A stretch of DNA of 64,000 nt from Brachionus manjavacas (Eukaryota; Rotifera; Eurotatoria; Ploima; Brachionidae): NCBI GenBank assembly GCA_019054805.1, contig JAHQIY010000002.1:5146001-5210000 (forward strand), read 5' to 3'. Under the pieces are notes generated by a model. The model was given only the letters and a program-made list of their open reading frames with translations, had not been told where the DNA came from and did no database searches. A program made the translations under genes and the position numbers. Below, in pieces: positions 1 through 64,000 of the stretch (position 1 is the stretch's first letter; each line of letters starts with the position of its first letter).

Positions 1-1072
1 AAATTAAATATTATTATTAAATTTTTATATTCAAGCGTTTCTAGGCTACTAAACTACCAGGTATAATCATCAAATGCATGTCGAAACTATGTTAATTTGC
101 TCTATATGAACATTCGAAATAGTTATATAAATTAAACTATCATCTCTAGGACTTGAACAAACATTTTGAACACATTTATTTATTTAGTATTTTGAAAAAG
201 CTTTTATTTTAGTTAATAAAATGTTTTCAATAAATTATTAATGAAGATTTTCTTATAAAATATTAATGATTTTAGACTTAGGCTTAGTTCTACTTTCCTA
301 CAATTTCAAGCTTTTCTACTTTCTAACTTAAAATATAAATTAGACATTTTTTTGAATTTAAATTTTTAAAACTGAATATTTATTGAACGAGTTTTCTTTC
401 TTTTCTTAGGGATCTTTTTCTTCTTGTCTTAGTACTCGATTTTTATTAATTCTAGTTTCGAGCTACACTCTAATTTCATTAGACTGGCATTGATTAGATT
501 TGTTTAAAATTAATTTTTTAGCTTGATTCACTAAATAGCGAAAGCATTTTAAGTGACATGCAGTGTGCTTATCAATATTATGTTAGTAAATTATCATTTA
601 TTTTTCTCTATTTAAATTTTTCATTATTTTTTAATTAATTTAAAAATTATAATGGAATAAACAAGATTATATGTCACTCATAAATAAGAAATGAAGAAAA
701 TTGAAATTATATTTAAGTGCTTTTTGACATGTAAATATTGACTCGGTTCTAAGCTTTGCATATTTGGTTGAGTGCTGGTCGCTCTTGGGTTTTTTTTTAC
801 TCTATTTATTGAAGCTGGTTTATACCGAGTTTGCTTTAGTAGAATTTAATTGATTTTAATTTCTTTTTAATAGTTAATTTTGTTTTAATAAAACTAAATG
901 TTAATGGAAAATGTTTTTGGAATTTAAAGGATCGAAAAATTTTTGTCATCAGAGTCGTCTCAAAAGAAGCCTGATTATTCCATTCTATTTTAAACTTATT
1001 AACCACATTTTATTTTATTTTTTTCTTAGTTTTAAAGCTAAAAAATGAATTAAATAACAATAAAATTATCTA
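1..1072. other. AT-rich intergenic DNA
   Basis: No open frame with coding-like composition and no recognisable repeat was seen. The sequence is long A and T runs with frequent stops in all frames. Confidence 0.5.
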
Positions 1073-1240
1073 TCAAACAGATCTAATTAGCTTCGGTTTT
1101 ATTTTTTTTGTTTTAAATAAATCAAGACAAGCTTCTCTTTTTTCGAATAGATTTTTTCTATTAAAAATTTCTTTTGAGAGCTTTGATACTCCAGGCATGC
1201 ATCTAAAGTTCCAGTAAGGACGTTGATTTTTGGAGCTCAT
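1073..1240 (-). CDS. small ORF, 55 aa, unrecognised
   Basis: An ATG at 1240 opens a 55-residue frame starting MSSKNQRPYWNFRCMPGV and ending at the stop at 1073-1075. It is rich in Lys, Arg and aromatic residues and has a slightly higher G+C than its surroundings. The frame extends a further 11 residues upstream to another ATG. A T-rich tract ending in AG lies just upstream, so it could also be an internal or terminal exon. No signal peptide, membrane segment or known motif is visible. In DNA this AT-rich a 55-codon frame can occur by chance, so this is only a candidate. Confidence 0.2.
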   Translation of the reverse strand: MSSKNQRPYWNFRCMPGVSKLSKEIFNRKNLFEKREACLDLFKTKKIKPKLIRSV

Positions 1241-2016
1241 TGTGTCAAATAGTTTCTTTCTAAAAAAATGCATTCAAAATTAAAATATTTAAATTTTAAA
1301 TAATTAATTATTTATTATTAAAAAAAAGCTTTTTGATGGGCAAATCAAGTAGCAAAATTGTTAAGGAAGTCTAATTATATGTTTAGCGAACATTAATCTT
1401 TGGTAAATATAAAAACAATTTTGTAATTAAATCAGACAAATCGAAATTTGAAACCTAGTAATCAAGCCCCTAAAATATTTTTTTGTGGTGTTTGTTTCTG
1501 ATTTGAGCGCACCTTTAGAAAAATTCCAACAAATTCTTACAAATTGCTTTAATTAGACGGAAAATGTTAGATCTGCGAGTTGGCACGGATTGGAAACAAA
1601 AATTTGGTGCACTAGTGTTGTGAGCTTGATTGGTGGCCGATGAGTTTAATTTATTTTTTTGTTGTCTGCTATAAACCGATCGGAATAAATTATTTTAAGT
1701 TGGCGCCCCAATTGCCTTCCTGTTCTAATTTATGCTAATCCAATTCTCCCAAAGCCAGATTATAATATGCAAATTAAGTCTAAGTAAAATTTCGATTTCA
1801 TTTCGAACTACTAAAAATTATTTCTATTTCGATATTGGTATCGAACAATCGTGCACTCACACTCATACTTATGACAGATATTCCCTGTTTCTGTTTCATT
1901 TTATTTTTCAAAATTATTGATTTAATCATAAATTATTATTATAGTACCTCTGTGAAAGCGAGAACAAGAGAAAGATGAAAAAATTCTCTCTTTATTTTAC
2001 TAATGATTCCTCATAG
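1241..2016. other. AT-rich intergenic DNA
   Basis: No supportable gene seen. A short open frame around 1732-1920 has no coding character and is not called. Confidence 0.4.
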
Positions 2017-2121
2017 GGAAAATTTTCTGCCTTCACTAGCTATGGTCACATAGGCGCCTTGCCAGCAACGTATTACCAACCCGGTGCATCTACTCCGCAT
2101 GCCACTCTAATACATGATTAG
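2017..2121 (+). CDS. possible 3' terminal exon of an unidentified gene
   Basis: After a pyrimidine-rich stretch ending CCTCATAG there is a 34-codon frame ending in TAG at 2119-2121. The predicted end contains YGHIGALPATYYQPGAST, with varied, non-repetitive residues and a G+C content clearly above the surrounding DNA. That is what a conserved last exon looks like in such a genome. I could not find the preceding exons in the 2 kb upstream; they may lie beyond the left edge of the window. I do not recognise the protein. The following 300 bp would be its 3' UTR. Confidence 0.3.
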   Translation, partial: GKFSAFTSYGHIGALPATYYQPGASTPHATLIHD

Positions 2122-4710
2122 ACAACACTCATAGCTTTGTCTACTCTGTCTAATTTCTAGTTAGCTTGGTAATATGGGCCTCAGTTGCTCCAAACCCAGA
2201 TCAGTGTCAACATTCTATTTCAATTGTTAATTGGAATTTGTTTGCACACATTGTTTGGAGGTAGTAATTAGACAAAAAGAAACTTGCGCCAAATGCAGCA
2301 AATTTCTGCTTTGTTTCTAGCTAATCGAAAGTTGGTTACACAACATAATCAGCATTATAATCAGCTTTTCTTTTTGGTTATTTCAAATAGAAATCATTAA
2401 ATAAAATATGAAGGTAACATTAATAAATCAAAGCGGTAATTGAGGCTTAAATTTAACAAATAGTCAGAGCAAACAAAAGTTGAAACGAATGAGAGCAAAT
2501 AGAAAAATATTTATTAGATTATAATTTTTTTTCTAAAATAACAAAAAAATTCATAATTTAAACAATGAATGTTTGATTTGTTTACCGTTTAGTTTAGAGC
2601 TTTTTTTATCAAATTTATTTGATGTTGATTTTTAAATTTTTCTAGCTGAGACCGTGATTCAAAAGTATGCGCGTTCGTTTGTCAGCATGCCAATTTTTTT
2701 GGCTTATTTGCAGACAAAATTAAAAAAGAGATGGCTTTTACCCAAAGATAAAGATGAGTCTTAATTCTAAAAAATTTAATTAACAGTTTGTATTAACAAA
2801 TATCAGGATATGAAAAAGTTTATTCTCCAAAGCGGCTTAATTCAAGTTGCTCAATGCTTTGTGTAGCCCATAATGCCTCTCTTATCGTGGGCTTTTGTTG
2901 ATTTTCTCACATCAGTTGCGAGTTCTGGTATTTTTTTCAAATTAATTATTAAAATTTTACTTTAAATGGCTTCGAGAAATGAAAATCCTTTTACCGTTTA
3001 ATTCAAAAGAAGAATTATTTAGCAGAGTTCAATGTAATCATGACAGAAGGAAATTAGGCCATGCACTTAATATTTGGAAGGGTGAAGAAAAAATCTTGCA
3101 CTTGAAAATTTAGATAAAGACAAAAACAAATGCACTGTCTTCAATGAGTGAATTTGTTGTTGCGAGGCAAACAGTTTGCGATGTATCTGACGTAAAGCTT
3201 TCTAGTTTGTCTTTGATGGCTAGGAAAGTTGAAAGAGTTGTATCAAATTTTTGCATTAATAGCTATTGCATTAGAATATTTAATTGTCTAAAAGATTAAG
3301 CAAATACAAATATTGCGACGGTAGATCTTAATTTTCTTTTTAATTACACATCCGATTTTGTTAATTAAAATTTTAGACATAAAGGAATATTAATTTTTCC
3401 TTCAATTTAATTTCAAATGACATGACTTAGTCGATTTGGCGTGTAAAAGCAAATATTAAATAGACTAGAGCTTATCAATGGAAGAAAAAAACTCTAGTTT
3501 TGGACGAAAAAAAATTAATGCAAATGCCAGATAGATTAATTTTTGCTTGGAGCCATTAAAAGAAAATAGAGGAATTTCGTGTGTTTTTTTTCAAAATTAT
3601 TTATTATAAAATTAAAAACAGGAAAATATTAGATATCAAATTTAACGTAGACATCGAAATCCGTAATCTTTATTTGAAAGCTAATTGAACTTAAAAACTA
3701 ATTTTTTCCCTAATTTTAGCAAATACCATTTTTAGAATTATTTCTACCGCAGCATTTAAAAACTAATTACTCATGTTAATTTCCACGGCTAGATCTATCT
3801 CTTTGAATATTCAGTCAGTCGATGAAACAATAAATTGTTCAAGTTCTAAAATTTTTTTCTCCAGATGCCAATTACAGATCTTTTTTCTAGAAAATATTTC
3901 CATTCAAATTTTCCAGCAAAGTCAATAAATACTTGTTTTTGTTTTGCTTTGTTGTTCAAGAGACTGTTAAATTTTTAATTAAATTTTAGTTTTTAGCATA
4001 ATCCTTTAAATACCCATTAATTTTTTGAGCAAAATTATTTAAGCTTTTCATTCATTAAAATCAATAAAATTAAAAACCACACCAATATTTTCTGTTTTAT
4101 TTTTTTAACTCTAAAAAACGCTCCAGGAATAAATGAGACAAAATTATGAATTTTTTTCTGCCATGCGAATAGCATAATAAATATGATAAATTATTTAGTA
4201 GAATTGTTTGAGGGGAAATCTGTTTTTTCTATTTTTGTGGGCGAATTTGAAAAATTTATTTATTGGAAAAAAATATTTTAAAACGATACGCATCTCAAAA
4301 AAGTCTAAATTTTAGTAAATTAAAAGTAAAACAAAATATTAAGTAAAATTTGAAAATGATAATTTTTTAAGAAAGCAAAGTGTACGATTGTGCTTTTTAA
4401 TTTGGTATATGCACGAATTGTTTTTCCTTTCATAAATCTCAACATGATGAAAAAAAACAATAAAAATAAAATATTAAAAATTTTATTTAAAATAAAGCAA
4501 ATCCTCCTTTTTTTGCATTTTTGAAATCGATTTTTCAACAAAGTTTTTTCTTGTTACCAAGCATTTGTTCATTCTAGATTAAAACACCCGACTTAATCCA
4601 AGAAATAAGCAGCAGCAAACAAAACTAAACAAGAGCTAAGAAAAAATTTAAATTTTCAACTAATTTTTTATGTTTGTCCATTGTTTTTGTATTTAAATGA
4701 CATATTGAAA
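2122..4710. other. AT-rich intergenic DNA upstream of calcineurin A
   Basis: Mostly A/T runs with no supportable coding region. It should contain the calcineurin promoter and any 5' UTR exons, but I see no convincing TATA box or other core element. Confidence 0.4.
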
Positions 4711-7700
4711 ATGAGCTCTTCTTCTACGAACAGCGGTCAATCCACATCGACTCAATCCTCGAACAATGTAAATACAAGTAGCGTCGCCACAGCCACATCA
4801 ACCACTGAACGACAAATGAAAAGTAACTATGCATTAAGTTTTTATTTAAATAATTTATTTAATTAATTATCTATTAATAAAAAAACTAGTGTAGCATTAA
4901 TTATCGTTTTGTTTGTTTTTTTTGAACGCGGCATCAAAACCCCAAAATTCAGTTTTAGTGTCTGCGTTTCATTCTTTATCACCCATTTTATAGCATTTGT
5001 AACTTGTTAGGTTTGCTCAATAAATGAATTTTTGGCATTTTGATTGAAAACAATTCAAAAAAGAAGTGGGTACAAATTCAAAAAAATTTCAGTAATTTTT
5101 TTCTTATAAATTGTCCCAGCCAAAATAAAAATGGAAAAAAATTGGTTTTTATGTGGCAGTGTATATGAAAAATTTTCAACTTTCAAATTTTTATCACATT
5201 ATTTTTTTTCTTGAACAATTAACCCATAGAAAATATTTCAGATAGAATAAATTTTTTAAGAAATTTATCTTGGAATTTTTTTTCTCCGAATAATAATCTG
5301 TAATAATTTTCAGAGGAAACAAAAAACAAAAGCATATGTTTTTAAATTTTTACAAAAATGTTAGATGAATTAGTTTAATGTGCTGATTTTTTGTTAAATA
5401 AATTTTTCTTCAATTATTTGAAGGTGCTTTAGATCGCTTAAATTTAACAAACAAAAAGAGATTCTAGATTATTTTTTTTAGGCAAAATATTAAGTCGTCA
5501 TATCAATGATTAAATCGTCATTTAAAATAAATTATTAAAATGTTGTGTTAAAAATAAACGGAGTCCGGAACAGAGCCCTGGCTTAGGAATTCGGGTATGT
5601 TATAGATAAGAGATCTATTAGTTTTTATTGAAATTAATAATTAAACTTTGAATAATTTTAAATCTTTAATTTAAAAATCCATATGACGATTTTATTTGTT
5701 TTCATATGACAATTTAATAATTGAAGTGACGGGCTAATATGCATTTTTTTATATTCTACAAAAAAATTGTTTTTATGAGATGCTACAATTTTATTAATTT
5801 TCTATGCAAATTTTTTCTATTTGACATCGAATTGATACATCATTACACAAAAGTTATTAAATTTTGTTTGATAAAAATATATTATTTTATTTTAGCTTAG
5901 CTATACATTATTAGTGTGCTAATTTGGAATTGAATGTGTGATGAAATAATGTGTTTTTTATTAAATAAATAAAATTGATTTTGTAAAGAATCTGGTAAAA
6001 AATTTAAATGTTAAATATTTTCATATTAAGGGCCGCACTAGAACCAGATCCAAAAATTTGCATGAAAATATTTTCTGATTTGCATCCGCCACTTTTTTTA
6101 AATAATGAAATGGAATAATGTGACCATAATTTTAATCAAGTTCTTACTGAAAGAGAATAGACAAAAAAATTGTGACACGAAATATTATGCTATCTTATGA
6201 CAATATAAAAAAAATTAAGATTTAGAAAAAAATGTTAAATTAAAAAAATTCTGATATAATAATAAAATTTGAATTGTTTTTTAATTTATTTTATTAGCAT
6301 TTAAATCTTGTGTGATTTTGCTTTATGACTATTTACGTTCACCACACAAGGCTCACTTAATTGGATTCTTCTTTTTGCTAATAATTTTACAAACAACAAT
6401 AATCTACTCATCCTGGCTACCTAGAATTTTTTTCCTCTTTTTTCATTTAACTCTAACTTCAAAAAAATGCTGCTGCTTTTTTCTCTAATTTTTATTCATT
6501 TGTATTTTTTGATGAGATCATTAAAAATGAAAATTTAATTTTTTATCAGTTATATTATCTTTAGAATACTTTTGTGACCATCGAAAACATTTTATAAAAA
6601 TTTTATTTGAGCAGATCTTAAGAGTTAAAATTGCTATAGAACATCACTCATTTGGTATTAAGCTAAGGCGCTGACTTAATTGTGGGGTTTTGAAGCCTCT
6701 CTAAAAGAAAAAAAAACAAATAAAAAACTACGGTATCTTTTATTAACTTTAAATAAAAAAAAAAAGAAAAGAAAAAAACGATTCTAATCTAGAATTAAAT
6801 TTAAGATGTTCCATTCCCGCCATCGCATCTGTTGACCATAGCCGAGGTATTTGACAGCCGAGGAAAACCCAGAGTTGACGTACTCAAAAAACACTTTATT
6901 CTCGAGGGCCGAGTTGAGGAAGCAGTCGCACTGAAAATCATAAACGAAGGTGCTAATTTGTTGAGACAAGAGAAGACAATGATTGACGTAGAGGCGCCCA
7001 TAACCGTTTGCGGCGACGTGCACGGCCAATTCTACGACTTGATGAAGTTGTTCGAGGTGGGCGGCTCGCCGGCCGAGACTCGATACCTATTTTTGGGCGA
7101 CTACGTCGACAGAGGCTATTTCAGCATTGAGTGCGTCCTCTATTTGTGGTCCATGAAAATTTTGTACCCGAACACGTTCTATTTGCTGCGCGGCAACCAC
7201 GAGTGCCGCCACTTGACCGAATACTTTACATTCAAACAAGAGTGCAAGATAAAATACACCGAACGGGTGTATTTGGCGTGCATGGACGCGTTCGACTGCT
7301 TGCCACTGGCAGCGCTAATGAACCAGCAGTTTTTGTGCGTGCACGGCGGTCTGTCGCCCGAGATACACACGCTGGACGACATACGCCGCCTGGACAGATT
7401 CAAAGAGCCGCCGCCGTTCGGTCCCATGTGCGACCTGCTCTGGTCGGACCCGCTCGAAGACTACGGCAACGAGAAGACCAACGAGCATTTCACTCACAAC
7501 ACAGTGCGCGGCTGCTCGTTCTTTTACAGCTATGCAGCTTGCTGCGAATTTCTGCAAAACAATCAATTGTTATCGATCATCCGAGCGCATGAGGCTCAAG
7601 ACGCCGGCTACAGAATGTACAAAAAAAGTTCACAAACAGCGTTTCCATCCCTCATAACCATATTCTCGGCGCCCAACTACCTGGACGTATATAACAACAA

Positions 7701-10700
7701 GGCAGCCATACTAAAGTATGAAAACAATGTGATGAACATAAGACAATTCAACTGTTCGCCGCACCCCTACTGGTTGCCTAATTTTATGGACGTTTTTACC
7801 TGGTCACTTCCATTTGTTGGCGAAAAAGTAACTGAAATGTTGGTCAGCATATTGAATATTTGCTCGGAACACGAGCTTGTCGATGACGATGGTGAATCTG
7901 TCGCAGCTAGAAAAGAAATTATACGCAATAAAGTCAGGGCTATTGGCAAAATGGCCAAATTGTTCACTGTGTTGAGAGAAGAGAGCGAAAGTGTGCTCAC
8001 ACTGAAGGGCCTAACGCCCACAGGCACTTTGCCCTTGGGAGCTTTGTCGGGTGGCAAGTCAACACTCGAAAGTGGTAAGTCTCTGGTTTTGTTCTGCTTT
8101 CAAAATATCGAAAACTAGAATTGATGTAATTTATGTGGGATTTTTAAATTGTGAAAAATCTGCTTGTGAATTTTACAATTTTTTTTTCTCTTGCTAAAAA
8201 ATTAGAAAATTTTAAACAAAAACAAAAAAATAATTTATTTTTTTCTGAAAGTTCTTTTATTAAATTACGCTTTTTTTAAAGAATTTTTTTTTAAATCTCG
8301 CCATCGAGTTTTTTAAACCAAAAAAATTTTCAAATTAGTGGATTAAATAAATAAGAAGTTGAAATAGATTTTTTAAAAGATTATAAACAATTTACAAAAC
8401 CATAATTGGACTTTCAGGAATAGAGATTTGCTGAATTTTTTCTTTTTATTCTTTTTACTCTTCTTTTTTATCTTTTTTTCTTAGAAAAAATAAGTATTTA
8501 TCAAAAAAATATCTAGTTCACAAAAAAAAAAGTAATTTTATAAAGTTAGTAATTTTTTTTGAAACCAAAAAAATTGAATTTTTACCCTCGAAAGTCTGCA
8601 CCAACTGCACCTTACATGAAAAATAGATCACTTTTGTAATAACGTTTAAAATTAAAAGAACGCTATCATATGACTTGCGCAATAAATCAAATTAAAATAT
8701 TAATTATAAGACCTATTATATTAATTTTTTATTAAATTAAAATATTAATTTTTTTATTAGTTTTTTTCATGCTTTTATTGCTATTACCAATAGACTGAAT
8801 AACTTTTTGGCATGAGAATAAAAATCCAATCGATAGCAAATATGCTCTGATCAGATATTTAATGATTATTATTGATTAAATTTTACTAAAATTTTATTGA
8901 TTTAATGCAACCATAAAAGGGTGATTAGTTAAATTTTTGGTGTTAGAAATATACTGGAATTTTTTATTGCTATATTGCAAATTAACAGATAAATTTTATC
9001 ACAAATTGGAAAAATTATTTTTATAGTCTGTCTCAGATAAAAATTGCTAATAGAAAAAATAAAAAAATTACAATTCCAAGTTTATTTAGTTTTTTATATT
9101 TTAAAAGTAGTTCATTTTTTTTATCTTCACAAAAAAGAAGACTTTAAGCTATTAGTTGCTAGAGGTAAACTTCCTCAGTATATTTTTTAAAATAAAAAAA
9201 AATTAAAGGAAAAAAATTTCATTTATTTATTCGTTTTATGTATTTTTTTAAGAATCTGACAGCGTTGTTTTTTCTTCCTCTCTATTTTGAAATGCCATTA
9301 TTTTCCCATATTTTATTTTCAGCCTATTTTTGAATGTTTTTATTTTAAAATTTCCCAAATAGAAAATGTAATAAAATTTAATTCATCATCTCGTTCTATT
9401 CTTCAATCTTCAAATGCACCTTAACTGTGTGTGATTACGAAAAATGAATTAAATCTAATGAATTTGATAACTGAGAGTAGATAAAACTATAAAATTTGAC
9501 CAAAGATTTCAAGCCTTAAAATATTTAATAATTTTATTCTGATATTTAAAAAAAAACAATTTTTTAAAATTTCACAAATTTTTGCTCTTTTCGAAATTCA
9601 ATAACAAAAGAACATAACTAAATGATCAAATTATATTAATTTTTAGAAATTGAAATCAAAATGTTGATTTTGTGAAATTCAGTGCAAAATCTTATGACTT
9701 TTTTTTCATCAGATCAAAATTAGTTATGTGAATGCATCATGGTGCAACATTCATAGTTGCAAATTGCACCAAAATCTTTTAAAATTCTGCAAAAAAAGCT
9801 GAAATCAAATTTCACTATTTTCTAACTTAGTGCATTTTGAAGAGATTTTGCACATCATTAGCAGACTTTGAAATTTGACGCAATACGTCGCACCATGTTC
9901 CATTCATAGATTGTTTTACTGATTTTAAAATTATAAAAAAAATTTTTTTTATTTTTTGTACAGAATTTAACAAAACCAACATTTTAAAAACTCTATAAAT
10001 ATTGTCATTATTTGGTCAAATTTCCATGTTTTTTGGCTGAATTTTTACAATTTATCTTTATTCTGTTGTAACATATGTATTATGATTTAAATTCTTAATT
10101 TAAAAAAAATTATTTATCACCATAAAATTAAATTTTGAAAGAGATTCAATTTATTTAATTTTAAAAATTGAAAAATTCAAGAAAGGTTTTTCTCAACTTT
10201 TTGCTTACTTAAATACCTCTATTTGTAAAATTCGATATTTTGATTGTGATTCCTTTTTTATTTGTTTGTCATAAATTGTTGCATGTTGTGTTACTTGATG
10301 TTGTTTTAATTGTGCATTTGGCAGGTAATTAATTTTGTTTACGTAGCTAAAGTGATATTGGGCAGTGACTCGATACTTGACAAGAGAAAAATTTCATTCG
10401 AAGAGGCCAAGAGTCTGGACAAAGTAAACGAAAGACTTCCACCGCGCAAAGTCGACTCGTCGCACAATTTGTTCAAGTCATCGACAATGGCTTCAAGTAA
10501 TAGCGGTGTAAAGTCACCGGTGGCCAATACAGCTCCCCTGCCAATAATAACAACTACGCCTAGCGCGGTCCAAACACCCGCTTCTACAAACAGCTTTACT
10601 TTGTCCAATATTAGCAGCAAAGCCAACATAAACAGTTGTACAAATTCAAATTCAACAACGATCAATAACAACAGTAGCAACATCAATAGCAGTAGTTCGA

Positions 10701-10942
10701 ATTGTACTAGCTTGAACAATAGTCAAATACCGAGTCAAATAGCAGGCCAAGTGGGCTCATCGGCCTCTTCGGCAGCTGCAGCTGTGGCTGCTGCCGCCGC
10801 CAGTCTAAACAATAAAAAGCTAGCATCTGCTTCGTTACCTCCTAGCTCAGCAATAAGTTCCAACTCGGCCACTAATCAATCTAAAACGTCTTCTAATGCA
10901 CCGAATTCGAATTCTGGTACTCCAAAGCTAAATCGAAAATAG
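4711..10942 (+). CDS. PPP3C: calcineurin A catalytic subunit (Ca2+/calmodulin-dependent Ser/Thr phosphatase), long isoform
   Basis: Catalytic subunit of protein phosphatase 2B, which with calcineurin B and calmodulin dephosphorylates NFAT-type and other substrates in the cytosol. Exons: 4711-4822, 6806-8074, 10347-10942 (1977 nt, 658 aa). Exon 1 encodes a Ser/Thr/Asn-rich leader of 37 residues. Exon 2 opens with VPFPPSH, as in vertebrate calcineurin, and carries the metallophosphatase motifs GDVHG (107-111), GDYVDRG (135-141) and GNHE (167-170). The calcineurin B-binding helix and a calmodulin-binding segment (about 406-430, [14 protein letters not shown]) follow. Exon 3 carries the autoinhibitory core [19 protein letters not shown] and then an unusually long Asn/Ser/Ala tail. 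The exon 3 acceptor (10345-10346) is my best choice; AAAG at 10349-10352 is also in frame. No catalytic residue is missing. Confidence 0.93.
4823..6805 (+). other. calcineurin A intron 1
   Basis: A 1983 bp phase-1 intron with donor GTAACT and acceptor TTAAG. AT-rich; no nested gene or recognisable transposon seen. Confidence 0.7.
8075..10346 (+). other. calcineurin A intron 2
   Basis: A 2272 bp phase-1 intron with a strong donor (G|GTAAGT). AT-rich. Around 9720-9910 there is a cluster of ATGGTGCA-like words, but no convincing terminal inverted repeat. Confidence 0.6.
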
Positions 10943-11062
10943 AAATTTTTTTCTTTTTTCAGCCAAAAAAAAAACAAAAAAAATTAAATTCATTTTATCT
11001 AATGCAACAATTTATTCATTAATTTTTACTAAGTGTTTTATAATTATTTTTAAAATTTAAAG

Positions 11063-11382
11063 AGATCACATTTAATAAAGTCAAAGAGTTGGACAGGTGT
11101 AATGAAAAGCGACCAAATACGGACACATTGGACACAAACATGGCCATATTAGAAAAAGCGAATAGTACCGAGAACTTGCACTCGTCTAATCCGACTTTGA
11201 ATTCAGTTAGCACGCCGACCATAAATGTAATCAATTACAACAACAATTTGGAGTCGTTTCTACAAGATAGAAACTCGGTGAGAGAACGTGGATTTGTCGA
11301 GGAGCTCGACAAAGAGCTCATCGAACACATTGACAAAATAAAGCTAGTCGACCAGGCCGCTGAGCAACATACGAAACTTTAA
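11063..11382 (+). CDS. PPP3C: alternative 3' exon of calcineurin A (second autoinhibitory version)
   Basis: This exon follows a T-rich tract ending TTTAAAG and is in phase 1, so it joins exon 2 of calcineurin directly and gives a 566-aa isoform (112+1269+320 nt). Its first residues, ITFNKVKELDRCNEKRPN, align with [18 protein letters not shown] of exon 3 at 8 of 18 positions. It then diverges completely: an Asn/Thr/Ser stretch followed by an acidic, helix-prone end (LDKELIEHIDKIKLVDQ) and a stop at 11380-11382. It lies only 120 bp beyond the stop of exon 3, so long-isoform transcripts may carry it as 3' UTR. A weak donor inside exon 3 (after TCA A at about 10497) is also in phase 1 and could join both versions into one protein. 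An AATAAA lies near 11505. Confidence 0.75.
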
Positions 11383-12970
11383 AATCTTATTTATTCTCAT
11401 TTAGTTTCTTCTTTTTTTTGTCGAATCTCTTATACACTCTCTCGTATCTGATGACTTTCTTGGATCACGAGATAAATGATAATCAATGATAAAATGTATT
11501 TTAAAATAAAATTAAACCTTATTTTTTGTTTTATCTTGACTTCTTTTTTTATATCTAACTCTTTCGTTATTTGGAATAGCTCTATTTAATTCTCTCAACC
11601 ATTTTAACGACACTTTTTTTTTATTTATTCAAGTAAATTTTCAATTATTTCCGTTTAATTATTGGTAATTTTTTATTGATAAAAAATCGTAACTTTTTTA
11701 ATTTTCTCAAATTTTCGAAAAATATACAAAAATAAAATTTTCGTCAAATAAAATTTTCATTTTATTCATTTTTAATATAAAATTTATGCAAAAAATTGAA
11801 TTAAAAAGAGAATAATGACCAAGATTAGACTTTAAAAGATATGGAAGCAATTATGACACTTATGGATCAAATATCTGAGATACCCATAATGTAAAAATAC
11901 AGAAAAAAGTAATTTATTTAAGACACCAGTAGCTACCAGAAACTAAAAAAGCCCTTAGTAAAGTTATAATAAATTATTTTCATTTAATGAAAATAAAATC
12001 TTTTAAAAAATTTACTATCGTAAAAAAATGAGCTGTATAGTAATAGAAGTCGTAGAATTAAATATAGCTGTGACACAGGTGCTGTAAATTCGAAGTAGTT
12101 GCAGTTCGATTGACAAGGAATTCCATTCTCATTGTAAACCCCTTACAGTCATCTTAAGCGATCTGATGAAAAGTGCGATGTGTGTGTGTGACCTGCCTAT
12201 ATTATTTCTTCCAATTTTCATTACTATATCCTCTTCGATAATAATAATAATAAACAAATAGCTTTAATGTGGCTGACCACATAAAATGGAGTTTTAGGGT
12301 CAACTGTAATAACTCTCTAAATTTAGTCCGTCAAATCTATTTTAAAAATTAGTTTGTTTATTATTGAAAAAATTTAACATCCATAAGGAGAAATAAAAGT
12401 ATCAATCATAAAAATAAAATACAAAAATTTTTTTAGATAAATTTTTTTAAGAATATTAGTCAAGTTATGGACCAACTTTAAAAAGGTTAATAAAATCTTT
12501 GGAGTTTAAAGTACCTTTTAGTTTTTCTTTGTAAGAAATTTTTTAGTGCAATTTCTTCTATTTTTTTTCCTAAATGAGATTCTAATAAATTTATATCTTG
12601 CTCAAAGAAGATCTATTCGATCTGCAACAAATAAATTTAAAAATTTTGGAAGCTAGAAAATTATTGTTTAATGATTCAATAAAAAATAATTTCATACTAA
12701 AATGATATTGATTTAAATTAAATAAATGTGAAGCTTTTAGGATATTTGACATGTGATTGATTATTTTAATCCTCAACATAATTCTTATACATTTAGATAA
12801 TCCTTTGTTTTTTGGCTAAGCAGTTTCGAGATCATAAGACCTTAAGCGAGGCTCTGCGAGGCACTGCAATAGTTTTCTAAATTTATTCTGTCAAGTTTAA
12901 TTTTTGATTCATTTATGTCATTTGATAAGAATAATTCTGGAAAAAAAAAAATTAAAATTACTTAGTGTTG
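11383..12970. other. 3' flank of calcineurin A and intergenic DNA
   Basis: Contains the 3' UTR with an AATAAA near 11505, a short TG run at 12177-12190 and an ATA/TAA microsatellite near 12236-12256. No gene seen. The segment 12060-12200 is less AT-rich but has no coherent frame. Confidence 0.5.
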
Positions 12971-12974
12971 GCGG

Positions 12975-13800
12975 TAATTAATATTTCCTTATTAAAACCG
13001 ATTCCTAAAAAAGGATTATCAAAGGATCTATCAGATTGGAAACCAATCACTGTTTCAAACTGTTTTAGACACTTATTTTGACCAAGCCGAATGCTTTAAT
13101 GGTATACATGTATACAATTATGCATGCCTTAAAATAGGTTAACAAGACTCATCTTTACCAAATTTTGTCAGGACCTTGTGAAGAATATGCTAGGAAAGTA
13201 CCGGAAAATTGAATTTAATGCCTCTAAATCGACATCAATCTTTTTTTTTGAAAAAAAATACTAATAAAATCAATTTTATATTAAATGGATCTATGATTCT
13301 ACGAGTACAAAGTTTGATTTATATTGGCCTCCTTATTGTAAATCACAAATAAATAAATTAATGGAAAGTAGATGAAAATGAAAAAAATTTTTACTCTCTA
13401 AATAGTGTTGAATACAAACCAAAACTAATGAGACCTGAAATTATAGCTTTCTTATCGAAAAATTTCTCTCAATCAATCTTAAGATATTATTTAGATAATA
13501 ATAGAAAAGAGTTTGAAGTAAATTAATATACGGCAAAATAATTTAATAAAACGATTTATTGGACTCACTAAAATTACCAAAACAAAGCCTTTAAACAAAG
13601 TACTAAAATTGAAGTCAACTAGAAAAATTACAAGCATCAGTTATTCTTTGTTAAACGAATTTACAATAACTAATTTTGTAAAAATGTATTCGATTACTTA
13701 AAAAAAGTCTATAAAATATTTGATAGAGAAAATACTGAAAATTCCGAAGGAGCATTAGCTCGGTACAATTAAACATATAATTAAATAATAATACTTCTTT
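12975..13800 (+). pseudogene. degraded LINE reverse transcriptase remnant
   Basis: Broken frames on + still read as parts of a non-LTR reverse transcriptase. Near 12990-13060 is IPKKGLSKDLSDWKPITVSN, the IPKK...YRPIS region of the RT. Near 13210 is NASKSTSIFF, the thumb-side segment that follows the catalytic FADD block in this family. Near 13420-13520 are remnants of the C-terminal part. There are many stops and frameshifts and the catalytic block is not recognisable. The copy ends near 13750 with GGAGCATTAGCTCGG, a word that recurs at two other probable LINE ends (46713, 56925). Confidence 0.6.
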
Positions 13801-14200
13801 CATTAAACAGCTGCTAAAAGTAGAAGATTTGACTCAAATAGATTACACTATTTTTACCTAGTAGAATTTTTTATGTCAAAAATCTTAACCATTTTTATGC
13901 ATAAAGCAAGCTGAATTTTTTGCTTAATCGTAAAATAGATATTTAATTGACTATTAAATTTTTCTATCTATTTTATATTTTTTCTATACAAAATGTAAAA
14001 AAAAAAAATTATAAATTTCGGTATGCCAATAATAGATTTATACCTTTCATATGACAACTATAAATTTTATTTTAAATTTATAAATTAAATATTATTATTA
14101 TAAATTGCATTATAAATTTTATAAATTAATCATATGAAATTATAAATTTTTTTACATTTTTATTTTAATTTTTAATTTTTTAGTTTTTTAAATTCAAACA

Positions 14201-14363
14201 ATGACCGAAGATCCAACACCATCTCAAAAAAGATGAAATTGAATCGACTCGCCGAAAAGCACATTCTCATCTTTTTGAACAGTTTTTAATAAACTGTACT
14301 GCATGTCAAAATTCAACATCAATTATTGTATCACAAAAGAAATATGATACCATTATCAAATAA
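14201..14363 (+). pseudogene. 5' coding fragment of a transposon-type protein, frameshifted
   Basis: An ATG at 14201 starts MTEDPTPSQK. One frameshift later the frame reads DEIESTRRKAHSHLFEQFL and continues for about 30 more residues to a stop at 14361-14363. The charged, conserved-looking start resembles the N-terminal part of integrase-encoding elements seen in many invertebrate genomes, but I cannot name a family firmly. It lies just upstream of two minus-strand coding-like fragments and in the same transposon-rich block. Confidence 0.3.
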
Positions 14364-14408
14364 ATGGAAAATTCAATTGAGAATCTCTTGTTTCTTTTTT
14401 TATTATGT

Positions 14409-14615
14409 TTATACTCCATGATTGATATTCACTTCATTCTTAATTGTCGATACTTGCTTTTTTAACTCAAAATCATCACGATGAGTAATTATAATCGAAT
14501 TTGTACTTGGTTGAACATGTGGAATAGGTTCTAATTGCTGGTAGCTTCGTTGATCGATACGATTAACCGAGCCGAAACCATTTGGAGCAATTTCAAGTTC
14601 AACTTCATTTTCGTT
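14409..14615 (-). CDS. unidentified minus-strand coding-like fragment
   Basis: An open frame of about 68 codons with no ATG at its start and TAA at 14409-14411. It contains VELEIAPNGFGSVNRIDQRS and a charged end. Composition is clearly coding-like compared with the flanks. Probably an exon or remnant from the same mobile element as the fragment at 15064-15282; function unknown. Confidence 0.3.
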   Translation of the reverse strand, partial: NENEVELEIAPNGFGSVNRIDQRSYQQLEPIPHVQPSTNSIIITHRDDFELKKQVSTIKNEVNINHGV

Positions 14616-15063
14616 TTAATAAATTTTTTCCACTAATTTTTTTTCATTTCCTATATTTGAAAACATATAATTTACAGGTAAATTTAAAGGTAATAAAAAA
14701 GGGAATAATTTAAATGGGCTCATTCTATTACTGAAACGGGCTCATAATTATTTTGGACTCAATAGTTAATTAATTATGGGATATATATTTACTACTTTGG
14801 ACTCATTTTTTAATTATTTTTGGCCTCTAAAATTACTAAATAAGAGTTACGAAATTTCTTAAACGATAACAATTTTTATTTTAATATTTATTTAATTTAA
14901 ATGAAATAAAAAAATAAAATTTCAATAATAATTTTATTAAACAAGTAAAGAATTATTTGAGTAAAATAAAAAAATTATATTTTGAATAAAGTAAAATAAT
15001 AAAGAAATTTATAAACAAAGTAAAAATAAATTTTTGAGTAAAATTGAGAAGATAATGAAGTAA

Positions 15064-15282
15064 TTATATAGCAGTTTTCTTAGGTATACCTCTCTGTCTT
15101 ATAACTTCTTGTGTAGTTGAATGATTTGAAGACTGTGCAGTTGATTTAATCAAGTTGTTTGCTTTGCTTCTTGTTTGTCTTGTTCCATCTTGTTCTTCCA
15201 ATATTTCATCAACATTCTCTGGCTCTAATACTATAGGATGGATTCTTGTAGACCATTTATTAAAAAGATAATTAATTTTCTT
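15064..15282 (-). CDS. unidentified minus-strand coding-like fragment
   Basis: An open frame of about 72 codons ending at 15064-15066. It contains FNKWSTRIHPIVLEPENVDE followed by a polar, basic tail (RQTRSKANNLIK). No ATG; it looks like a C-terminal piece of a transposon-encoded protein. It lies on the same strand as 14409-14615 and upstream of it in the reading direction. No catalytic motif is visible, so no function is assigned. Confidence 0.3.
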   Translation of the reverse strand, partial: KKINYLFNKWSTRIHPIVLEPENVDEILEEQDGTRQTRSKANNLIKSTAQSSNHSTTQEVIRQRGIPKKTAI

Positions 15283-15523
15283 TTAATTTTTTCTATCTTT
15301 TTTATATATAATATTATATATATTAAATATTCAATTTGTCTATGTGACTTAAACGTTAGTTAAATAATTAAATAAATAATCAAAAGACTAAATGAGTTTT
15401 ATGAATATTTATTATTGAACTAATTAATTATCTTAAAGATATTCTAGTTGAAGAACATTAGAATAAAGAAAAAAATAGCGAAATTGAACTTATCAATCTA
15501 GTAGAGCAGTTAAACGAAAAAAA

Positions 15524-18500
15524 TCAACACAAAATTTGATCCCATTGAGGACTGCTTACAACACCCCATACTTTGTAGCATTTGTTACAATTTTTTTGTA
15601 AATTAATCCCTGTATCAGTGAATATTGTCTGCCATTCGAACGACAACATTTCGGTAACTAGAACAACATCTTTAGCAAAATAAGGTATGGTTATAGATTG
15701 GGTCTGTCTTGAAATAATAGAATCGGAAACTTGTAATGGCTGAGTGACTCCATCAACTGAATATATCAATTTAAATCTGGTCAAATATGCGCCATCATTT
15801 CTTACACTTATAGTAAAATTACATCTCGATTTTACCATTAAATCTGCTGATCTTATACTAAATCCTTCAATCTGTGTAGTTTCTGAATTAAATAATTCAT
15901 TTGAAGGACAACATTGTCTGATTTCGTAATCAAAACATTCATTAGGATTTTCTCTATTAAAACAAAAGAAACCATATAACGGAACAAGCCAATTGATCTG
16001 TTCAGTTTGGTTCGCAGGAACTCCATCAACAGTTCTAGCTTGAACACGACTTGGATATTTGCATCCATATTGATGCTCATGGTATAATTCCAAGTCTCCT
16101 TCGCCTGTTTTTGGTGAGTCGTAGTTAAACCATTGTGTCCATTCATTGTCTCCATTACACAATGGATCTGGTGTTGGAATAAGAGTCCAAGAGTCAATAG
16201 ACACATTTGGATTACAGAAAAAATTTGGATTGCTTGGATACGTTTGATTTCTTACGTAACAAACACCTTCAATTTCACATCTATCATCCAAGAAGACTAA
16301 TGAATTGGTTTCTTCATCCTCAGTTCGACATTTAGAATCGTACAAAGTCAAATTAGCCCATTGAATAAAACTCGCATTCGAATAACTTATGTAAATACGA
16401 GCATCAGCTAAAGTGTCTCTTGAAATAAAATTAGTTCTGATGGAATGAATGTTTTTATATAAATTTAGACTGCTAAGTCTATTAAGTCCTATCAAAATAT
16501 TGTTATCAGTAATTGTGTCTGCCACTGAGGTTTCTGTTACAAAATGTGGCCTATTATCAATGTCGTACTTGAAAAAAAATATTTAAATTAATAAATAAAA
16601 AAAAAATTTTAAAATTGAAAATTAAAAATACTTCAGTATATTCAACTTTGACATATATTGGGTCTCTTGTTGAGAACGGGTAACCAAATCCATTAACTAA
16701 GCTACAATTCTCTGTTCTTAGATCACAAAATTGCGGATTGACGGTAAATTCAGTAATATTAGTTAAATCTTGGCTACAGTCAGCGCCACCATATGGTGCG
16801 TTACATTCACATTTAACTTCAAAATTAAATTGAACCAAAAAAAATGATCAATTAAAAAAAATACGTGGAAAAGAACAGTTATGATTGATTACTCCAGGCA
16901 AAATACATCGTTGTTCTTAAAAAAAAAAAATAGAAAACATACAGCAATATAAAAAAATTTTTTTTTTTTTTTCGAGTAGTTTTTTTTTTATTTTTTATTA
17001 CAACTTTTCAACTAAGAATCTCATATATTATCTAAGAATTCTCATAAATTCTAAACTTTGTTCTGGTACAAATTAATGACATCTTTGGTTTAAGGCACAA
17101 GGTTTTCTTATTTGTGAAGCGTAGTGTATGAAATTTGTATTTTTTTAAGATTAATTTCAACCTTGGTTAAAAAAAAGCAAATTTCATAAAGACCACATGA
17201 AAAATAAATTCTTAAAAAATAGACCTAAGTAGTATTCTAATAATGTTTGATGTCTATACTTTTCATTTTTAATAAAGGATAAAGACTTTAATTATAAAAA
17301 TAATAAATTGTCTACCAAATTTACAAACTCCGTTGCCTGAGCAGCCATTTGGACAAAGCATTTGCAAGTCAGTTGGATCACAGTTTGTTTGATTTTTCAG
17401 GATATTTTGAATAGTTATATCTATTGAAGATTCAAGATGAATTTTTACAAATGAAGGATCGCTTGTAAGCTTTTAAAAACCAGCTTAAATTAAAAAAAAT
17501 GAAAATAATGAATAATACTGTGATATCATCGATGCAAAATTGGATCGTGACATTACTGTCTAAGCATCCATTGCTTAAACTATTGTTCAAACCAGGGTGG
17601 TTCATAAAGCTTGTCCAGCAAATGTTAGAAGCCTCCTCAGGCTCTATCTAAATACAATTTTGTAATTTACTTTTATACAATTGAGATAAATTACTTTTTT
17701 GGCAGTTGTTGTAGTTTCCATATCTGGAAATTGAGTTGAAGTCAAGAAATCAGGAGTAGAAGAAATATTTTGATCTGGTGTTATGATTTTAAAATGTCTT
17801 AGAAAATTAGTGTTTTTTTAATTATAAAAAAATTAAAAAAATCTACTTTTCAATACAGACGTGCATAGGTACTTTGCAATAATTGGCCCTATTTGGCGGA
17901 AGATTATAATTATCCTGGTCAAATAGATTAAAATCATCGCATGGACAATAAAAGCTACGTTCAGACATAAGCATGCACTCAGCACAGCGTTTTGTATAAC
18001 TACTTCGTTTGTTGTAAACAGAATTTAAGCTTTTAAAGTAAATTAATAATTAGAATTTTCATAATACATAAAGACTCATTACTTCCAAAAGTCTTTAATT
18101 GAACTTAAATTACTAAAAGGAGACACAAAAGATTCAACTCCATGACGATCAAGAACATACAAATCAGTGTTTCTATTTCCATTTCCATCCCATCTACCAC
18201 ATAGTCCACCGGTTGATTGATAAGTTGAATTCGGTGCTTGAATCGACATTACGGGCATTTCTCTATTTGCCAATTGAAATTTGACCAAAACAGAATCTTC
18301 AAAATGATTTTCAACAGTTCTGATCTAAAAATAAAAAATTTAATTTAAAATAAAAAATATTGGACTTAATCATTTATCTATCTACCAGATAATAGGTGTA
18401 GTAGCTGCCTCCTTGTAGACGAGCACATTTAAAGCTTCCCAAAATAGTTGGTATTGAGTCCCATGTTGCCTTGTTGTTTTCATACATAGAAGAAATAACA

Positions 18501-19223
18501 GGACATTGAGGAATTTCTCGAATGGCTTTGGGACCGATATGGTTTTGTTCTACCGAAACACCATATATCTTAGAAGTTGGTGAAGTATTGCTCTGAACAT
18601 TGCAGAAATCAACAAACATCAATTTTCTATTTTTTTGCACGTAAACAGCGCAATTGCATGAGCCTCTGCTACATTTTTGAAAACCAGAAGTCACTCTTGT
18701 ATTCTTAAAATCATCGTACATAATATAGTGATCACCACTATACTGAAATCCATACCGCCTAATTAGAAACTGTTAAATAAATTAATATTAATTTTTATTA
18801 ATTTATACAATCCATCAAATGTTATGATAATGGGATCATGGTTGGTAGAGCAAACTTGAGCCTAAAAATTAAAATAAAATTTTAGAATGGAATAATGGTA
18901 TTATGAAATTAAGTATAATAGTAAAGTACAAATTGATTAATAATCAATTTTAAAGCTTTTAAATTGGGTCATTAAATTTTAAATTTCAATTTAATCAAAA
19001 GTTTTCCTTGAGTGTAAAATATGTGTATTTTGAAGAAAGTTTCCACACATTTCAAAAAAAAAATCTTGTTGCAACTGGAGCACTAACTTAATAATACTAG
19101 AACAATTTTACTTAGATTTTTCATTCCTTATTGTACTTAATTTCACAAAATCTTGGTAAATTTATTTACTCTTGAAAAATTTGATAAAATAATTCCAATC
19201 AATGCAATAAAAACCAGTTTCAT
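15524..19223 (-). CDS. secreted vWD / EGF-like / WxxW-domain mucin-like protein, minus-strand paralogue
   Basis: Eleven exons on the minus strand: 19223-19170, 18861-18809, 18758-18386, 18324-18083, 18029-17847, 17797-17695, 17647-17519, 17469-17316, 16915-16865, 16816-16632, 16567-15524 (2571 nt, 856 aa). Exon 1 encodes a signal peptide (MKLVFIALIGIIL). Residues about 19-240 form a von Willebrand D-type domain, starting CSTNHDP..TFDGL and ending with GLCGRWDGN. Then come a Cys-rich piece (CAECMLM..FYCPCDDFN), a Thr-rich linker, a conserved C-W-F-N segment and an EGF-like region (about 420-460). A Mucin2-type WxxW domain lies at about 652-729 (WTQWF ... DYEIRQCC). The last about 120 residues form a beta-rich Cys-containing end not shared with the paralogue. 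Likely extracellular. All introns are about 50-60 bp except intron 1 (308 bp), intron 8 and a few near 100 bp. Confidence 0.85.
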
Positions 19224-20289
19224 TTTGTATGTCTTTTAAATTTTGAAAAATATAAATTTTTCTCATTTTTATAGAGATTTTTTATTTTTTATTTTTTTCT
19301 AAATAAATATTTTGTTATTTTAATCTGTATAAAGTCTTTATAAGAAAATATTTGATAGTGTTTTAATATTTTAAATAGCTTATTTAATAAAAGATCAAAA
19401 ATTTTTTCTTAAGAAGATTTGAAACATTACTTGTTAGTATAACTTATCTCTTTTTATCTTAAAAAAAACAATCATTATTTCAGATGCAAGTAGTATATTT
19501 ATAAAAATAACTTTGGACAAATAAATATTGTAAAGTGTTGTTTTAGTTTTTTGATGATTTAATACTTCTCTTTTTCTTTTTAAATTTGACAAAAGTATTA
19601 AAATATACATGTGTATAAAAATTTTTTATAATTAAAAAATATTTATTTTTTAAAGAATCAAATCTGAATCAACATTTATTTTGACTATATAGCAAAGTCA
19701 TGAATAAAATTAATCTTTTATTTTTTTATTTTTAATTAACGAAAGATTTTTTTTAAATTTAAACGTGTTTTTTACAATCTTTTAAGAATTATATTGATTT
19801 GTTCTGATCTTTTTCATTTCATAAATTTTAAGCTCAATGTTTTTTAACACAGCTAATTTATTATATTTAACACATTTCCATATCAAACCATTAAACTCCA
19901 CTTAAATAGCAAGCTTAGCAATCTTCTTCAAAATATTTGATATTAAAAAAATTATTATATTATTGTGAAAAAAAATTGACGTTTTTATTCAGAAATACTG
20001 AGATGAGAAAAAATTTTTTTTAATTAAAGATTGAGGCTTTGATACTTTAATAATATTATTCATTTATTAAATTGAATTAGTCTTCTATTAGGAGAAGTAA
20101 ATTCAAGACGAATTTTGAAATTGACAAAAAAAAACTATTAAAAATGTACTATTCAATCTGGTAACTATTTTTTGGAGAATTGAAAGTTGTTATTCACTTA
20201 TTTCACTTTGTTTTTTAATCAATTCTTCTTTCATCATGGTTGAATACTTATAATATCAAGCGATTGAGCTACATTTCTCCAAAGTTTGA
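19224..20289. other. AT-rich intergenic DNA 5' of the minus-strand mucin-like gene
   Basis: Presumed promoter region of the gene starting at 19223. No clear core promoter motif or repeat seen. Confidence 0.4.
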
Positions 20290-21440
20290 CTGAATATTGA
20301 AAATTGATCAATATTTTAATGTTTTTTTTGACGAGTAGAATAATCTAGATTTTGCTTATCAGTTGCTTCTAATTCCTGTGTTGTCAAATACGGGTTTTCA
20401 GATTACAAATTACAAACTTCATTATTTGTATTAAACATGCATCTGACAACTCGATTAGGTAATAAATTGCCATTTTTGTTAGAAGTTCCAATAAAGTTTT
20501 TTTTTAAACTTTTTTATTCGAAAAAACTCCCAACATTTCGATGTTTTTTTCCTGCGACTGGACTCCTCATCATTTTCATATTCGGAGAATTCTGGGGTTT
20601 CTGTATCTGAAGTAATACTTTCGGGCTTTAATTTTTTGGGGGTGACAAATTTAATTTTTTTAAGATGACAAAAATAACTAAAAGTGGTGACTAATTTAAT
20701 CTATTTTAGCTGACAATAAAACACTAATTATTCTGACAAAAAAACTAAACGACTGACAAATATATATATATTGAGATGACTATTTAATAATTTTGCACTG
20801 ACAAAATTTTATTCATTTCTATTTTATTTTATTTTAGTTCTAATTAAGCTATTTAGTTTGAATTGAGTGGTAATCAAAAGTAATGACCCTATGCTTCACA
20901 AGGAGTGAATAACGAAAAAAAAAGAAAGCTATTTAGTAATTTAATTCTCTAAGATTGTAAGGAATGAACTTAAATTGTTACGTTTTCTCATAGTTGACTC
21001 TAGTTTGATGATGAGATTTGGACAAAACGGTTTGTCATAATTGTCTGGAGCTTCCTTCTGATTTTGGTGCTATAGTTCAAGATTTTGATTTTTATTGTGA
21101 CCTCAAAATCATTAATTTGTTGTAAAATAATTAATTAGTCAAAAAATTATTTTGTCACTCAAATAATTATTTTATCAGTCAATTAATTTATTTGTCATCA
21201 TATGTACCTTTTTTGTCAGTAGATTTAGTCTTTTTTGTCAGTAAAATTTAATTTTTTTTGTCAGTCCATTAATTGATGGCCATACTTTCGTGAAAAGACA
21301 AATTATGAATTTGCTCAACAAATAAGCTTGTGTCCTTATAATTATCTAATTGTCCATTAGAACCTGGCTCTGAATTTTCCGTTCTTTGTTTCTTTTGAAT
21401 ATGAATCGAAGAGGATGATTCTGATATGAGAAGCTAAGTA
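20290..21440 (-). pseudogene. degraded transposase-like remnant with BED-finger-like segment, minus strand
   Basis: Reading the minus strand, 21437-21280 is open for about 50 codons (SESSSSIHIQKKQRTENSEP) and stops at the edge of a repeat array. On the far side of the array, 20625-20486 reads PESITSDTETPEFSEYENDE and then RRKKTSKCWEFFRIKK, whose KxSxxWxFF pattern resembles the start of a BED zinc finger. After a frameshift it continues with NRVVRCMFNTN, which could supply zinc-binding Cys. I infer an N-terminal transposase piece (hAT-type elements often begin with BED fingers), split by the array at 20636-21275. Too decayed to name with certainty. Confidence 0.35.
20636..21275. mobile_element. 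array of opposed TGACAAA units (candidate non-autonomous element)
   Basis: Between about 20636 and 20815 the word TGACAAA or a close variant occurs about seven times on +, every 20-30 bp. Between about 21165 and 21275 the complement TTTGTCA occurs about six times, often as TTTTTTGTCAGT. The two clusters face each other across 350 bp of ordinary sequence, as subterminal transposase-binding repeats do. The ends do not form a long perfect inverted repeat and no target-site duplication is obvious. Confidence 0.45.
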
Positions 21441-21467
21441 TAAAGATAAACATAGTTTTATAAAAGT

Positions 21468-21545
21468 CAGTATAGTGAAGTGGTAATTACAATATATATC
21501 AAACCCAAAGGTAGAGGGTTCGATCACCCATTGTTAAAACACCTA
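21468..21545 (+). repeat. tRNA-like sequence (SINE head or tRNA pseudogene)
   Basis: An A-box-like TAGTGAAGTGG (about 21475) and a B-box-like GGTTCGATCACC (about 21519) lie at tRNA spacing. The acceptor and anticodon stems do not pair well, so a working tRNA is unlikely. It is followed by an A-rich tract. Confidence 0.35.
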
Positions 21546-21871
21546 AAATTAAAAAAAAAAGAAAAAAAGGTTTTTTGAAATTTTGACATTCCTAACTTTG
21601 AGCCCCACCCACAGCCTTAGCAAAATTCAGGTGTAGACATATGAGGTATTTTTTGAGTAGCTGACACTTAGTTGTCCCCAAAAAGTCACAGAAAGAATTT
21701 TTATATCGGAAAAATTTTCAAACAAACAGAGAAACTTGAAATTTTCGGGATTTTATATAAGTAGAAAAAGAAGATTAATTAGGGGAAAATTTTAAAATTT
21801 TGAAATTTAATTTAAGAATTTTTATTCAAAATTAAAAAAAAAAAAATTTTAATTGAAAAATAAAAAAAAAA

Positions 21872-22640
21872 TTTAAAATTTTAGTTGGTAGTAGTAGTTA
21901 GTATAAGTTGGTAGGAGTTGGCAGTTGGTATTTGGTACTTTTAGGTCGTTGGAAGTTGTTGGTTATTGGTTGTTGGCCAACGTCCAACTACCAACAACAA
22001 AAATAAAATTTGCTATTGGTAGTTAGACGTTCTTCCATCAGAAACCCGTATATGACAACAATTGTAGTAAGTTGGGAGTTGGAGTTTGGGGTTGTTGGGA
22101 GTAAGTGATTGGACGTAGGCCAACAACCAATAACCAACAACTTGCAACGACATAAAAGTACCAAATACCAACTGCCAACTTTTACCAACTAATACTAACT
22201 ACTACTACCAACTAAAATTTTAAATTTGTATTCAATTTTTTTAATTAAATTTTTTCTTTTGTTTTTTTTTTTATCAATCTCTAAACAAAATTTTTTTCTT
22301 TTGTTTCTTATATTCTTAAAAATAAAATTTTTATCTTTTTTTTTTAATATTTGAAAATATTTTTTTTAATTAAAAAACTTCTTTTTTAAAATAAAAAATA
22401 TATTAAATTATTTAAATTTTTATTTTATTACAAGTTTTTTTGCCGCCCATATATTTTAGACCGGTTTTTTATACGTTCCAAAATTTTGACCACCAAGCTA
22501 ACCGGCCAAATGACCGCCCGCCAAAAAGTTGGCCGGTTAATTGACCGCCCGTTTATTTTGGTCCAAAATTTCGACCGCCAAGCTAACCGGCCAAATGACC
22601 GCTTAAAACCGTTCGCCCAATGGACCGGTTTTGTCTGACC
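21872..22640. mobile_element. foldback element with 105-bp GTTGGTAG-type arms and a GC-rich direct repeat
   Basis: The sequence from 21872 (AAAATTTTAGTTGGTAGTAG) for about 105 bp is repeated as its reverse complement up to about 22226, with only a few mismatches; the ends of the arms meet GTTGTTGGCC / GGCCAACAAC. Next comes a T-rich stretch, then 22440-22640, which is strikingly GC-rich. That part has two direct copies (from about 22478 and 22563) of a 40 bp block containing AAGCTAACCGGCCAAATGAC. Part of the T-rich centre and a GCCGCCCATATATTTTAG segment resemble the centre of the element at 30014-31030. Confidence 0.6.
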
Positions 22641-23384
22641 GCATCCAACACTATAAATTATTTAAGTTTTAAAAAATAAATTTGTTCAATTTTACAAAAA
22701 AATTTAGGATCAAATATAGGGAAAAAAATTTAAAAAACTAACAAAAATTTAATTTTTAATCTAAAAGAACATCTCACTTTTTCATAACTAGATACATTTT
22801 TATGTTTCTAGACAAATGTTTATTAATAAAAATTATTTTAAAAAGAATATAAAAAAAATTTAAAAATAGATTAAATATTTTTCATAATTTTTCAAATTTC
22901 AGTTATTTTTAAAAAACAAAAACCAATATTCATTTTGAATAGTTTTGACGTAATCACAACTTCACTTAGCTGACTTGCAGGGCATTTGTCCAGATTTAAT
23001 TTGGGCGATTTAGTTTTGATTCAATTTTTTTTAAATTTTTGCTTTTAAGCTTTAAGATTTATTTAAGATTTTTATTTCGTTTAGATTATGAAATAAAAAG
23101 AATTATTGAAAATTCAGACTAATAAAGCAACTGCGGTACTCGGCTAGTTGAGAAACTAATACTGGACCATCTAGACTTTCAAGACACTTTATTGCGCTTA
23201 TCTTGAATATGCATCAGCTTACAAAAATAAAACGATATCAGATAAAAAAGATACCTAAGAGATCTGAGTAGCAGGATTTACGAAACTTCAATCTCGGGAG
23301 TCCTATTTCACCTTTTTACATAGCACCATAGGATTAATGGTTCATTTTATTCAAGTCACGTGTCTCAATGTTCTAAAGACTTCT
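22641..23384. other. AT-rich intergenic DNA
   Basis: No gene seen. The last 250 bp (23110-23384) have better codon-like composition and may be the decayed 5' part of the transposase remnant that follows. Confidence 0.4.
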
Positions 23385-23720
23385 CAAAAATCTTTTCAGG
23401 GAAAGTTGTCTCGCAATTAACCAATATGAATACTTTAATGAATGCATCAAAAAGCGATTGACAGGGGAATACTTCTTGTCACTACGCAAAAAGTGTAGTA
23501 GCCTACCTGGCTGAGCATAAAGTCGATTATGTAGCTAAGGATAAGAACCTTCCTATCCTAACTTAGCGGAAAGTGGAGCGATCGAGGACTTTAAAGGAAT
23601 CTTTGATTGCATTGATTAAATTGATTTGCTGAAAATATGGATCAACTTGTTAATAGGATTAAGTACTTCATCAAAAAGATAGACCGTAGCTTCATTCGAA
23701 TTGATTAAGTAAGAAGAAAA
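23385..23720 (+). pseudogene. Tc1/mariner-superfamily transposase remnant
   Basis: Translation in shifting frames gives YFNECIKKRL, then HYAKSVVAYLAEHKVDYVAK, then a frameshifted DQLVNRIKYFIKKIDRS. This order (NEC-I-KKRL, the HxAKxVxxYL helix, the closing NRIKxxIKKID) matches the C-terminal half of Tc1/mariner-type transposases found in many invertebrates. At least two frameshifts and several stops break it, and the third catalytic acidic residue cannot be placed with certainty. No flanking terminal repeats seen. Confidence 0.55.
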
Positions 23721-24072
23721 TAGCAAAACAGTGAATGAATAATATTTTTAATGTAGTTTAATAATTCCTTTTGAACTAAAAAATTTTTTTTCAAATTTGA
23801 GGGAGCTATGATCCTTTCAAGCCAGTTGGTTATTTTAATCATATCCCGTTATTGACTAAAATATTCAAAAAATCAAACAAATTTAATCTTTTTAAAATAA
23901 TTATCATGTGACAGAAAGAAGAAAGTAGCAATCAGCCAAAGCTTTGCCGAAATTATTTTTAAAATAATTAAAATAAACCATTTAAATATTATTTATTCAT
24001 TCGACAATTGATTTTTATTACTTTACAAATAATTATCGAATAATTAAAAAAAAATAGAATTGTTTTTAAATG

Positions 24073-25973
24073 CTACTCTAAACCTTCTTTTTTATCTTCT
24101 GAGTTTTTAGCCCATGCTTCTGTTTCGCTTTTTGCGAAAATCAAAAAAACCAAAGATCCAACAACATATACCACCAATGAAATAATAAAAACATGACTCC
24201 ATTCATCACTAGTTTTCTAAAAAAAAATGATTCCTTTGAAAACTAAAACTAAGTACAAAATTTACATTTTTAGTTATAATTCCGACCAGAAACGGAGCTA
24301 AAAAAGCGCTTAAATTTCCGATTGTGTTTGCTACACCATAAATAATTCCAGAATAAATTCCACCAATGTCGTTAAAATTAACCAAATAGCCAGAACCGTA
24401 CTGAAATCCACTGAATGATATATTTATTAGAATCATGCTAAAACCAAGCACTCTGCGGCTTGAGTCGGTGTAAATAAGGCCTATGAATGTTATAGCAGGA
24501 ATCAAAAAGCCAATTGAGTTGCATAATTTTCGAATGTTAATTTTTTCAAATTTTTCACTCTTTATCAAAATGTCACTAAACACACCAGACAAGATAATAA
24601 ACAGCCAACATGATAAAAATGGAATTGAACACAATTCTCCATTCTAAAATTCGAATTTTTTAACTTGAAAAATTTTAATAAAGTTCATTTCCTCACGAGC
24701 TTTATATCAAAATCGAGTATTTCTTTCATGTAAGTGGGCAAACATACAGTAAACAAGCTAATTCCGAAATTTCCGCACAAAGCACTCAAAATTAGACATA
24801 AGACTGATTTTGACACGAAAATTTTCCTCCACGGAACATTCTAAAAAAATCACAAGTTTTTAAAAATTTAAATTTTTTTAAGTTAAAAAAAAATTATAAA
24901 AAATATACTCGTTTTTCTTCACTTTTAAAGCTTTGCTCAGCTGTTTTTTCCAATATATAGTTACTTTCTTCTGCTGAAATGCATTTCTGTGCTGAAGGTG
25001 AATCATAAACTGTAAGTATCCAGATAAAACACCAGATAAGTCCTAATATGCCAGTCAAATAAAACAAAGAGGGCCAACCTCCCAAAAATTGGCCTGCACA
25101 CAGAAATCCTCCGATCAAAAACGTCAATGCCTATGAATAGTTAAACAAAATAAATAATTATTTAGCAATAAACTTAAAACTATCTATTTACATTTCCGAT
25201 TAAAGAACCTGAGTTTGAAATTGCTAAAAGTGTAGAGCGTTCTAGAGGTGGTGCCCAGTGAGCCCATAACAAATTTAATGAAGATGTAACAACTCCCTTT
25301 TTAATTTACAATTTTTTAAAATAATTATGCCAGTCTTGGCTATTTTGAAATATTTTTTAAATCAAATTAAAAAAATTACTTGAGCTAATCCGATCATTAT
25401 TCGGACTATTAACAGGCCATGAAAATTAAAACTGGCCGAAATGGGTGTCATGATGGTAAGTGTTGATGAGATTAATACTGAAAAAAATAGCATAAGCTTT
25501 GGACCTAAAATCAAAGCAACCCATCCTCCTATTATCTTTTTTAATAAAGTAAAAAAAAACTTTTTTTAAAATTCATTTAAATTTTACTTGAGTAAAAAAT
25601 GGACCGATTGATATAGCACTAAGAAGAAGACCTTGGTTTTGCTTACTCCAATTAAATGTTTGTTTCTAAAGTCAAAAATTATAATTAATTTTTTAATTTT
25701 TTTAAATTTCACATTTTGAAAAATTGTGTTTAACTCGGTAACATTTGATTTTTCAATAATAGTTTCATTTGTTGGTTGAGTATTTACCATGGACACAATT
25801 GCTATGCTAAGATTTACTCTTTGCATAAAGTGGATTGCATTCAAAAAAAAACATAACAAAGCCAACCAAAATCTGACTGAGAATATCAATTTTGGATCTA
25901 AGAAAAATTAGATTTAAAAAATTTTAAAAATGTCATTTAGTTTAGGCTTACGAGCTTCTTTAACAATAGTCAT
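24073..25973 (-). CDS. SLC17A: SLC17-family (sialin / phosphate / vesicular glutamate transporter-like) MFS transporter
   Basis: Nine exons on -: 25973-25952, 25897-25713, 25665-25588, 25535-25380, 25296-25192, 25130-24909, 24840-24697, 24643-24266, 24216-24073 (1434 nt, 477 aa). SLC17 proteins move organic anions (sialate, glutamate, urate) or phosphate across plasma, lysosomal or vesicle membranes. Family marks are MQRVNLSIAIVSMVN after the first helix, an N-glycosylation-prone first loop, FNWSKQNQGLLL, WAHWAPPLERSTL between helices 4 and 5, VPWRK, LPTYMKEIL, and SGF..GSGYLVNFNDIGG near helix 10. About 12 membrane helices are expected and no domain is missing. The exact substrate cannot be read from sequence. 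All introns are short. A TTTATT (AATAAA on -) lies at 23992-23997. Confidence 0.88.
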
Positions 25974-26648
25974 AGATTAGCCGAGAAGAGTATTTTATTT
26001 TTAAGAGTTCCTCGGAAAATAATATTAATTTATGAAGTGAGTATGTAAATAACTATGCTAAGCCGTATTATTGAACTAAGACAAAATTTGCACAATATAA
26101 GTCTTGCATTTAGTATATAAAATAAATTTTACATTTGTATGCCATTTTATCTTAAAAACAAAAAATTTAATTGTTAGCCTCTAATGTTTTGTTTAGAATT
26201 GAAATTTTAATGAATCGATTTAACAATTTAAGTGAATTTAACTTTCTAAATATTTATTTAATCTGTCTATTTCTTAAACAAACAAATGCGGCAAAAATTA
26301 AAATGTGCTCGGACTAGACATGTAATACTAAATTTTGAGTAAACATTGATAAAAATAGGCTGCAAAAAGGAATTGAAAAAAGCAAACTTTATTAAATTTT
26401 ATCGAATGATGAAAATATATTAATTGAATTATTAATTTTTATAAAATTTCAATTGTTTGTAAACGCCGCAGCCGATTTCGAATATAAATTTTTACTTAAA
26501 ACTGATAAGACCTGATAAGTCTATTCCAATAATTATAGTAAATATCTATTTTTGTAAGTTTTTTGATTAAAAATCTCAAATGAATGACAAAAATTCCCTT
26601 TTCCCAAAAAGTAATTTCCTCTAATAGTGATGGAAGTTTTATCTTTAG
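25974..26648. other. AT-rich intergenic DNA 5' of the SLC17 gene
   Basis: Presumed promoter region of the minus-strand transporter. No distinct motif or repeat noted until the inverted-repeat element that starts near 26649. Confidence 0.4.
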
Positions 26649-27590
26649 TTTAGTTAGCTAAATTTTAGTCGACTAGTTTTTAGTTACAGTACTGCAATGA
26701 TGTTCTGTTTTACGTAATTTTACGTGAAATTACGTAATATCCGGTAATTTTATATAAATTCTGGTAAAATTTACATAAATTTACCGGATTAAACTTAACA
26801 ACTAAAATGAAGCCATTAAAAAATTCACTACAGGGGATGAAACTAACAGTCCTTTTTATTCACCAGGAATCAAAAGAAAGACCGAGAGAACTTATGTAGT
26901 TCCTTTGATTGCGAAGCTATTGAAAACATAAGTATTCTTATATTTATTTTTAATATAATATATTATTTTAAAAATCTTAAAATAAAATATAAAGTCAATA
27001 ATAAGCCATTTACAAATCGTCTCACAATTGGAATAGTGAAGAGATTTGTAAATGACAAAGGACAGACTCTGGGGTATGATGAAAAAAATTTCCTATTGAA
27101 ATCGAGAAATAAAAAGTAAGTATTTTAATGGAAAAAAAACGGGTAGTATCTAATGTGTTTTCTTATTTGAAGAAAGTATCTTCTAATTAATTAGAACAAA
27201 AGTTAGAAGCCTTCTAACTTTTTCGGAAAAATGTAGAATTTCTTTGTTTTTTAATTTTTAGTTAAATAAAATTGGAAAGAGGGGCGTATCTTATTTACAG
27301 GACTATTAAAATGATTTAGATATCAAAGATAAAAATTTTTATTAAGAATGATAAAATTTCAATCTACTTTATGAATTTTTACTTTTTACAAATATTTACG
27401 TAATTTCCAGTAATTATCGTAAATTCTGGTAAAATCCGATAAATTTACTTTTTCTTTACTTTGGTAAATTTACGTAACCTTACCAGAATTTACGTAAAAT
27501 TATCGGATATTACGTAATTTCACATAAAATTACGGAAAAACAGAAAATCATAGCAGTACTGTAACTAAATTTTGTCCGACTAGTTTTTTG
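26649..27590. mobile_element. inverted-repeat element with TTACGTAA-rich arms
   Basis: The left arm (26649-26790) runs from TTTAGTTAGCTAAATTTTAG through GACTAGTTTTTAGTTACAGTACTG into repeated TTACGTAATTTTACG words. The right arm (about 27450-27590) is its reverse complement with scattered mismatches, including CAGTACTGTAACTAAA. A further inverted copy of the outermost 50 bp lies at about 27960-28012, so two right ends or a nested insertion are present. The interior (26800-27120) contains two short coding-like stretches, one with SPFYSPGIKRKTERTYVVPL and one with NRLTIGIVKRFVNDKGQTL followed by a GTAAGT donor. Confidence 0.6.
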
Positions 27591-28057
27591 TTTAGTCGGT
27601 TTAGTTACACCGAGAGTACAAAATGATCTAAAATAAACAGATATTTTTGTGATGCAGAACTCAAGATAAGTATTATTTAAGAAAAAAATAGTTGTTGTGA
27701 GAGGAGTGAGATATCTTAGTGAGACAGTAAAGGGATAGCGGGAAATCATGGGGGGGGGACGCAAGATATAAGGGTAATAGTGAGAAAAAAATTATTTAAT
27801 TTAAATTTAATATTAATCAAGAAAAAAACATAAAATCAAATAACCAAAAAAAAATGCTAATTTCCTAAAAGTTTAAGTCTAAGTCATAAATATTGTTTTT
27901 TAAAAATTTTCCCATAATAATTGAATTTAAAAATTAAACTTTAGTTATTAATTTAAGTAAATTTGACTAAAATTTAGTTAACTAAAAACTAGTCGGCTAA
28001 ATTCTAGCTAACTAAAAAATATGCATTTTTTAGACAAATTTAAAAATATTAAATTAG

Positions 28058-29416
28058 GAAAGCCCTGGAACGCATAGTATTTTCAAGATTATACAATTAT
28101 TTGGAAAAAAATTCACTCCTTATCCAGTAGCAATCTGGATTTAGGAAACACCGGCGAACATCAGATAATCTTTTCTTTTTAATTCAAAAAATTGTGGAAT
28201 CATTTAATAGAAAAAAAAGAGTTTTATTTCTAAAGCCTTTGATAGGGTTTGGCATGAAGGTTTACTTTTTAAATTGATTAAAATGAATCCACCTCATTAC
28301 TTGACTAACTGGATTAGATCCTTTTTAGATAGTAGGACATTTAAGGTAAATGTGAATGATCCTCTGAGCGAAGAATATAAAATAACTGCAGGTGTTTCTC
28401 AAGGCTCAGTAATTAGTCCTCTTTTATTTAGGATATATATTAATGACATCCCCAAAAGGAACAAAACAAATAACGAATACTCTCTGCTTTTCGCAGATGA
28501 TCTAGTTACATTCTTCATTTATAACAAAAAAGGGAACCTAGAAAATAAGTTAAATCAATACACCAACGAACTAGAACAATGGCTTATTAAATGGAAAATG
28601 AAGATATCAGTTGAAAAGTCGTGTTCAGTAGTCTTCTCTAGGTACCAAAAAGAGGGTGATAATCTAAACTTAAAAATCTATGGAAACAGAATAGTGAGCC
28701 AAAAAGAAATCAAGTTTCTAGGTATTAAATTTGATTCTAAATTAAACTTTAATATACTGGTAGACGAAATTAAAGAACGCTGCAATAAAAGGCTAAATAT
28801 TATTAAGATATTGTCAAATAAAAAATGGGGTCTTACTCAAAACACACTAGGAAATTATATAAATCTTTAGTCGGATCGATTTTAGACTATTCTTTTCCTT
28901 GCTTGAATTCATTTTCAGTAAATAATATCAAAAAACTACAAGCAATTCAGAATACAGCAGTAAAATCTATCCTTAAGTTAAAATATGATACTCCCTCCAA
29001 CATCGTGCAACATGAAGCTTTTAATAAACTAAAATTACTAACAGTCTCGAATCGTCTTTTTAAGTTGAGTGAGAAATATGTTGGGACAGGACTGAGTCAT
29101 TCTATTCCATTGGTTGAAAGACTGGTGAAAGAATACAAAGAAGGTTTCGAATCAAGAAATATTGAATACCCAACTCCATTGTGTAATTGCTACTTTACTA
29201 TTTCTTTTTTTTTTCCTGAAACTTGAACTATTTAAACATGTGCCACATGTAACAATCTTTTCCAATTTATGTCTTTTCAACTTTCATTTTTTTAGCTTAT
29301 TTACTCTATTTTGATTCTTTTTTTTTATCTAATTTTATTAACTTTAATTTTATTTTTTTTATTTTATTTTTAACAGAAAACAAATAAATAAATAAATAAA
29401 TAAATAAAATAATAAT
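28058..29416 (+). pseudogene. 5'-truncated LINE, family 2, reverse transcriptase to 3' tail
   Basis: Similarity to the family-2 RT copy at 60.7-61.7 kb begins abruptly at about 28058, inside the RT domain. The copy then runs through SGFRKHRRTSDN (broken frame), SQGSVISPLLF, the catalytic LLFADDL and the thumb, to a stop near 29226 and a tail of AAAT repeats at about 29382-29416. There is one deletion before 28274 and a frameshift near 28850, so it is dead as a gene. Abrupt 5' truncation plus an A-rich simple-repeat tail is the usual outcome of target-primed reverse transcription. Close nucleotide similarity to the other copy suggests recent activity of the family. Confidence 0.85.
29382..29416 (+). 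repeat. AAAT microsatellite, LINE tail
   Basis: Eight or so AAAT units directly at the end of the LINE copy, followed by AAT units. Confidence 0.8.
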
Positions 29417-30013
29417 AAAAGTATGAGAAAATAAAAAAATGTTTCAATAATATGATTTGGCCTGGTGTTCCAAAAGAAATTGGAATTGAAAAATACACAA
29501 TTGTTTTTTAATTCTTGGCTAATTCGATGGCTTTAATCGAAAAAATAAATTGTTTAAATTTAGATCAACTAAAAAAGTTTCATTTTTTTTTAATTTATTT
29601 AATTTTCAAGCTCTTTTGATATCATCTCGTTCATGTTATCGTTTTTATTAAAGAATATTTAAATAATATCAGACGGTCTAATCCGTAGATGAGGATGCAA
29701 AAAACAGATATTTGAATTTAGGAACATCATAGAACAAAGTCTGAAACGGAACTGCCCATTTTACATTTGATAGCATACACTGAAAAACCTTTTGGGACAA
29801 ATCAAGATCTGTGAACTTGATAAAACTCTTCTATGAGAAATTTGGGTGCAGCGTGTTTCTGGAAGAAGGACAAACTGTGTACAGGAGTCAGACAAGGGTG
29901 CTTTCTCTCTGCGAGACTATTCCTAATTCTGATTGACTGAAGTCATGAAGAAAACAACTTTCACTTCGAGAGTCTATTTTTATTGAGGAAAACTCATAAG
30001 ATATCTATTATAA
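29417..30013. other. intergenic DNA
   Basis: No supportable gene. 29650-30000 is less AT-rich and has short open stretches but no coherent protein. Confidence 0.4.
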
Positions 30014-31030
30014 TCTTTGTTTCTGAACCAGAGTTGGTCAAAAGTCAAACTTTAAAGTCAGAATCGTCAAAAGTCAAAGTCAAAGTCTGACTTTGACTTG
30101 AGTTCAAAATTATTTCAAAGTCAAAGTCTGACTTTGACTTGAGTTCAAAATTATTTCAAAGTCAAAGTCTGACTTTGACTTGAGTTCAAAATTATTTCAA
30201 AGTCAAAGTCTGACTTTGACTTGAGTTCAAAATTATTTCAAAGTCAAAGTCTGACTTTGACTTGAGTTCAAAATTATTTCAAAGTCAAAGTCTGACTTTG
30301 ACTTGAGTTCAAAATTATTTCAAAGTCAAAGTCTGACTTTGACTTGAGTTCAAAATTATTTCAAAGTCAAAGTCTGACTTTGACTTGAGTTCAAAATTAT
30401 TTCAAAGTCAAAGTCTGACTTTGACTTTGAAATAAACTTTATTTTCTTCTTTTTTTTTTTTAATTTTTAAATAAAATTTTTTTTCTTCTTTTTTTTTTTT
30501 TTTTAATTTTTAAATTTAATTTTTTTAATTAAAAAACTATTTTTTTTTAATTAAAAATATATTAAATTAACTTAGATTTTTTTTTTTTACTTTTTTCTTG
30601 GCAGCCCGTTTATTTTAGAAAAAATAAAAATAAAAATATTTGGTGGGACTTTTGAAAAAAAAAAAAGTCTTGACTTGAACTTTTAAACAACTCTGGTCCA
30701 GACTTGACTTCAAAAAAAAAAAATTTAAAGTCAAAGTCCAGACTTGACTTCAAAAAAAAAAAATTTAAAGTCAAAGTCCAGACTTGACTTCAAAAAAATA
30801 AAATTTAAAGTCAAAGTTCAGACTTGACTTCAAAAAAATAAAATTTAAAGTCAAAGTTCAGACTTGACTTCAAAAAAATAAAATTTAAAGTCAAAGTTCG
30901 GACTTGACTTCAAAAAAATAAAATTTAAAGTCAAAGTCCAGACTTGACTTCAAAATGAAAAAAAATTAAAGTCAAAGTCCAGACTTGACTTTGACTTCAT
31001 GACTTTGACTTTTGACCATCACTGTTCTGA
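30014..31030. mobile_element. 1 kb element made of palindromic GTCAAAGTC tandem repeats
   Basis: The left half (30100-30430) holds eight copies of a 41-bp unit, each containing a 23-bp palindrome (AAGTCAAAGTC T GACTTTGACTT). The right half (about 30695-30990) holds about seven copies of a 40-bp unit containing AAAGTCAAAGTCCAGACTTG. Between them lies a 260 bp T-rich centre with GGCAGCCCGTTTATTTTAG. The outermost ends (TTCTGAAC..GAGTTGGTCAAAAGTC at 30017 and its near complement ending at about 31030) form an imperfect terminal inverted repeat. No coding capacity. Confidence 0.65.
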
Positions 31031-31586
31031 ACATTATTTTTTATCATTTTTGTCAAAAGATTAATATTTTTTGAAATTTTTGTAAGTCTTTCGATTTAAG
31101 TCAAATATAAAAAAAATGATGACAAAACAGAAAAAGCGACTAAATAACAAAAACAGAAGTTAAACTTTTCTATTCAAGGACAACGTAAAAGGAAAATGAA
31201 ATTTTCTTCCAATTATTGATATAATTAAATTTTAGCAGTGCATTTTTCTAATCAAAAAGATTTTAATTATTTATTCAAGGAGAAAAGTAAATTTTTAAAC
31301 AATTCTTATTTCATTATTATTTTTTTCTAAAAGCCATTTGAAATGTAATCTTAATTCATTTTAAAGAAATGTAAAATGCCGTATGCATTAATTCCCTAAG
31401 TCTATAAATCAATTTTAGATTAAATTAATTAAATTTCATCATTTGATTATGAAGTTTTTTCTTTGGAAATCTATATTAAAAACGCTTAGATATTTTTTGT
31501 GTAAAAAATATGTCAATTCACATCATTAGAGAAGAATTTCTTTATTTAAATTCAAATGTAATTGTTTTTAAAACATTCTAACTTTT
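31031..31586. other. AT-rich DNA 5' of the plus-strand mucin-like gene
   Basis: Presumed promoter region; no distinct motif seen. Confidence 0.4.
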
Positions 31587-34500
31587 ATGATGAACATTTT
31601 TTTTATTTTTTTGATAGGTTTAGCATCTATCGATCACTTAAGAGTAACTTAAATTCCCTTAATATTTTAAGCAAATTTTAATTTAGCTTGTATAGGCCCA
31701 AGTTTGTTCTACCAATTATGATCCTTATATCACTACATTTGATGGATTGTATAAATTAATAAAAATTAATATTAATTTATTTAACAGTTTCTAATTAGGC
31801 GGTATGGATTTCAGTATAGTGGTGATCACTATATTATGTACGATGATTTTAAGAATACAAGAGTGACTTCTGGTTTTCAAAAATGTAGCAGAGGCTCATG
31901 CAATTGCGCTGTTTACGTGCAAAAAAACAGAAAATTGATGTTTGTTGATTTCTGCAATGTTCAGAGCAATACTTCACCAACTTCTAAGATATATGGTGTT
32001 TCGGTAGAACAAAACCATATCGGTCCCAAAGCCATTCGAGAAATTCCTCAATGTCCTGTTATTTCTTCTATGTATGAAAACAACAAGGCAACATGGGACT
32101 CAATACCAACTATTTTGGGAAGCTTTAAATGTGCTCGTCTACAAGGAGGCAGCTACTACACCTATTATCTGGTAGATAGATAAATGATTAAGTTCAATAT
32201 TTTTTATTTTAAATTAAATTTTTTATTTTTAGATCAGAACTGTTGAAAATCATTTTGAAGATTCTGTTTTGGTCAAATTTCAATTGGCAAATAGAGCTAT
32301 GCCGGTTTTGTCTATTAGAGCACCGAATTCAGTTTTTAAGTCAAATGGTGGACTTTGTGGTAGATGGGATGGAAAAAGAAATACTGATTTGTATGTTCTT
32401 GATCAACATGGTGTTGAATCATTTTTGACAACATCAAGTTTGTCTAAAATTGGTAGTTTCTGGAAGTAATATTGTCAAGATAGCTGTTTAAATGGGAAAT
32501 TTTGTTACTCTTTTTAATAGTCTTAACTCTGTTTACAATAAACCGAATAATTATACCAAACGTTGTCCTGAATGCATGCTTATGGCCGAAAGAAGTTTCT
32601 ACTGTCCATGTGATGATTTTAATCTTTTTGATGACAAAAACTACAATCTTCCACCGAATAGACTCAATTATTGTAAAGTACCTATGTATGCCTGTGTCGA
32701 AAAGTAAAAAATAAAAATTTATATCTATTTTGTATTTTATGTTAATCTAATTTTTTTCTCTAGACATTATAATTTCATAAATCCCAACCCAACAACTCCA
32801 TCAAGTTTTTTTTCAACTACTCGACCAGGATCAATAAGTACAAATAGCTCAGGTATTCATACAACTTCTAATGGAGATATTTGGACCGGAAGCAATTGGT
32901 CAACCAATCAACCAGTACACAATCAAACATTGGTAACTCAACCAATTACCACAACTTTGAAACCGGTATTTTTAACTATATTTTTTTTTACAAGTTAAAT
33001 TTTCTTTCAGATAAGTCCAGAACAAGCTTTTAATATTTGTTGGACTGGCTTTATGAATCAACCTGGTTTAAACCATGTTCTAAACAACGGATGTTTAGAT
33101 TTAAATATTACTATGCAATTCTGCATTGACGATATTACAGTAAAATTTCGTTTTATTTATTTTTAATTTTTAAGTAAAATTTTAATTAAGCTTACAGGTG
33201 ATGAATCCTTCTTAAATATTCACATTGAATCTTCAGTGGATATAACAATTCAAAATATCTTGACAAATCATTCCAATTGTGATTTAACTGATTTGCAACT
33301 TCTTTGTCCTAATGGCTGTTCTGGCAATGGAGTCTGTATATTTAGTAATTCTTTTTTTTTTAATGTCTAAATTAAATTAAAAAGAAAAATATAAAATTTT
33401 AACAATATAACGTAAACTAGATGATTTATCTAGGAAATTAATGGACGCAATATTAAATTCTTATTAAAATCAATCACATGACTAATTTTTTCATAAATTC
33501 TGAAAAAAATAGAGAATTGAGAGTTCTTTTTTTTATATGAAAGAACTTGGCAATTTTCTGTGAAATATTTTTTATAAAATAAGCATCGATCTGATGAATT
33601 TTTCAATTTAAGAACCGATGTGTTTACTGCCTGGAATAATTTCTGGAGATTGTTCAAATCCAAGTAATCAAACAAAAACTGTCCTGCTTTTCTTTAACTT
33701 ATAATTTTAAAGTTAAATGTGAATGTAATGCACCATATGGTGGCGCTGACTGTAGCCAAGATTTAACTAATATTGCTGAATTTACCGTCAATCCGCAATT
33801 TTGTGATTTAAGAACAGAGAATTGTAGCTTAGTTAATGGATTTGGTTACCCGTTCTCAACAAGAGACCCAATATATGTCAAAGTTGATTATACTGAAGTA
33901 TTTTTAATTTACAATTTTAAAATTTATTTTTTATTTATTAATTTAAATATTTTTTTCAAGTACGACATTGATAATAGGCCACATTTTGTAACAGAAACCT
34001 CAGTGGCAGACACAATTACTGATAACAATATTTTGATAGAACTTAATAGACTTAGCAGTCTAAATTTATATAAAAACATTCATTCCATCAGAACTAATTT
34101 TATTTCAAGAGACACTTTAGCTGATGCTCGTATTTACATAAGTTATTCGAATGCGAGTTTTATTCAATGGGCTAATTTGACTTTGTACGATTCTAAATGT
34201 CGAACTGAGGATGAAGAAACCAATTCATTAGTCTTCTTGGATGATAGATGTGAAATTGAAGGTGTTTGTTACGTAAGAAATCAAACGTATCCAAGCAATC
34301 CAAATTTTTTCTGTAATCCAAATGTGTCTATTGACTCTTGGACTCTTATTCCAACACCAGATCCATTGTGTAATGGAGACAATGTATGGACACAATGGTT
34401 TAACTACGACTCACCAAAAACAGGTGAAGGAGACTTGGAATTATACCATGAGCATCAATATGGATGCAAATATCCAAGTCGTGTTCAAGCTAGAACTGTT

Positions 34501-36080
34501 GATGGAGTTCCTGTGAACCAAACTGGACAGGTTAATTGGCTTGTTCCATTATATGGCTTTTTTTGTTTTAACAGAGAAAACACAAATGGTTGTCTGGATT
34601 ATGAAATCCGACAATGTTGTTCTAAACTTGAATTGTTCACTACCACAACCACATTTACAACTATAACTTCTTCAAAAACTGAAGAATTAACAACTGAATG
34701 GAATGAAATAGTTAACCCTGAAACTGAACTAAATTTATCATCAGTAACCGCTTCTTTTTCTTCATCAACCACTTCAACTCGACCAATTGACCAGTTTAGC
34801 ACTGAATCAGAACAAATTCAGGATACAACTGAATGGAATGAAATAGTTAACCCTGAAACTGAACTAAATTTATCATCAGTAACCGCTTCTTTTTCTTCAT
34901 CAACCACTTCAACTCGACCAATTGACCAGTTTAGCACTGAATCAGAACAAATTCAGGATACAACTGAATGGAATGAAATAGTTAACCCTGAAACTGAATT
35001 AAATTTATCATCAGTAACCGCTTCTTTTTCTTCATCAACCACTTCAACTGAAGAATTAACCAGTTTGATATTTGACCAGTCTACCACAATTCATGATGCA
35101 ACAACATTCATTGAATATTCAACATCTTTTTCTACCCAAGTTGATGCAGAAACTACTCTTCCACCAATAAGTTGTCAATACACCCTCGATATTGATGCTA
35201 AAGATAACATTGTTTCATTTTTGGAATCTTCAAGAGTTCAATCTTTAAATTTCAATCTAAAAACAGAAAATGTTTGGTGCAACGAACTGCAACATGTCGA
35301 ATTAGAGATTGTGCCTGAATCTGTTTCTGCTACTTTGTATCAAGATTTCGATGCCTCAAATGATACAAAAATTGTTACCAGCTTTTCAACTTTTACATAT
35401 AACTTTACTTTACTTGACGATAACTTGGTAGAACCTTTCGAATTTTTCGTTCTCAAAATTAGAATCTTGTCCTCCACAATACCATCAAATAGTTTATTTG
35501 TACCAGACTTTATTTATGTTTATATACAAGATGATGATTGTAAAAAAAAATTTTTAATCTAAAATAATATTTAATTTTTCTTTTAGACAATGAGGTACAA
35601 AACAATGGAAAAATTTTCAATATCTTTGCACCAGAAATAGCTAGTTCGGATTTTTTTTCAGCTTTCTATACTGATTCAGCTTTTAATAATATCTATCCAG
35701 TCGAGAATAATCAAGCCTTATTTACAAACCAAGGTGGATTTTCCATTCCGCTTCCAAATATAAATATAGTCGTTGAAAATACTGGAATAGTTTCATATAA
35801 ATTACATTCAGTTGAAGTACATAATCCAGAAGTTTGTAACATTGATAGCTTTACCATTCGACGCAAAAGCTTTTTAGATGACCAATACTTCGATGCTTTT
35901 GAATTAAGATCACTTTACTTAAATGGTGTTGCATTTGTTGACGTTGATTTTAATAAGTTTGTCTTTAATTTAGGATCTAATGGAGATGATTTACAAAGAA
36001 TGGACATTAAAGTCTTGTCAACTAAAAATGGAAAAGATATTAACAATTGCGAATTCAGAGCTTTTGCAGAGGCTAACTGA
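31587..36080 (+). CDS. secreted vWD / EGF-like / WxxW / Calx-beta-like mucin-like protein, plus-strand paralogue
   Basis: Twelve exons: 31587-31643, 31696-31748, 31799-32171, 32233-32465, 32521-32703, 32764-32965, 33011-33139, 33191-33344, 33613-33663, 33713-33897, 33961-35539, 35587-36080 (3693 nt, 1230 aa). A signal peptide (MMNIFFIFLIGLAS) is followed by a vWD-type domain (20-240, ending GLCGRWDGK), the CPECMLM..FYCPCDDFN piece, a longer Ser/Thr linker than its paralogue, and an EGF-like region. The WxxW domain is at about 683-760 (WTQWF ... DYEIRQCC). Ser/Thr-rich 45-residue repeats (about 785-904) come next, then a Calx-beta-like domain (about 930-1065, DDNLVEPFEFFVLKI, DDD end) and a new C-terminal domain. 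Exon boundaries and phases match the minus-strand gene from exon 1 to the start of the big exon. Probably a glycosylated extracellular or matrix protein. Confidence 0.85.
34693..35050 (+). repeat. 135-bp coding tandem repeat (45-aa mucin-like units)
   Basis: Two full copies and a partial third, starting at 34693, 34828 and 34963. The unit includes TEWNEIVNPETELNLSSV and a Ser/Thr block. Copies are almost identical at the DNA level, so the array is young and probably length-variable. Confidence 0.9.
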
Positions 36081-36787
36081 GAAATTTTTTCTGATCCAAA
36101 TTTTGCCATTTTAAAGCTTAAAAATAAATCGTTTAAAGATTATTAATTTTTTTAAAAACCTCCTGGATTACACTTCGCTTAGCATTATTTAATTGTGCGA
36201 AAATGATACAGAATTATTAATAAATATTTTTTGGATACACCTTAAGGGCCATTTTTAATTTTTTTCCAAATTAAGTCATTTCAATTTTTTGACTTTTTTT
36301 ATTATATTAGCCTCCCTAGATTGCAGCTGTAACAAAACAAGAAAATTTTTAATTATAGCTGATTTTGATAATTTAATATATTAGTAAAGAAGTAATCAAC
36401 TTGTTATAATTTTTATATATTTTACTTTATTTTAAATTAATTTGATAAAAACTATTAGTCAAAAAATTTCAAGAGTAAATATATTTCAAATAGAAATTTT
36501 AAATAAAAACATTTCAAAATCGCTTCAAGGATTCAAAAACTTATTGAGAAGTTGAATTGCTCTGAATATTTATAGTAGGTATAACTCTAGCTTTAACCCA
36601 TGACAGTCAATTTTTACTTTTGATAAAGCTATGTCTTTATTTTTGATAATAAAATCCTCCATCACACTGGCAATTATTAGTAGCTATAGTTAATTTGAAA
36701 TTTTCCTTTTTTTTCAACTTAACAAATAAATTTAAAGCTCGTAGATTTTTTGTCTCTATTCGAATGTAATTTACTCACTCTTTTTAA
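36081..36787. other. 3' flank of the mucin-like gene
   Basis: Intergenic. A stretch at 36596-36680 is less AT-rich but has no open frame. Confidence 0.4.
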
Positions 36788-36909
36788 TGAGCATTATATC
36801 AGCACTAATTTTTTTATTTGACAATCTCGATATTGACGAAAAAGAAGATCAATTATCATTCGAATCAAATCAAGAAATGAATAATGACTTTTACTTAAAT
36901 TATCAATAA
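36788..36909 (+). CDS. short ORF upstream of LINE ORF1
   Basis: An ATG at 36788 gives 40 codons, MSIISALIFLFDNLDIDEKE and an acidic end, to TAA at 36907-36909. It precedes ORF1 by 18 bp. It could be the true beginning of the LINE ORF1, cut off by a mutation, or chance. No motif. Confidence 0.25.
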
Positions 36910-36927
36910 ATTTGAAATTTTGAATTT

Positions 36928-38271
36928 TTGTGCATAACTAACTGCTTATTCTCTCGCGTCAAAGTGCCGCCTAAACAAATTCCTGATCCATGTATTTGCA
37001 AGCATGCAATCAGGGTAAAAATAAATAAGAAAACCGGTGAAATTATTAATCGAACAACAATCCTCAAGTCTCTTATTAGCCTTGATTTGGAACTAACCGA
37101 ATCTATAGATACTGTTACCACGATTGGCAAAAATATCTGGTTTGTATCGTTCAAAGAAAGTTTTGACTATAAAGTTTTAATTGGAAAATGTTTACCGATT
37201 AACGAACACATTGTATCAATCAAAAACGCTGAGGAACCATTAAAAAATGAAAAAATTTTTACATTCAAATTTTACGGACTTAAACCAAACTTTGACAAGT
37301 ATTTGATTGAAAAACACCTCATTTCTGAGGGTGTCTTGTTAATGGAAATCGTCAATATTTATGATGAATTTATGAGCGAATCGGAATTTCGTCACATGAA
37401 AACTGGAACAGTCCGTGCCAAGCTGAAATTCAATGCTGTCCAAAATATAAAATACTATGAAATTGTGAAAAAAATTCCAAAAAATGCGTATATCCAAGGA
37501 CATCCAGTTTCGATTGAAAGAGTTGGAGAACCCCAATGTCGTTTTTGCCAAAGTACGGAACATAAAGTAATACACTGCAAACTCAAAGACCTAAAATGTG
37601 TCAAATGTAATGGACTTGGGCATACTGCACAAGAATGCAACCTAGCAAGACGAATTGCCAAGTCAAACGATGATCATCTATTTGATGATGGTGAAGGAGT
37701 TGAAATCTCAGTAGTTGACGAAATTGAACCCCAAATCAACAAAATTACATCCCAGTCTAGTAATTTGAACAACAAAAACGACCAAAACACACAAATAATG
37801 ACGAATGTGGACACAAATGGTGACGAAGTTAATTATCAATCACGTCAATTTGGGAATAAACCCCCCTCCAATGAAAATTCCAGCTCAAACGGAATGCCAT
37901 TACCAAATATTCAAACGCCATTTGGACACAATCCTTTGGGACAATTACCTACAATTAATACTCCAAATAAGGCACCTGACCTTTTTAATTTTCCAGCAAT
38001 TAATTTCCCAATCCGACCTAGCCCAACACGTCTGTTAAGCGCTCCAATGATTTCAAGATTATCAAAGCCGGCTAAGACAAATCGGACTCGAAAGCTTGGC
38101 CAAAAGTCCACTCCGGAAAGTGTCACTGGGAAAAAGGCTCGGACTAGCAGGAAAAATAAAAAAAACACCAAAAACAAAGAAAACGAAGAAAGTATGGACT
38201 TTACGGACAAGGAAATCGAATCAGAAGCCTCAAAACTTCTCAATCTCAGTTCAAGCAAGCCAAATTCTTAA
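36928..38271 (+). CDS. LINE family 1 ORF1, nucleic-acid-binding Gag-like protein with two CCHC knuckles
   Basis: A 447-codon open frame that has no ATG before codon 138, so the start is lost, non-ATG, or upstream across a mutation. The N-terminal two thirds resemble the RRM-like Gag region of Jockey/CR1-type elements. Two zinc knuckles of the form CX2CX4HX4C follow: CRFCQSTEHKVIHC and CVKCNGLGHTAQEC. The C-terminal third is Asn/Pro-rich, then strongly basic (KKNTKNKENEE). It lies 67 bp ahead of ORF2 of the same element. By family knowledge it coats the LINE RNA and chaperones it to the target. The long intact frame suggests limited age. Confidence 0.8.
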   Translation: MCITNCLFSRVKVPPKQIPDPCICKHAIRVKINKKTGEIINRTTILKSLISLDLELTESIDTVTTIGKNIWFVSFKESFDYKVLIGKCLPINEHIVSIKNAEEPLKNEKIFTFKFYGLKPNFDKYLIEKHLISEGVLLMEIVNIYDEFMSESEFRHMKTGTVRAKLKFNAVQNIKYYEIVKKIPKNAYIQGHPVSIERVGEPQCRFCQSTEHKVIHCKLKDLKCVKCNGLGHTAQECNLARRIAKSNDDHLFDDGEGVEISVVDEIEPQINKITSQSSNLNNKNDQNTQIMTNVDTNGDEVNYQSRQFGNKPPSNENSSSNGMPLPNIQTPFGHNPLGQLPTINTPNKAPDLFNFPAINFPIRPSPTRLLSAPMISRLSKPAKTNRTRKLGQKSTPESVTGKKARTSRKNKKNTKNKENEESMDFTDKEIESEASKLLNLSSSKPNS

Positions 38272-38338
38272 TTAATTTCAATTTTTCTTATTAAATCTTA
38301 TTTACTTATTTATTATTTTTTTATTAAATTTTTATAAA

Positions 38339-41145
38339 ATGTCTAAAAAAAACCTTAAAACGCCTGTTCTTAAAATTGTCCATTGGAACTGCAATTCACT
38401 GTCCAACAAAAAGAACTTCTTGAGCTTCTTATTATTAAACACCAACCCGACATAGTCATGCTAAATGAAATTAAGTTAGATAAACAAAAAGCAAATAGTT
38501 TACTCAATATCAGGGATTATCTGAGCATACACAAATGTAGAAATTCTAGAGGGGGTGGGGTTGCAATATTAATAAAAAATAATGTTGAGTTTAATGAATT
38601 GGTAGAACTCGATTCACTAAACTTTGAAATAATTGGAATCAAAGTCCCGGTAAAAATTGATCCCTAAGGAAAAACATTAACTTAATAAGTATCTACCAGC
38701 CACCAAATCACAAAAATCTATTAGACCCTAGTATATTCGAATATATTGAGAAACACTTCGATTACTTCGTAATTGGTGGTGATTTAAACTCGAAGCTAAG
38801 TAGTCTAGGTAACAAAACTAATGATAATGGTAAAATTTTGGAAGATATTTTAGAAGACCCACGTTTTCTAATAGTGAATGACGACTGTCCTACCTTTACA
38901 CTTAGTCATCGTGATTACTCCTCTGTTTTAGACCTCTTCATACTAAGCAGTAATTTAGGCTCACATTTTTATTTTTTTCGGGTAATAGACGATGACTTGC
39001 TAAGCGATCATTTTCCTATTGAGCTTGAACTTGGATTTGAGCTACTGAAAATTGAAAGTAATCACAGATCTACTCTCAATTACAGGAAAGCTAACTGGGA
39101 AATATTTAAAAGAAGTCTGGACTCTTGTGTTTTTGACTTGCTATCAGGTGACATAAATCACATTAACAGTCAAATTTCTACTCAAATACTAGAAGCAGCA
39201 AATTCTGCAATTCCTATATTTCCACCAAAAAAATTTTAAAAAATCACTTCCGGCCTACATAGTAGAGCTAATTTCCAAACCCAAAGTGTTAAAAAAAGTC
39301 AAAAACAAGATAAGGTTAACCAGGGGGGAGTGTAATAAGCTTACTAATAAAATCAGATTTGAAATAGAAAAATTCAAAAGCGAGAATTGGGATACATTTC
39401 TTAAGTCTCTTGGGCCTAATCCAAACTCTTCCCGTCCTTTTTGGAAAAAAGTTAATTCGTTTAAAAAAAACTTCTCCGGCAATGTTATCCCCAAACTGGT
39501 CCTCAATTCAAAAGAGTTTAACACAGATTCCGAAAAAGGTACACTTTTTAAAGAGATTATTGGAGAAACCTTTACTCAAGAAAGAAATGGTTCCTTCGAC
39601 AATAACTTTCGAGACATGGTCGAAGATTTTACATCAAGTAAGGATTATCTGAAAGGCAATCATTATTTGAATGCCGAAAAGTCTTTTCCTAAAATCACAA
39701 TTGAAGAGCTAAAAAAAAGCATTAGAAAACTAAAAGACGAGTCAGCCCCTGGACCTGACAACTTATGTAACCGTATGTTGAAAAATCTCTCTGACCCGTT
39801 CATAATCGGTCTAGCGATTTTTTTCAACCTCTGTCTAGCTACATCCGAAATCCCAGATGCTTGGAAAACATCTAAAATAACAATGATCCCCAAAAAAAAA
39901 GTTAGTTCTGACCCGTCTAAATACCGCCCAATTAGTGTCACTAGCTGTCTTGGAAAAGTTCTTGAAAGGATTATTACAAGTAGGCTTTACAATTTCCTTG
40001 AAAACAAGAGTCTTATCTGCAAGGAACAGTCTGGCTTTAGGCAGCATCGACGTACCTCCGACAATTTGGTGTTTTTAACTCAAAAGGTCTCTGAAACTTT
40101 AGTTAGAAAGAAAAAAGTATGTTCCCTCTTCTTCGACATCTCTAAGGCGTTTGACAAGGTATGGCACAGTGGATTAATTTACAAACTTACCTAAATTGGG
40201 GCCCCTCTCTACATTCTGGAGTGGGTGGTTAACTTTTTAAAAAATCGAAGTTTTTTTGTGAAAGTAAATAACTTTGTCTCGGATTCAGGTTCCATAGATA
40301 CTGGAGTTCCCCAGGGTGCAGTCATTAGTCCTTTACTCTTTACTATTTTTATTAATGATATCCCCAAGCAGGACCAAAAAAACCACTCATATTCCTTGTT
40401 ATTTGCCGATGACCTGGTGACCTTTTTTGTTTTTAAAAAGTATGGGAACATTACTAACATTATAAATAACTATCTTAAAAAATTGCAGCTGTGGTTACAA
40501 AAATGGAGGCTAAAGATGTCCCCAGAAAAATGTAGCTACATTCTTTACTCTGGTAATCAGTCAAAAAACATTAAGCTAAGTCTAAAACTATTTGGAAAAC
40601 AAATACCCTACACTGACTCCCCAGTCTTCCTTGGAATAAAATTTGACCAAAGTCTTTGTTTCAACTCCCAGGTTGAACTCATTCGTTCTAGATGTCATGA
40701 TCGCGTAAATTTAATTAAAATTTTGTCACACAGATCGTGGAAGTTAAATAAAAAAACCTTAATTGGAGTCTATAATGCACTTGTAGGTTCCATTATAGAC
40801 TATAGTTTTTTCATCTTATCCCGTGTCTCCCAGACAAACATTCAAAAACTGCAAGTAATTCAAAATACATGTTTTAAATCAAACTATCACTTACCTTATG
40901 ACACACCTTCTATCCAACTTTCTGGCCTTCTCAAGGACCAAAAGGTTGATAGAATTGAGTCTAAACTCAGAATTCTGCTCGAAAATTACATAAAAAAAAG
41001 TTTAATATGTGAAAACACACTCATTACTTCACTCATACAGGATTATATTGATGTTTTTGTTGAAAGCTCAAGAAGTTCTGAACTTAAAACCCTTCTTTGT
41101 AAAGTCTCAAATGAGCTATTTCAATGGACAACTGTTTTTCTGTAA
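38339..41145 (+). pseudogene. LINE family 1 ORF2, endonuclease plus reverse transcriptase, broken
   Basis: Starts at ATG 38339 (MSKKNLK..IVHWNCNSLSNK). The apurinic-type endonuclease shows the WNCNSL start, MLNEIKL, RGGGVAI, GGDLN and SDHFPI. The reverse transcriptase shows SAPGPD, IPKKK, YRPISVTSCLGKVLERII, EQSGFR, FFDISKAFDKVWH, GVPQGAVISPLLF and catalytic LLFADDL, then the thumb and a Cys-poor C-terminus ending at 41145. Breaks: frameshifts near 38410, 38665 and 39235, and an in-frame TAA at 40192-40194 inside the RT. All key catalytic motifs are still readable, so this is a recently disabled copy. RT sequence style is Jockey/CR1-like; exact clade needs a phylogeny. The 3' end is near 41315, with a short AAC repeat. 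Confidence 0.9.
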
Positions 41146-41321
41146 CATTTCCGTTTTCTTTTTCAACTTCTAATGTCATTTTATTAATTTAATTAATTCA
41201 ACACAACTTTTTATATGGACACTTTTTTGAAATTTTAAATACCAAAGGCGAAAGGAGTTCCATTACTCAAAGCCTTTATTTCTTTTGAAATATTAAATAA
41301 ACTATTAACAACAACAACGAT

Positions 41322-41640
41322 GAACAAAAAACTTAAAATTCTCCCCTTAAACATACGCTCAATTGTAAATACAAGTAAAATTATCCTTTTAACAAACCTA
41401 ATAAACAAATCAAATCACGATATAATCAGCTTGAATGAAACGTAATAAAAACCGAACAAAAGATTCTTTCTAAACGGTTACCAAGTCTTTAGATCAGACA
41501 AAATCGTCCTGGTGGTGGAGCTGCTCTATGTGTTAAATAATCATTCCTCACAAATCAATTAGAAATCTAAAATAAAATCATACATGAGAATGCAGTCGGA
41601 ATTGAGCTAAAATTAACCTTTATTTTTTATTAATAGGTAT
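41322..41640 (+). pseudogene. LINE family 3, endonuclease start
   Basis: ATG at 41324 begins MNKKLKILPLNIRSIVNTSK, then NHDIISLNET and a frameshifted RPGGGAALCV and ENAVGIELKLTF. This is the first half of an apurinic-type LINE endonuclease, on +. It begins a few bases after the tail of LINE family 1. Its second half resumes at about 44965 after a 3.3 kb interruption by other elements. Confidence 0.65.
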
Positions 41641-41821
41641 TTTTATTTAAAATTAATTTAAAAAGACTTCGAGCTAACATTCGAAAATAGCGCATACTGC
41701 ACAAACGAAATGAAGCTCTTTCTGCCCAGTTAAAACAATAATAAAAACAAACAAACATATTTTAAATTACAAAATTAAAAATAATTTTTTTTTTTTTTTT
41801 TTTTTTTTTAATACATAAATA

Positions 41822-43063
41822 AGGTGCCCCAAGTCATAAACACTAGTTTTGGATTTAAAATTTTTAGCTTTTCCAAAAATTTGAAATCTAATGTAATTTT
41901 GTGCGTAGAACTCGAATCTGAAATCATTTTTTTCATATGTCATCTTATTTTTGCTGAATTGCATGAAATAAAAAACAAATTTAGTGCATAAGTTTGAACT
42001 GATTTTTTCGAAAAATTAAACTGACTTTGAAACTTAATTTTTTTTTCTTCAGATAGTAGAGGAAATGTACTTTCTAATCTTGTGTATTTTTTTTCACCCA
42101 TTCAATAAAAATCCCTAACAATTTAAACGCAAAGTTTTGAAAAAATTCGATGATTTAGCATTTTTGGCGTTTTATTTCTCCCGTAAAATTATTTCAAAAT
42201 AGATAATTTTTTTTTATTTAAGAGAACTAAGTCTCCTCTATAGAAATAGATGGGGGTTTGTTGATATCTTGTCTTAAAAGCATTCTATTTAAAATCAGTA
42301 AAATATTAAAAAAAAATGAAAAAGATTTCAACAAGTTCTTAGACTTAATTTTATAGGCCATAAATGAATACATAAATATAGATTTGAATATTAAGCTATG
42401 GAATAGATTCTGGAGAGCTTTGGAAAATCAAAGTGGTGCAAGCTATCAAAATGTCTTAGAAAAGCTATTTGGAGCAAAATCGAGTAGTAAAGTTATTTCT
42501 CATAAAAAAAGCAAAGATTTTAATACATTAAAATATTCAGAACAATAAATTTCCTATATGAATCTATCTAAAAACTTTATATTTATTACATAGGTATCTT
42601 TAAATGCTTGAATTTTACTAAATAGACAATATTATCCGAAAAGCCCACCTATTCCTATTTCTTAATAAATTAGCTTTAATTTAAGCCCAAAATCACCCTA
42701 CTTGAAAAAAGTCTTAAATACGAAATAAAATTTAAAGGCATATTTAAAAAAAAAAAAACATTTTTTTCTAAAAATCGCCAAAAAAAAGGGAAAATAAACT
42801 AATGGATGAAAAAAAACGACTAATCCGAGTAAATTTAGGGTAAATCTTCATAAAAAAAAAAAAAAAGTAGATTTCTATATGCTTCACATTTTATGAAACA
42901 GAACGTTTTTTTGAACCCCCCCCCTGGAACTCGGGTATAAGATATAAGAACTCAACTTTTTCACTAATAAAATCGAATTCTGCGTCATAATTAACCTAAA
43001 AAAAGTTTTTGGAGTGAATTTTTGATAATCCTAGCTAACTAGTGTTTATGATTTGGGGCACCT
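41822..43063. mobile_element. TA-flanked element with 27-bp terminal inverted repeats
   Basis: The left end AGGTGCCCCAAGTCATAAAC continues to ACTAGTT. The right end is the reverse complement with a single mismatch (AAATCAT for AAGTCAT). A TA dinucleotide lies directly outside both ends (41820-41821, 43064-43065), as for Tc1/mariner-type insertions. Length 1242 bp. No transposase frame survives. A short coding-like stretch at about 42390-42540 (WRALENQSGASYQNVLEKLF) resembles the region between endonuclease and RT of a LINE and may be trapped debris. Confidence 0.7.
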
Positions 43064-43399
43064 TACTTCTTTTTTATTTTTACTAACGACATTAGTCTTT
43101 GAATCCTGTTCTCATTTCAGATCTTAAAAAAGCTAAGAATCAAATACAAACTAATTAGAACAGTACACGCATACGCAATTCGAATTATAGAGAAAAATGC
43201 TCCTACCGGAGTAGAGGTTACCGATACTTAAGCTGTGTTTTCAGACCACGAACCACTACATTCCTCGACAGGTAGCTTAATGAAACTGTTTTTAAAGGAG
43301 ACATATTTTAACATATATATATCACTCATTTGTAAGAATCTTTTATTAAACAAAATGTTACTAGCTGGGAAGAGCCTCCTAGTTGGTGTTCCCATCTTA

Positions 43400-44990
43400 A
43401 CTTATAGATACACCTAATAGTTCTTTTTTGAATTGTTTGAATAAGTTTTAGGTTGGTCTTAGAAATACATGCTACGGCAAAGAAAGAGTAATCAAACATG
43501 GAACCAATTTAGGCTCTATTTAGATACTCGTGAGGGTAGTTTTTTTTAGGTGCCAAAAGCTGTGAGCAAAAATTTTGATTATGTTGAGCCTTTTTAGGGC
43601 TCTTACTCTTAAGCTTTGAAATTGCTTATTAAAACATAAGTACTCATCGAAAGTCACTCCTAAAAAGAGAGGATTATAAGGTATCAGGTCACCAGACAAT
43701 CTAAAATCAATTTTTACTCTACCTCGACCACCTTCTGAAAAAATAGTATAGCAACATTTTGAGGCATTCATTTTCAGACGCCAAGCAGGCAATCAATTTA
43801 TTAGCCCACTTAGGTACTTTTAAATTACTTTGATGACTTATCCTGTCTTTTTTTTAAAGTAAAATATCGCCCCCAGGTTATCAGCAAAAAGTGCTGAGTA
43901 ACTAAAGTGCTTCGAGTTTGAGAGGTGAATATCACCTATGTACACTAAAAAAAAGCAGTGGACCTAAAACTGATCCTTACAAGTAATAGGATACATCCTG
44001 CTAAACTTATTATTAATCTTGACTTTAAAAAATCTGCCCGATAAAAAGTTCTTAATGAACCTGAATAGATATATAGGTACACCCAGGTAGACTAGTTAAT
44101 AGATTAGTCCAGCATGCCAGACTTTATCAAAGGCTTTTAAAATATCAAAAAAGATACCACATACCTTGTTGCCATTATGTTTATTTATTCGCTCTTGTAT
44201 CTTTTGGGTCATGAATAAAAGATTATTAGCGGAGCCTCTATTATTTCTAAATCCAGACTGCTCATCAATAATGAGTTTTTTACTTTCTAAAAAGTAATAT
44301 TAACGATTTCTGATAACTCTTTCAGCTAGTTTACCAAGACAACTAAGAAGACTGATTCCTCTATAATCAACAGGATCAGTAGAGTAACCAGTCTTCTTTG
44401 GAATCATCCTAATCACTGCAATTTTCCAGAACTCAGGTATTCCGACAATTAAGGAGAGATTTATGAAATCAAGGAGGAGACTAACTGCCTTGAGTGAAAG
44501 CTTTTTGAGAAATCTATTGTGAATGCCATCTTCACTAGGCGAAAAGTCAACTTTTAATTTGTCAATAATGTTCACTAGCTCTAAAAATAAGACTCTTGAA
44601 AATTGGTCGTCACTGTAGTACAGCTTTAGAAGCAAACAAGTCTGCTTTATCTTCCTCAGAATCATAAATTCTTCCATCTTGCATAAGTTTCGGAATTCTT
44701 GTCCCTTTCTTTTGCGATCTTGCTCTATTTATAATTGCCCAAAAAGTGCTAGAAGAGGTGGGGTATGATTAAGTCGACTATTAATCTAGGGTAGCTTTTA
44801 AGCGTAGTGGCAGCAAATTTTGGTATCGCATTATTAGCCGAAGCTTTGATTAAGTTGATAAACTCCGTCAAGACTTTTAATGTCATTCCGATTTTCATTT
44901 TTGATTTCAGTTATCATTCCGTCTAATGTGCTTCCAACAATAAATCCTTCTTTAAATTTACAATCTATTCAAGTCCTTCGACAAAAATAA
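43400..44990 (-). pseudogene. LINE reverse transcriptase, degraded, minus strand
   Basis: Read on - from about 44990 to 43400, with several frameshifts: FSPSEDGIHNRFLKKL, IRMIPKKTGYSTDPVDYRGI, SLLSCLGKLAERVI, DEQSGFRNNRGSANNLLF, a broken FFDILKAFDKVWHAG, a damaged catalytic region, then RLKMNASKCCYTIF and FLGVTFDEYLCFN. This is the RT and thumb of a Jockey/CR1-type LINE. It is inserted in reverse orientation inside LINE family 3. The catalytic Asp-Asp block is not readable. Confidence 0.75.
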
Positions 44991-46108
44991 GCCCAGATTT
45001 TTTTCAACATATAAGTTTAAAATTTAAAAATTTCATAATCTTGGGTGACCTCAACGCAAAACATCAAATCTGGCACTGCTCTTCAACAAAACCAAAAGAC
45101 GAGATAATTAACAACTTAAAAAACCACCTAAACTTTCATATTCTAAACTTAGACACTATAATTGAGCTCTTCATCTGTTCGAATTCAATACTTAAGTTTT
45201 TCAACTCGTTCGAAGTCCTTGACGCTGAAATAGGTGACCACCTACCGACACTCACCTAATTTAATGTTATAGAGCCATTAAGAGAAAAAAGGAAAATTTC
45301 GAGAATCAATTGGGATAAATTTAACGATCACTTAACGAATTCTGTGCCAAATTAATTACCAATTATCGACGACGAAATCAAATTTAATCTAGAATTAGAT
45401 AAACTGCTTCCCGAGATTGAATTTCTGGATAAAATTCTCAAATGAAACCTACACGATTACCAACAAAAAATCGGCAATTGAAAAAATCACAGAATATTTG
45501 CTTAAACTGATAAATTTCAAACGAATCTGAGGCGACTTTCAAAAAATCCATACATTCATCAGAAAAATTAATTAACCAGTCCGACTCCAAGTGTTGGAAA
45601 CTTTTAAAAAATTTTGACGCTCATTCTTCAACTATTAACGCTAAAAACGGAAAAAAATTAATTTAAATAACATCAATGGATCAATTGTAACAGGTGACGA
45701 AGAAATCGCAGAAACATTGCTTTTAAAAGCTGTCAAATAATTATTTTCAAAAGATTACTTAATTTATTTAGGGAATTCATTAAAATAAGTTTCATTCCGA
45801 CGATATGGTAAAATTCAAAAATCATTTAAATGACTAGAGAAAATTATTAATACAAAAATTCAAAATTGGCTCGAACAGAACAATCTGCTCCCATCATGTC
45901 AATCTGGTTTCCGGAAGAAAATATCAACTTAAGATCACATCTTTCGACTTACTCAGTCGATAATAAATGAGTTTAGCAAAAAAACAATACACTGCAGCTG
46001 TCTTTTTTGATTTGGAAAAGGCATTTGATAAAGCGTGGCATGATGGGATAATTGAAAAATTTAAATCACTTGGCTTAAACAAATCTTTACTCGATTAGAT
46101 CACACAAT
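44965..46108 (+). pseudogene. LINE family 3, endonuclease end and reverse transcriptase start
   Basis: Continues the frame interrupted at 41640: SPDFFQHISLKFKNFIILGD, GDLNAKHQIWH, then GDHLPTLT, the closing motifs of the endonuclease. After about 500 bp of linker with many stops, 45840-46108 reads QNWLEQNNLLPSCQSGFRKK and DLEKAFDKAWHDGIIEKF, the RT palm entrance, and stops at the junction with a minus-strand fragment. The region between linker and palm appears deleted, since the IPKK/YRPIS block is missing. Confidence 0.7.
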
Positions 46109-46109
46109 T

Positions 46110-46400
46110 TTTACTAAACCCTAAATTTTACCAGTCGATTTAGTGAGGCCCATATTTCCACATCTCTAGACACCAATGTATTTCTAAGCATTCCTAGAAT
46201 TTGGTCAGCTTTTGATGCGGCATGAACCGACTGTGAGTTGAACTTAAAATCAGGCGTGACAATGATGCCCAGGCCACGTTCTTGCAGCTTAATGCGTGAG
46301 CCGTCCTTCTTTTTTAGCGTATACGATCTGGTTTTTGTTAAATGCTCGTTGCTACCGATATTCATGACCTCAAACTTGCTCTCGTTTGCTTCCATCAACC
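46110..46400 (-). pseudogene. CR1-like reverse transcriptase thumb fragment, minus strand
   Basis: An open 94-codon frame: ANESKFEVMNIGSNEHL, RGLGIIVTPDFKFNSQSVHA, ADQILGMLRNTLVSRDVEIW. This is the stretch after the RT palm in CR1/L2/Rex-type LINEs (N-x-x-K-C/F-xVM-IGS ... LGVIVTPDLKF ... ILG-L--RT---RD---W). It is more GC-rich than its surroundings, pointing to a different element family. Both ends are abrupt. Confidence 0.7.
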
Positions 46401-46426
46401 ATGTCCAACACCATTACAAAGTAACG

Positions 46427-47014
46427 TAACTTAATAATGAGCGTTTAAGGTAACAAGGAGTATAAAAAGCTGCCCCAATACGTTTTACGAGAAAATTTGA
46501 TAAACGGCCCCAAAGGAACTAATGTAAACATTACACATATCACAGGTTAATTTTAGTTTTTTCAACTAACTTTCACTGATTGAAGCTACTAAATATTACA
46601 TCAGACTTGTTTACGAAATGCTTCGGCATTCCAGTCAAAAAAGGATATCTACATTTGAAAATTCATCATGCCAGGGTTGTACTCTGTAGTTTTTAAAGCT
46701 TATTTCCTTACGAGGAGCATTAGCTTGGACAGATCGTTTGTCATTAAGCTGTTTAACAATACTGCAAATTATTGCTTGATTGAGAATGCTTCCGCAATTG
46801 AGACACGACTAGATGGTACAAGTGCCTCTCTCAATAAAAAAAATTAAATCAAGTGCATTTTGGATATGATTAATTTACCTATTTTAAGTATGATTGTCAA
46901 GCCCGTGTAATGTTTACATTAGTACCCTTGGGCCCGTCTATCCGATCTTCTCGTAAGACGTATTGGAGCAGCTATTTATGCTCCTTGTTAACTTAAACGC
47001 TCATGGTTAAGTTA
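46427..47014. mobile_element. inverted-repeat element with 110-bp arms
   Basis: The left arm starts TAACTTAATAATGAGCG (46427) and runs through AACAAGGAGTATAAA, CCAATACG and AACTAATGTAAACATTAC to about 46536. The right arm (46906-47014) is its reverse complement with about 15 differences over 110 bp. The interior of about 370 bp contains GGAGCATTAGCTTGG, close to the LINE end motif at 13749. No coding capacity and no obvious target-site duplication. Confidence 0.7.
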
Positions 47015-47055
47015 ATCAACTTTCCAGTGATATCGACAAAGATGTCGCTATATCA

Positions 47056-47345
47056 CAGCCCGTATAGCCGAATGGTTTGCGTGTTATTCATGTAAGCAGA
47101 GGATCGAGGGTTCAAAACCTGCTAAGGGTAAAAAAATCTTCAAAATATCTCTGCAATACGGGGCGAATGTTTAAACCTCTTTCATCATAAAAATAGGGGG
47201 ACCAGTTTCGACTGGGTAATAATTGCGGTGTAGATGATCAACTCGATGCAGTAGCCTCTGTGTCAGATCGGAGCCGTTGCTTAAAAAGGTACTTGAAAAG
47301 GAGATAAGCGCCTCCCCATTATCCACTAGGATAGAATAGAGACAA
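47056..47345 (+). repeat. tRNA-headed SINE candidate
   Basis: Begins GCCCGTATAGCCGAATGG (A box) and has GGGTTCAAAACC (B box) at about 47110. The outer seven bases can pair with TAAGGGT at about 47123-47129 at six of seven positions, so it derives from a tRNA, though the anticodon arm is poor. A tRNA-unrelated, GC-richer body follows to about 47345. Confidence 0.5.
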
Positions 47346-47905
47346 TTATTTTATTTATAAGTATGATTATAAAAAGTTGTAGATAAATACATTATAACTA
47401 TAAATAGACGAAATAAAGGACTATCTGGTTCACAACACTAACAGAAACAACTCAAAATACAAAACTCCATTCGATATTATACCTTCCCTGCCAAATACAT
47501 AGCTGAATTTGCTTAACAAATTATATAAAAAAAAAAAAAATATTAAATAATTTTTTTAATTAATCTAAATTTTGTAAAATTAAAATTGCTAACAAGAGGG
47601 CTGAAAATAAGGCTATGCCATTCGGAGCTGCCCTGGAAATTCCCCTTTCCTAAATTATCTTTTAAATAAATAAATAAATATAAATTGACGAACATTTTTT
47701 GAAAATTTGTAATAGAATAATTGTAAAGAATCATTTAAAAATAAAAAAACGCTTATATCCTTTTGATCACTGTTATTAACTAATTTTTTTACAACTTAAG
47801 ATGTATTTAAAAAATAATTAGAGATCTGACAACAAAATTTTTAAATAAAAAGATCTCACAAAATTCATAATATCACATAATGTCTGATGATGAAAGATAT
47901 GTTAA

Positions 47906-48018
47906 GACAGAAGTGAGTCATTCTATTCCATTGGTTGTCAGACTGGTTATTTTTATTTCTATTTTATTTTATCTAACTTTATTTTAATTAAATAAAGCAA
48001 AACCAATAAATAAATAAA
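47906..48018 (+). repeat. 3' end fragment of LINE family 2 with internal deletion
   Basis: GAGTCATTCTATTCCATTGG followed by TTG and AGACTGGT matches 29094-29126 of the LINE at 28.1-29.4 kb. It then jumps to the T-rich 3' UTR type sequence and ends in an AATAAATAAATAAA tail. Confidence 0.65.
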
Positions 48019-48520
48019 CCCCTCGTTGTTTTAATGAAACTTTTTCATTTTTTTGAAAATTTTATTTTATTTTTTTATTAATAAAATTTGAAAAGTAAAA
48101 TAATCAAAAAGTTTTAAACGCTTTTTTGCATTTTTAGTGCTTATTTGGTATTATTAGTGAAGCCAACATTAATTTTGGTCTTAAAAGTCGATTAATTTAG
48201 TATTATGAACATTTAAATATTTAACAGTTTATTACTAGAAATTACTTGATTTTTAAATAATTTCAATAAGTAATAATTTTTTTAATAAAATTTCAACAGA
48301 AAAATAGCAAATTCAATTCAGCTAAAAAAACTAATTCAGCTAAGAATGCAGACTAAAAAGATATTATAAAAATTATGAATTTAAAAAATCTGAGATAGTG
48401 AAAGTTTATTATTATATAATATGTAATCATTAATCATTCGTTTAATCTTTCTCAGTCGATTTTCATAAACTTATAAATTTCCTTTTTTAAAGCAAAAATT
48501 TAATTTTAATTCTATTTAAT
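48019..48520. other. AT-rich intergenic DNA
   Basis: 3' flank of the minus-strand formamidase gene. No feature seen. Confidence 0.4.
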
Positions 48521-49660
48521 TCATTGATTTACCCTGGTTAAAATAAAATCATTTCGACTTATATTTTCTATAATATTAAAATGATCGTAATTTTCAATTT
48601 CAATTGATTTGACATTTTCGTAACCTAGAGATTTGCTTAAATGCATCTTGAAATCTTCGGATTGCTTATGAAAAGCCGGAGAATCATTTTGTGCATAAAC
48701 AACTAAAAATTTTACGTCCTTGTGTAATCGAACATCATTTCTCAGCATCGGACTTAGGCGACTTGACTCCTCCAGGTCCATTTTTAAATTATCATTTATA
48801 TCTGTTTCTAATAAAGGTCGTAAATCAAAAATTCCCGACACTGAAATAATGCCTTTTAAATTAAAAGCATCAACATGGTATATAGTTTTAAAATCAGAAA
48901 ACAACAACATGTTGGCCAAATGTCCTCCTGCAGAATGACCACAAATATATACTTCTGAATTTCCAGAGTTTTCCAAAATTTTAGCCACCGCTCTTTCAAC
49001 TTGACCAAAAATTTCACTCATGCTTGCTAAAAGCAATAAACTTAATTAAAACAAAATTTAAATTAAAAACGAAAAACCTTTGGGTGCAATAGTGTAACCA
49101 ACTGCCACTGTTATGACATTTTTATGGCAAAAATTTTCACTCATAAAGCTTGAATCCTTAACGCTAGATTACAAATAATTAATTATTCTTTTCAAAGTTG
49201 ATTAGTTCGAGTTATACCTTCCCCATTGCCAGTATCCGCCTTTAAAATTGATTAATTTTTTATTTATTAAGAATGTTTATTTAAAATTACCATGAAGATA
49301 TATAAAAATTTTATTTCCTTAAATAATAAATTAACAACCATACTTTTTCATACACGTGATTTACCATGAAAATCTAAAGTATTGGTATTTTCAGTTGCTA
49401 AAAATGCTTTTGGATCTGAATACATTATTTCAATTGATTGCTCTTGATCAAGATCGGAAAACCTAAATGTGTAGGATAATAATTTATTCCTAGCTTGTTC
49501 GCTATCTTTAATTAGTCTTTTCATTTAGAGCTTACAATGAATAATTATGTAAAATTTTACTTTTTGCCAAGTATTCACCGTGAGCAGTAACAACTTGGTC
49601 TACAGGAAGTCTTTTGTTCCATAATGATGGTGAATATTGCTTTTGATTTTCTGGATTCAT
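48521..49660 (-). CDS. AFMID: kynurenine formamidase (arylformamidase)
   Basis: Hydrolyses N-formyl-kynurenine to kynurenine in tryptophan breakdown; cytosolic alpha/beta hydrolase. Six exons on -: 49660-49561, 49505-49365, 49317-49291, 49239-49218, 49163-49078, 49026-48521 (882 nt, 293 aa; the human protein is about 303). Exons 3 and 4 are tiny (27 and 22 nt) but needed: together they build the oxyanion motif LHGGYW. Other marks are VGYTIAPK, the nucleophile elbow GHSAGG (Ser), VSGIFDLRPLLET, YAQNDSPAFHKQS (Asp) and NYDHFNIIEN (His), in the order and spacing of the family. The triad is complete. The start ATG at 49660 begins MNPENQKQYSPSLWNKRL. It is divergently arranged with the zinc transporter gene at 50109. 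Confidence 0.9.
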
Positions 49661-50108
49661 TTCAAAAAAAAATGTTTTTAGAATGCTTGATTTTTTTTCC
49701 TATCTATAGACGTGAAATAAACACAAGTCAAAAATTAATCGAGGCTAGAATTTTTAATTCAATTTAGTCAATAATGTATTTTATTTATTTCAGAATTAAA
49801 TTAAATTTTATTGGAAATTTTGAATGAATTAAAAAAAAATTTTCGAAGACATTACTTAATTATGAATAATTAAAAATTTTAAATAAAAATTATTAAAATT
49901 TTATTTTGGAAAAAAAAGGAGAAAAATACTATTTTCTTGATAATTTTAATCATTCAAAGATAACCATATATTGCAATATGTTGCCATTATAGATTTCAAA
50001 AGAGCAACAACAAACAACTTCGTGTTTTTTTCAACTCAACTTTTCAAAAGGTATTTTGACTGAAATATAATTAGTGTATTTAGTGTAGATAAAAAAAGGT
50101 AACCGAAA
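49661..50108. promoter_or_regulatory. shared upstream region between AFMID and SLC39A11-like genes
   Basis: 448 bp separate the two divergent start codons, so both promoters must lie here. AT-rich; no clear TATA box at a useful distance from either start. The call rests on gene layout only. Confidence 0.5.
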
Positions 50109-51347
50109 ATGTTGGAAGGTTATTCACCATTAGTTCAAGTTTTATTCGCTACTTTTTTAACCTGGGCTTTCACAGCGGCTGGTTCCGCTATGGTCTTTGT
50201 GTTCAATGGGTATAAGCGTTCATTTTTGGATGCAAGCTTGGGATTCGCCGCAGGAGTCATGACAGCAGCTTCATTTTGGTCCTTGATCGTACCTGCTCTG
50301 GAAGCCTCTGAACAATTATACGAAAATAAATTTTTGTCTCTTTTACCAGTTATAATAGGAATTTTGCTTGGTGCCGGTTTTGTTCACTTAACTGATGAAT
50401 TTTTACCTGACAATGTAAGAATTTGGCTTTAAGAATTTTTTTTATAAAAATTAGCAGTTTATAGATGAGACTATCAAAAATCAAGAGCAAAATGCAGTTT
50501 TTAATGAACCTAAGACATATGACTCCGAAAATCAATCATCCATAGGTAAAATAGGCGTATTTTGATGAAAAATTTAGTAAATGAAAGTATCTTAAGAGAT
50601 AAATTTAAATAGTTTGCGGCAGCGCCCAGTTATAAATAATCCTAATAATACAAGAAATAATTCAAGTTTTGATCGGATCAATAGTTATGATCCATCTGGA
50701 AAGAACAAAGATCGTTCTGTTACAAAATTCCGCAAGATTTTACTTTTAATAATCGCAGTGACTGTTCATAATATTCCAGGTAAATTATAATTTTTGAGAT
50801 AAATTTTTTTTAATGATATTTTTTTCCATAATTTAAAGAAGGACTTGCTGTAGGCGTTGGCTTTGGAGCGTAAAATTACGAAAAAAAATAATCCTGCATT
50901 GGTTAAAAAATTTAAATCTTTAAGTGTCGGAAAAACAAAAAGCTCAACATTTCAAGGTGCAAGAAATTTAGCCTTAGGTATAGGAATTCAAAATTTTCCA
51001 GAGGTAGTTTTTAAAAAACTGTTAGATTTAGATTTAGTTTTTTACTAAAGGGCTTGGCTGTCAGTTTACCACTTTATGCGTCAGGATACTCATATTGGAA
51101 AAGCTTTTGGTACGGACAGTTAAGTGGTATGGTCGAGCCAATTGCTGGTGTTCTGGGGACATTGGCAGTAGGAATGGCTCAGACTATACTTCCATATGCA
51201 TTGGCCTTCGCAGCTGGGGCTATGTTGTATGTAGTTTTTGACAATATCATTCCAGAATCAGCTTCATTTGGAAATGGAAAATTAAGCACTTGGTGTTGTA
51301 TGATTGGTTTCATAGTCATGATGAGTCTCGATGTTGGTCTTGGATAA
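50109..51347 (+). CDS. SLC39A11: ZIP-family zinc transporter, SLC39A11-like
   Basis: Moves zinc into the cytosol, in vertebrates mainly across Golgi or plasma membrane. Six exons: 50109-50414, 50455-50545, 50597-50779, 50839-50869, 50925-51003, 51051-51347 (987 nt, 328 aa; human 342). The N-terminus, LGFAAGVMTAASFWSL and LGAGFVHLTDEFLP, is close to human ZIP11. After a variable polar loop (exons 2-3) come the metal-binding helices TVHNIPEGLAVGVGFGA (HNxPEG) and NLALGIGIQNFPEGLAVSLP (QNxPEG), then FWYGQLSGMVEP and MMSLDVGLG at the end. Exon 3 starts at 50597; the more obvious AG at 50609 is out of frame. The 31-nt exon 4 is essential. AATAAA overlaps the bases just after the stop (51347-51352). 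Confidence 0.92.
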
Positions 51348-54300
51348 ATAAAATTAAAATGTATAATTTGTTGCTTTTGATATTTTTTTTTGGAAATAAA
51401 TTTATTAATTTTTAATTAAAATTTTATCTAAATTTAAGATAAGATTTAGCTATTTATTTATTTTAGATAATTAAGAAATTTTTTTATTTTTCTTAAAGTA
51501 GTTTTTTTTAATTTTAAAATACTTAAGAAACTAGTTACTCAATTTAAAATGAAGAATAGGTAAATCTGGCATCGTTTCTAGTTGTATATTAAAAGACAAC
51601 ACAAACAAATTTGTTTCATAAAGCCATTTAAAATGATGGCTTTTAGAAAAAAAATTTGTTTTGTCTTTTGTTTATGTCTATAAAATTTTCTCCTAAAAAT
51701 TTCTCCTAAATCAGCTATTTTTAAATTCTTCGGTAAATCTGTTTTGGTCTTTGCTTGCTAAATTCACGACTCAAAATTTTTATCTCTCAAAAGACTTGAC
51801 TCCACTCAAAAAATCCGAAATTATCAAAATTTAGTCTAATTTTTAACTTACAGCTTCATTTGGCAATCTATTAGATGTGTCAATTATTAGATAATCACCA
51901 AAATATTCAAATATTAAAGCTTTTAAATCAGTCAGCCAAAGAGTACTGATTTTATTTTTTATAAAGTATTAACAGGACTAAGTATCAATTTTTAATCATC
52001 CAAGTTCTTTAAAAGCATCTAAAATTTTTTATTTTCAAAGTGAATTGACAAAATAACAATTCAAAAGAGACCAAATAACTTTTTTTGGAAAAAAATAGAT
52101 GAAAAATAAAATATTTTGAAGCTAAGAATAAGATTATTTTATATTTGTGTGCTTTAATTTCAATTATTTTTCTTTTATAAATAAAATTAATTTTTTAAAT
52201 TTTTATTTTCTAAATTTTCATGCTTCAAACCTTTCTGATAAAAGATTTTCTTGTTTTCTAAAATAGCTAAAGGCTTATTTGTTTTTAAGTTAGTGGATTT
52301 CTTTTTGATCTAATTTTTAAAATATCAAATTATTTATCAGTTGCTAGGATTTCAGCGTGATTTCTTCATTTCAATGGGATGCTTGGCCATTTATCTAACT
52401 CTTAAATTTCAAAATAATTTTGCATAAATTTTCTAGAATTAAATTTTTTAAAACGTTCTGCTTCTTTTTCTCTAGGTCCTTTGAATAGGAAGATAAATTT
52501 TCACTGAAAATAAAAGCCATAGATTAGTTTTATTTATTTATACGGTACAATGATTGATCGGTAGAGAATTTTTTCCGGGTGTTAATGAAAAATCACTAAA
52601 ATATTCAAATATAGATTTATATAAACAATTTTATTAAATAAATAATTTTAATCAGTGCAGTGTTAAAAATAGGTAAAAATGATTAATATATCATTTAAAT
52701 AAATGATTTAGTTGATTAACTACGGAATCATGATTGATTGTAATCCTTAGCAAAACGAAAAATTTTATTCCAAGGCAATTAATTTCAATTACATAATTAG
52801 AAAAAGATTTTGTTTTATTTAAGAGAATCAGAATTTTATTTTGTACGAGTTTAGTAACCGAGAGCTTGGTTGACAAACAAAGCTAGCTCAAGCCAAACAG
52901 TCCAACGAATTCGTATCCAACTCATTTTGATAATTTAGATAAATATTTACCAAGCCAATTTTAGTTTTCCTTCTAATAGCTCACCTTTTATTTTTAAAAA
53001 AACTCGATCTATCATGAATTGTTTATGAAATTTAAATTTTTTTTTCAAGTTGGCTTAAGCATAGTTGTTCTAGTATTTGTTGTTGTTATTGCTTAACCCA
53101 ATTTACTGATTTTAAGTCATAAATTTTTGTTAAATTTTTCAAAAATAATTTATTAGTCAAAAATTTGATATTTGAATTGGCTATAAATAGCTTACGGTTT
53201 TTTATTTTAGAGGAAAAAAAGTAAAAATTTTAACCTAGTCCAGATCATTCAAATTCAGCTCATGATCCGATCATATTTTGCAAAAAAGTGACATAAGCTT
53301 TTTTATTATACGAATAAAAGTTATTTACACCCAGATAACAAGCTTGTTATCTAATTAAAATTTAAATCTAATTTAAATTTCAAATTTAAATTTAAGTCCT
53401 GAGCAAATTTCAACAACGGGTCGAAAAAAAGATAGAGAGAGAAAGATAAAAAGAGAAAGAGAGGCTGCTCGTATCTGGAACATTTATTTCAAAACTCAAC
53501 TAATGACATTCTTTTTTGTTAAATTAGAACCATAAATAAATGATTGTGTAATAGCTCAACAAACTAGAAAAGAAAGAGATAAATAATCAAATTTTTAAAA
53601 GGTATTTTTTATCTTTTTTTTTTTAATTTTATTGTTATGAGTCTTGATAATTTAAACAAGATTCTATTTGTGAAGTAAAAAAAAATATTTTATTTTGTTT
53701 TTCAAGGCATACACAAACTAAAGAAATGACAACTCTGTAACTCAAGTTATTGCTTGTTAGATAATATTTCAAGTTGATGAGGAAAATATTTCAATAAATA
53801 TTTGGTGTAATTTCTTTTTTTGCTATCTCATTTTGCTCTTTTCGCCAAGCGACTGCGCATTCACAACAACAACAACCAAACCTAGGTACCCCAATGGTAT
53901 TTTTATAACTATTTATCTTAAGCACTTAGATTCGCATATAAAAATAACATCTTTCGTTTATCGTTCGTCTAAATTTCTATTTGATAATTTTAGGATTTCC
54001 GAATTTTTTGATTTTTTATAAATTGTTGCCATGGTTACCAAAATTACTTTGGATTCGGTAATCACTACGAGCTTAATCAACGCCCGTGTTTATATCAACG
54101 TGGGCCTTTTGTTTTAGTCTAATTTCTGTACTTTGTTTTTTAGATTTTTTTATTTTCCAAATTTTTTTTAGACAAAGCTTTGGCCGATTCGAATAGACAC
54201 TTGGTCCTACTTTATGACCACTCAAAAGTAGAAAAAATTTTAAATAATTTTAGTGAGTTTTTGCAATGAGCAAATAGTGGTCAAGTGGTAATGGCTTGCC

Positions 54301-54515
54301 CTACTATGGCCCTAAAATTTCAGTTTTCGCAATAATCATTTCACATTGTTATATAATTAGTGAGATCATTGTGAAAACTGATTATTTAGCCGCTATAGAC
54401 ATCGCAGAGTATTGATTAATTGGCAGGTAATGGCTCCTTAGTGCAATATTTTATTTAAAAATCGGAAGCGGGTGTTAAAAAATATCCGGTGCTTTTAACT
54501 GACCGGCAAAAAGGG
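51348..54515. other. AT-rich intergenic DNA between SLC39A11 and SOX
   Basis: No gene supported. Includes a purine-rich stretch (53425-53465) and, at 53845-53890 and 54025-54120, less AT-rich islands upstream of SOX. The second island is open in two overlapping frames for about 30 codons (one from ATG 54031) but without any motif. It may be regulatory or a tiny exon. Confidence 0.4.
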
Positions 54516-54523
54516 TATAAAAA
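54516..54523 (+). promoter_or_regulatory. TATA box of the SOX gene
   Basis: GGGTATAAAAATG 44 bp before the start codon, in a GC-richer context (ACTGACCGGCAAAAAGGG). It predicts a transcription start near 54545 and a 5' UTR of about 15 nt. Confidence 0.65.
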
Positions 54524-54559
54524 TGTCTCTTGTCAGCCTATAGTTAAGACATTATTGAA

Positions 54560-55273
54560 ATGGAAGAAAAAAAATTAGATCAAGCCGTAGTGGAAACTCT
54601 ACATCAGTTTGATTTGAAGCCTCTGGGTGCATCAATTAAACCAAGTAAGCCTCATGTGAAGAGGCCTATGAACGCGTTCATGGTCTGGTCAAGAAGTGCC
54701 AGAAAAACAATTTCACAGAATAGCCAGCCATTGCCAAGTAACCAATTGAGCAAAACGCTTGGTGATATGTGGAACCGGCTGACGTACGAACAAAAATCAC
54801 CTTTTATTGAAGAAGCAAATCGATTGAAACAAGAACACTCAAGACAAAATCCTGGGTATAAATATCAACCAAAGCGAAAACCCAAGAAGACTTTGAGAAC
54901 GATTGGTCAAGTGACTAAACAAGAGAGTGGCATTGCAAAATTGAAATCTTTAAATTTGCAACCTCCAAGACAAAATAAAGAACTTCATGCATCTAATGGT
55001 TCCAGTTCTAACCAGTGTACTTCTTCTTGGCCTAGCAATGTTTCATATTATCCCAACTACTCTTCGCCTTCCTATTCCTATCCTCCCATGTATCTCAATC
55101 CAAACGTGAATGATAAATATTTTCAGTCGCTTTCAAATCCAATTTTAGACCAACACTATTCTAATCAATTTAATTATCAATGTTTTAATTATGAAGCTAA
55201 TTTGCCAAATTATCCCTATTCGCCGTATAGTGTCAATTCGTCGTATTCAATAGACTCAAATATGTCCAATTAA
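54560..55273 (+). CDS. SOX-family HMG-box transcription factor, SoxE-like but diverged
   Basis: A single 237-codon exon. The HMG box spans about 33-108: PHVKRPMNAFMVWS opens it, LSKTLGDMWNRL lies in helix 2 and GYKYQPKRKPKK closes it. The RPMNAFMVW signature defines SOX proteins, which bend DNA at AACAAT-like sites. PHVKRPMNAF, LSKTLG and YKYQP fit group E (Sox8/9/10) best, but several positions differ from all groups (SRSARKTISQNSQPLP). The box has the normal length. The C-terminal 125 residues are rich in Ser, Tyr, Asn and Pro, as in activation domains. No SoxE dimerisation domain is seen before the box. No introns and a TATA box with a very short 5' UTR are consistent with a retrocopy or a tightly regulated single-exon gene. 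Confidence 0.88.
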   Translation: MEEKKLDQAVVETLHQFDLKPLGASIKPSKPHVKRPMNAFMVWSRSARKTISQNSQPLPSNQLSKTLGDMWNRLTYEQKSPFIEEANRLKQEHSRQNPGYKYQPKRKPKKTLRTIGQVTKQESGIAKLKSLNLQPPRQNKELHASNGSSSNQCTSSWPSNVSYYPNYSSPSYSYPPMYLNPNVNDKYFQSLSNPILDQHYSNQFNYQCFNYEANLPNYPYSPYSVNSSYSIDSNMSN

Positions 55274-55306
55274 TCTTTTTTAATTATTTTAATTTATTTT
55301 AGTTCA

Positions 55307-55312
55307 AATAAA
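55307..55312 (+). terminator. poly(A) signal of the SOX gene
   Basis: AATAAA 34 bp after the stop codon, followed by a second AATAAA and a T-rich stretch. Confidence 0.6.
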
Positions 55313-55319
55313 AGAAATA

Positions 55320-56635
55320 AAAATGTAATTCGTAATAGTAATTTTTTTCTTTATTGGAAATTTTTTATCGTGAAATGGGTTAGGAAAAGTGACCCATTTG
55401 AATGGAATATTTTTTCATCAATTTAAATTTGAATAATAAGTTAATAAATTTTCTAGAAGTATTTTTAGTTTCACGTGATTTTTTATGTATTCAGAAGTGA
55501 TTTACTATGAGGATTATTTAAATTTATTTATCTATATCTAACAATCTAAAGCTACTTCAGAACAATTCTACATTAATAGACGATATTTAAAATTATTTTT
55601 CGTAAAATATCGTAAATTCATGTAGAACTCTCATATCAAATCATTTTTGTATTTAATAATCGTTTTTAATTTTTTAATATTTTCGATATTTTTCAATTTT
55701 TCAATTTCTTCATTATCCATGAAGAGATTATTGAAACAGATAAAACAATGCTCTTTAATTTAAATAAAATTGCACACATTCACAATTAAAAGAACAAGAT
55801 AAACACTATAAAAATTTAGACAAAAATTCGTATGATAAGTCATTTTCAACATTTTCAAATTTTCAAAATGGTGTATTAACTTAATATATTAATATACCAA
55901 TTGATCTACATTATGGTAAAAAATTGGTATTTCTCATTTTTTTATATCCGTGTGTTTTTATAGTTAATTTAATGTTTTGTTTAATAATGAAGTTTCTAAA
56001 TACCATTTTTCTTAGATTTTTTTGATTTGCATGAAAAAATTTTTATGTTTTTTTTTAAATATAAAAAATGCAGCTTAGTCTTCCATTTCAGTCAAATGTT
56101 AATTAAATTTTGATTTTTTTCTTTTAAAGTAACAATGGTAGAGAAAGTTTTCTAAAAATAAGCAAAAAAAGAATAAAAGAAAAATAAGATGTGAACTTTT
56201 TTAATCATGATAAATCATGTGTAAAAAAGAAACAAAAAAAACAATAATGAATATTATTAATTAATGATCAAGCATTCTAAAGTGTATAAACTTCATAACA
56301 AATTCGAATAATTAGAATTTATTACCAGGACTTGAATTTTATATGTTATTTTACAAATTTTTTTTCTTTAAGAGTTATAGCTCGATACTCAGTCAATCTA
56401 AATTTAATGATTCGAAGATATCGAACTCAAATTAACTGAAAATTCATTAAGAAATCATGATGTTCTATCATAATGTGAAAATTATTCGCTAGTAATCAAT
56501 TAAGAAAATCTGTAATTAATTGATTATATTGACTTTTATTATTTTTCTACATTTTTACTGATCGACTAAAATATGTTTTATTCAATTATCTAATGATGCT
56601 TTTTTATTTTTTATTCTAACCTAGTTATTAAATTT
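55320..56635. other. AT-rich intergenic DNA
   Basis: No gene or recognisable repeat seen. Confidence 0.4.
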
Positions 56636-56664
56636 TTTATCTTTATTTTCTTCTCTTAAAAGGG

Positions 56665-56750
56665 GGTTAATTCAATAAATAAATAAATTATAAATAAGCT
56701 AGAATATAATCACATCTCTTAACCACTTAGCCATCTATGGATACTGCTCA
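56665..56750 (-). repeat. SINE-like repeat copy A, minus strand
   Basis: On -, ATGGCTAAGTGGTTAAGAGA resembles a tRNA A box and is followed by ATTATATTCTAGCTTATTT. The same block occurs in opposite orientation at 56975-57040. No B box was found, so a full tRNA-derived head is not proven. Confidence 0.35.
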
Positions 56751-56974
56751 GCATCTTTCTTGATAAAATCATTTTGCTTGCCCAGAAATAACTTGTTGTT
56801 TCGAATTTTAGTCACTTATTATTTGCAAAAAATTAAAATTCCAAAATAATTCTCTTTTTTTTTCTTATTAATTTTGATTTACTTTTTTTATTTTTGAATA
56901 TTTTTTTTTAATCTGAAGGGGCTTTAGCTCGTCACAGACAAAAAATAAATAAAAATGTTAAGCAATTTGATCAA

Positions 56975-57045
56975 TGGCTAAGTGGATAAGAGATTGAATT
57001 TTTTTGGATATTATTCCAGCTTATTTTGTCAAACTCTGGAATATC
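56975..57045 (+). repeat. SINE-like repeat copy B, plus strand
   Basis: ATGGCTAAGTGGATAAGAGA, then ATATTATTCCAGCTTATTT; about 80 percent alike to copy A by eye, in inverted orientation 230 bp away. Confidence 0.35.
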
Positions 57046-57209
57046 AATTGCATAATGATATTGATCTACTTATTCAATAAATATCTGATTTTCTTGGTTA
57101 ATTTTTAGCGATATGTTAGGTCTTCAATATTCTTTTATATCTAAAAAAACGATAAATTATTATAAATTATTATTATTTCAAAAATTAAGTCAGATTCAGC
57201 GATGAAAAA

Positions 57210-57565
57210 GGGGTTGTGAAGTTCATTTCAATTCGATCGTTTCAATTCAGAAAAACTTTAATAACTTTTTTACTAAAAGAGATAATTTAGTTCTGTACAA
57301 TGCTCAATGATTAAGCAACTTTGCTTAATTCAAAGATATATGTCTGCAAAAACTCTGCAATGTAATTGCACACTTGATTGGAATACTTATTAATGGGGTG
57401 CAAAATGCAGAAAATTGCAGAGTATTTTGCAGACTTATTTTACTGCATTAAGCAAATTTGCTTATAATTAAGCATTTTACAGAACTTAATTATCTCTTTT
57501 AGTAAAAAAATTATTCAAATTTTTCTGAATTGAAATGATCGAATTGAAACGAACTTCACAACCCC
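57210..57565. mobile_element. 356-bp MITE with 120-bp TIRs and 9-bp target duplication
   Basis: Begins GGGGTTGTGAAGTTC and ends with its reverse complement. The two arms match over about 120 bp with about a dozen differences. GATGAAAAA lies directly outside both ends (57201-57209 and 57566-57574), a perfect 9-bp target-site duplication. The centre carries GCAGACTTATTTTACTGCA-like short inverted words. No coding capacity. A 9-bp duplication is typical of Mutator-like elements. Confidence 0.9.
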
Positions 57566-57618
57566 GATGAAAAAAAAATTCTTCTTTTAAAAATTTAGAA
57601 AATTATATAGTCCATTTT

Positions 57619-57861
57619 TTGAATTCAAGATTACATGCTAAAAAAATAAATTATTACATTTTCAACTTATTTTGTTTGTTTATTTTCAATAAAAATTTTC
57701 TTTTTGGACAATACGAATTTCCGAGACAGGTCGTCAGGATAGGAGAGAGATACGCTGCACTCATTCCAGCACTGCACCCATTCCAGATTATAAATCCAAC
57801 ATTTTACCGCAAAATTAAGCTTACCTTACAATATATTTGGTTTTTAAATAAAAAAAATTAA
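57619..57861 (+). CDS. unrecognised ORF, 80 codons
   Basis: An open frame whose second half, YEFPRQVVRIGERYAALIPA, is less AT-rich and more protein-like than its surroundings; the first half is low-complexity. No motif recognised. Possibly a transposon fragment or exon. Confidence 0.2.
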   Translation: MNSRLHAKKINYYIFNLFCLFIFNKNFLFGQYEFPRQVVRIGERYAALIPALHPFQIINPTFYRKIKLTLQYIWFLNKKN

Positions 57862-58421
57862 AAACTTAGTTTAAAATAAATTAAATATAAATATCTATTA
57901 TTTTTAGTCTTTATTATACTCTTTATTAATCCTTTTTAATTTTTACTGAGTATTATTTTTTACTATCTTACATTTTTGAGTAAGAATATTTGAAATCAAA
58001 TGCAAAAAAAAGTGTTCTAAACCACTTTCAAAATTTTGACGAAAATAATTTTTGAACACTACTGGCGTCTGACAATTTCTTTAACTTTTCTTTAATTTAG
58101 AAAGACGTATAATAGTGGAATAATCAAAAATTGATTTGAATTGAAAAGCTGGCTGACCGGTGGCTTGACCACGAGTCTTTTCAATTTTTTTTCACGATAA
58201 AAAATATGAGTAGAAAATTCTTAAATTGTTAAATCGTCTTAATCTTGATGACTCAAAGTTCCTGATTCCAAAGTCAATTTTTTCTCCGGTTTTACAAATT
58301 AATCTAATTCATTTTTCTGTTTTTAAATTTATGTAGAATAATTATTCTAAGAAAATTATACGAGAGATCACTAAAATTTCTGCCTAATTCTCAACTACTA
58401 TCAAAACATTGTTTCCAGTCA
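57862..58421. other. AT-rich intergenic DNA
   Basis: No feature seen. Confidence 0.4.
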
Positions 58422-58429
58422 TTTTTTAT

Positions 58430-58769
58430 GGGTCCTACTAAAATACTGACCCCCAATTTTTTAAAATTTTCTGACCCCCATTTATTTTTGGAATTTTGGA
58501 AAGCATTTTTGGAACATTTTTGGAAAGCTTGTTAAATTCTCTTCAAGAAAAATGGGGGTCAGTTGGGGGTCAGGTTTTTAAAAGTATAAAAATATTCGAT
58601 TTTCACAAAAAAAAAAAAATTTTGGAGACAAACTAGTTTAATTTTCAAAAAATAGAGAAAAATTCAAACTAAATGATAAATTAAAACTTTTAAAAATATT
58701 TTTGCTTTGCAAAATAAATGGGGGTCAGAAAATTTTAAAAAATTGGGGGTCAGTATTTTAGTAGGACCC
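58430..58769. mobile_element. 340-bp MITE with perfect 58-bp TIRs and 8-bp target duplication
   Basis: The first 58 bp (from GGGTCCTACTAAAATACTGA) and the last 58 bp are exact reverse complements. TTTTTTAT flanks both ends (58422-58429, 58770-58777), an 8-bp duplication as made by hAT-type transposases. The word GGGGGTCAG occurs six times counting both strands (two in each TIR, two at about 58555-58573), as expected for transposase-binding sites. The perfect arms mean very recent insertion. Confidence 0.93.
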
Positions 58770-58777
58770 TTTTTTAT

Positions 58778-59816
58778 TGCTTAACATTTTCGTGAAAATT
58801 TTTTGCATTCAATGATTGTGAAAACATTTTTGCTAAAATTAATTGGCCATTGTCCAATTATCTTTAATGAGCATCTTCTATAAAAAATTTATAAATTAAT
58901 ATTCAAGTTTACACAAAAAAATTTTTTGATTTCCATGAATTTTATTTTGATTAATTTTTATTTTATAATTAAACTGGGTCCAATAAATAGCATCCGGAAT
59001 CCATAAGTCAGAATCAAGGATAAATGAAATTTCTTCAATTCTATGCAGTTTTTGTTGCGTTCTAGGGTGGCTATTATGGGAGCCAAGCAAGTGTTGGATT
59101 TAAAAAAAAAATAAATTTAAGTCTTTGGACTTTATTTTGGGACTTTAAACCAACTCTGCTTGTGAGTGTTAAGCACCCCCTCTGCATGCTTAAATTTTGC
59201 CCTAAGCATATCCAGAAGTACTTGGAGCTTTCTTTCGTATGAATGTGCTGATATGCGTTCGTTCAGATGCTCGTGTGTGAACTTAGTGTACTTTTTAAAA
59301 TTTAAGTACCGAGTTCAGCAGCATTTGCTGGATATAGGGTGCTAAGCTAAGTCCGAAGGGCAGTCGGAAAAATTATAGAACTTACCCCCATAACCAAGTG
59401 TAGTTATGAATTTTGATTTATGTTTTGATTTGTTATGAATTATGAATTTTGAATGTTCTTTTTTTAAGTAGATTTGGCATCAATTAAAAATAATTAGTGA
59501 TTTTTTCACATTTTTTTATAATTCTCTTTTTATTAACATACTCTAAATAAAATTTCTTTTTTTTTCCATGTTAAAAAGATAGGATAAAAAAAATTACGAA
59601 TCGCAATGTATAAGTATTTGTGTACGAGGTTTGCACTCTCCCTCCATTTATTTCAAAATTTATACCAAAATATAAAATTGTCGTGTATTTTAAAAATTAA
59701 AGCTTTTATTAGGCGCTTTATTAATTTCTTTTAATTTTGATAAATTAAAAAAACACAAAGGGTAATAAGAAAATTGTGGGGAAAATATTAAAAAAAAATA
59801 AATTTAAAGTTGAGAA
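58778..59816. other. intergenic DNA with a GC-richer island
   Basis: 59100-59400 is noticeably less AT-rich (CACCCCCTCTGCATGC, TGCTCGTGTGTGAAC) but has no long frame and no fold I recognise; it may be an unclassified repeat or ncRNA. The rest is AT-rich. Confidence 0.35.
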
Positions 59817-59957
59817 ATGAGTTCAGATTGGGAAAATTTTATTACTATTTTTAAAAAGTTTTATAATGAGCAGGAAAATTTTTTAAATGAAGAATCTACT
59901 AGAAAAGGAGAATCACAGAAAATTCTAGAACAATATGTGTTTTATGCTAGGTATACA
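59817..59957 (+). CDS. possible first exon of a transposon-related gene
   Basis: ATG at 59817 starts MSSDWENFITIFKKFYNEQE and continues with charged residues for about 45 codons to a possible donor (GTATAC) near 59950. The rest of the frame stops soon after. It lies 350 bp upstream of the PIF1 helicase remnant on the same strand, so it may be that element's 5' exon. No motif recognised. Confidence 0.25.
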
Positions 59958-60307
59958 TTCAATAGAAAAATAGTAATTTTTTTTTGAAATTTTTTTTGGC
60001 CAATATTATTTATGTTTTTATTTTTTTTATATGAAATTTAAAAAGTTAAAATTTAGAAAATTAATAAAATTTGATTCTTATTTTTTAAATTTTTCAATTA
60101 TAGATATAGGTAAAAATAAAAGAATGCTTAAGGATCGTTATAAAAGATAAATACAACTACAAATTTAAGTTAACAATTTTAAGTTAAAAGTTTTAACTTT
60201 ATGCTAATTAAAAAAAAACGGAATTAAAAAACAATTAAAATGAAAAAATAAAACATAAATCTTGCTGCGTCTTTGATAATAAAAAACCATAGAATAAATA
60301 AGACTTT

Positions 60308-60730
60308 TTGACAAAAGTAATTTATAACTGCTTTATCAAGCTTGAAAAAGATGGTGCGAAATGGCAAGCTATTCAAAGAGCAGACGCTATAATTTTTGAT
60401 GAAATTAGCATGCTAAACTACATAATGCTAAATAAAATCAACGAAATATTAAACGCAGCGATGAATAGCAGTCTAGACATTATTTTTGTTGGCAAGACTG
60501 TGATTTTAATTGGCGACTTCTTCCAACTGCCGGCTGGAAGATTGACACCTCTACTACCTGTAGAGCCACTTTCTATGTCTCCTCTATTTACCGAAAATTT
60601 TACACTGTTTTAATAGAAACTAATTTTCGCCAACAAAGTGATAAAGAGTTTCAACAGTTTTTAAATAATTGTAGAATGGGAACACTCAATGAAAGCGATG
60701 AAAAATTTATTATTGAAATTTTTTTAGAAT
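60308..60730 (+). pseudogene. PIF1-type helicase, N-terminal part (Helentron-like element)
   Basis: An SF1B helicase fragment. Helicase motif II appears as ADAIIFDEISML and motif III as LIGDFFQLPAGR. After a frameshift near 60613 the text continues ETNFRQQSDKEFQQFLN and RMGTLNESDEKF, the next conserved PIF1 block. The Walker A part upstream is missing. The frame ends where a LINE reverse transcriptase fragment begins (about 60733) and the helicase resumes at 61760. Such PIF1 domains occur in cellular PIF1 and in Helitron/Helentron RepHel proteins; the transposon setting and the OTU domain downstream favour the latter. Confidence 0.75.
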
Positions 60731-60732
60731 TT

Positions 60733-61747
60733 AAGATCAGTGTAATTTTAAAGATTCAATTTGCTTAAATGAATTAATTATGGCTTTAAAAAGATTAAAA
60801 AATGAAGCGGCATCAGGACCTGACCAAATACATAATTTAATGTTAAAAAACTTTCCTAGAAATTCATTAATAGAAATCACAGAACTTTTTAATTTATCTC
60901 TTAGAGAAAATAAGGTCCCGAAAGCGTGGAAAACTTCGAAAATTACAATGATTCAAAAAAAGGCTTCTAATTTACAAGATCCTTTAAACTATAGACCAAT
61001 TAGCATAACGAGTTGTTTAGGAAAGCTCCTGGAACGCATAGTATTTTCAAGATTGTACAATTATTTGGAACAAAATTCACTCCTTATCCAGGAGCAATCT
61101 GGATTTAGGAAACACCGGCGAACATCAGATAATCTTTCGTTTTAATTCAAAAAATTGTGGAATCACTTAATAGAAAAAATAAAGTTTGTGGCCTATTTTT
61201 TGATATTTCTAAAGCCTTTGATAGGGTTTGGCATGAAGGTTTACTTTTTAAATTGATTAAAATGAATCCACCTCATTACTTGACTAACTGGATTAGATCC
61301 TTTTTGGATAGTTAGACATTTAAGGTAAATGTGAATGACCACTTGAGCGACGAATATCAATTAACTGCAGATGTTCCTCAAGGCTCAGTAATTAGTCCTC
61401 TTTTATTTAGGACATATATTAATGACATCCCCAAAAGGAACAAAACAAATAACGAATACTCTCTGCTTTTCGCAGATGATCTAGTTACATTCTTCATTTA
61501 TAACAAAAAAGGGAACCTAGAAAATAAGCTAAATCAATACACCAACGAACTAGAACAATGGCTTATTAAATGGAAAATGAAGATATCAGTTGAAAAGTCG
61601 TGTTCAGTAGTCTTCTCTAGGTAAAAAAAAGAGAGTGAAAATCTTAACTTAAAAATTTATCAAAACAGAATAGTGAGCCAAAACGAAATCAAGTTTCTTG
61701 GTATAAAATTTGATTCAAAATTAAATTTTAATATATTAGTAGACGAA
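60733..61747 (+). pseudogene. LINE family 2 reverse transcriptase fragment inside the helicase
   Basis: Reads ALKRLKNEAASGPD, YRPISITSCLGKLLERIV, EQSGFRKHRRTSDN, IFDISKAFDRVWHEG (stop-broken), PQGSVISPLLF and LLFADDL. It is nearly identical at the DNA level to the LINE at 28.1-29.4 kb from 61020 on. It has several stops. The copy ends abruptly near 61747 (ILVDEL) without the LINE 3' UTR or A-rich tail, so it is bounded on both sides inside ORF2. Confidence 0.85.
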
Positions 61748-61759
61748 CTGGATGTAAGT

Positions 61760-61902
61760 CGGATGTGACTGGGCAAACAATACATAAATTTCAAGGAATA
61801 ACTTTAGAAAGATGTGATGTGGCAATTTATGAGAATATTTTCTCAGTTGATCAAGCATATGTTGCTTTGCCAAGAGTAAAAAAAGCTTCTCGCCTGAAAT
61901 AA
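61760..61902 (+). pseudogene. PIF1-type helicase, C-terminal motifs
   Basis: DVTGQTIHKFQGITLERCDV and VDQAYVALPRVKKASRLK, then TAA. These are helicase motifs V and VI of PIF1/RecD-type enzymes (TIHKSQG, AYVALSR). It is the direct continuation of the helicase that is interrupted at 60733. Confidence 0.8.
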
Positions 61903-62190
61903 AGTTGAAGTATTACAAACGAAAAAATAATAACTCTTTTTTCTCAAATGAAGATGGAAGATTAAATTTTAAGGGTAAAATATAAAAAGCAATTTTAAAT
62001 GAATACTAAGTCATTTGGTTTTAAGTAATTATTAACCATTTTATTAAAAATCGTGAGATTAATATTAAGAACTTTAAGCTTGATGATTATGCTTTATCAT
62101 ATGAGGTTAAAATGCAAACAATCGATTATTATTTTTCTAAAAATGGAACATTTTTGGAATATATTTTGAGTAAAACAGTTTGTTTAGTAA

Positions 62191-62728
62191 AAAAACTATT
62201 CATCAGAAATTGAAGTTGATGAAACGATTACAAACAGTCTTCATCCTCTTTTCAGGCGAGAATACTCACCGGTCGTTACATCCCCAGATGGGAATTGCCT
62301 TTTTCATATGGTGAAATTGGGTTTATTTTGCACTACTGAAAAAACAACTTTTCTTAGATTTCTATGTTTATTAGTTTTATTCAAGTTTAAAGATCAATAT
62401 TTAGATTTAATCAAAAAAGAAATCGATTTTTCAGGACAAAATTATAATAAAGAAAATCTTTCATTGAAAAAATATCGCGAAATTTTGTTATCAGCAAGAA
62501 GATCTGGTTTTTGGTGCAATGAATACCATTTTTCAGCATTAGCAACTGGACTTAATACAAATATTTATATTTATTCAGAAATGAAAACCAACTGCTCAAC
62601 TGCCATTCATCAACTATTAGAATAATTCAATTCAATGCCAATTAACGATTGTCATTCCTTGGTTTTTAGATCCATTTCAAGAACAATCACATCAAAATTT
62701 ATATGTGGATTTTACGAAACCAAAATAA
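62191..62728 (+). pseudogene. OTU-type cysteine protease domain remnant
   Basis: An open frame from 62191 reads SLHPLFRREYSPVVTSPDGN and CLFHMVKLG: the DGNCLFH catalytic Cys motif of OTU proteases. It continues with a KYREIL/WCNEYHFSALATGLN block and NIYIYSEM, matching the later OTU helices. A stop at 62623-62625 is followed in another frame by HQNLYVDFTKPK, which could supply the catalytic His strand. OTU proteases cut ubiquitin chains in cells, but OTU domains also occur in Helentron-type transposons together with a PIF1-like helicase. Its position 290 bp after the helicase on the same strand fits that. Confidence 0.65.
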
Positions 62729-62885
62729 CACAAAAAGAAACGAATAAAACTACAGTACCGATTTGACAAGTGAATTTCTGGTATTTTTAAGTAATTTTAC
62801 GTATATTTACGTAAAATTACGTAAAAATTGGTAAAAATGAAAAAACCAAAAAAAAGCTCGATTTTTTGAATTTTTTATTATTTTC

Positions 62886-63533
62886 TAATAAATTTTGAAA
62901 AAATTAGTTTCTATTTATTAAATCAAATTTACCAAAAGTTACTTTTTTTAGGTAAATTTTTGTAAGAAAAAGGTATAATATGGTAAAAAAAAGTAACTTT
63001 TAAAAAAAAATATCGAGACAAAAAGAATATTATAAATTAATAGCATATTTTAATAATTTGATTTTTTTGGCTTGATTTACTTTGACCTTGCGTTTTTTAG
63101 GTTATCTCTCGCTCTATCTTAGGCCAGATCAAACGCTGAATCTTTTGGCACATATTTCTTTAATTTTCCTTAAATCCAAGTTTTAAAAAAATAGCATAAT
63201 ATTATATTACATACTTTTAATTTCAAAGAAATTTTACAATTACTAAATGTAATAATTACATAAGTCAATTAAAAAAGTAAAAATTCTTAAAATTTTAAAA
63301 GATTAAATATATGTTATTTTTTGTTTTATAGGTAGTTGATATAGTGATAGACAAAAAAGGCGGATGGTCAGACTTCTAGTTTATTAGAAAAATTAAAATT
63401 TATTAATTTTCTTTCAAAAGTTACTTTTTTTTATACCATATTTTACCTTTTTTTACAAAAATTTACCTAAAAAAAAGTAACTTTTGGTAAAATTTGATTT
63501 AATAAATAGAAACTAATTTTTTCAAAATTTTTT
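62886..63533. mobile_element. inverted-repeat element with 125-bp arms
   Basis: Left arm from 62886 (AATTTTGAAAAAATTAGTTT, then ACCAAAAGTTACTTTTTTTA) to about 63012; the right arm 63402-63533 is its reverse complement with few mismatches. The interior of about 390 bp is non-coding. Just outside on the left, 62795-62840 carries TTACGTAAAATTACG words like the arms of the element at 26.6-27.6 kb. No clear target duplication. Confidence 0.75.
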
Positions 63534-63536
63534 AGA

Positions 63537-63563
63537 CGCGGAGGGGACCGCGTACCCTTCGCG
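63537..63563. other. GC-rich hairpin
   Basis: CGCGGAGGG pairs with CCCTTCGCG (one G-T pair) around a 9-base loop, in an otherwise AT-rich setting, and is followed by a T run. It lies at the edge of the inverted-repeat element and near the Helentron-like remnant. Confidence 0.5.
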
Positions 63564-63565
63564 GC

Positions 63566-64000
63566 TTTTTTTAGATACTAAATTGATAAAATTTTGGCAT
63601 ATTTTTTATTTTGCATTATTGTTCTCTCTACTAAAACAACCAGAATGTAATTAAAAAAATATTATTTAACTGCTTTCATCCAGATTAATTTATTTTTTTG
63701 AGACTCAACATTAAATCCACAATTTTATTTTTGACATTATTTTTTTATTTAACTATTTGAGATTAAATTATTGTCATTAGATTTAATTAAATCGTTTTCA
63801 ACAAAAAAGTATGTTTAAAAGTCATACCTAAAATAATTTTGAATATTCTTCCAAATCAGACCAACTAAAACGTTCAATAAATGAATCTGCTTAATCCTAT
63901 TCAAATTCATTTATTTAAACATTAAAATAATTAAAGTTAAAAAAGAAAAATTTAAATTTAATTTAACTTTTGTACTCATATTTGATAAAGGCATTCTAGA
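63566..64000. other. AT-rich DNA at the right edge
   Basis: No gene or repeat seen. Confidence 0.4.

Follow-up and report, generated by a model that had tools for sequence, protein, structure and literature searches.

How do two neighbouring genes come to be almost identical in two separate stretches and strongly diverged in between? The question is raised by a pair of paralogues, here called A and B, in a 64,000-nt window (the whole stretch of DNA analysed, in whose coordinates all positions are given) of the genome of the rotifer Brachionus manjavacas. The genes are inverted and lie head to head with their start codons 12.4 kb apart, and the gene models of both have GT-AG introns and open frames:

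15524-19223, minus strand: gene A, 11 exons, 856 aa; gene model; inferred donor
31587-36080, plus strand: gene B, 12 exons, 1230 aa; gene model; inferred recipient

An initial annotation had read the pair as a product of gene conversion between inverted copies. That reading is borne out by silent sites and introns that are near-identical in the tracts only, and by the pattern of likeness to an orthologue from a second species; the present analysis adds the direction of copying, a relative date and the family context. In our view A and B are very probably old members of a four-gene VWD/EGF-like/WxxW family, in which two stretches of B were overwritten from A by interlocus gene conversion.

The four paralogues in the genome, A, B, C14 and C5, have a common VWD/EGF-like/WxxW core and 3' tails that differ in all four. 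By Pfam matches and gene models, A runs from VWD through EGF-like to Mucin2_WxxW and then into a tail that resembles the C-terminus of a multi-EGF gene on contig C1 (77% in DNA, 69% in protein). B has the same module as A, followed by Ser/Thr-rich repeats and then by a tail that it has in common with P0002 of B. calyciflorus (40% over 99% of 351 aa in a tail search). Of the other two tails, one holds Ser/Thr repeats and, downstream of them, a chitin-binding exon, and the other holds WD40 repeats. Exon phases of A and B had been described as shared throughout; the exons correspond from exon 1 through exon 10 and for ~690 nt into exon 11, and past that point the tails have no relation to each other and B carries an extra exon. 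The upstream DNA of the two genes is unalike as well. Three smaller features belong to these models:

34690-35066, plus strand: Ser/Thr-rich tandem repeat, unit ~135 bp, in the tail of B and absent from that of A (self-BLAST and gene models)
33613-33663, plus strand: 51-nt micro-exon 9 of B, part of an EGF-like repeat (gene model)
16865-16915, minus strand: 51-nt micro-exon 9 of A (gene model)

The micro-exon occurs in 4/4 paralogues, and counterparts are visible in the related proteins P0001, P0002, P0003, P0005 and P0006; P0004 ends upstream of it. It is included in the coding and protein alignments behind the dS values, P0001 identities, trees and site counts below, and the Pfam search, the intron identities and the protein match of the A tail were made with models that omit it.

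Gel-forming mucins are marked by VWD and WxxW (CysD-like) domains, repeated VWD-C8-TIL units and a C-terminal cystine knot. Both A and B match PF00094 (VWD) and PF13330 (WxxW, CysD-like) above cut-off, the best VWD stretch covering profile positions 1-66 of 156. That stretch is single, and C8, TIL and the cystine knot gave no Pfam match at E<=0.1 in either gene. Since neither the repeated units nor the knot was found, A and B are not classed as gel-forming mucins.

The A-B alignment, with 506 differences over 2845 positions, was segmented by HMM; BIC was 2672 with one state, 2108 with two and 2085 with three, and the shared module was divided as follows:

31735-32296, plus strand: tract 1 in B, the end of exon 2, intron 2, exon 3, intron 3 and the start of exon 4
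18261-18822, minus strand: tract 1 in A, the counterpart by HMM segmentation
32297-33709, plus strand: unconverted middle of B, the rest of exon 4 into intron 9
16820-18260, minus strand: middle of A, counterpart of the unconverted middle of B
33710-34513, plus strand: tract 2 in B, the last 3 nt of intron 9, exon 10, intron 10 and most of the shared exon 11
16015-16819, minus strand: tract 2 in A, the counterpart by HMM segmentation
34514-34640, plus strand: what is left of the shared module in B, diverged; paralogue similarity stops at about this point

Tract 1 had been credited with about one difference, introns included; its near-identity stands, though with two differences (agreement at 560/562 positions), and its ends at B 31735 and 32296 do fall within exons 2 and 4, as originally placed. 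In tract 2, where some 98% identity had been reported across exons and intron alike, A and B agree at 795/805 positions under the three-state fit, one of the 10 differences being an indel; the two-state fit puts the end of the tract at 34525, with 11 differences in 817. The supposed rise in differences toward its 3' end is instead an edge near 34513, with ordinary divergence after it. Outside the tracts A and B differ at 9/39 positions before tract 1, 460/1312 between the tracts (two-state fit) and 25/127 after tract 2 (three-state fit). In a run test on 2130 ungapped coding positions of the four paralogues, 719 of them polymorphic, the longest A-B match runs reached 114 and 69 sites, against a largest run of 45 in 10,000 shuffles. 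The patchy identity holds, and more strongly than had been claimed. Tract 2 begins where the diverged intron 9 runs out, which is what one would expect of a tract limited by homology. The counts lend no support to an age difference between the tracts (2/562 versus 10/804, p 0.14). In tract 2 itself substitutions are denser at the start, 6 falling in the first 217 positions and 3 in the other 587 (p 0.014, with the boundary chosen post hoc).

Silent sites and introns follow the same map. Between A and B, dS is 0.016 in tract 1, 1.18 in the middle, 0.020 in tract 2 and 0.89 after tract 2; the corresponding values for C14 and C5 are 0.57, 0.88, 0.70 and 1.41, and within the tracts the five paralogue pairs other than A-B range from 0.54 to 1.21. 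The A-B identity of introns 2, 3 and 10 is 100%, 98% and 92%, against 58-70% in other comparable pairs; the A-B introns of the middle are 51-63% alike. Beside and between the tracts, A is about as divergent from B as from C14 and C5. Protein identity of A and B in the middle is 69%, and exons 5 and 6 of A are nearer to C14 than to B. Region-specific branch lengths describe the family better than proportional ones (2dlnL 302.5, 8 df): the A-B path measures 0.007 in tract 1, 0.487 in the middle and 0.012 in tract 2, and the C14-C5 path stays steady at 0.23, 0.24 and 0.27.

The direction of copying emerges from P0001, the A orthologue from Brachionus plicatilis, which was compared as protein only. 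A is evenly close to it throughout (91% identity in tract 1, 92% in the middle, 91% in tract 2), and B is comparably close only in the tracts (91%, 69% and 89%); the copying thus appears to have run one way, from A into B, with the donor keeping its own sequence across all three regions. Sites at which A and B agree against P0001, set against those at which A and P0001 agree against B, number 13:0 in tract 1, 8:68 in the middle and 22:5 in tract 2 (Fisher p versus the middle 1.4e-10 and 1.9e-11 for tracts 1 and 2), and 117 sites of these two kinds change pattern 19 times along the sequence, the minimum in 20,000 shuffles being 34. The 5 sites of tract 2 that join A and P0001 against B count against conversion from A, and the 13 residues before tract 1, outside the tracts, run counter to it as well, B being closer to P0001 there than A is (85% vs 62%). 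A further point against it is that, polarised by the other paralogues, only 4/13 of the A=B sites in tract 1 and 2/22 in tract 2 are clearly derived in A and B, and 6 and 8, respectively, are derived in P0001 instead. The A and P0001 branches have similar lengths in the middle (0.047 and 0.035), and a slow A is therefore not the cause of the scarcity of A-B differences in the tracts. After tract 2, where A and B agree against P0001 at 10/28 sites, the comparison was set aside because P0001 leaves the family alignment, which looks like an annotation error in the deposited protein.

A B. plicatilis orthologue of B was not found in a search bounded by length and word limits, so the unconverted state of the recipient is not seen in a relative. 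P0008 (B. plicatilis, 296 aa) was considered for this role and rejected: C5 is its closest match in tract 1 (87%), and over its first 117 aligned middle residues it matches B at 78%, below A (83%), C5 (85%) and C14 (88%).

Protein trees of the middle reject both an A+B clade (AU 0.0005) and a position of B inside an A+B+P0001 clade (AU 0.014); the A+P0001 clade excludes B, and with these outgroups A and B are not closest relatives there. For the tract proteins the topology tests have little force; in branch lengths and in site patterns, tract and flank do conflict. For tract 1 the AU test rejects A+P0001 (0.045), whereas KH and SH do not (0.078); for tract 2 the two groupings are on a par, with AU 0.504 for A+B and 0.496 for A+P0001. 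Neither placement of B, outside or inside the A clade, is favoured in tract 1 (AU 0.572/0.428) or tract 2 (0.337/0.663). For reasons of coverage P0003 is missing from the tract 1 tree and P0004 from that of tract 2; P0008 is in none, and P0007 (Owenia, E 5e-8) was left out of the trees and the P0001 protein comparisons. The idea that A and B parted earlier than the split from B. calyciflorus was given up, since P0002 falls outside A, B, C14 and C5 in the tree of the middle.

Interlocus gene conversion would act here through homology-directed repair, matching stretches of A replacing two stretches of B. A break in B may have been repaired with A as template, whether on the same chromatid, the sister or the homologue, in two events or in one discontinuous event, and the copying is most likely younger than the split from B. 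plicatilis. Copying through cDNA is ruled out by introns 2, 3 and 10, which lie inside the tracts. Among the explanations tested, gene conversion alone fits near-zero silent and intronic divergence in the tracts together with high divergence elsewhere.

One alternative is that the whole gene was duplicated recently and its middle then diverged fast and unevenly, through positive selection or relaxed constraint. The dN of the middle, higher for A-B (0.216) than for A-C5 (0.158) or A-C14 (0.143), is what this would lead one to expect, but the silent sites of the middle are highly diverged too (dS 1.18), its introns are only 51-63% alike, exons 5 and 6 of A lean toward C14, and the A+P0001 clade leaves B out, so that a recent duplication has next to no chance of being correct; the initial annotation had already discarded its simple form, and silent sites, introns and outgroups uphold that judgement. 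Extreme purifying selection holding both tracts identical would suit what they encode, which is the portion of VWD matched by Pfam together with most of the WxxW domain. It is scarcely credible, given that in the tracts only the A-B pair is near-identical at introns and silent sites and that the other five pairs have dS of 0.54-1.21 there.

Inverted copies 12.4 kb apart could perhaps recombine reciprocally, by a double crossover or inversion-linked recombination, instead of by one-way copying; such an exchange would swap the tracts and not make them alike, and A stays P0001-like from tract 1 through tract 2, all of which makes it extremely improbable. Since the evidence comes from a single assembly, an artefact of assembly or polishing that pasted A sequence into B also has to be weighed. 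This too is very unlikely: there are four junctions, all at homologous places, and both genes stay open; the tracts are inexact copies (2 and 10 differences), differing by more than the mean heterozygosity of 0.0016 given in a passage of PMC3495898 for hsp82 in the B. plicatilis complex, a figure for one gene from which this genome's own may differ; and homogenisation by read mapping across ~20% divergence would not be expected. The earlier dismissal of an assembly artefact is accordingly plausible, short of proven.

The A/B pair clearly exemplifies a known process, the copying of DNA between related genes, and what it contributes is a cleanly bounded, directional conversion between paralogues with dS about 1 outside the tracts. 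Whole-coding-sequence trees and duplication dates of such genes can mislead, and at this locus one can ask what level of divergence ectopic repair can cope with. Recurrent conversion may keep core parts alike while tails swap among the four genes, making a core-homogenising, tail-swapping system, but this is a tentative and rather unlikely extension of the A-to-B conversion.

Interlocus conversion between linked paralogues is also described for C. elegans fog-2/ftr-1, 82% identical over the coding region and 77% in the converted stretch, in a section of a review that reports conversion tracts with introns too (PMC3966223). Those genes are tandem copies with events from experimental populations, and an adjoining fully identical stretch of ~70 bp probably helped, according to the same section; A and B, in contrast, are inverted, 12.4 kb apart, and carry two longer tracts with an unconverted gap. 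Divergent Caenorhabditis pairs with maintained inverted repeats (PMC1803023) are likewise head to head, and their genes are near-identical at first and diverged toward the 3' side, but there the inverted repeat takes in intergenic DNA, whereas A and B are unalike upstream and their identity lies in two internal tracts. In the literature surveyed, gene conversion in rotifers is treated mainly for bdelloids and, in Brachionus, for near-identical repeats. Concerted evolution of mmr-b, treated in a portion of PMC3495898, is from the B. plicatilis complex, the species group of the nearest named relatives here; it involves near-identical tandem repeats, whereas A and B are old, diverged paralogues for which tract ends are mapped and a direction is given.

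Similarity between the two head-to-head paralogues of the window, here called A and B, is concentrated in two near-identical tracts that are separated by a diverged middle and followed by a diverged end of the module (the VWD/EGF-like/WxxW core common to the family). The genes and the tracts, as delimited by HMM segmentation, are:

15524-19223, minus strand: gene A, modelled as 856 aa in 11 exons
31587-36080, plus strand: gene B, modelled as 1230 aa in 12 exons
31735-32296 in B, 18822-18261 in A: tract 1, 2 of 562 positions differing
33710-34513 in B, 16819-16015 in A: tract 2, 10 of 805 positions differing

The same segmentation counts 9 differences in 39 positions before tract 1, 460 in 1312 between the tracts and 25 in 127 after tract 2; a two-state HMM fit moves the end of tract 2 to 34525 (11/817 differing). 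The coding alignment has 2130 ungapped positions, of which 719 are polymorphic; along the polymorphic ones, the two longest unbroken stretches of A-B agreement span 114 and 69 sites, and 10,000 shuffles yielded runs of at most 45. None of the five remaining pairs has a run above 10 (their maxima range from 4 to 10), and the lowest p value among them, 0.021 for A and C14, is uncorrected. The analysis is based on one assembly of 114 Mb in 61 contigs, in which the window occupies C2:5146001-5210000.

Both gene models have GT-AG introns and no internal stops. Exons 1-10 correspond one to one, and similarity in exon 11 stops after about 690 nt, beyond which the tails are unlike. When models lacking a 51-nt micro-exon, present in all four paralogues, were compared with Pfam, both genes scored above cut-off for VWD and Mucin2_WxxW but only below it for EGF-like models. 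The closest named proteins come from Brachionus plicatilis and B. calyciflorus; P0001, the B. plicatilis orthologue of A, gives the same Pfam result and shares 88% identity with A across the module.

Two further paralogues, C14 and C5, lie on the contigs for which they are named. A protein search of the genome returned at least 29 matches, at least 27 of them at the four paralogue loci and at least two, weak (E 3e-4) and confined to the EGF-like part, on contig C8; tract 2 DNA also found two 61-base matches, on contigs C17 and C3. In exons 4, 5, 7 and 8, A is 82, 78, 74 and 79% identical to B, 80, 84, 74 and 76% to C14, and 82, 78, 74 and 78% to C5, while exon 6 gives 51, 73 and 68%, respectively. 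Exons 3, 10 and 11 are 100, 98 and 95% identical between A and B (the last figure includes the diverged end of exon 11) and 74-86% in the remaining pairs. Synonymous divergence (dS) between A and B is 0.016 in tract 1, 1.18 in the middle, 0.020 in tract 2 and 0.89 after it; the corresponding values for C14 and C5 are 0.57, 0.70, 0.88 and 1.41. Region-specific branch lengths fit better than proportional ones (2dlnL 302.5, 8 df). The dS of A and C5 is also lower in tract 1 than in the middle (0.54 vs 1.30; Fisher p 0.0006, uncorrected), possibly the trace of an older exchange; no tract 1 drop was significant for C14-C5 or A-C14.

The direction of copying can be approached through P0001. Its identity to A is 91% in tract 1, 92% in the middle and 91% in tract 2; to B it is 91, 69 and 89%, respectively. 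Had B been the donor, A would be less like P0001 within the tracts; it is not. The ratio of sites at which P0001 departs from a residue shared by A and B to sites at which B departs from one shared by A and P0001 is 13:0 in tract 1, 8:68 in the middle and 22:5 in tract 2. In the tree of the middle, A and P0001 have similar branches (0.047 and 0.035) and B falls outside A+P0001 and C14/C5. It follows that the separation of A and B predates the P0001 split, and that the tracts most likely became alike after it. Tract 1 covers 151 residues, with 1 difference between A and B and 14 between A and P0001; tract 2 covers 247, with 6 and 23. On these counts a rough clock places the copying at about 0.07 (tract 1) and 0.26 (tract 2) of the age of that split; with B vs P0001 instead, the tract 2 ratio is 6/28.

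Several results count against this reading. When the other paralogues are used to polarise the shared A=B sites, the derived state lies clearly with A and B at only 4 of the 13 in tract 1 and 2 of the 22 in tract 2, and with P0001 at 6 and 8 of them. The tract trees are weak. The 13 residues preceding tract 1 are closer to P0001 in B than in A (85% vs 62%), and the same stretch taken with the signal-peptide exon is closer in A (77% vs 56%). Sequence searches for a B. plicatilis orthologue of B found none within their length and word limits.

Both tracts lie inside the genes and take in short introns, and the start of tract 2 coincides with the end of the diverged intron 9. This arrangement fits a repair of B from A in which homology would have limited the extent of the tracts. 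Given the 1.4-kb middle, the copying would comprise either two events or a single discontinuous one. Assuming that the overwritten B sequence had diverged as far as its flanks, copying bridged about 20% divergence; conversion of a 77%-identity stretch has been reported in C. elegans fog-2/ftr-1 (PMC3966223). This locus is absent from the titles and abstract openings of the matches listed in literature searches on gene conversion (rotifer, Brachionus, paralogs, inverted repeats/palindromes), divergent paralogues, and WxxW/von Willebrand/mucin in rotifers.

Each gene has its own tail. That of A (the last ~108 residues; 15524-15850) finds a match in the C-terminal end of a multi-EGF gene of contig C1 (C1:2243814-2244100, locus L026), which suggests that this tail arose by domain shuffling. 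The B tail matches the B. calyciflorus protein P0002, where Calx-beta scores below its cut-off; Pfam found no Calx-beta match in the tail of B itself. At the C14 locus (L020), a CBM_14 chitin-binding segment (E 1e-9) lies in the same orientation downstream of the module and a Ser/Thr-rich tail, and is assumed to be spliced to the gene. In C5, WD40 repeats directly continue the WxxW module in one open frame (L022:2700-4340), an odd tail given that the relatives look secreted. Intron 10 of this paralogue (L021+L022) spans 5405 bp, compared with 63-68 bp in the three others, and its L022 part holds no stop-to-stop frame of at least 90 aa among the frames listed.

Other elements of the window are:

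36928-41145, 3' of B: two RVT_1 frames (39286-41145) preceded by an ORF with no Pfam match
28274-28870: another RVT_1 frame
61017-61747: 93% match to the region of the 28274-28870 frame
30054-31012, upstream of B: two tandem-repeat arrays

The first three are retroelement remnants. The two arrays align with each other at 70-73% in both direct and inverted orientation.
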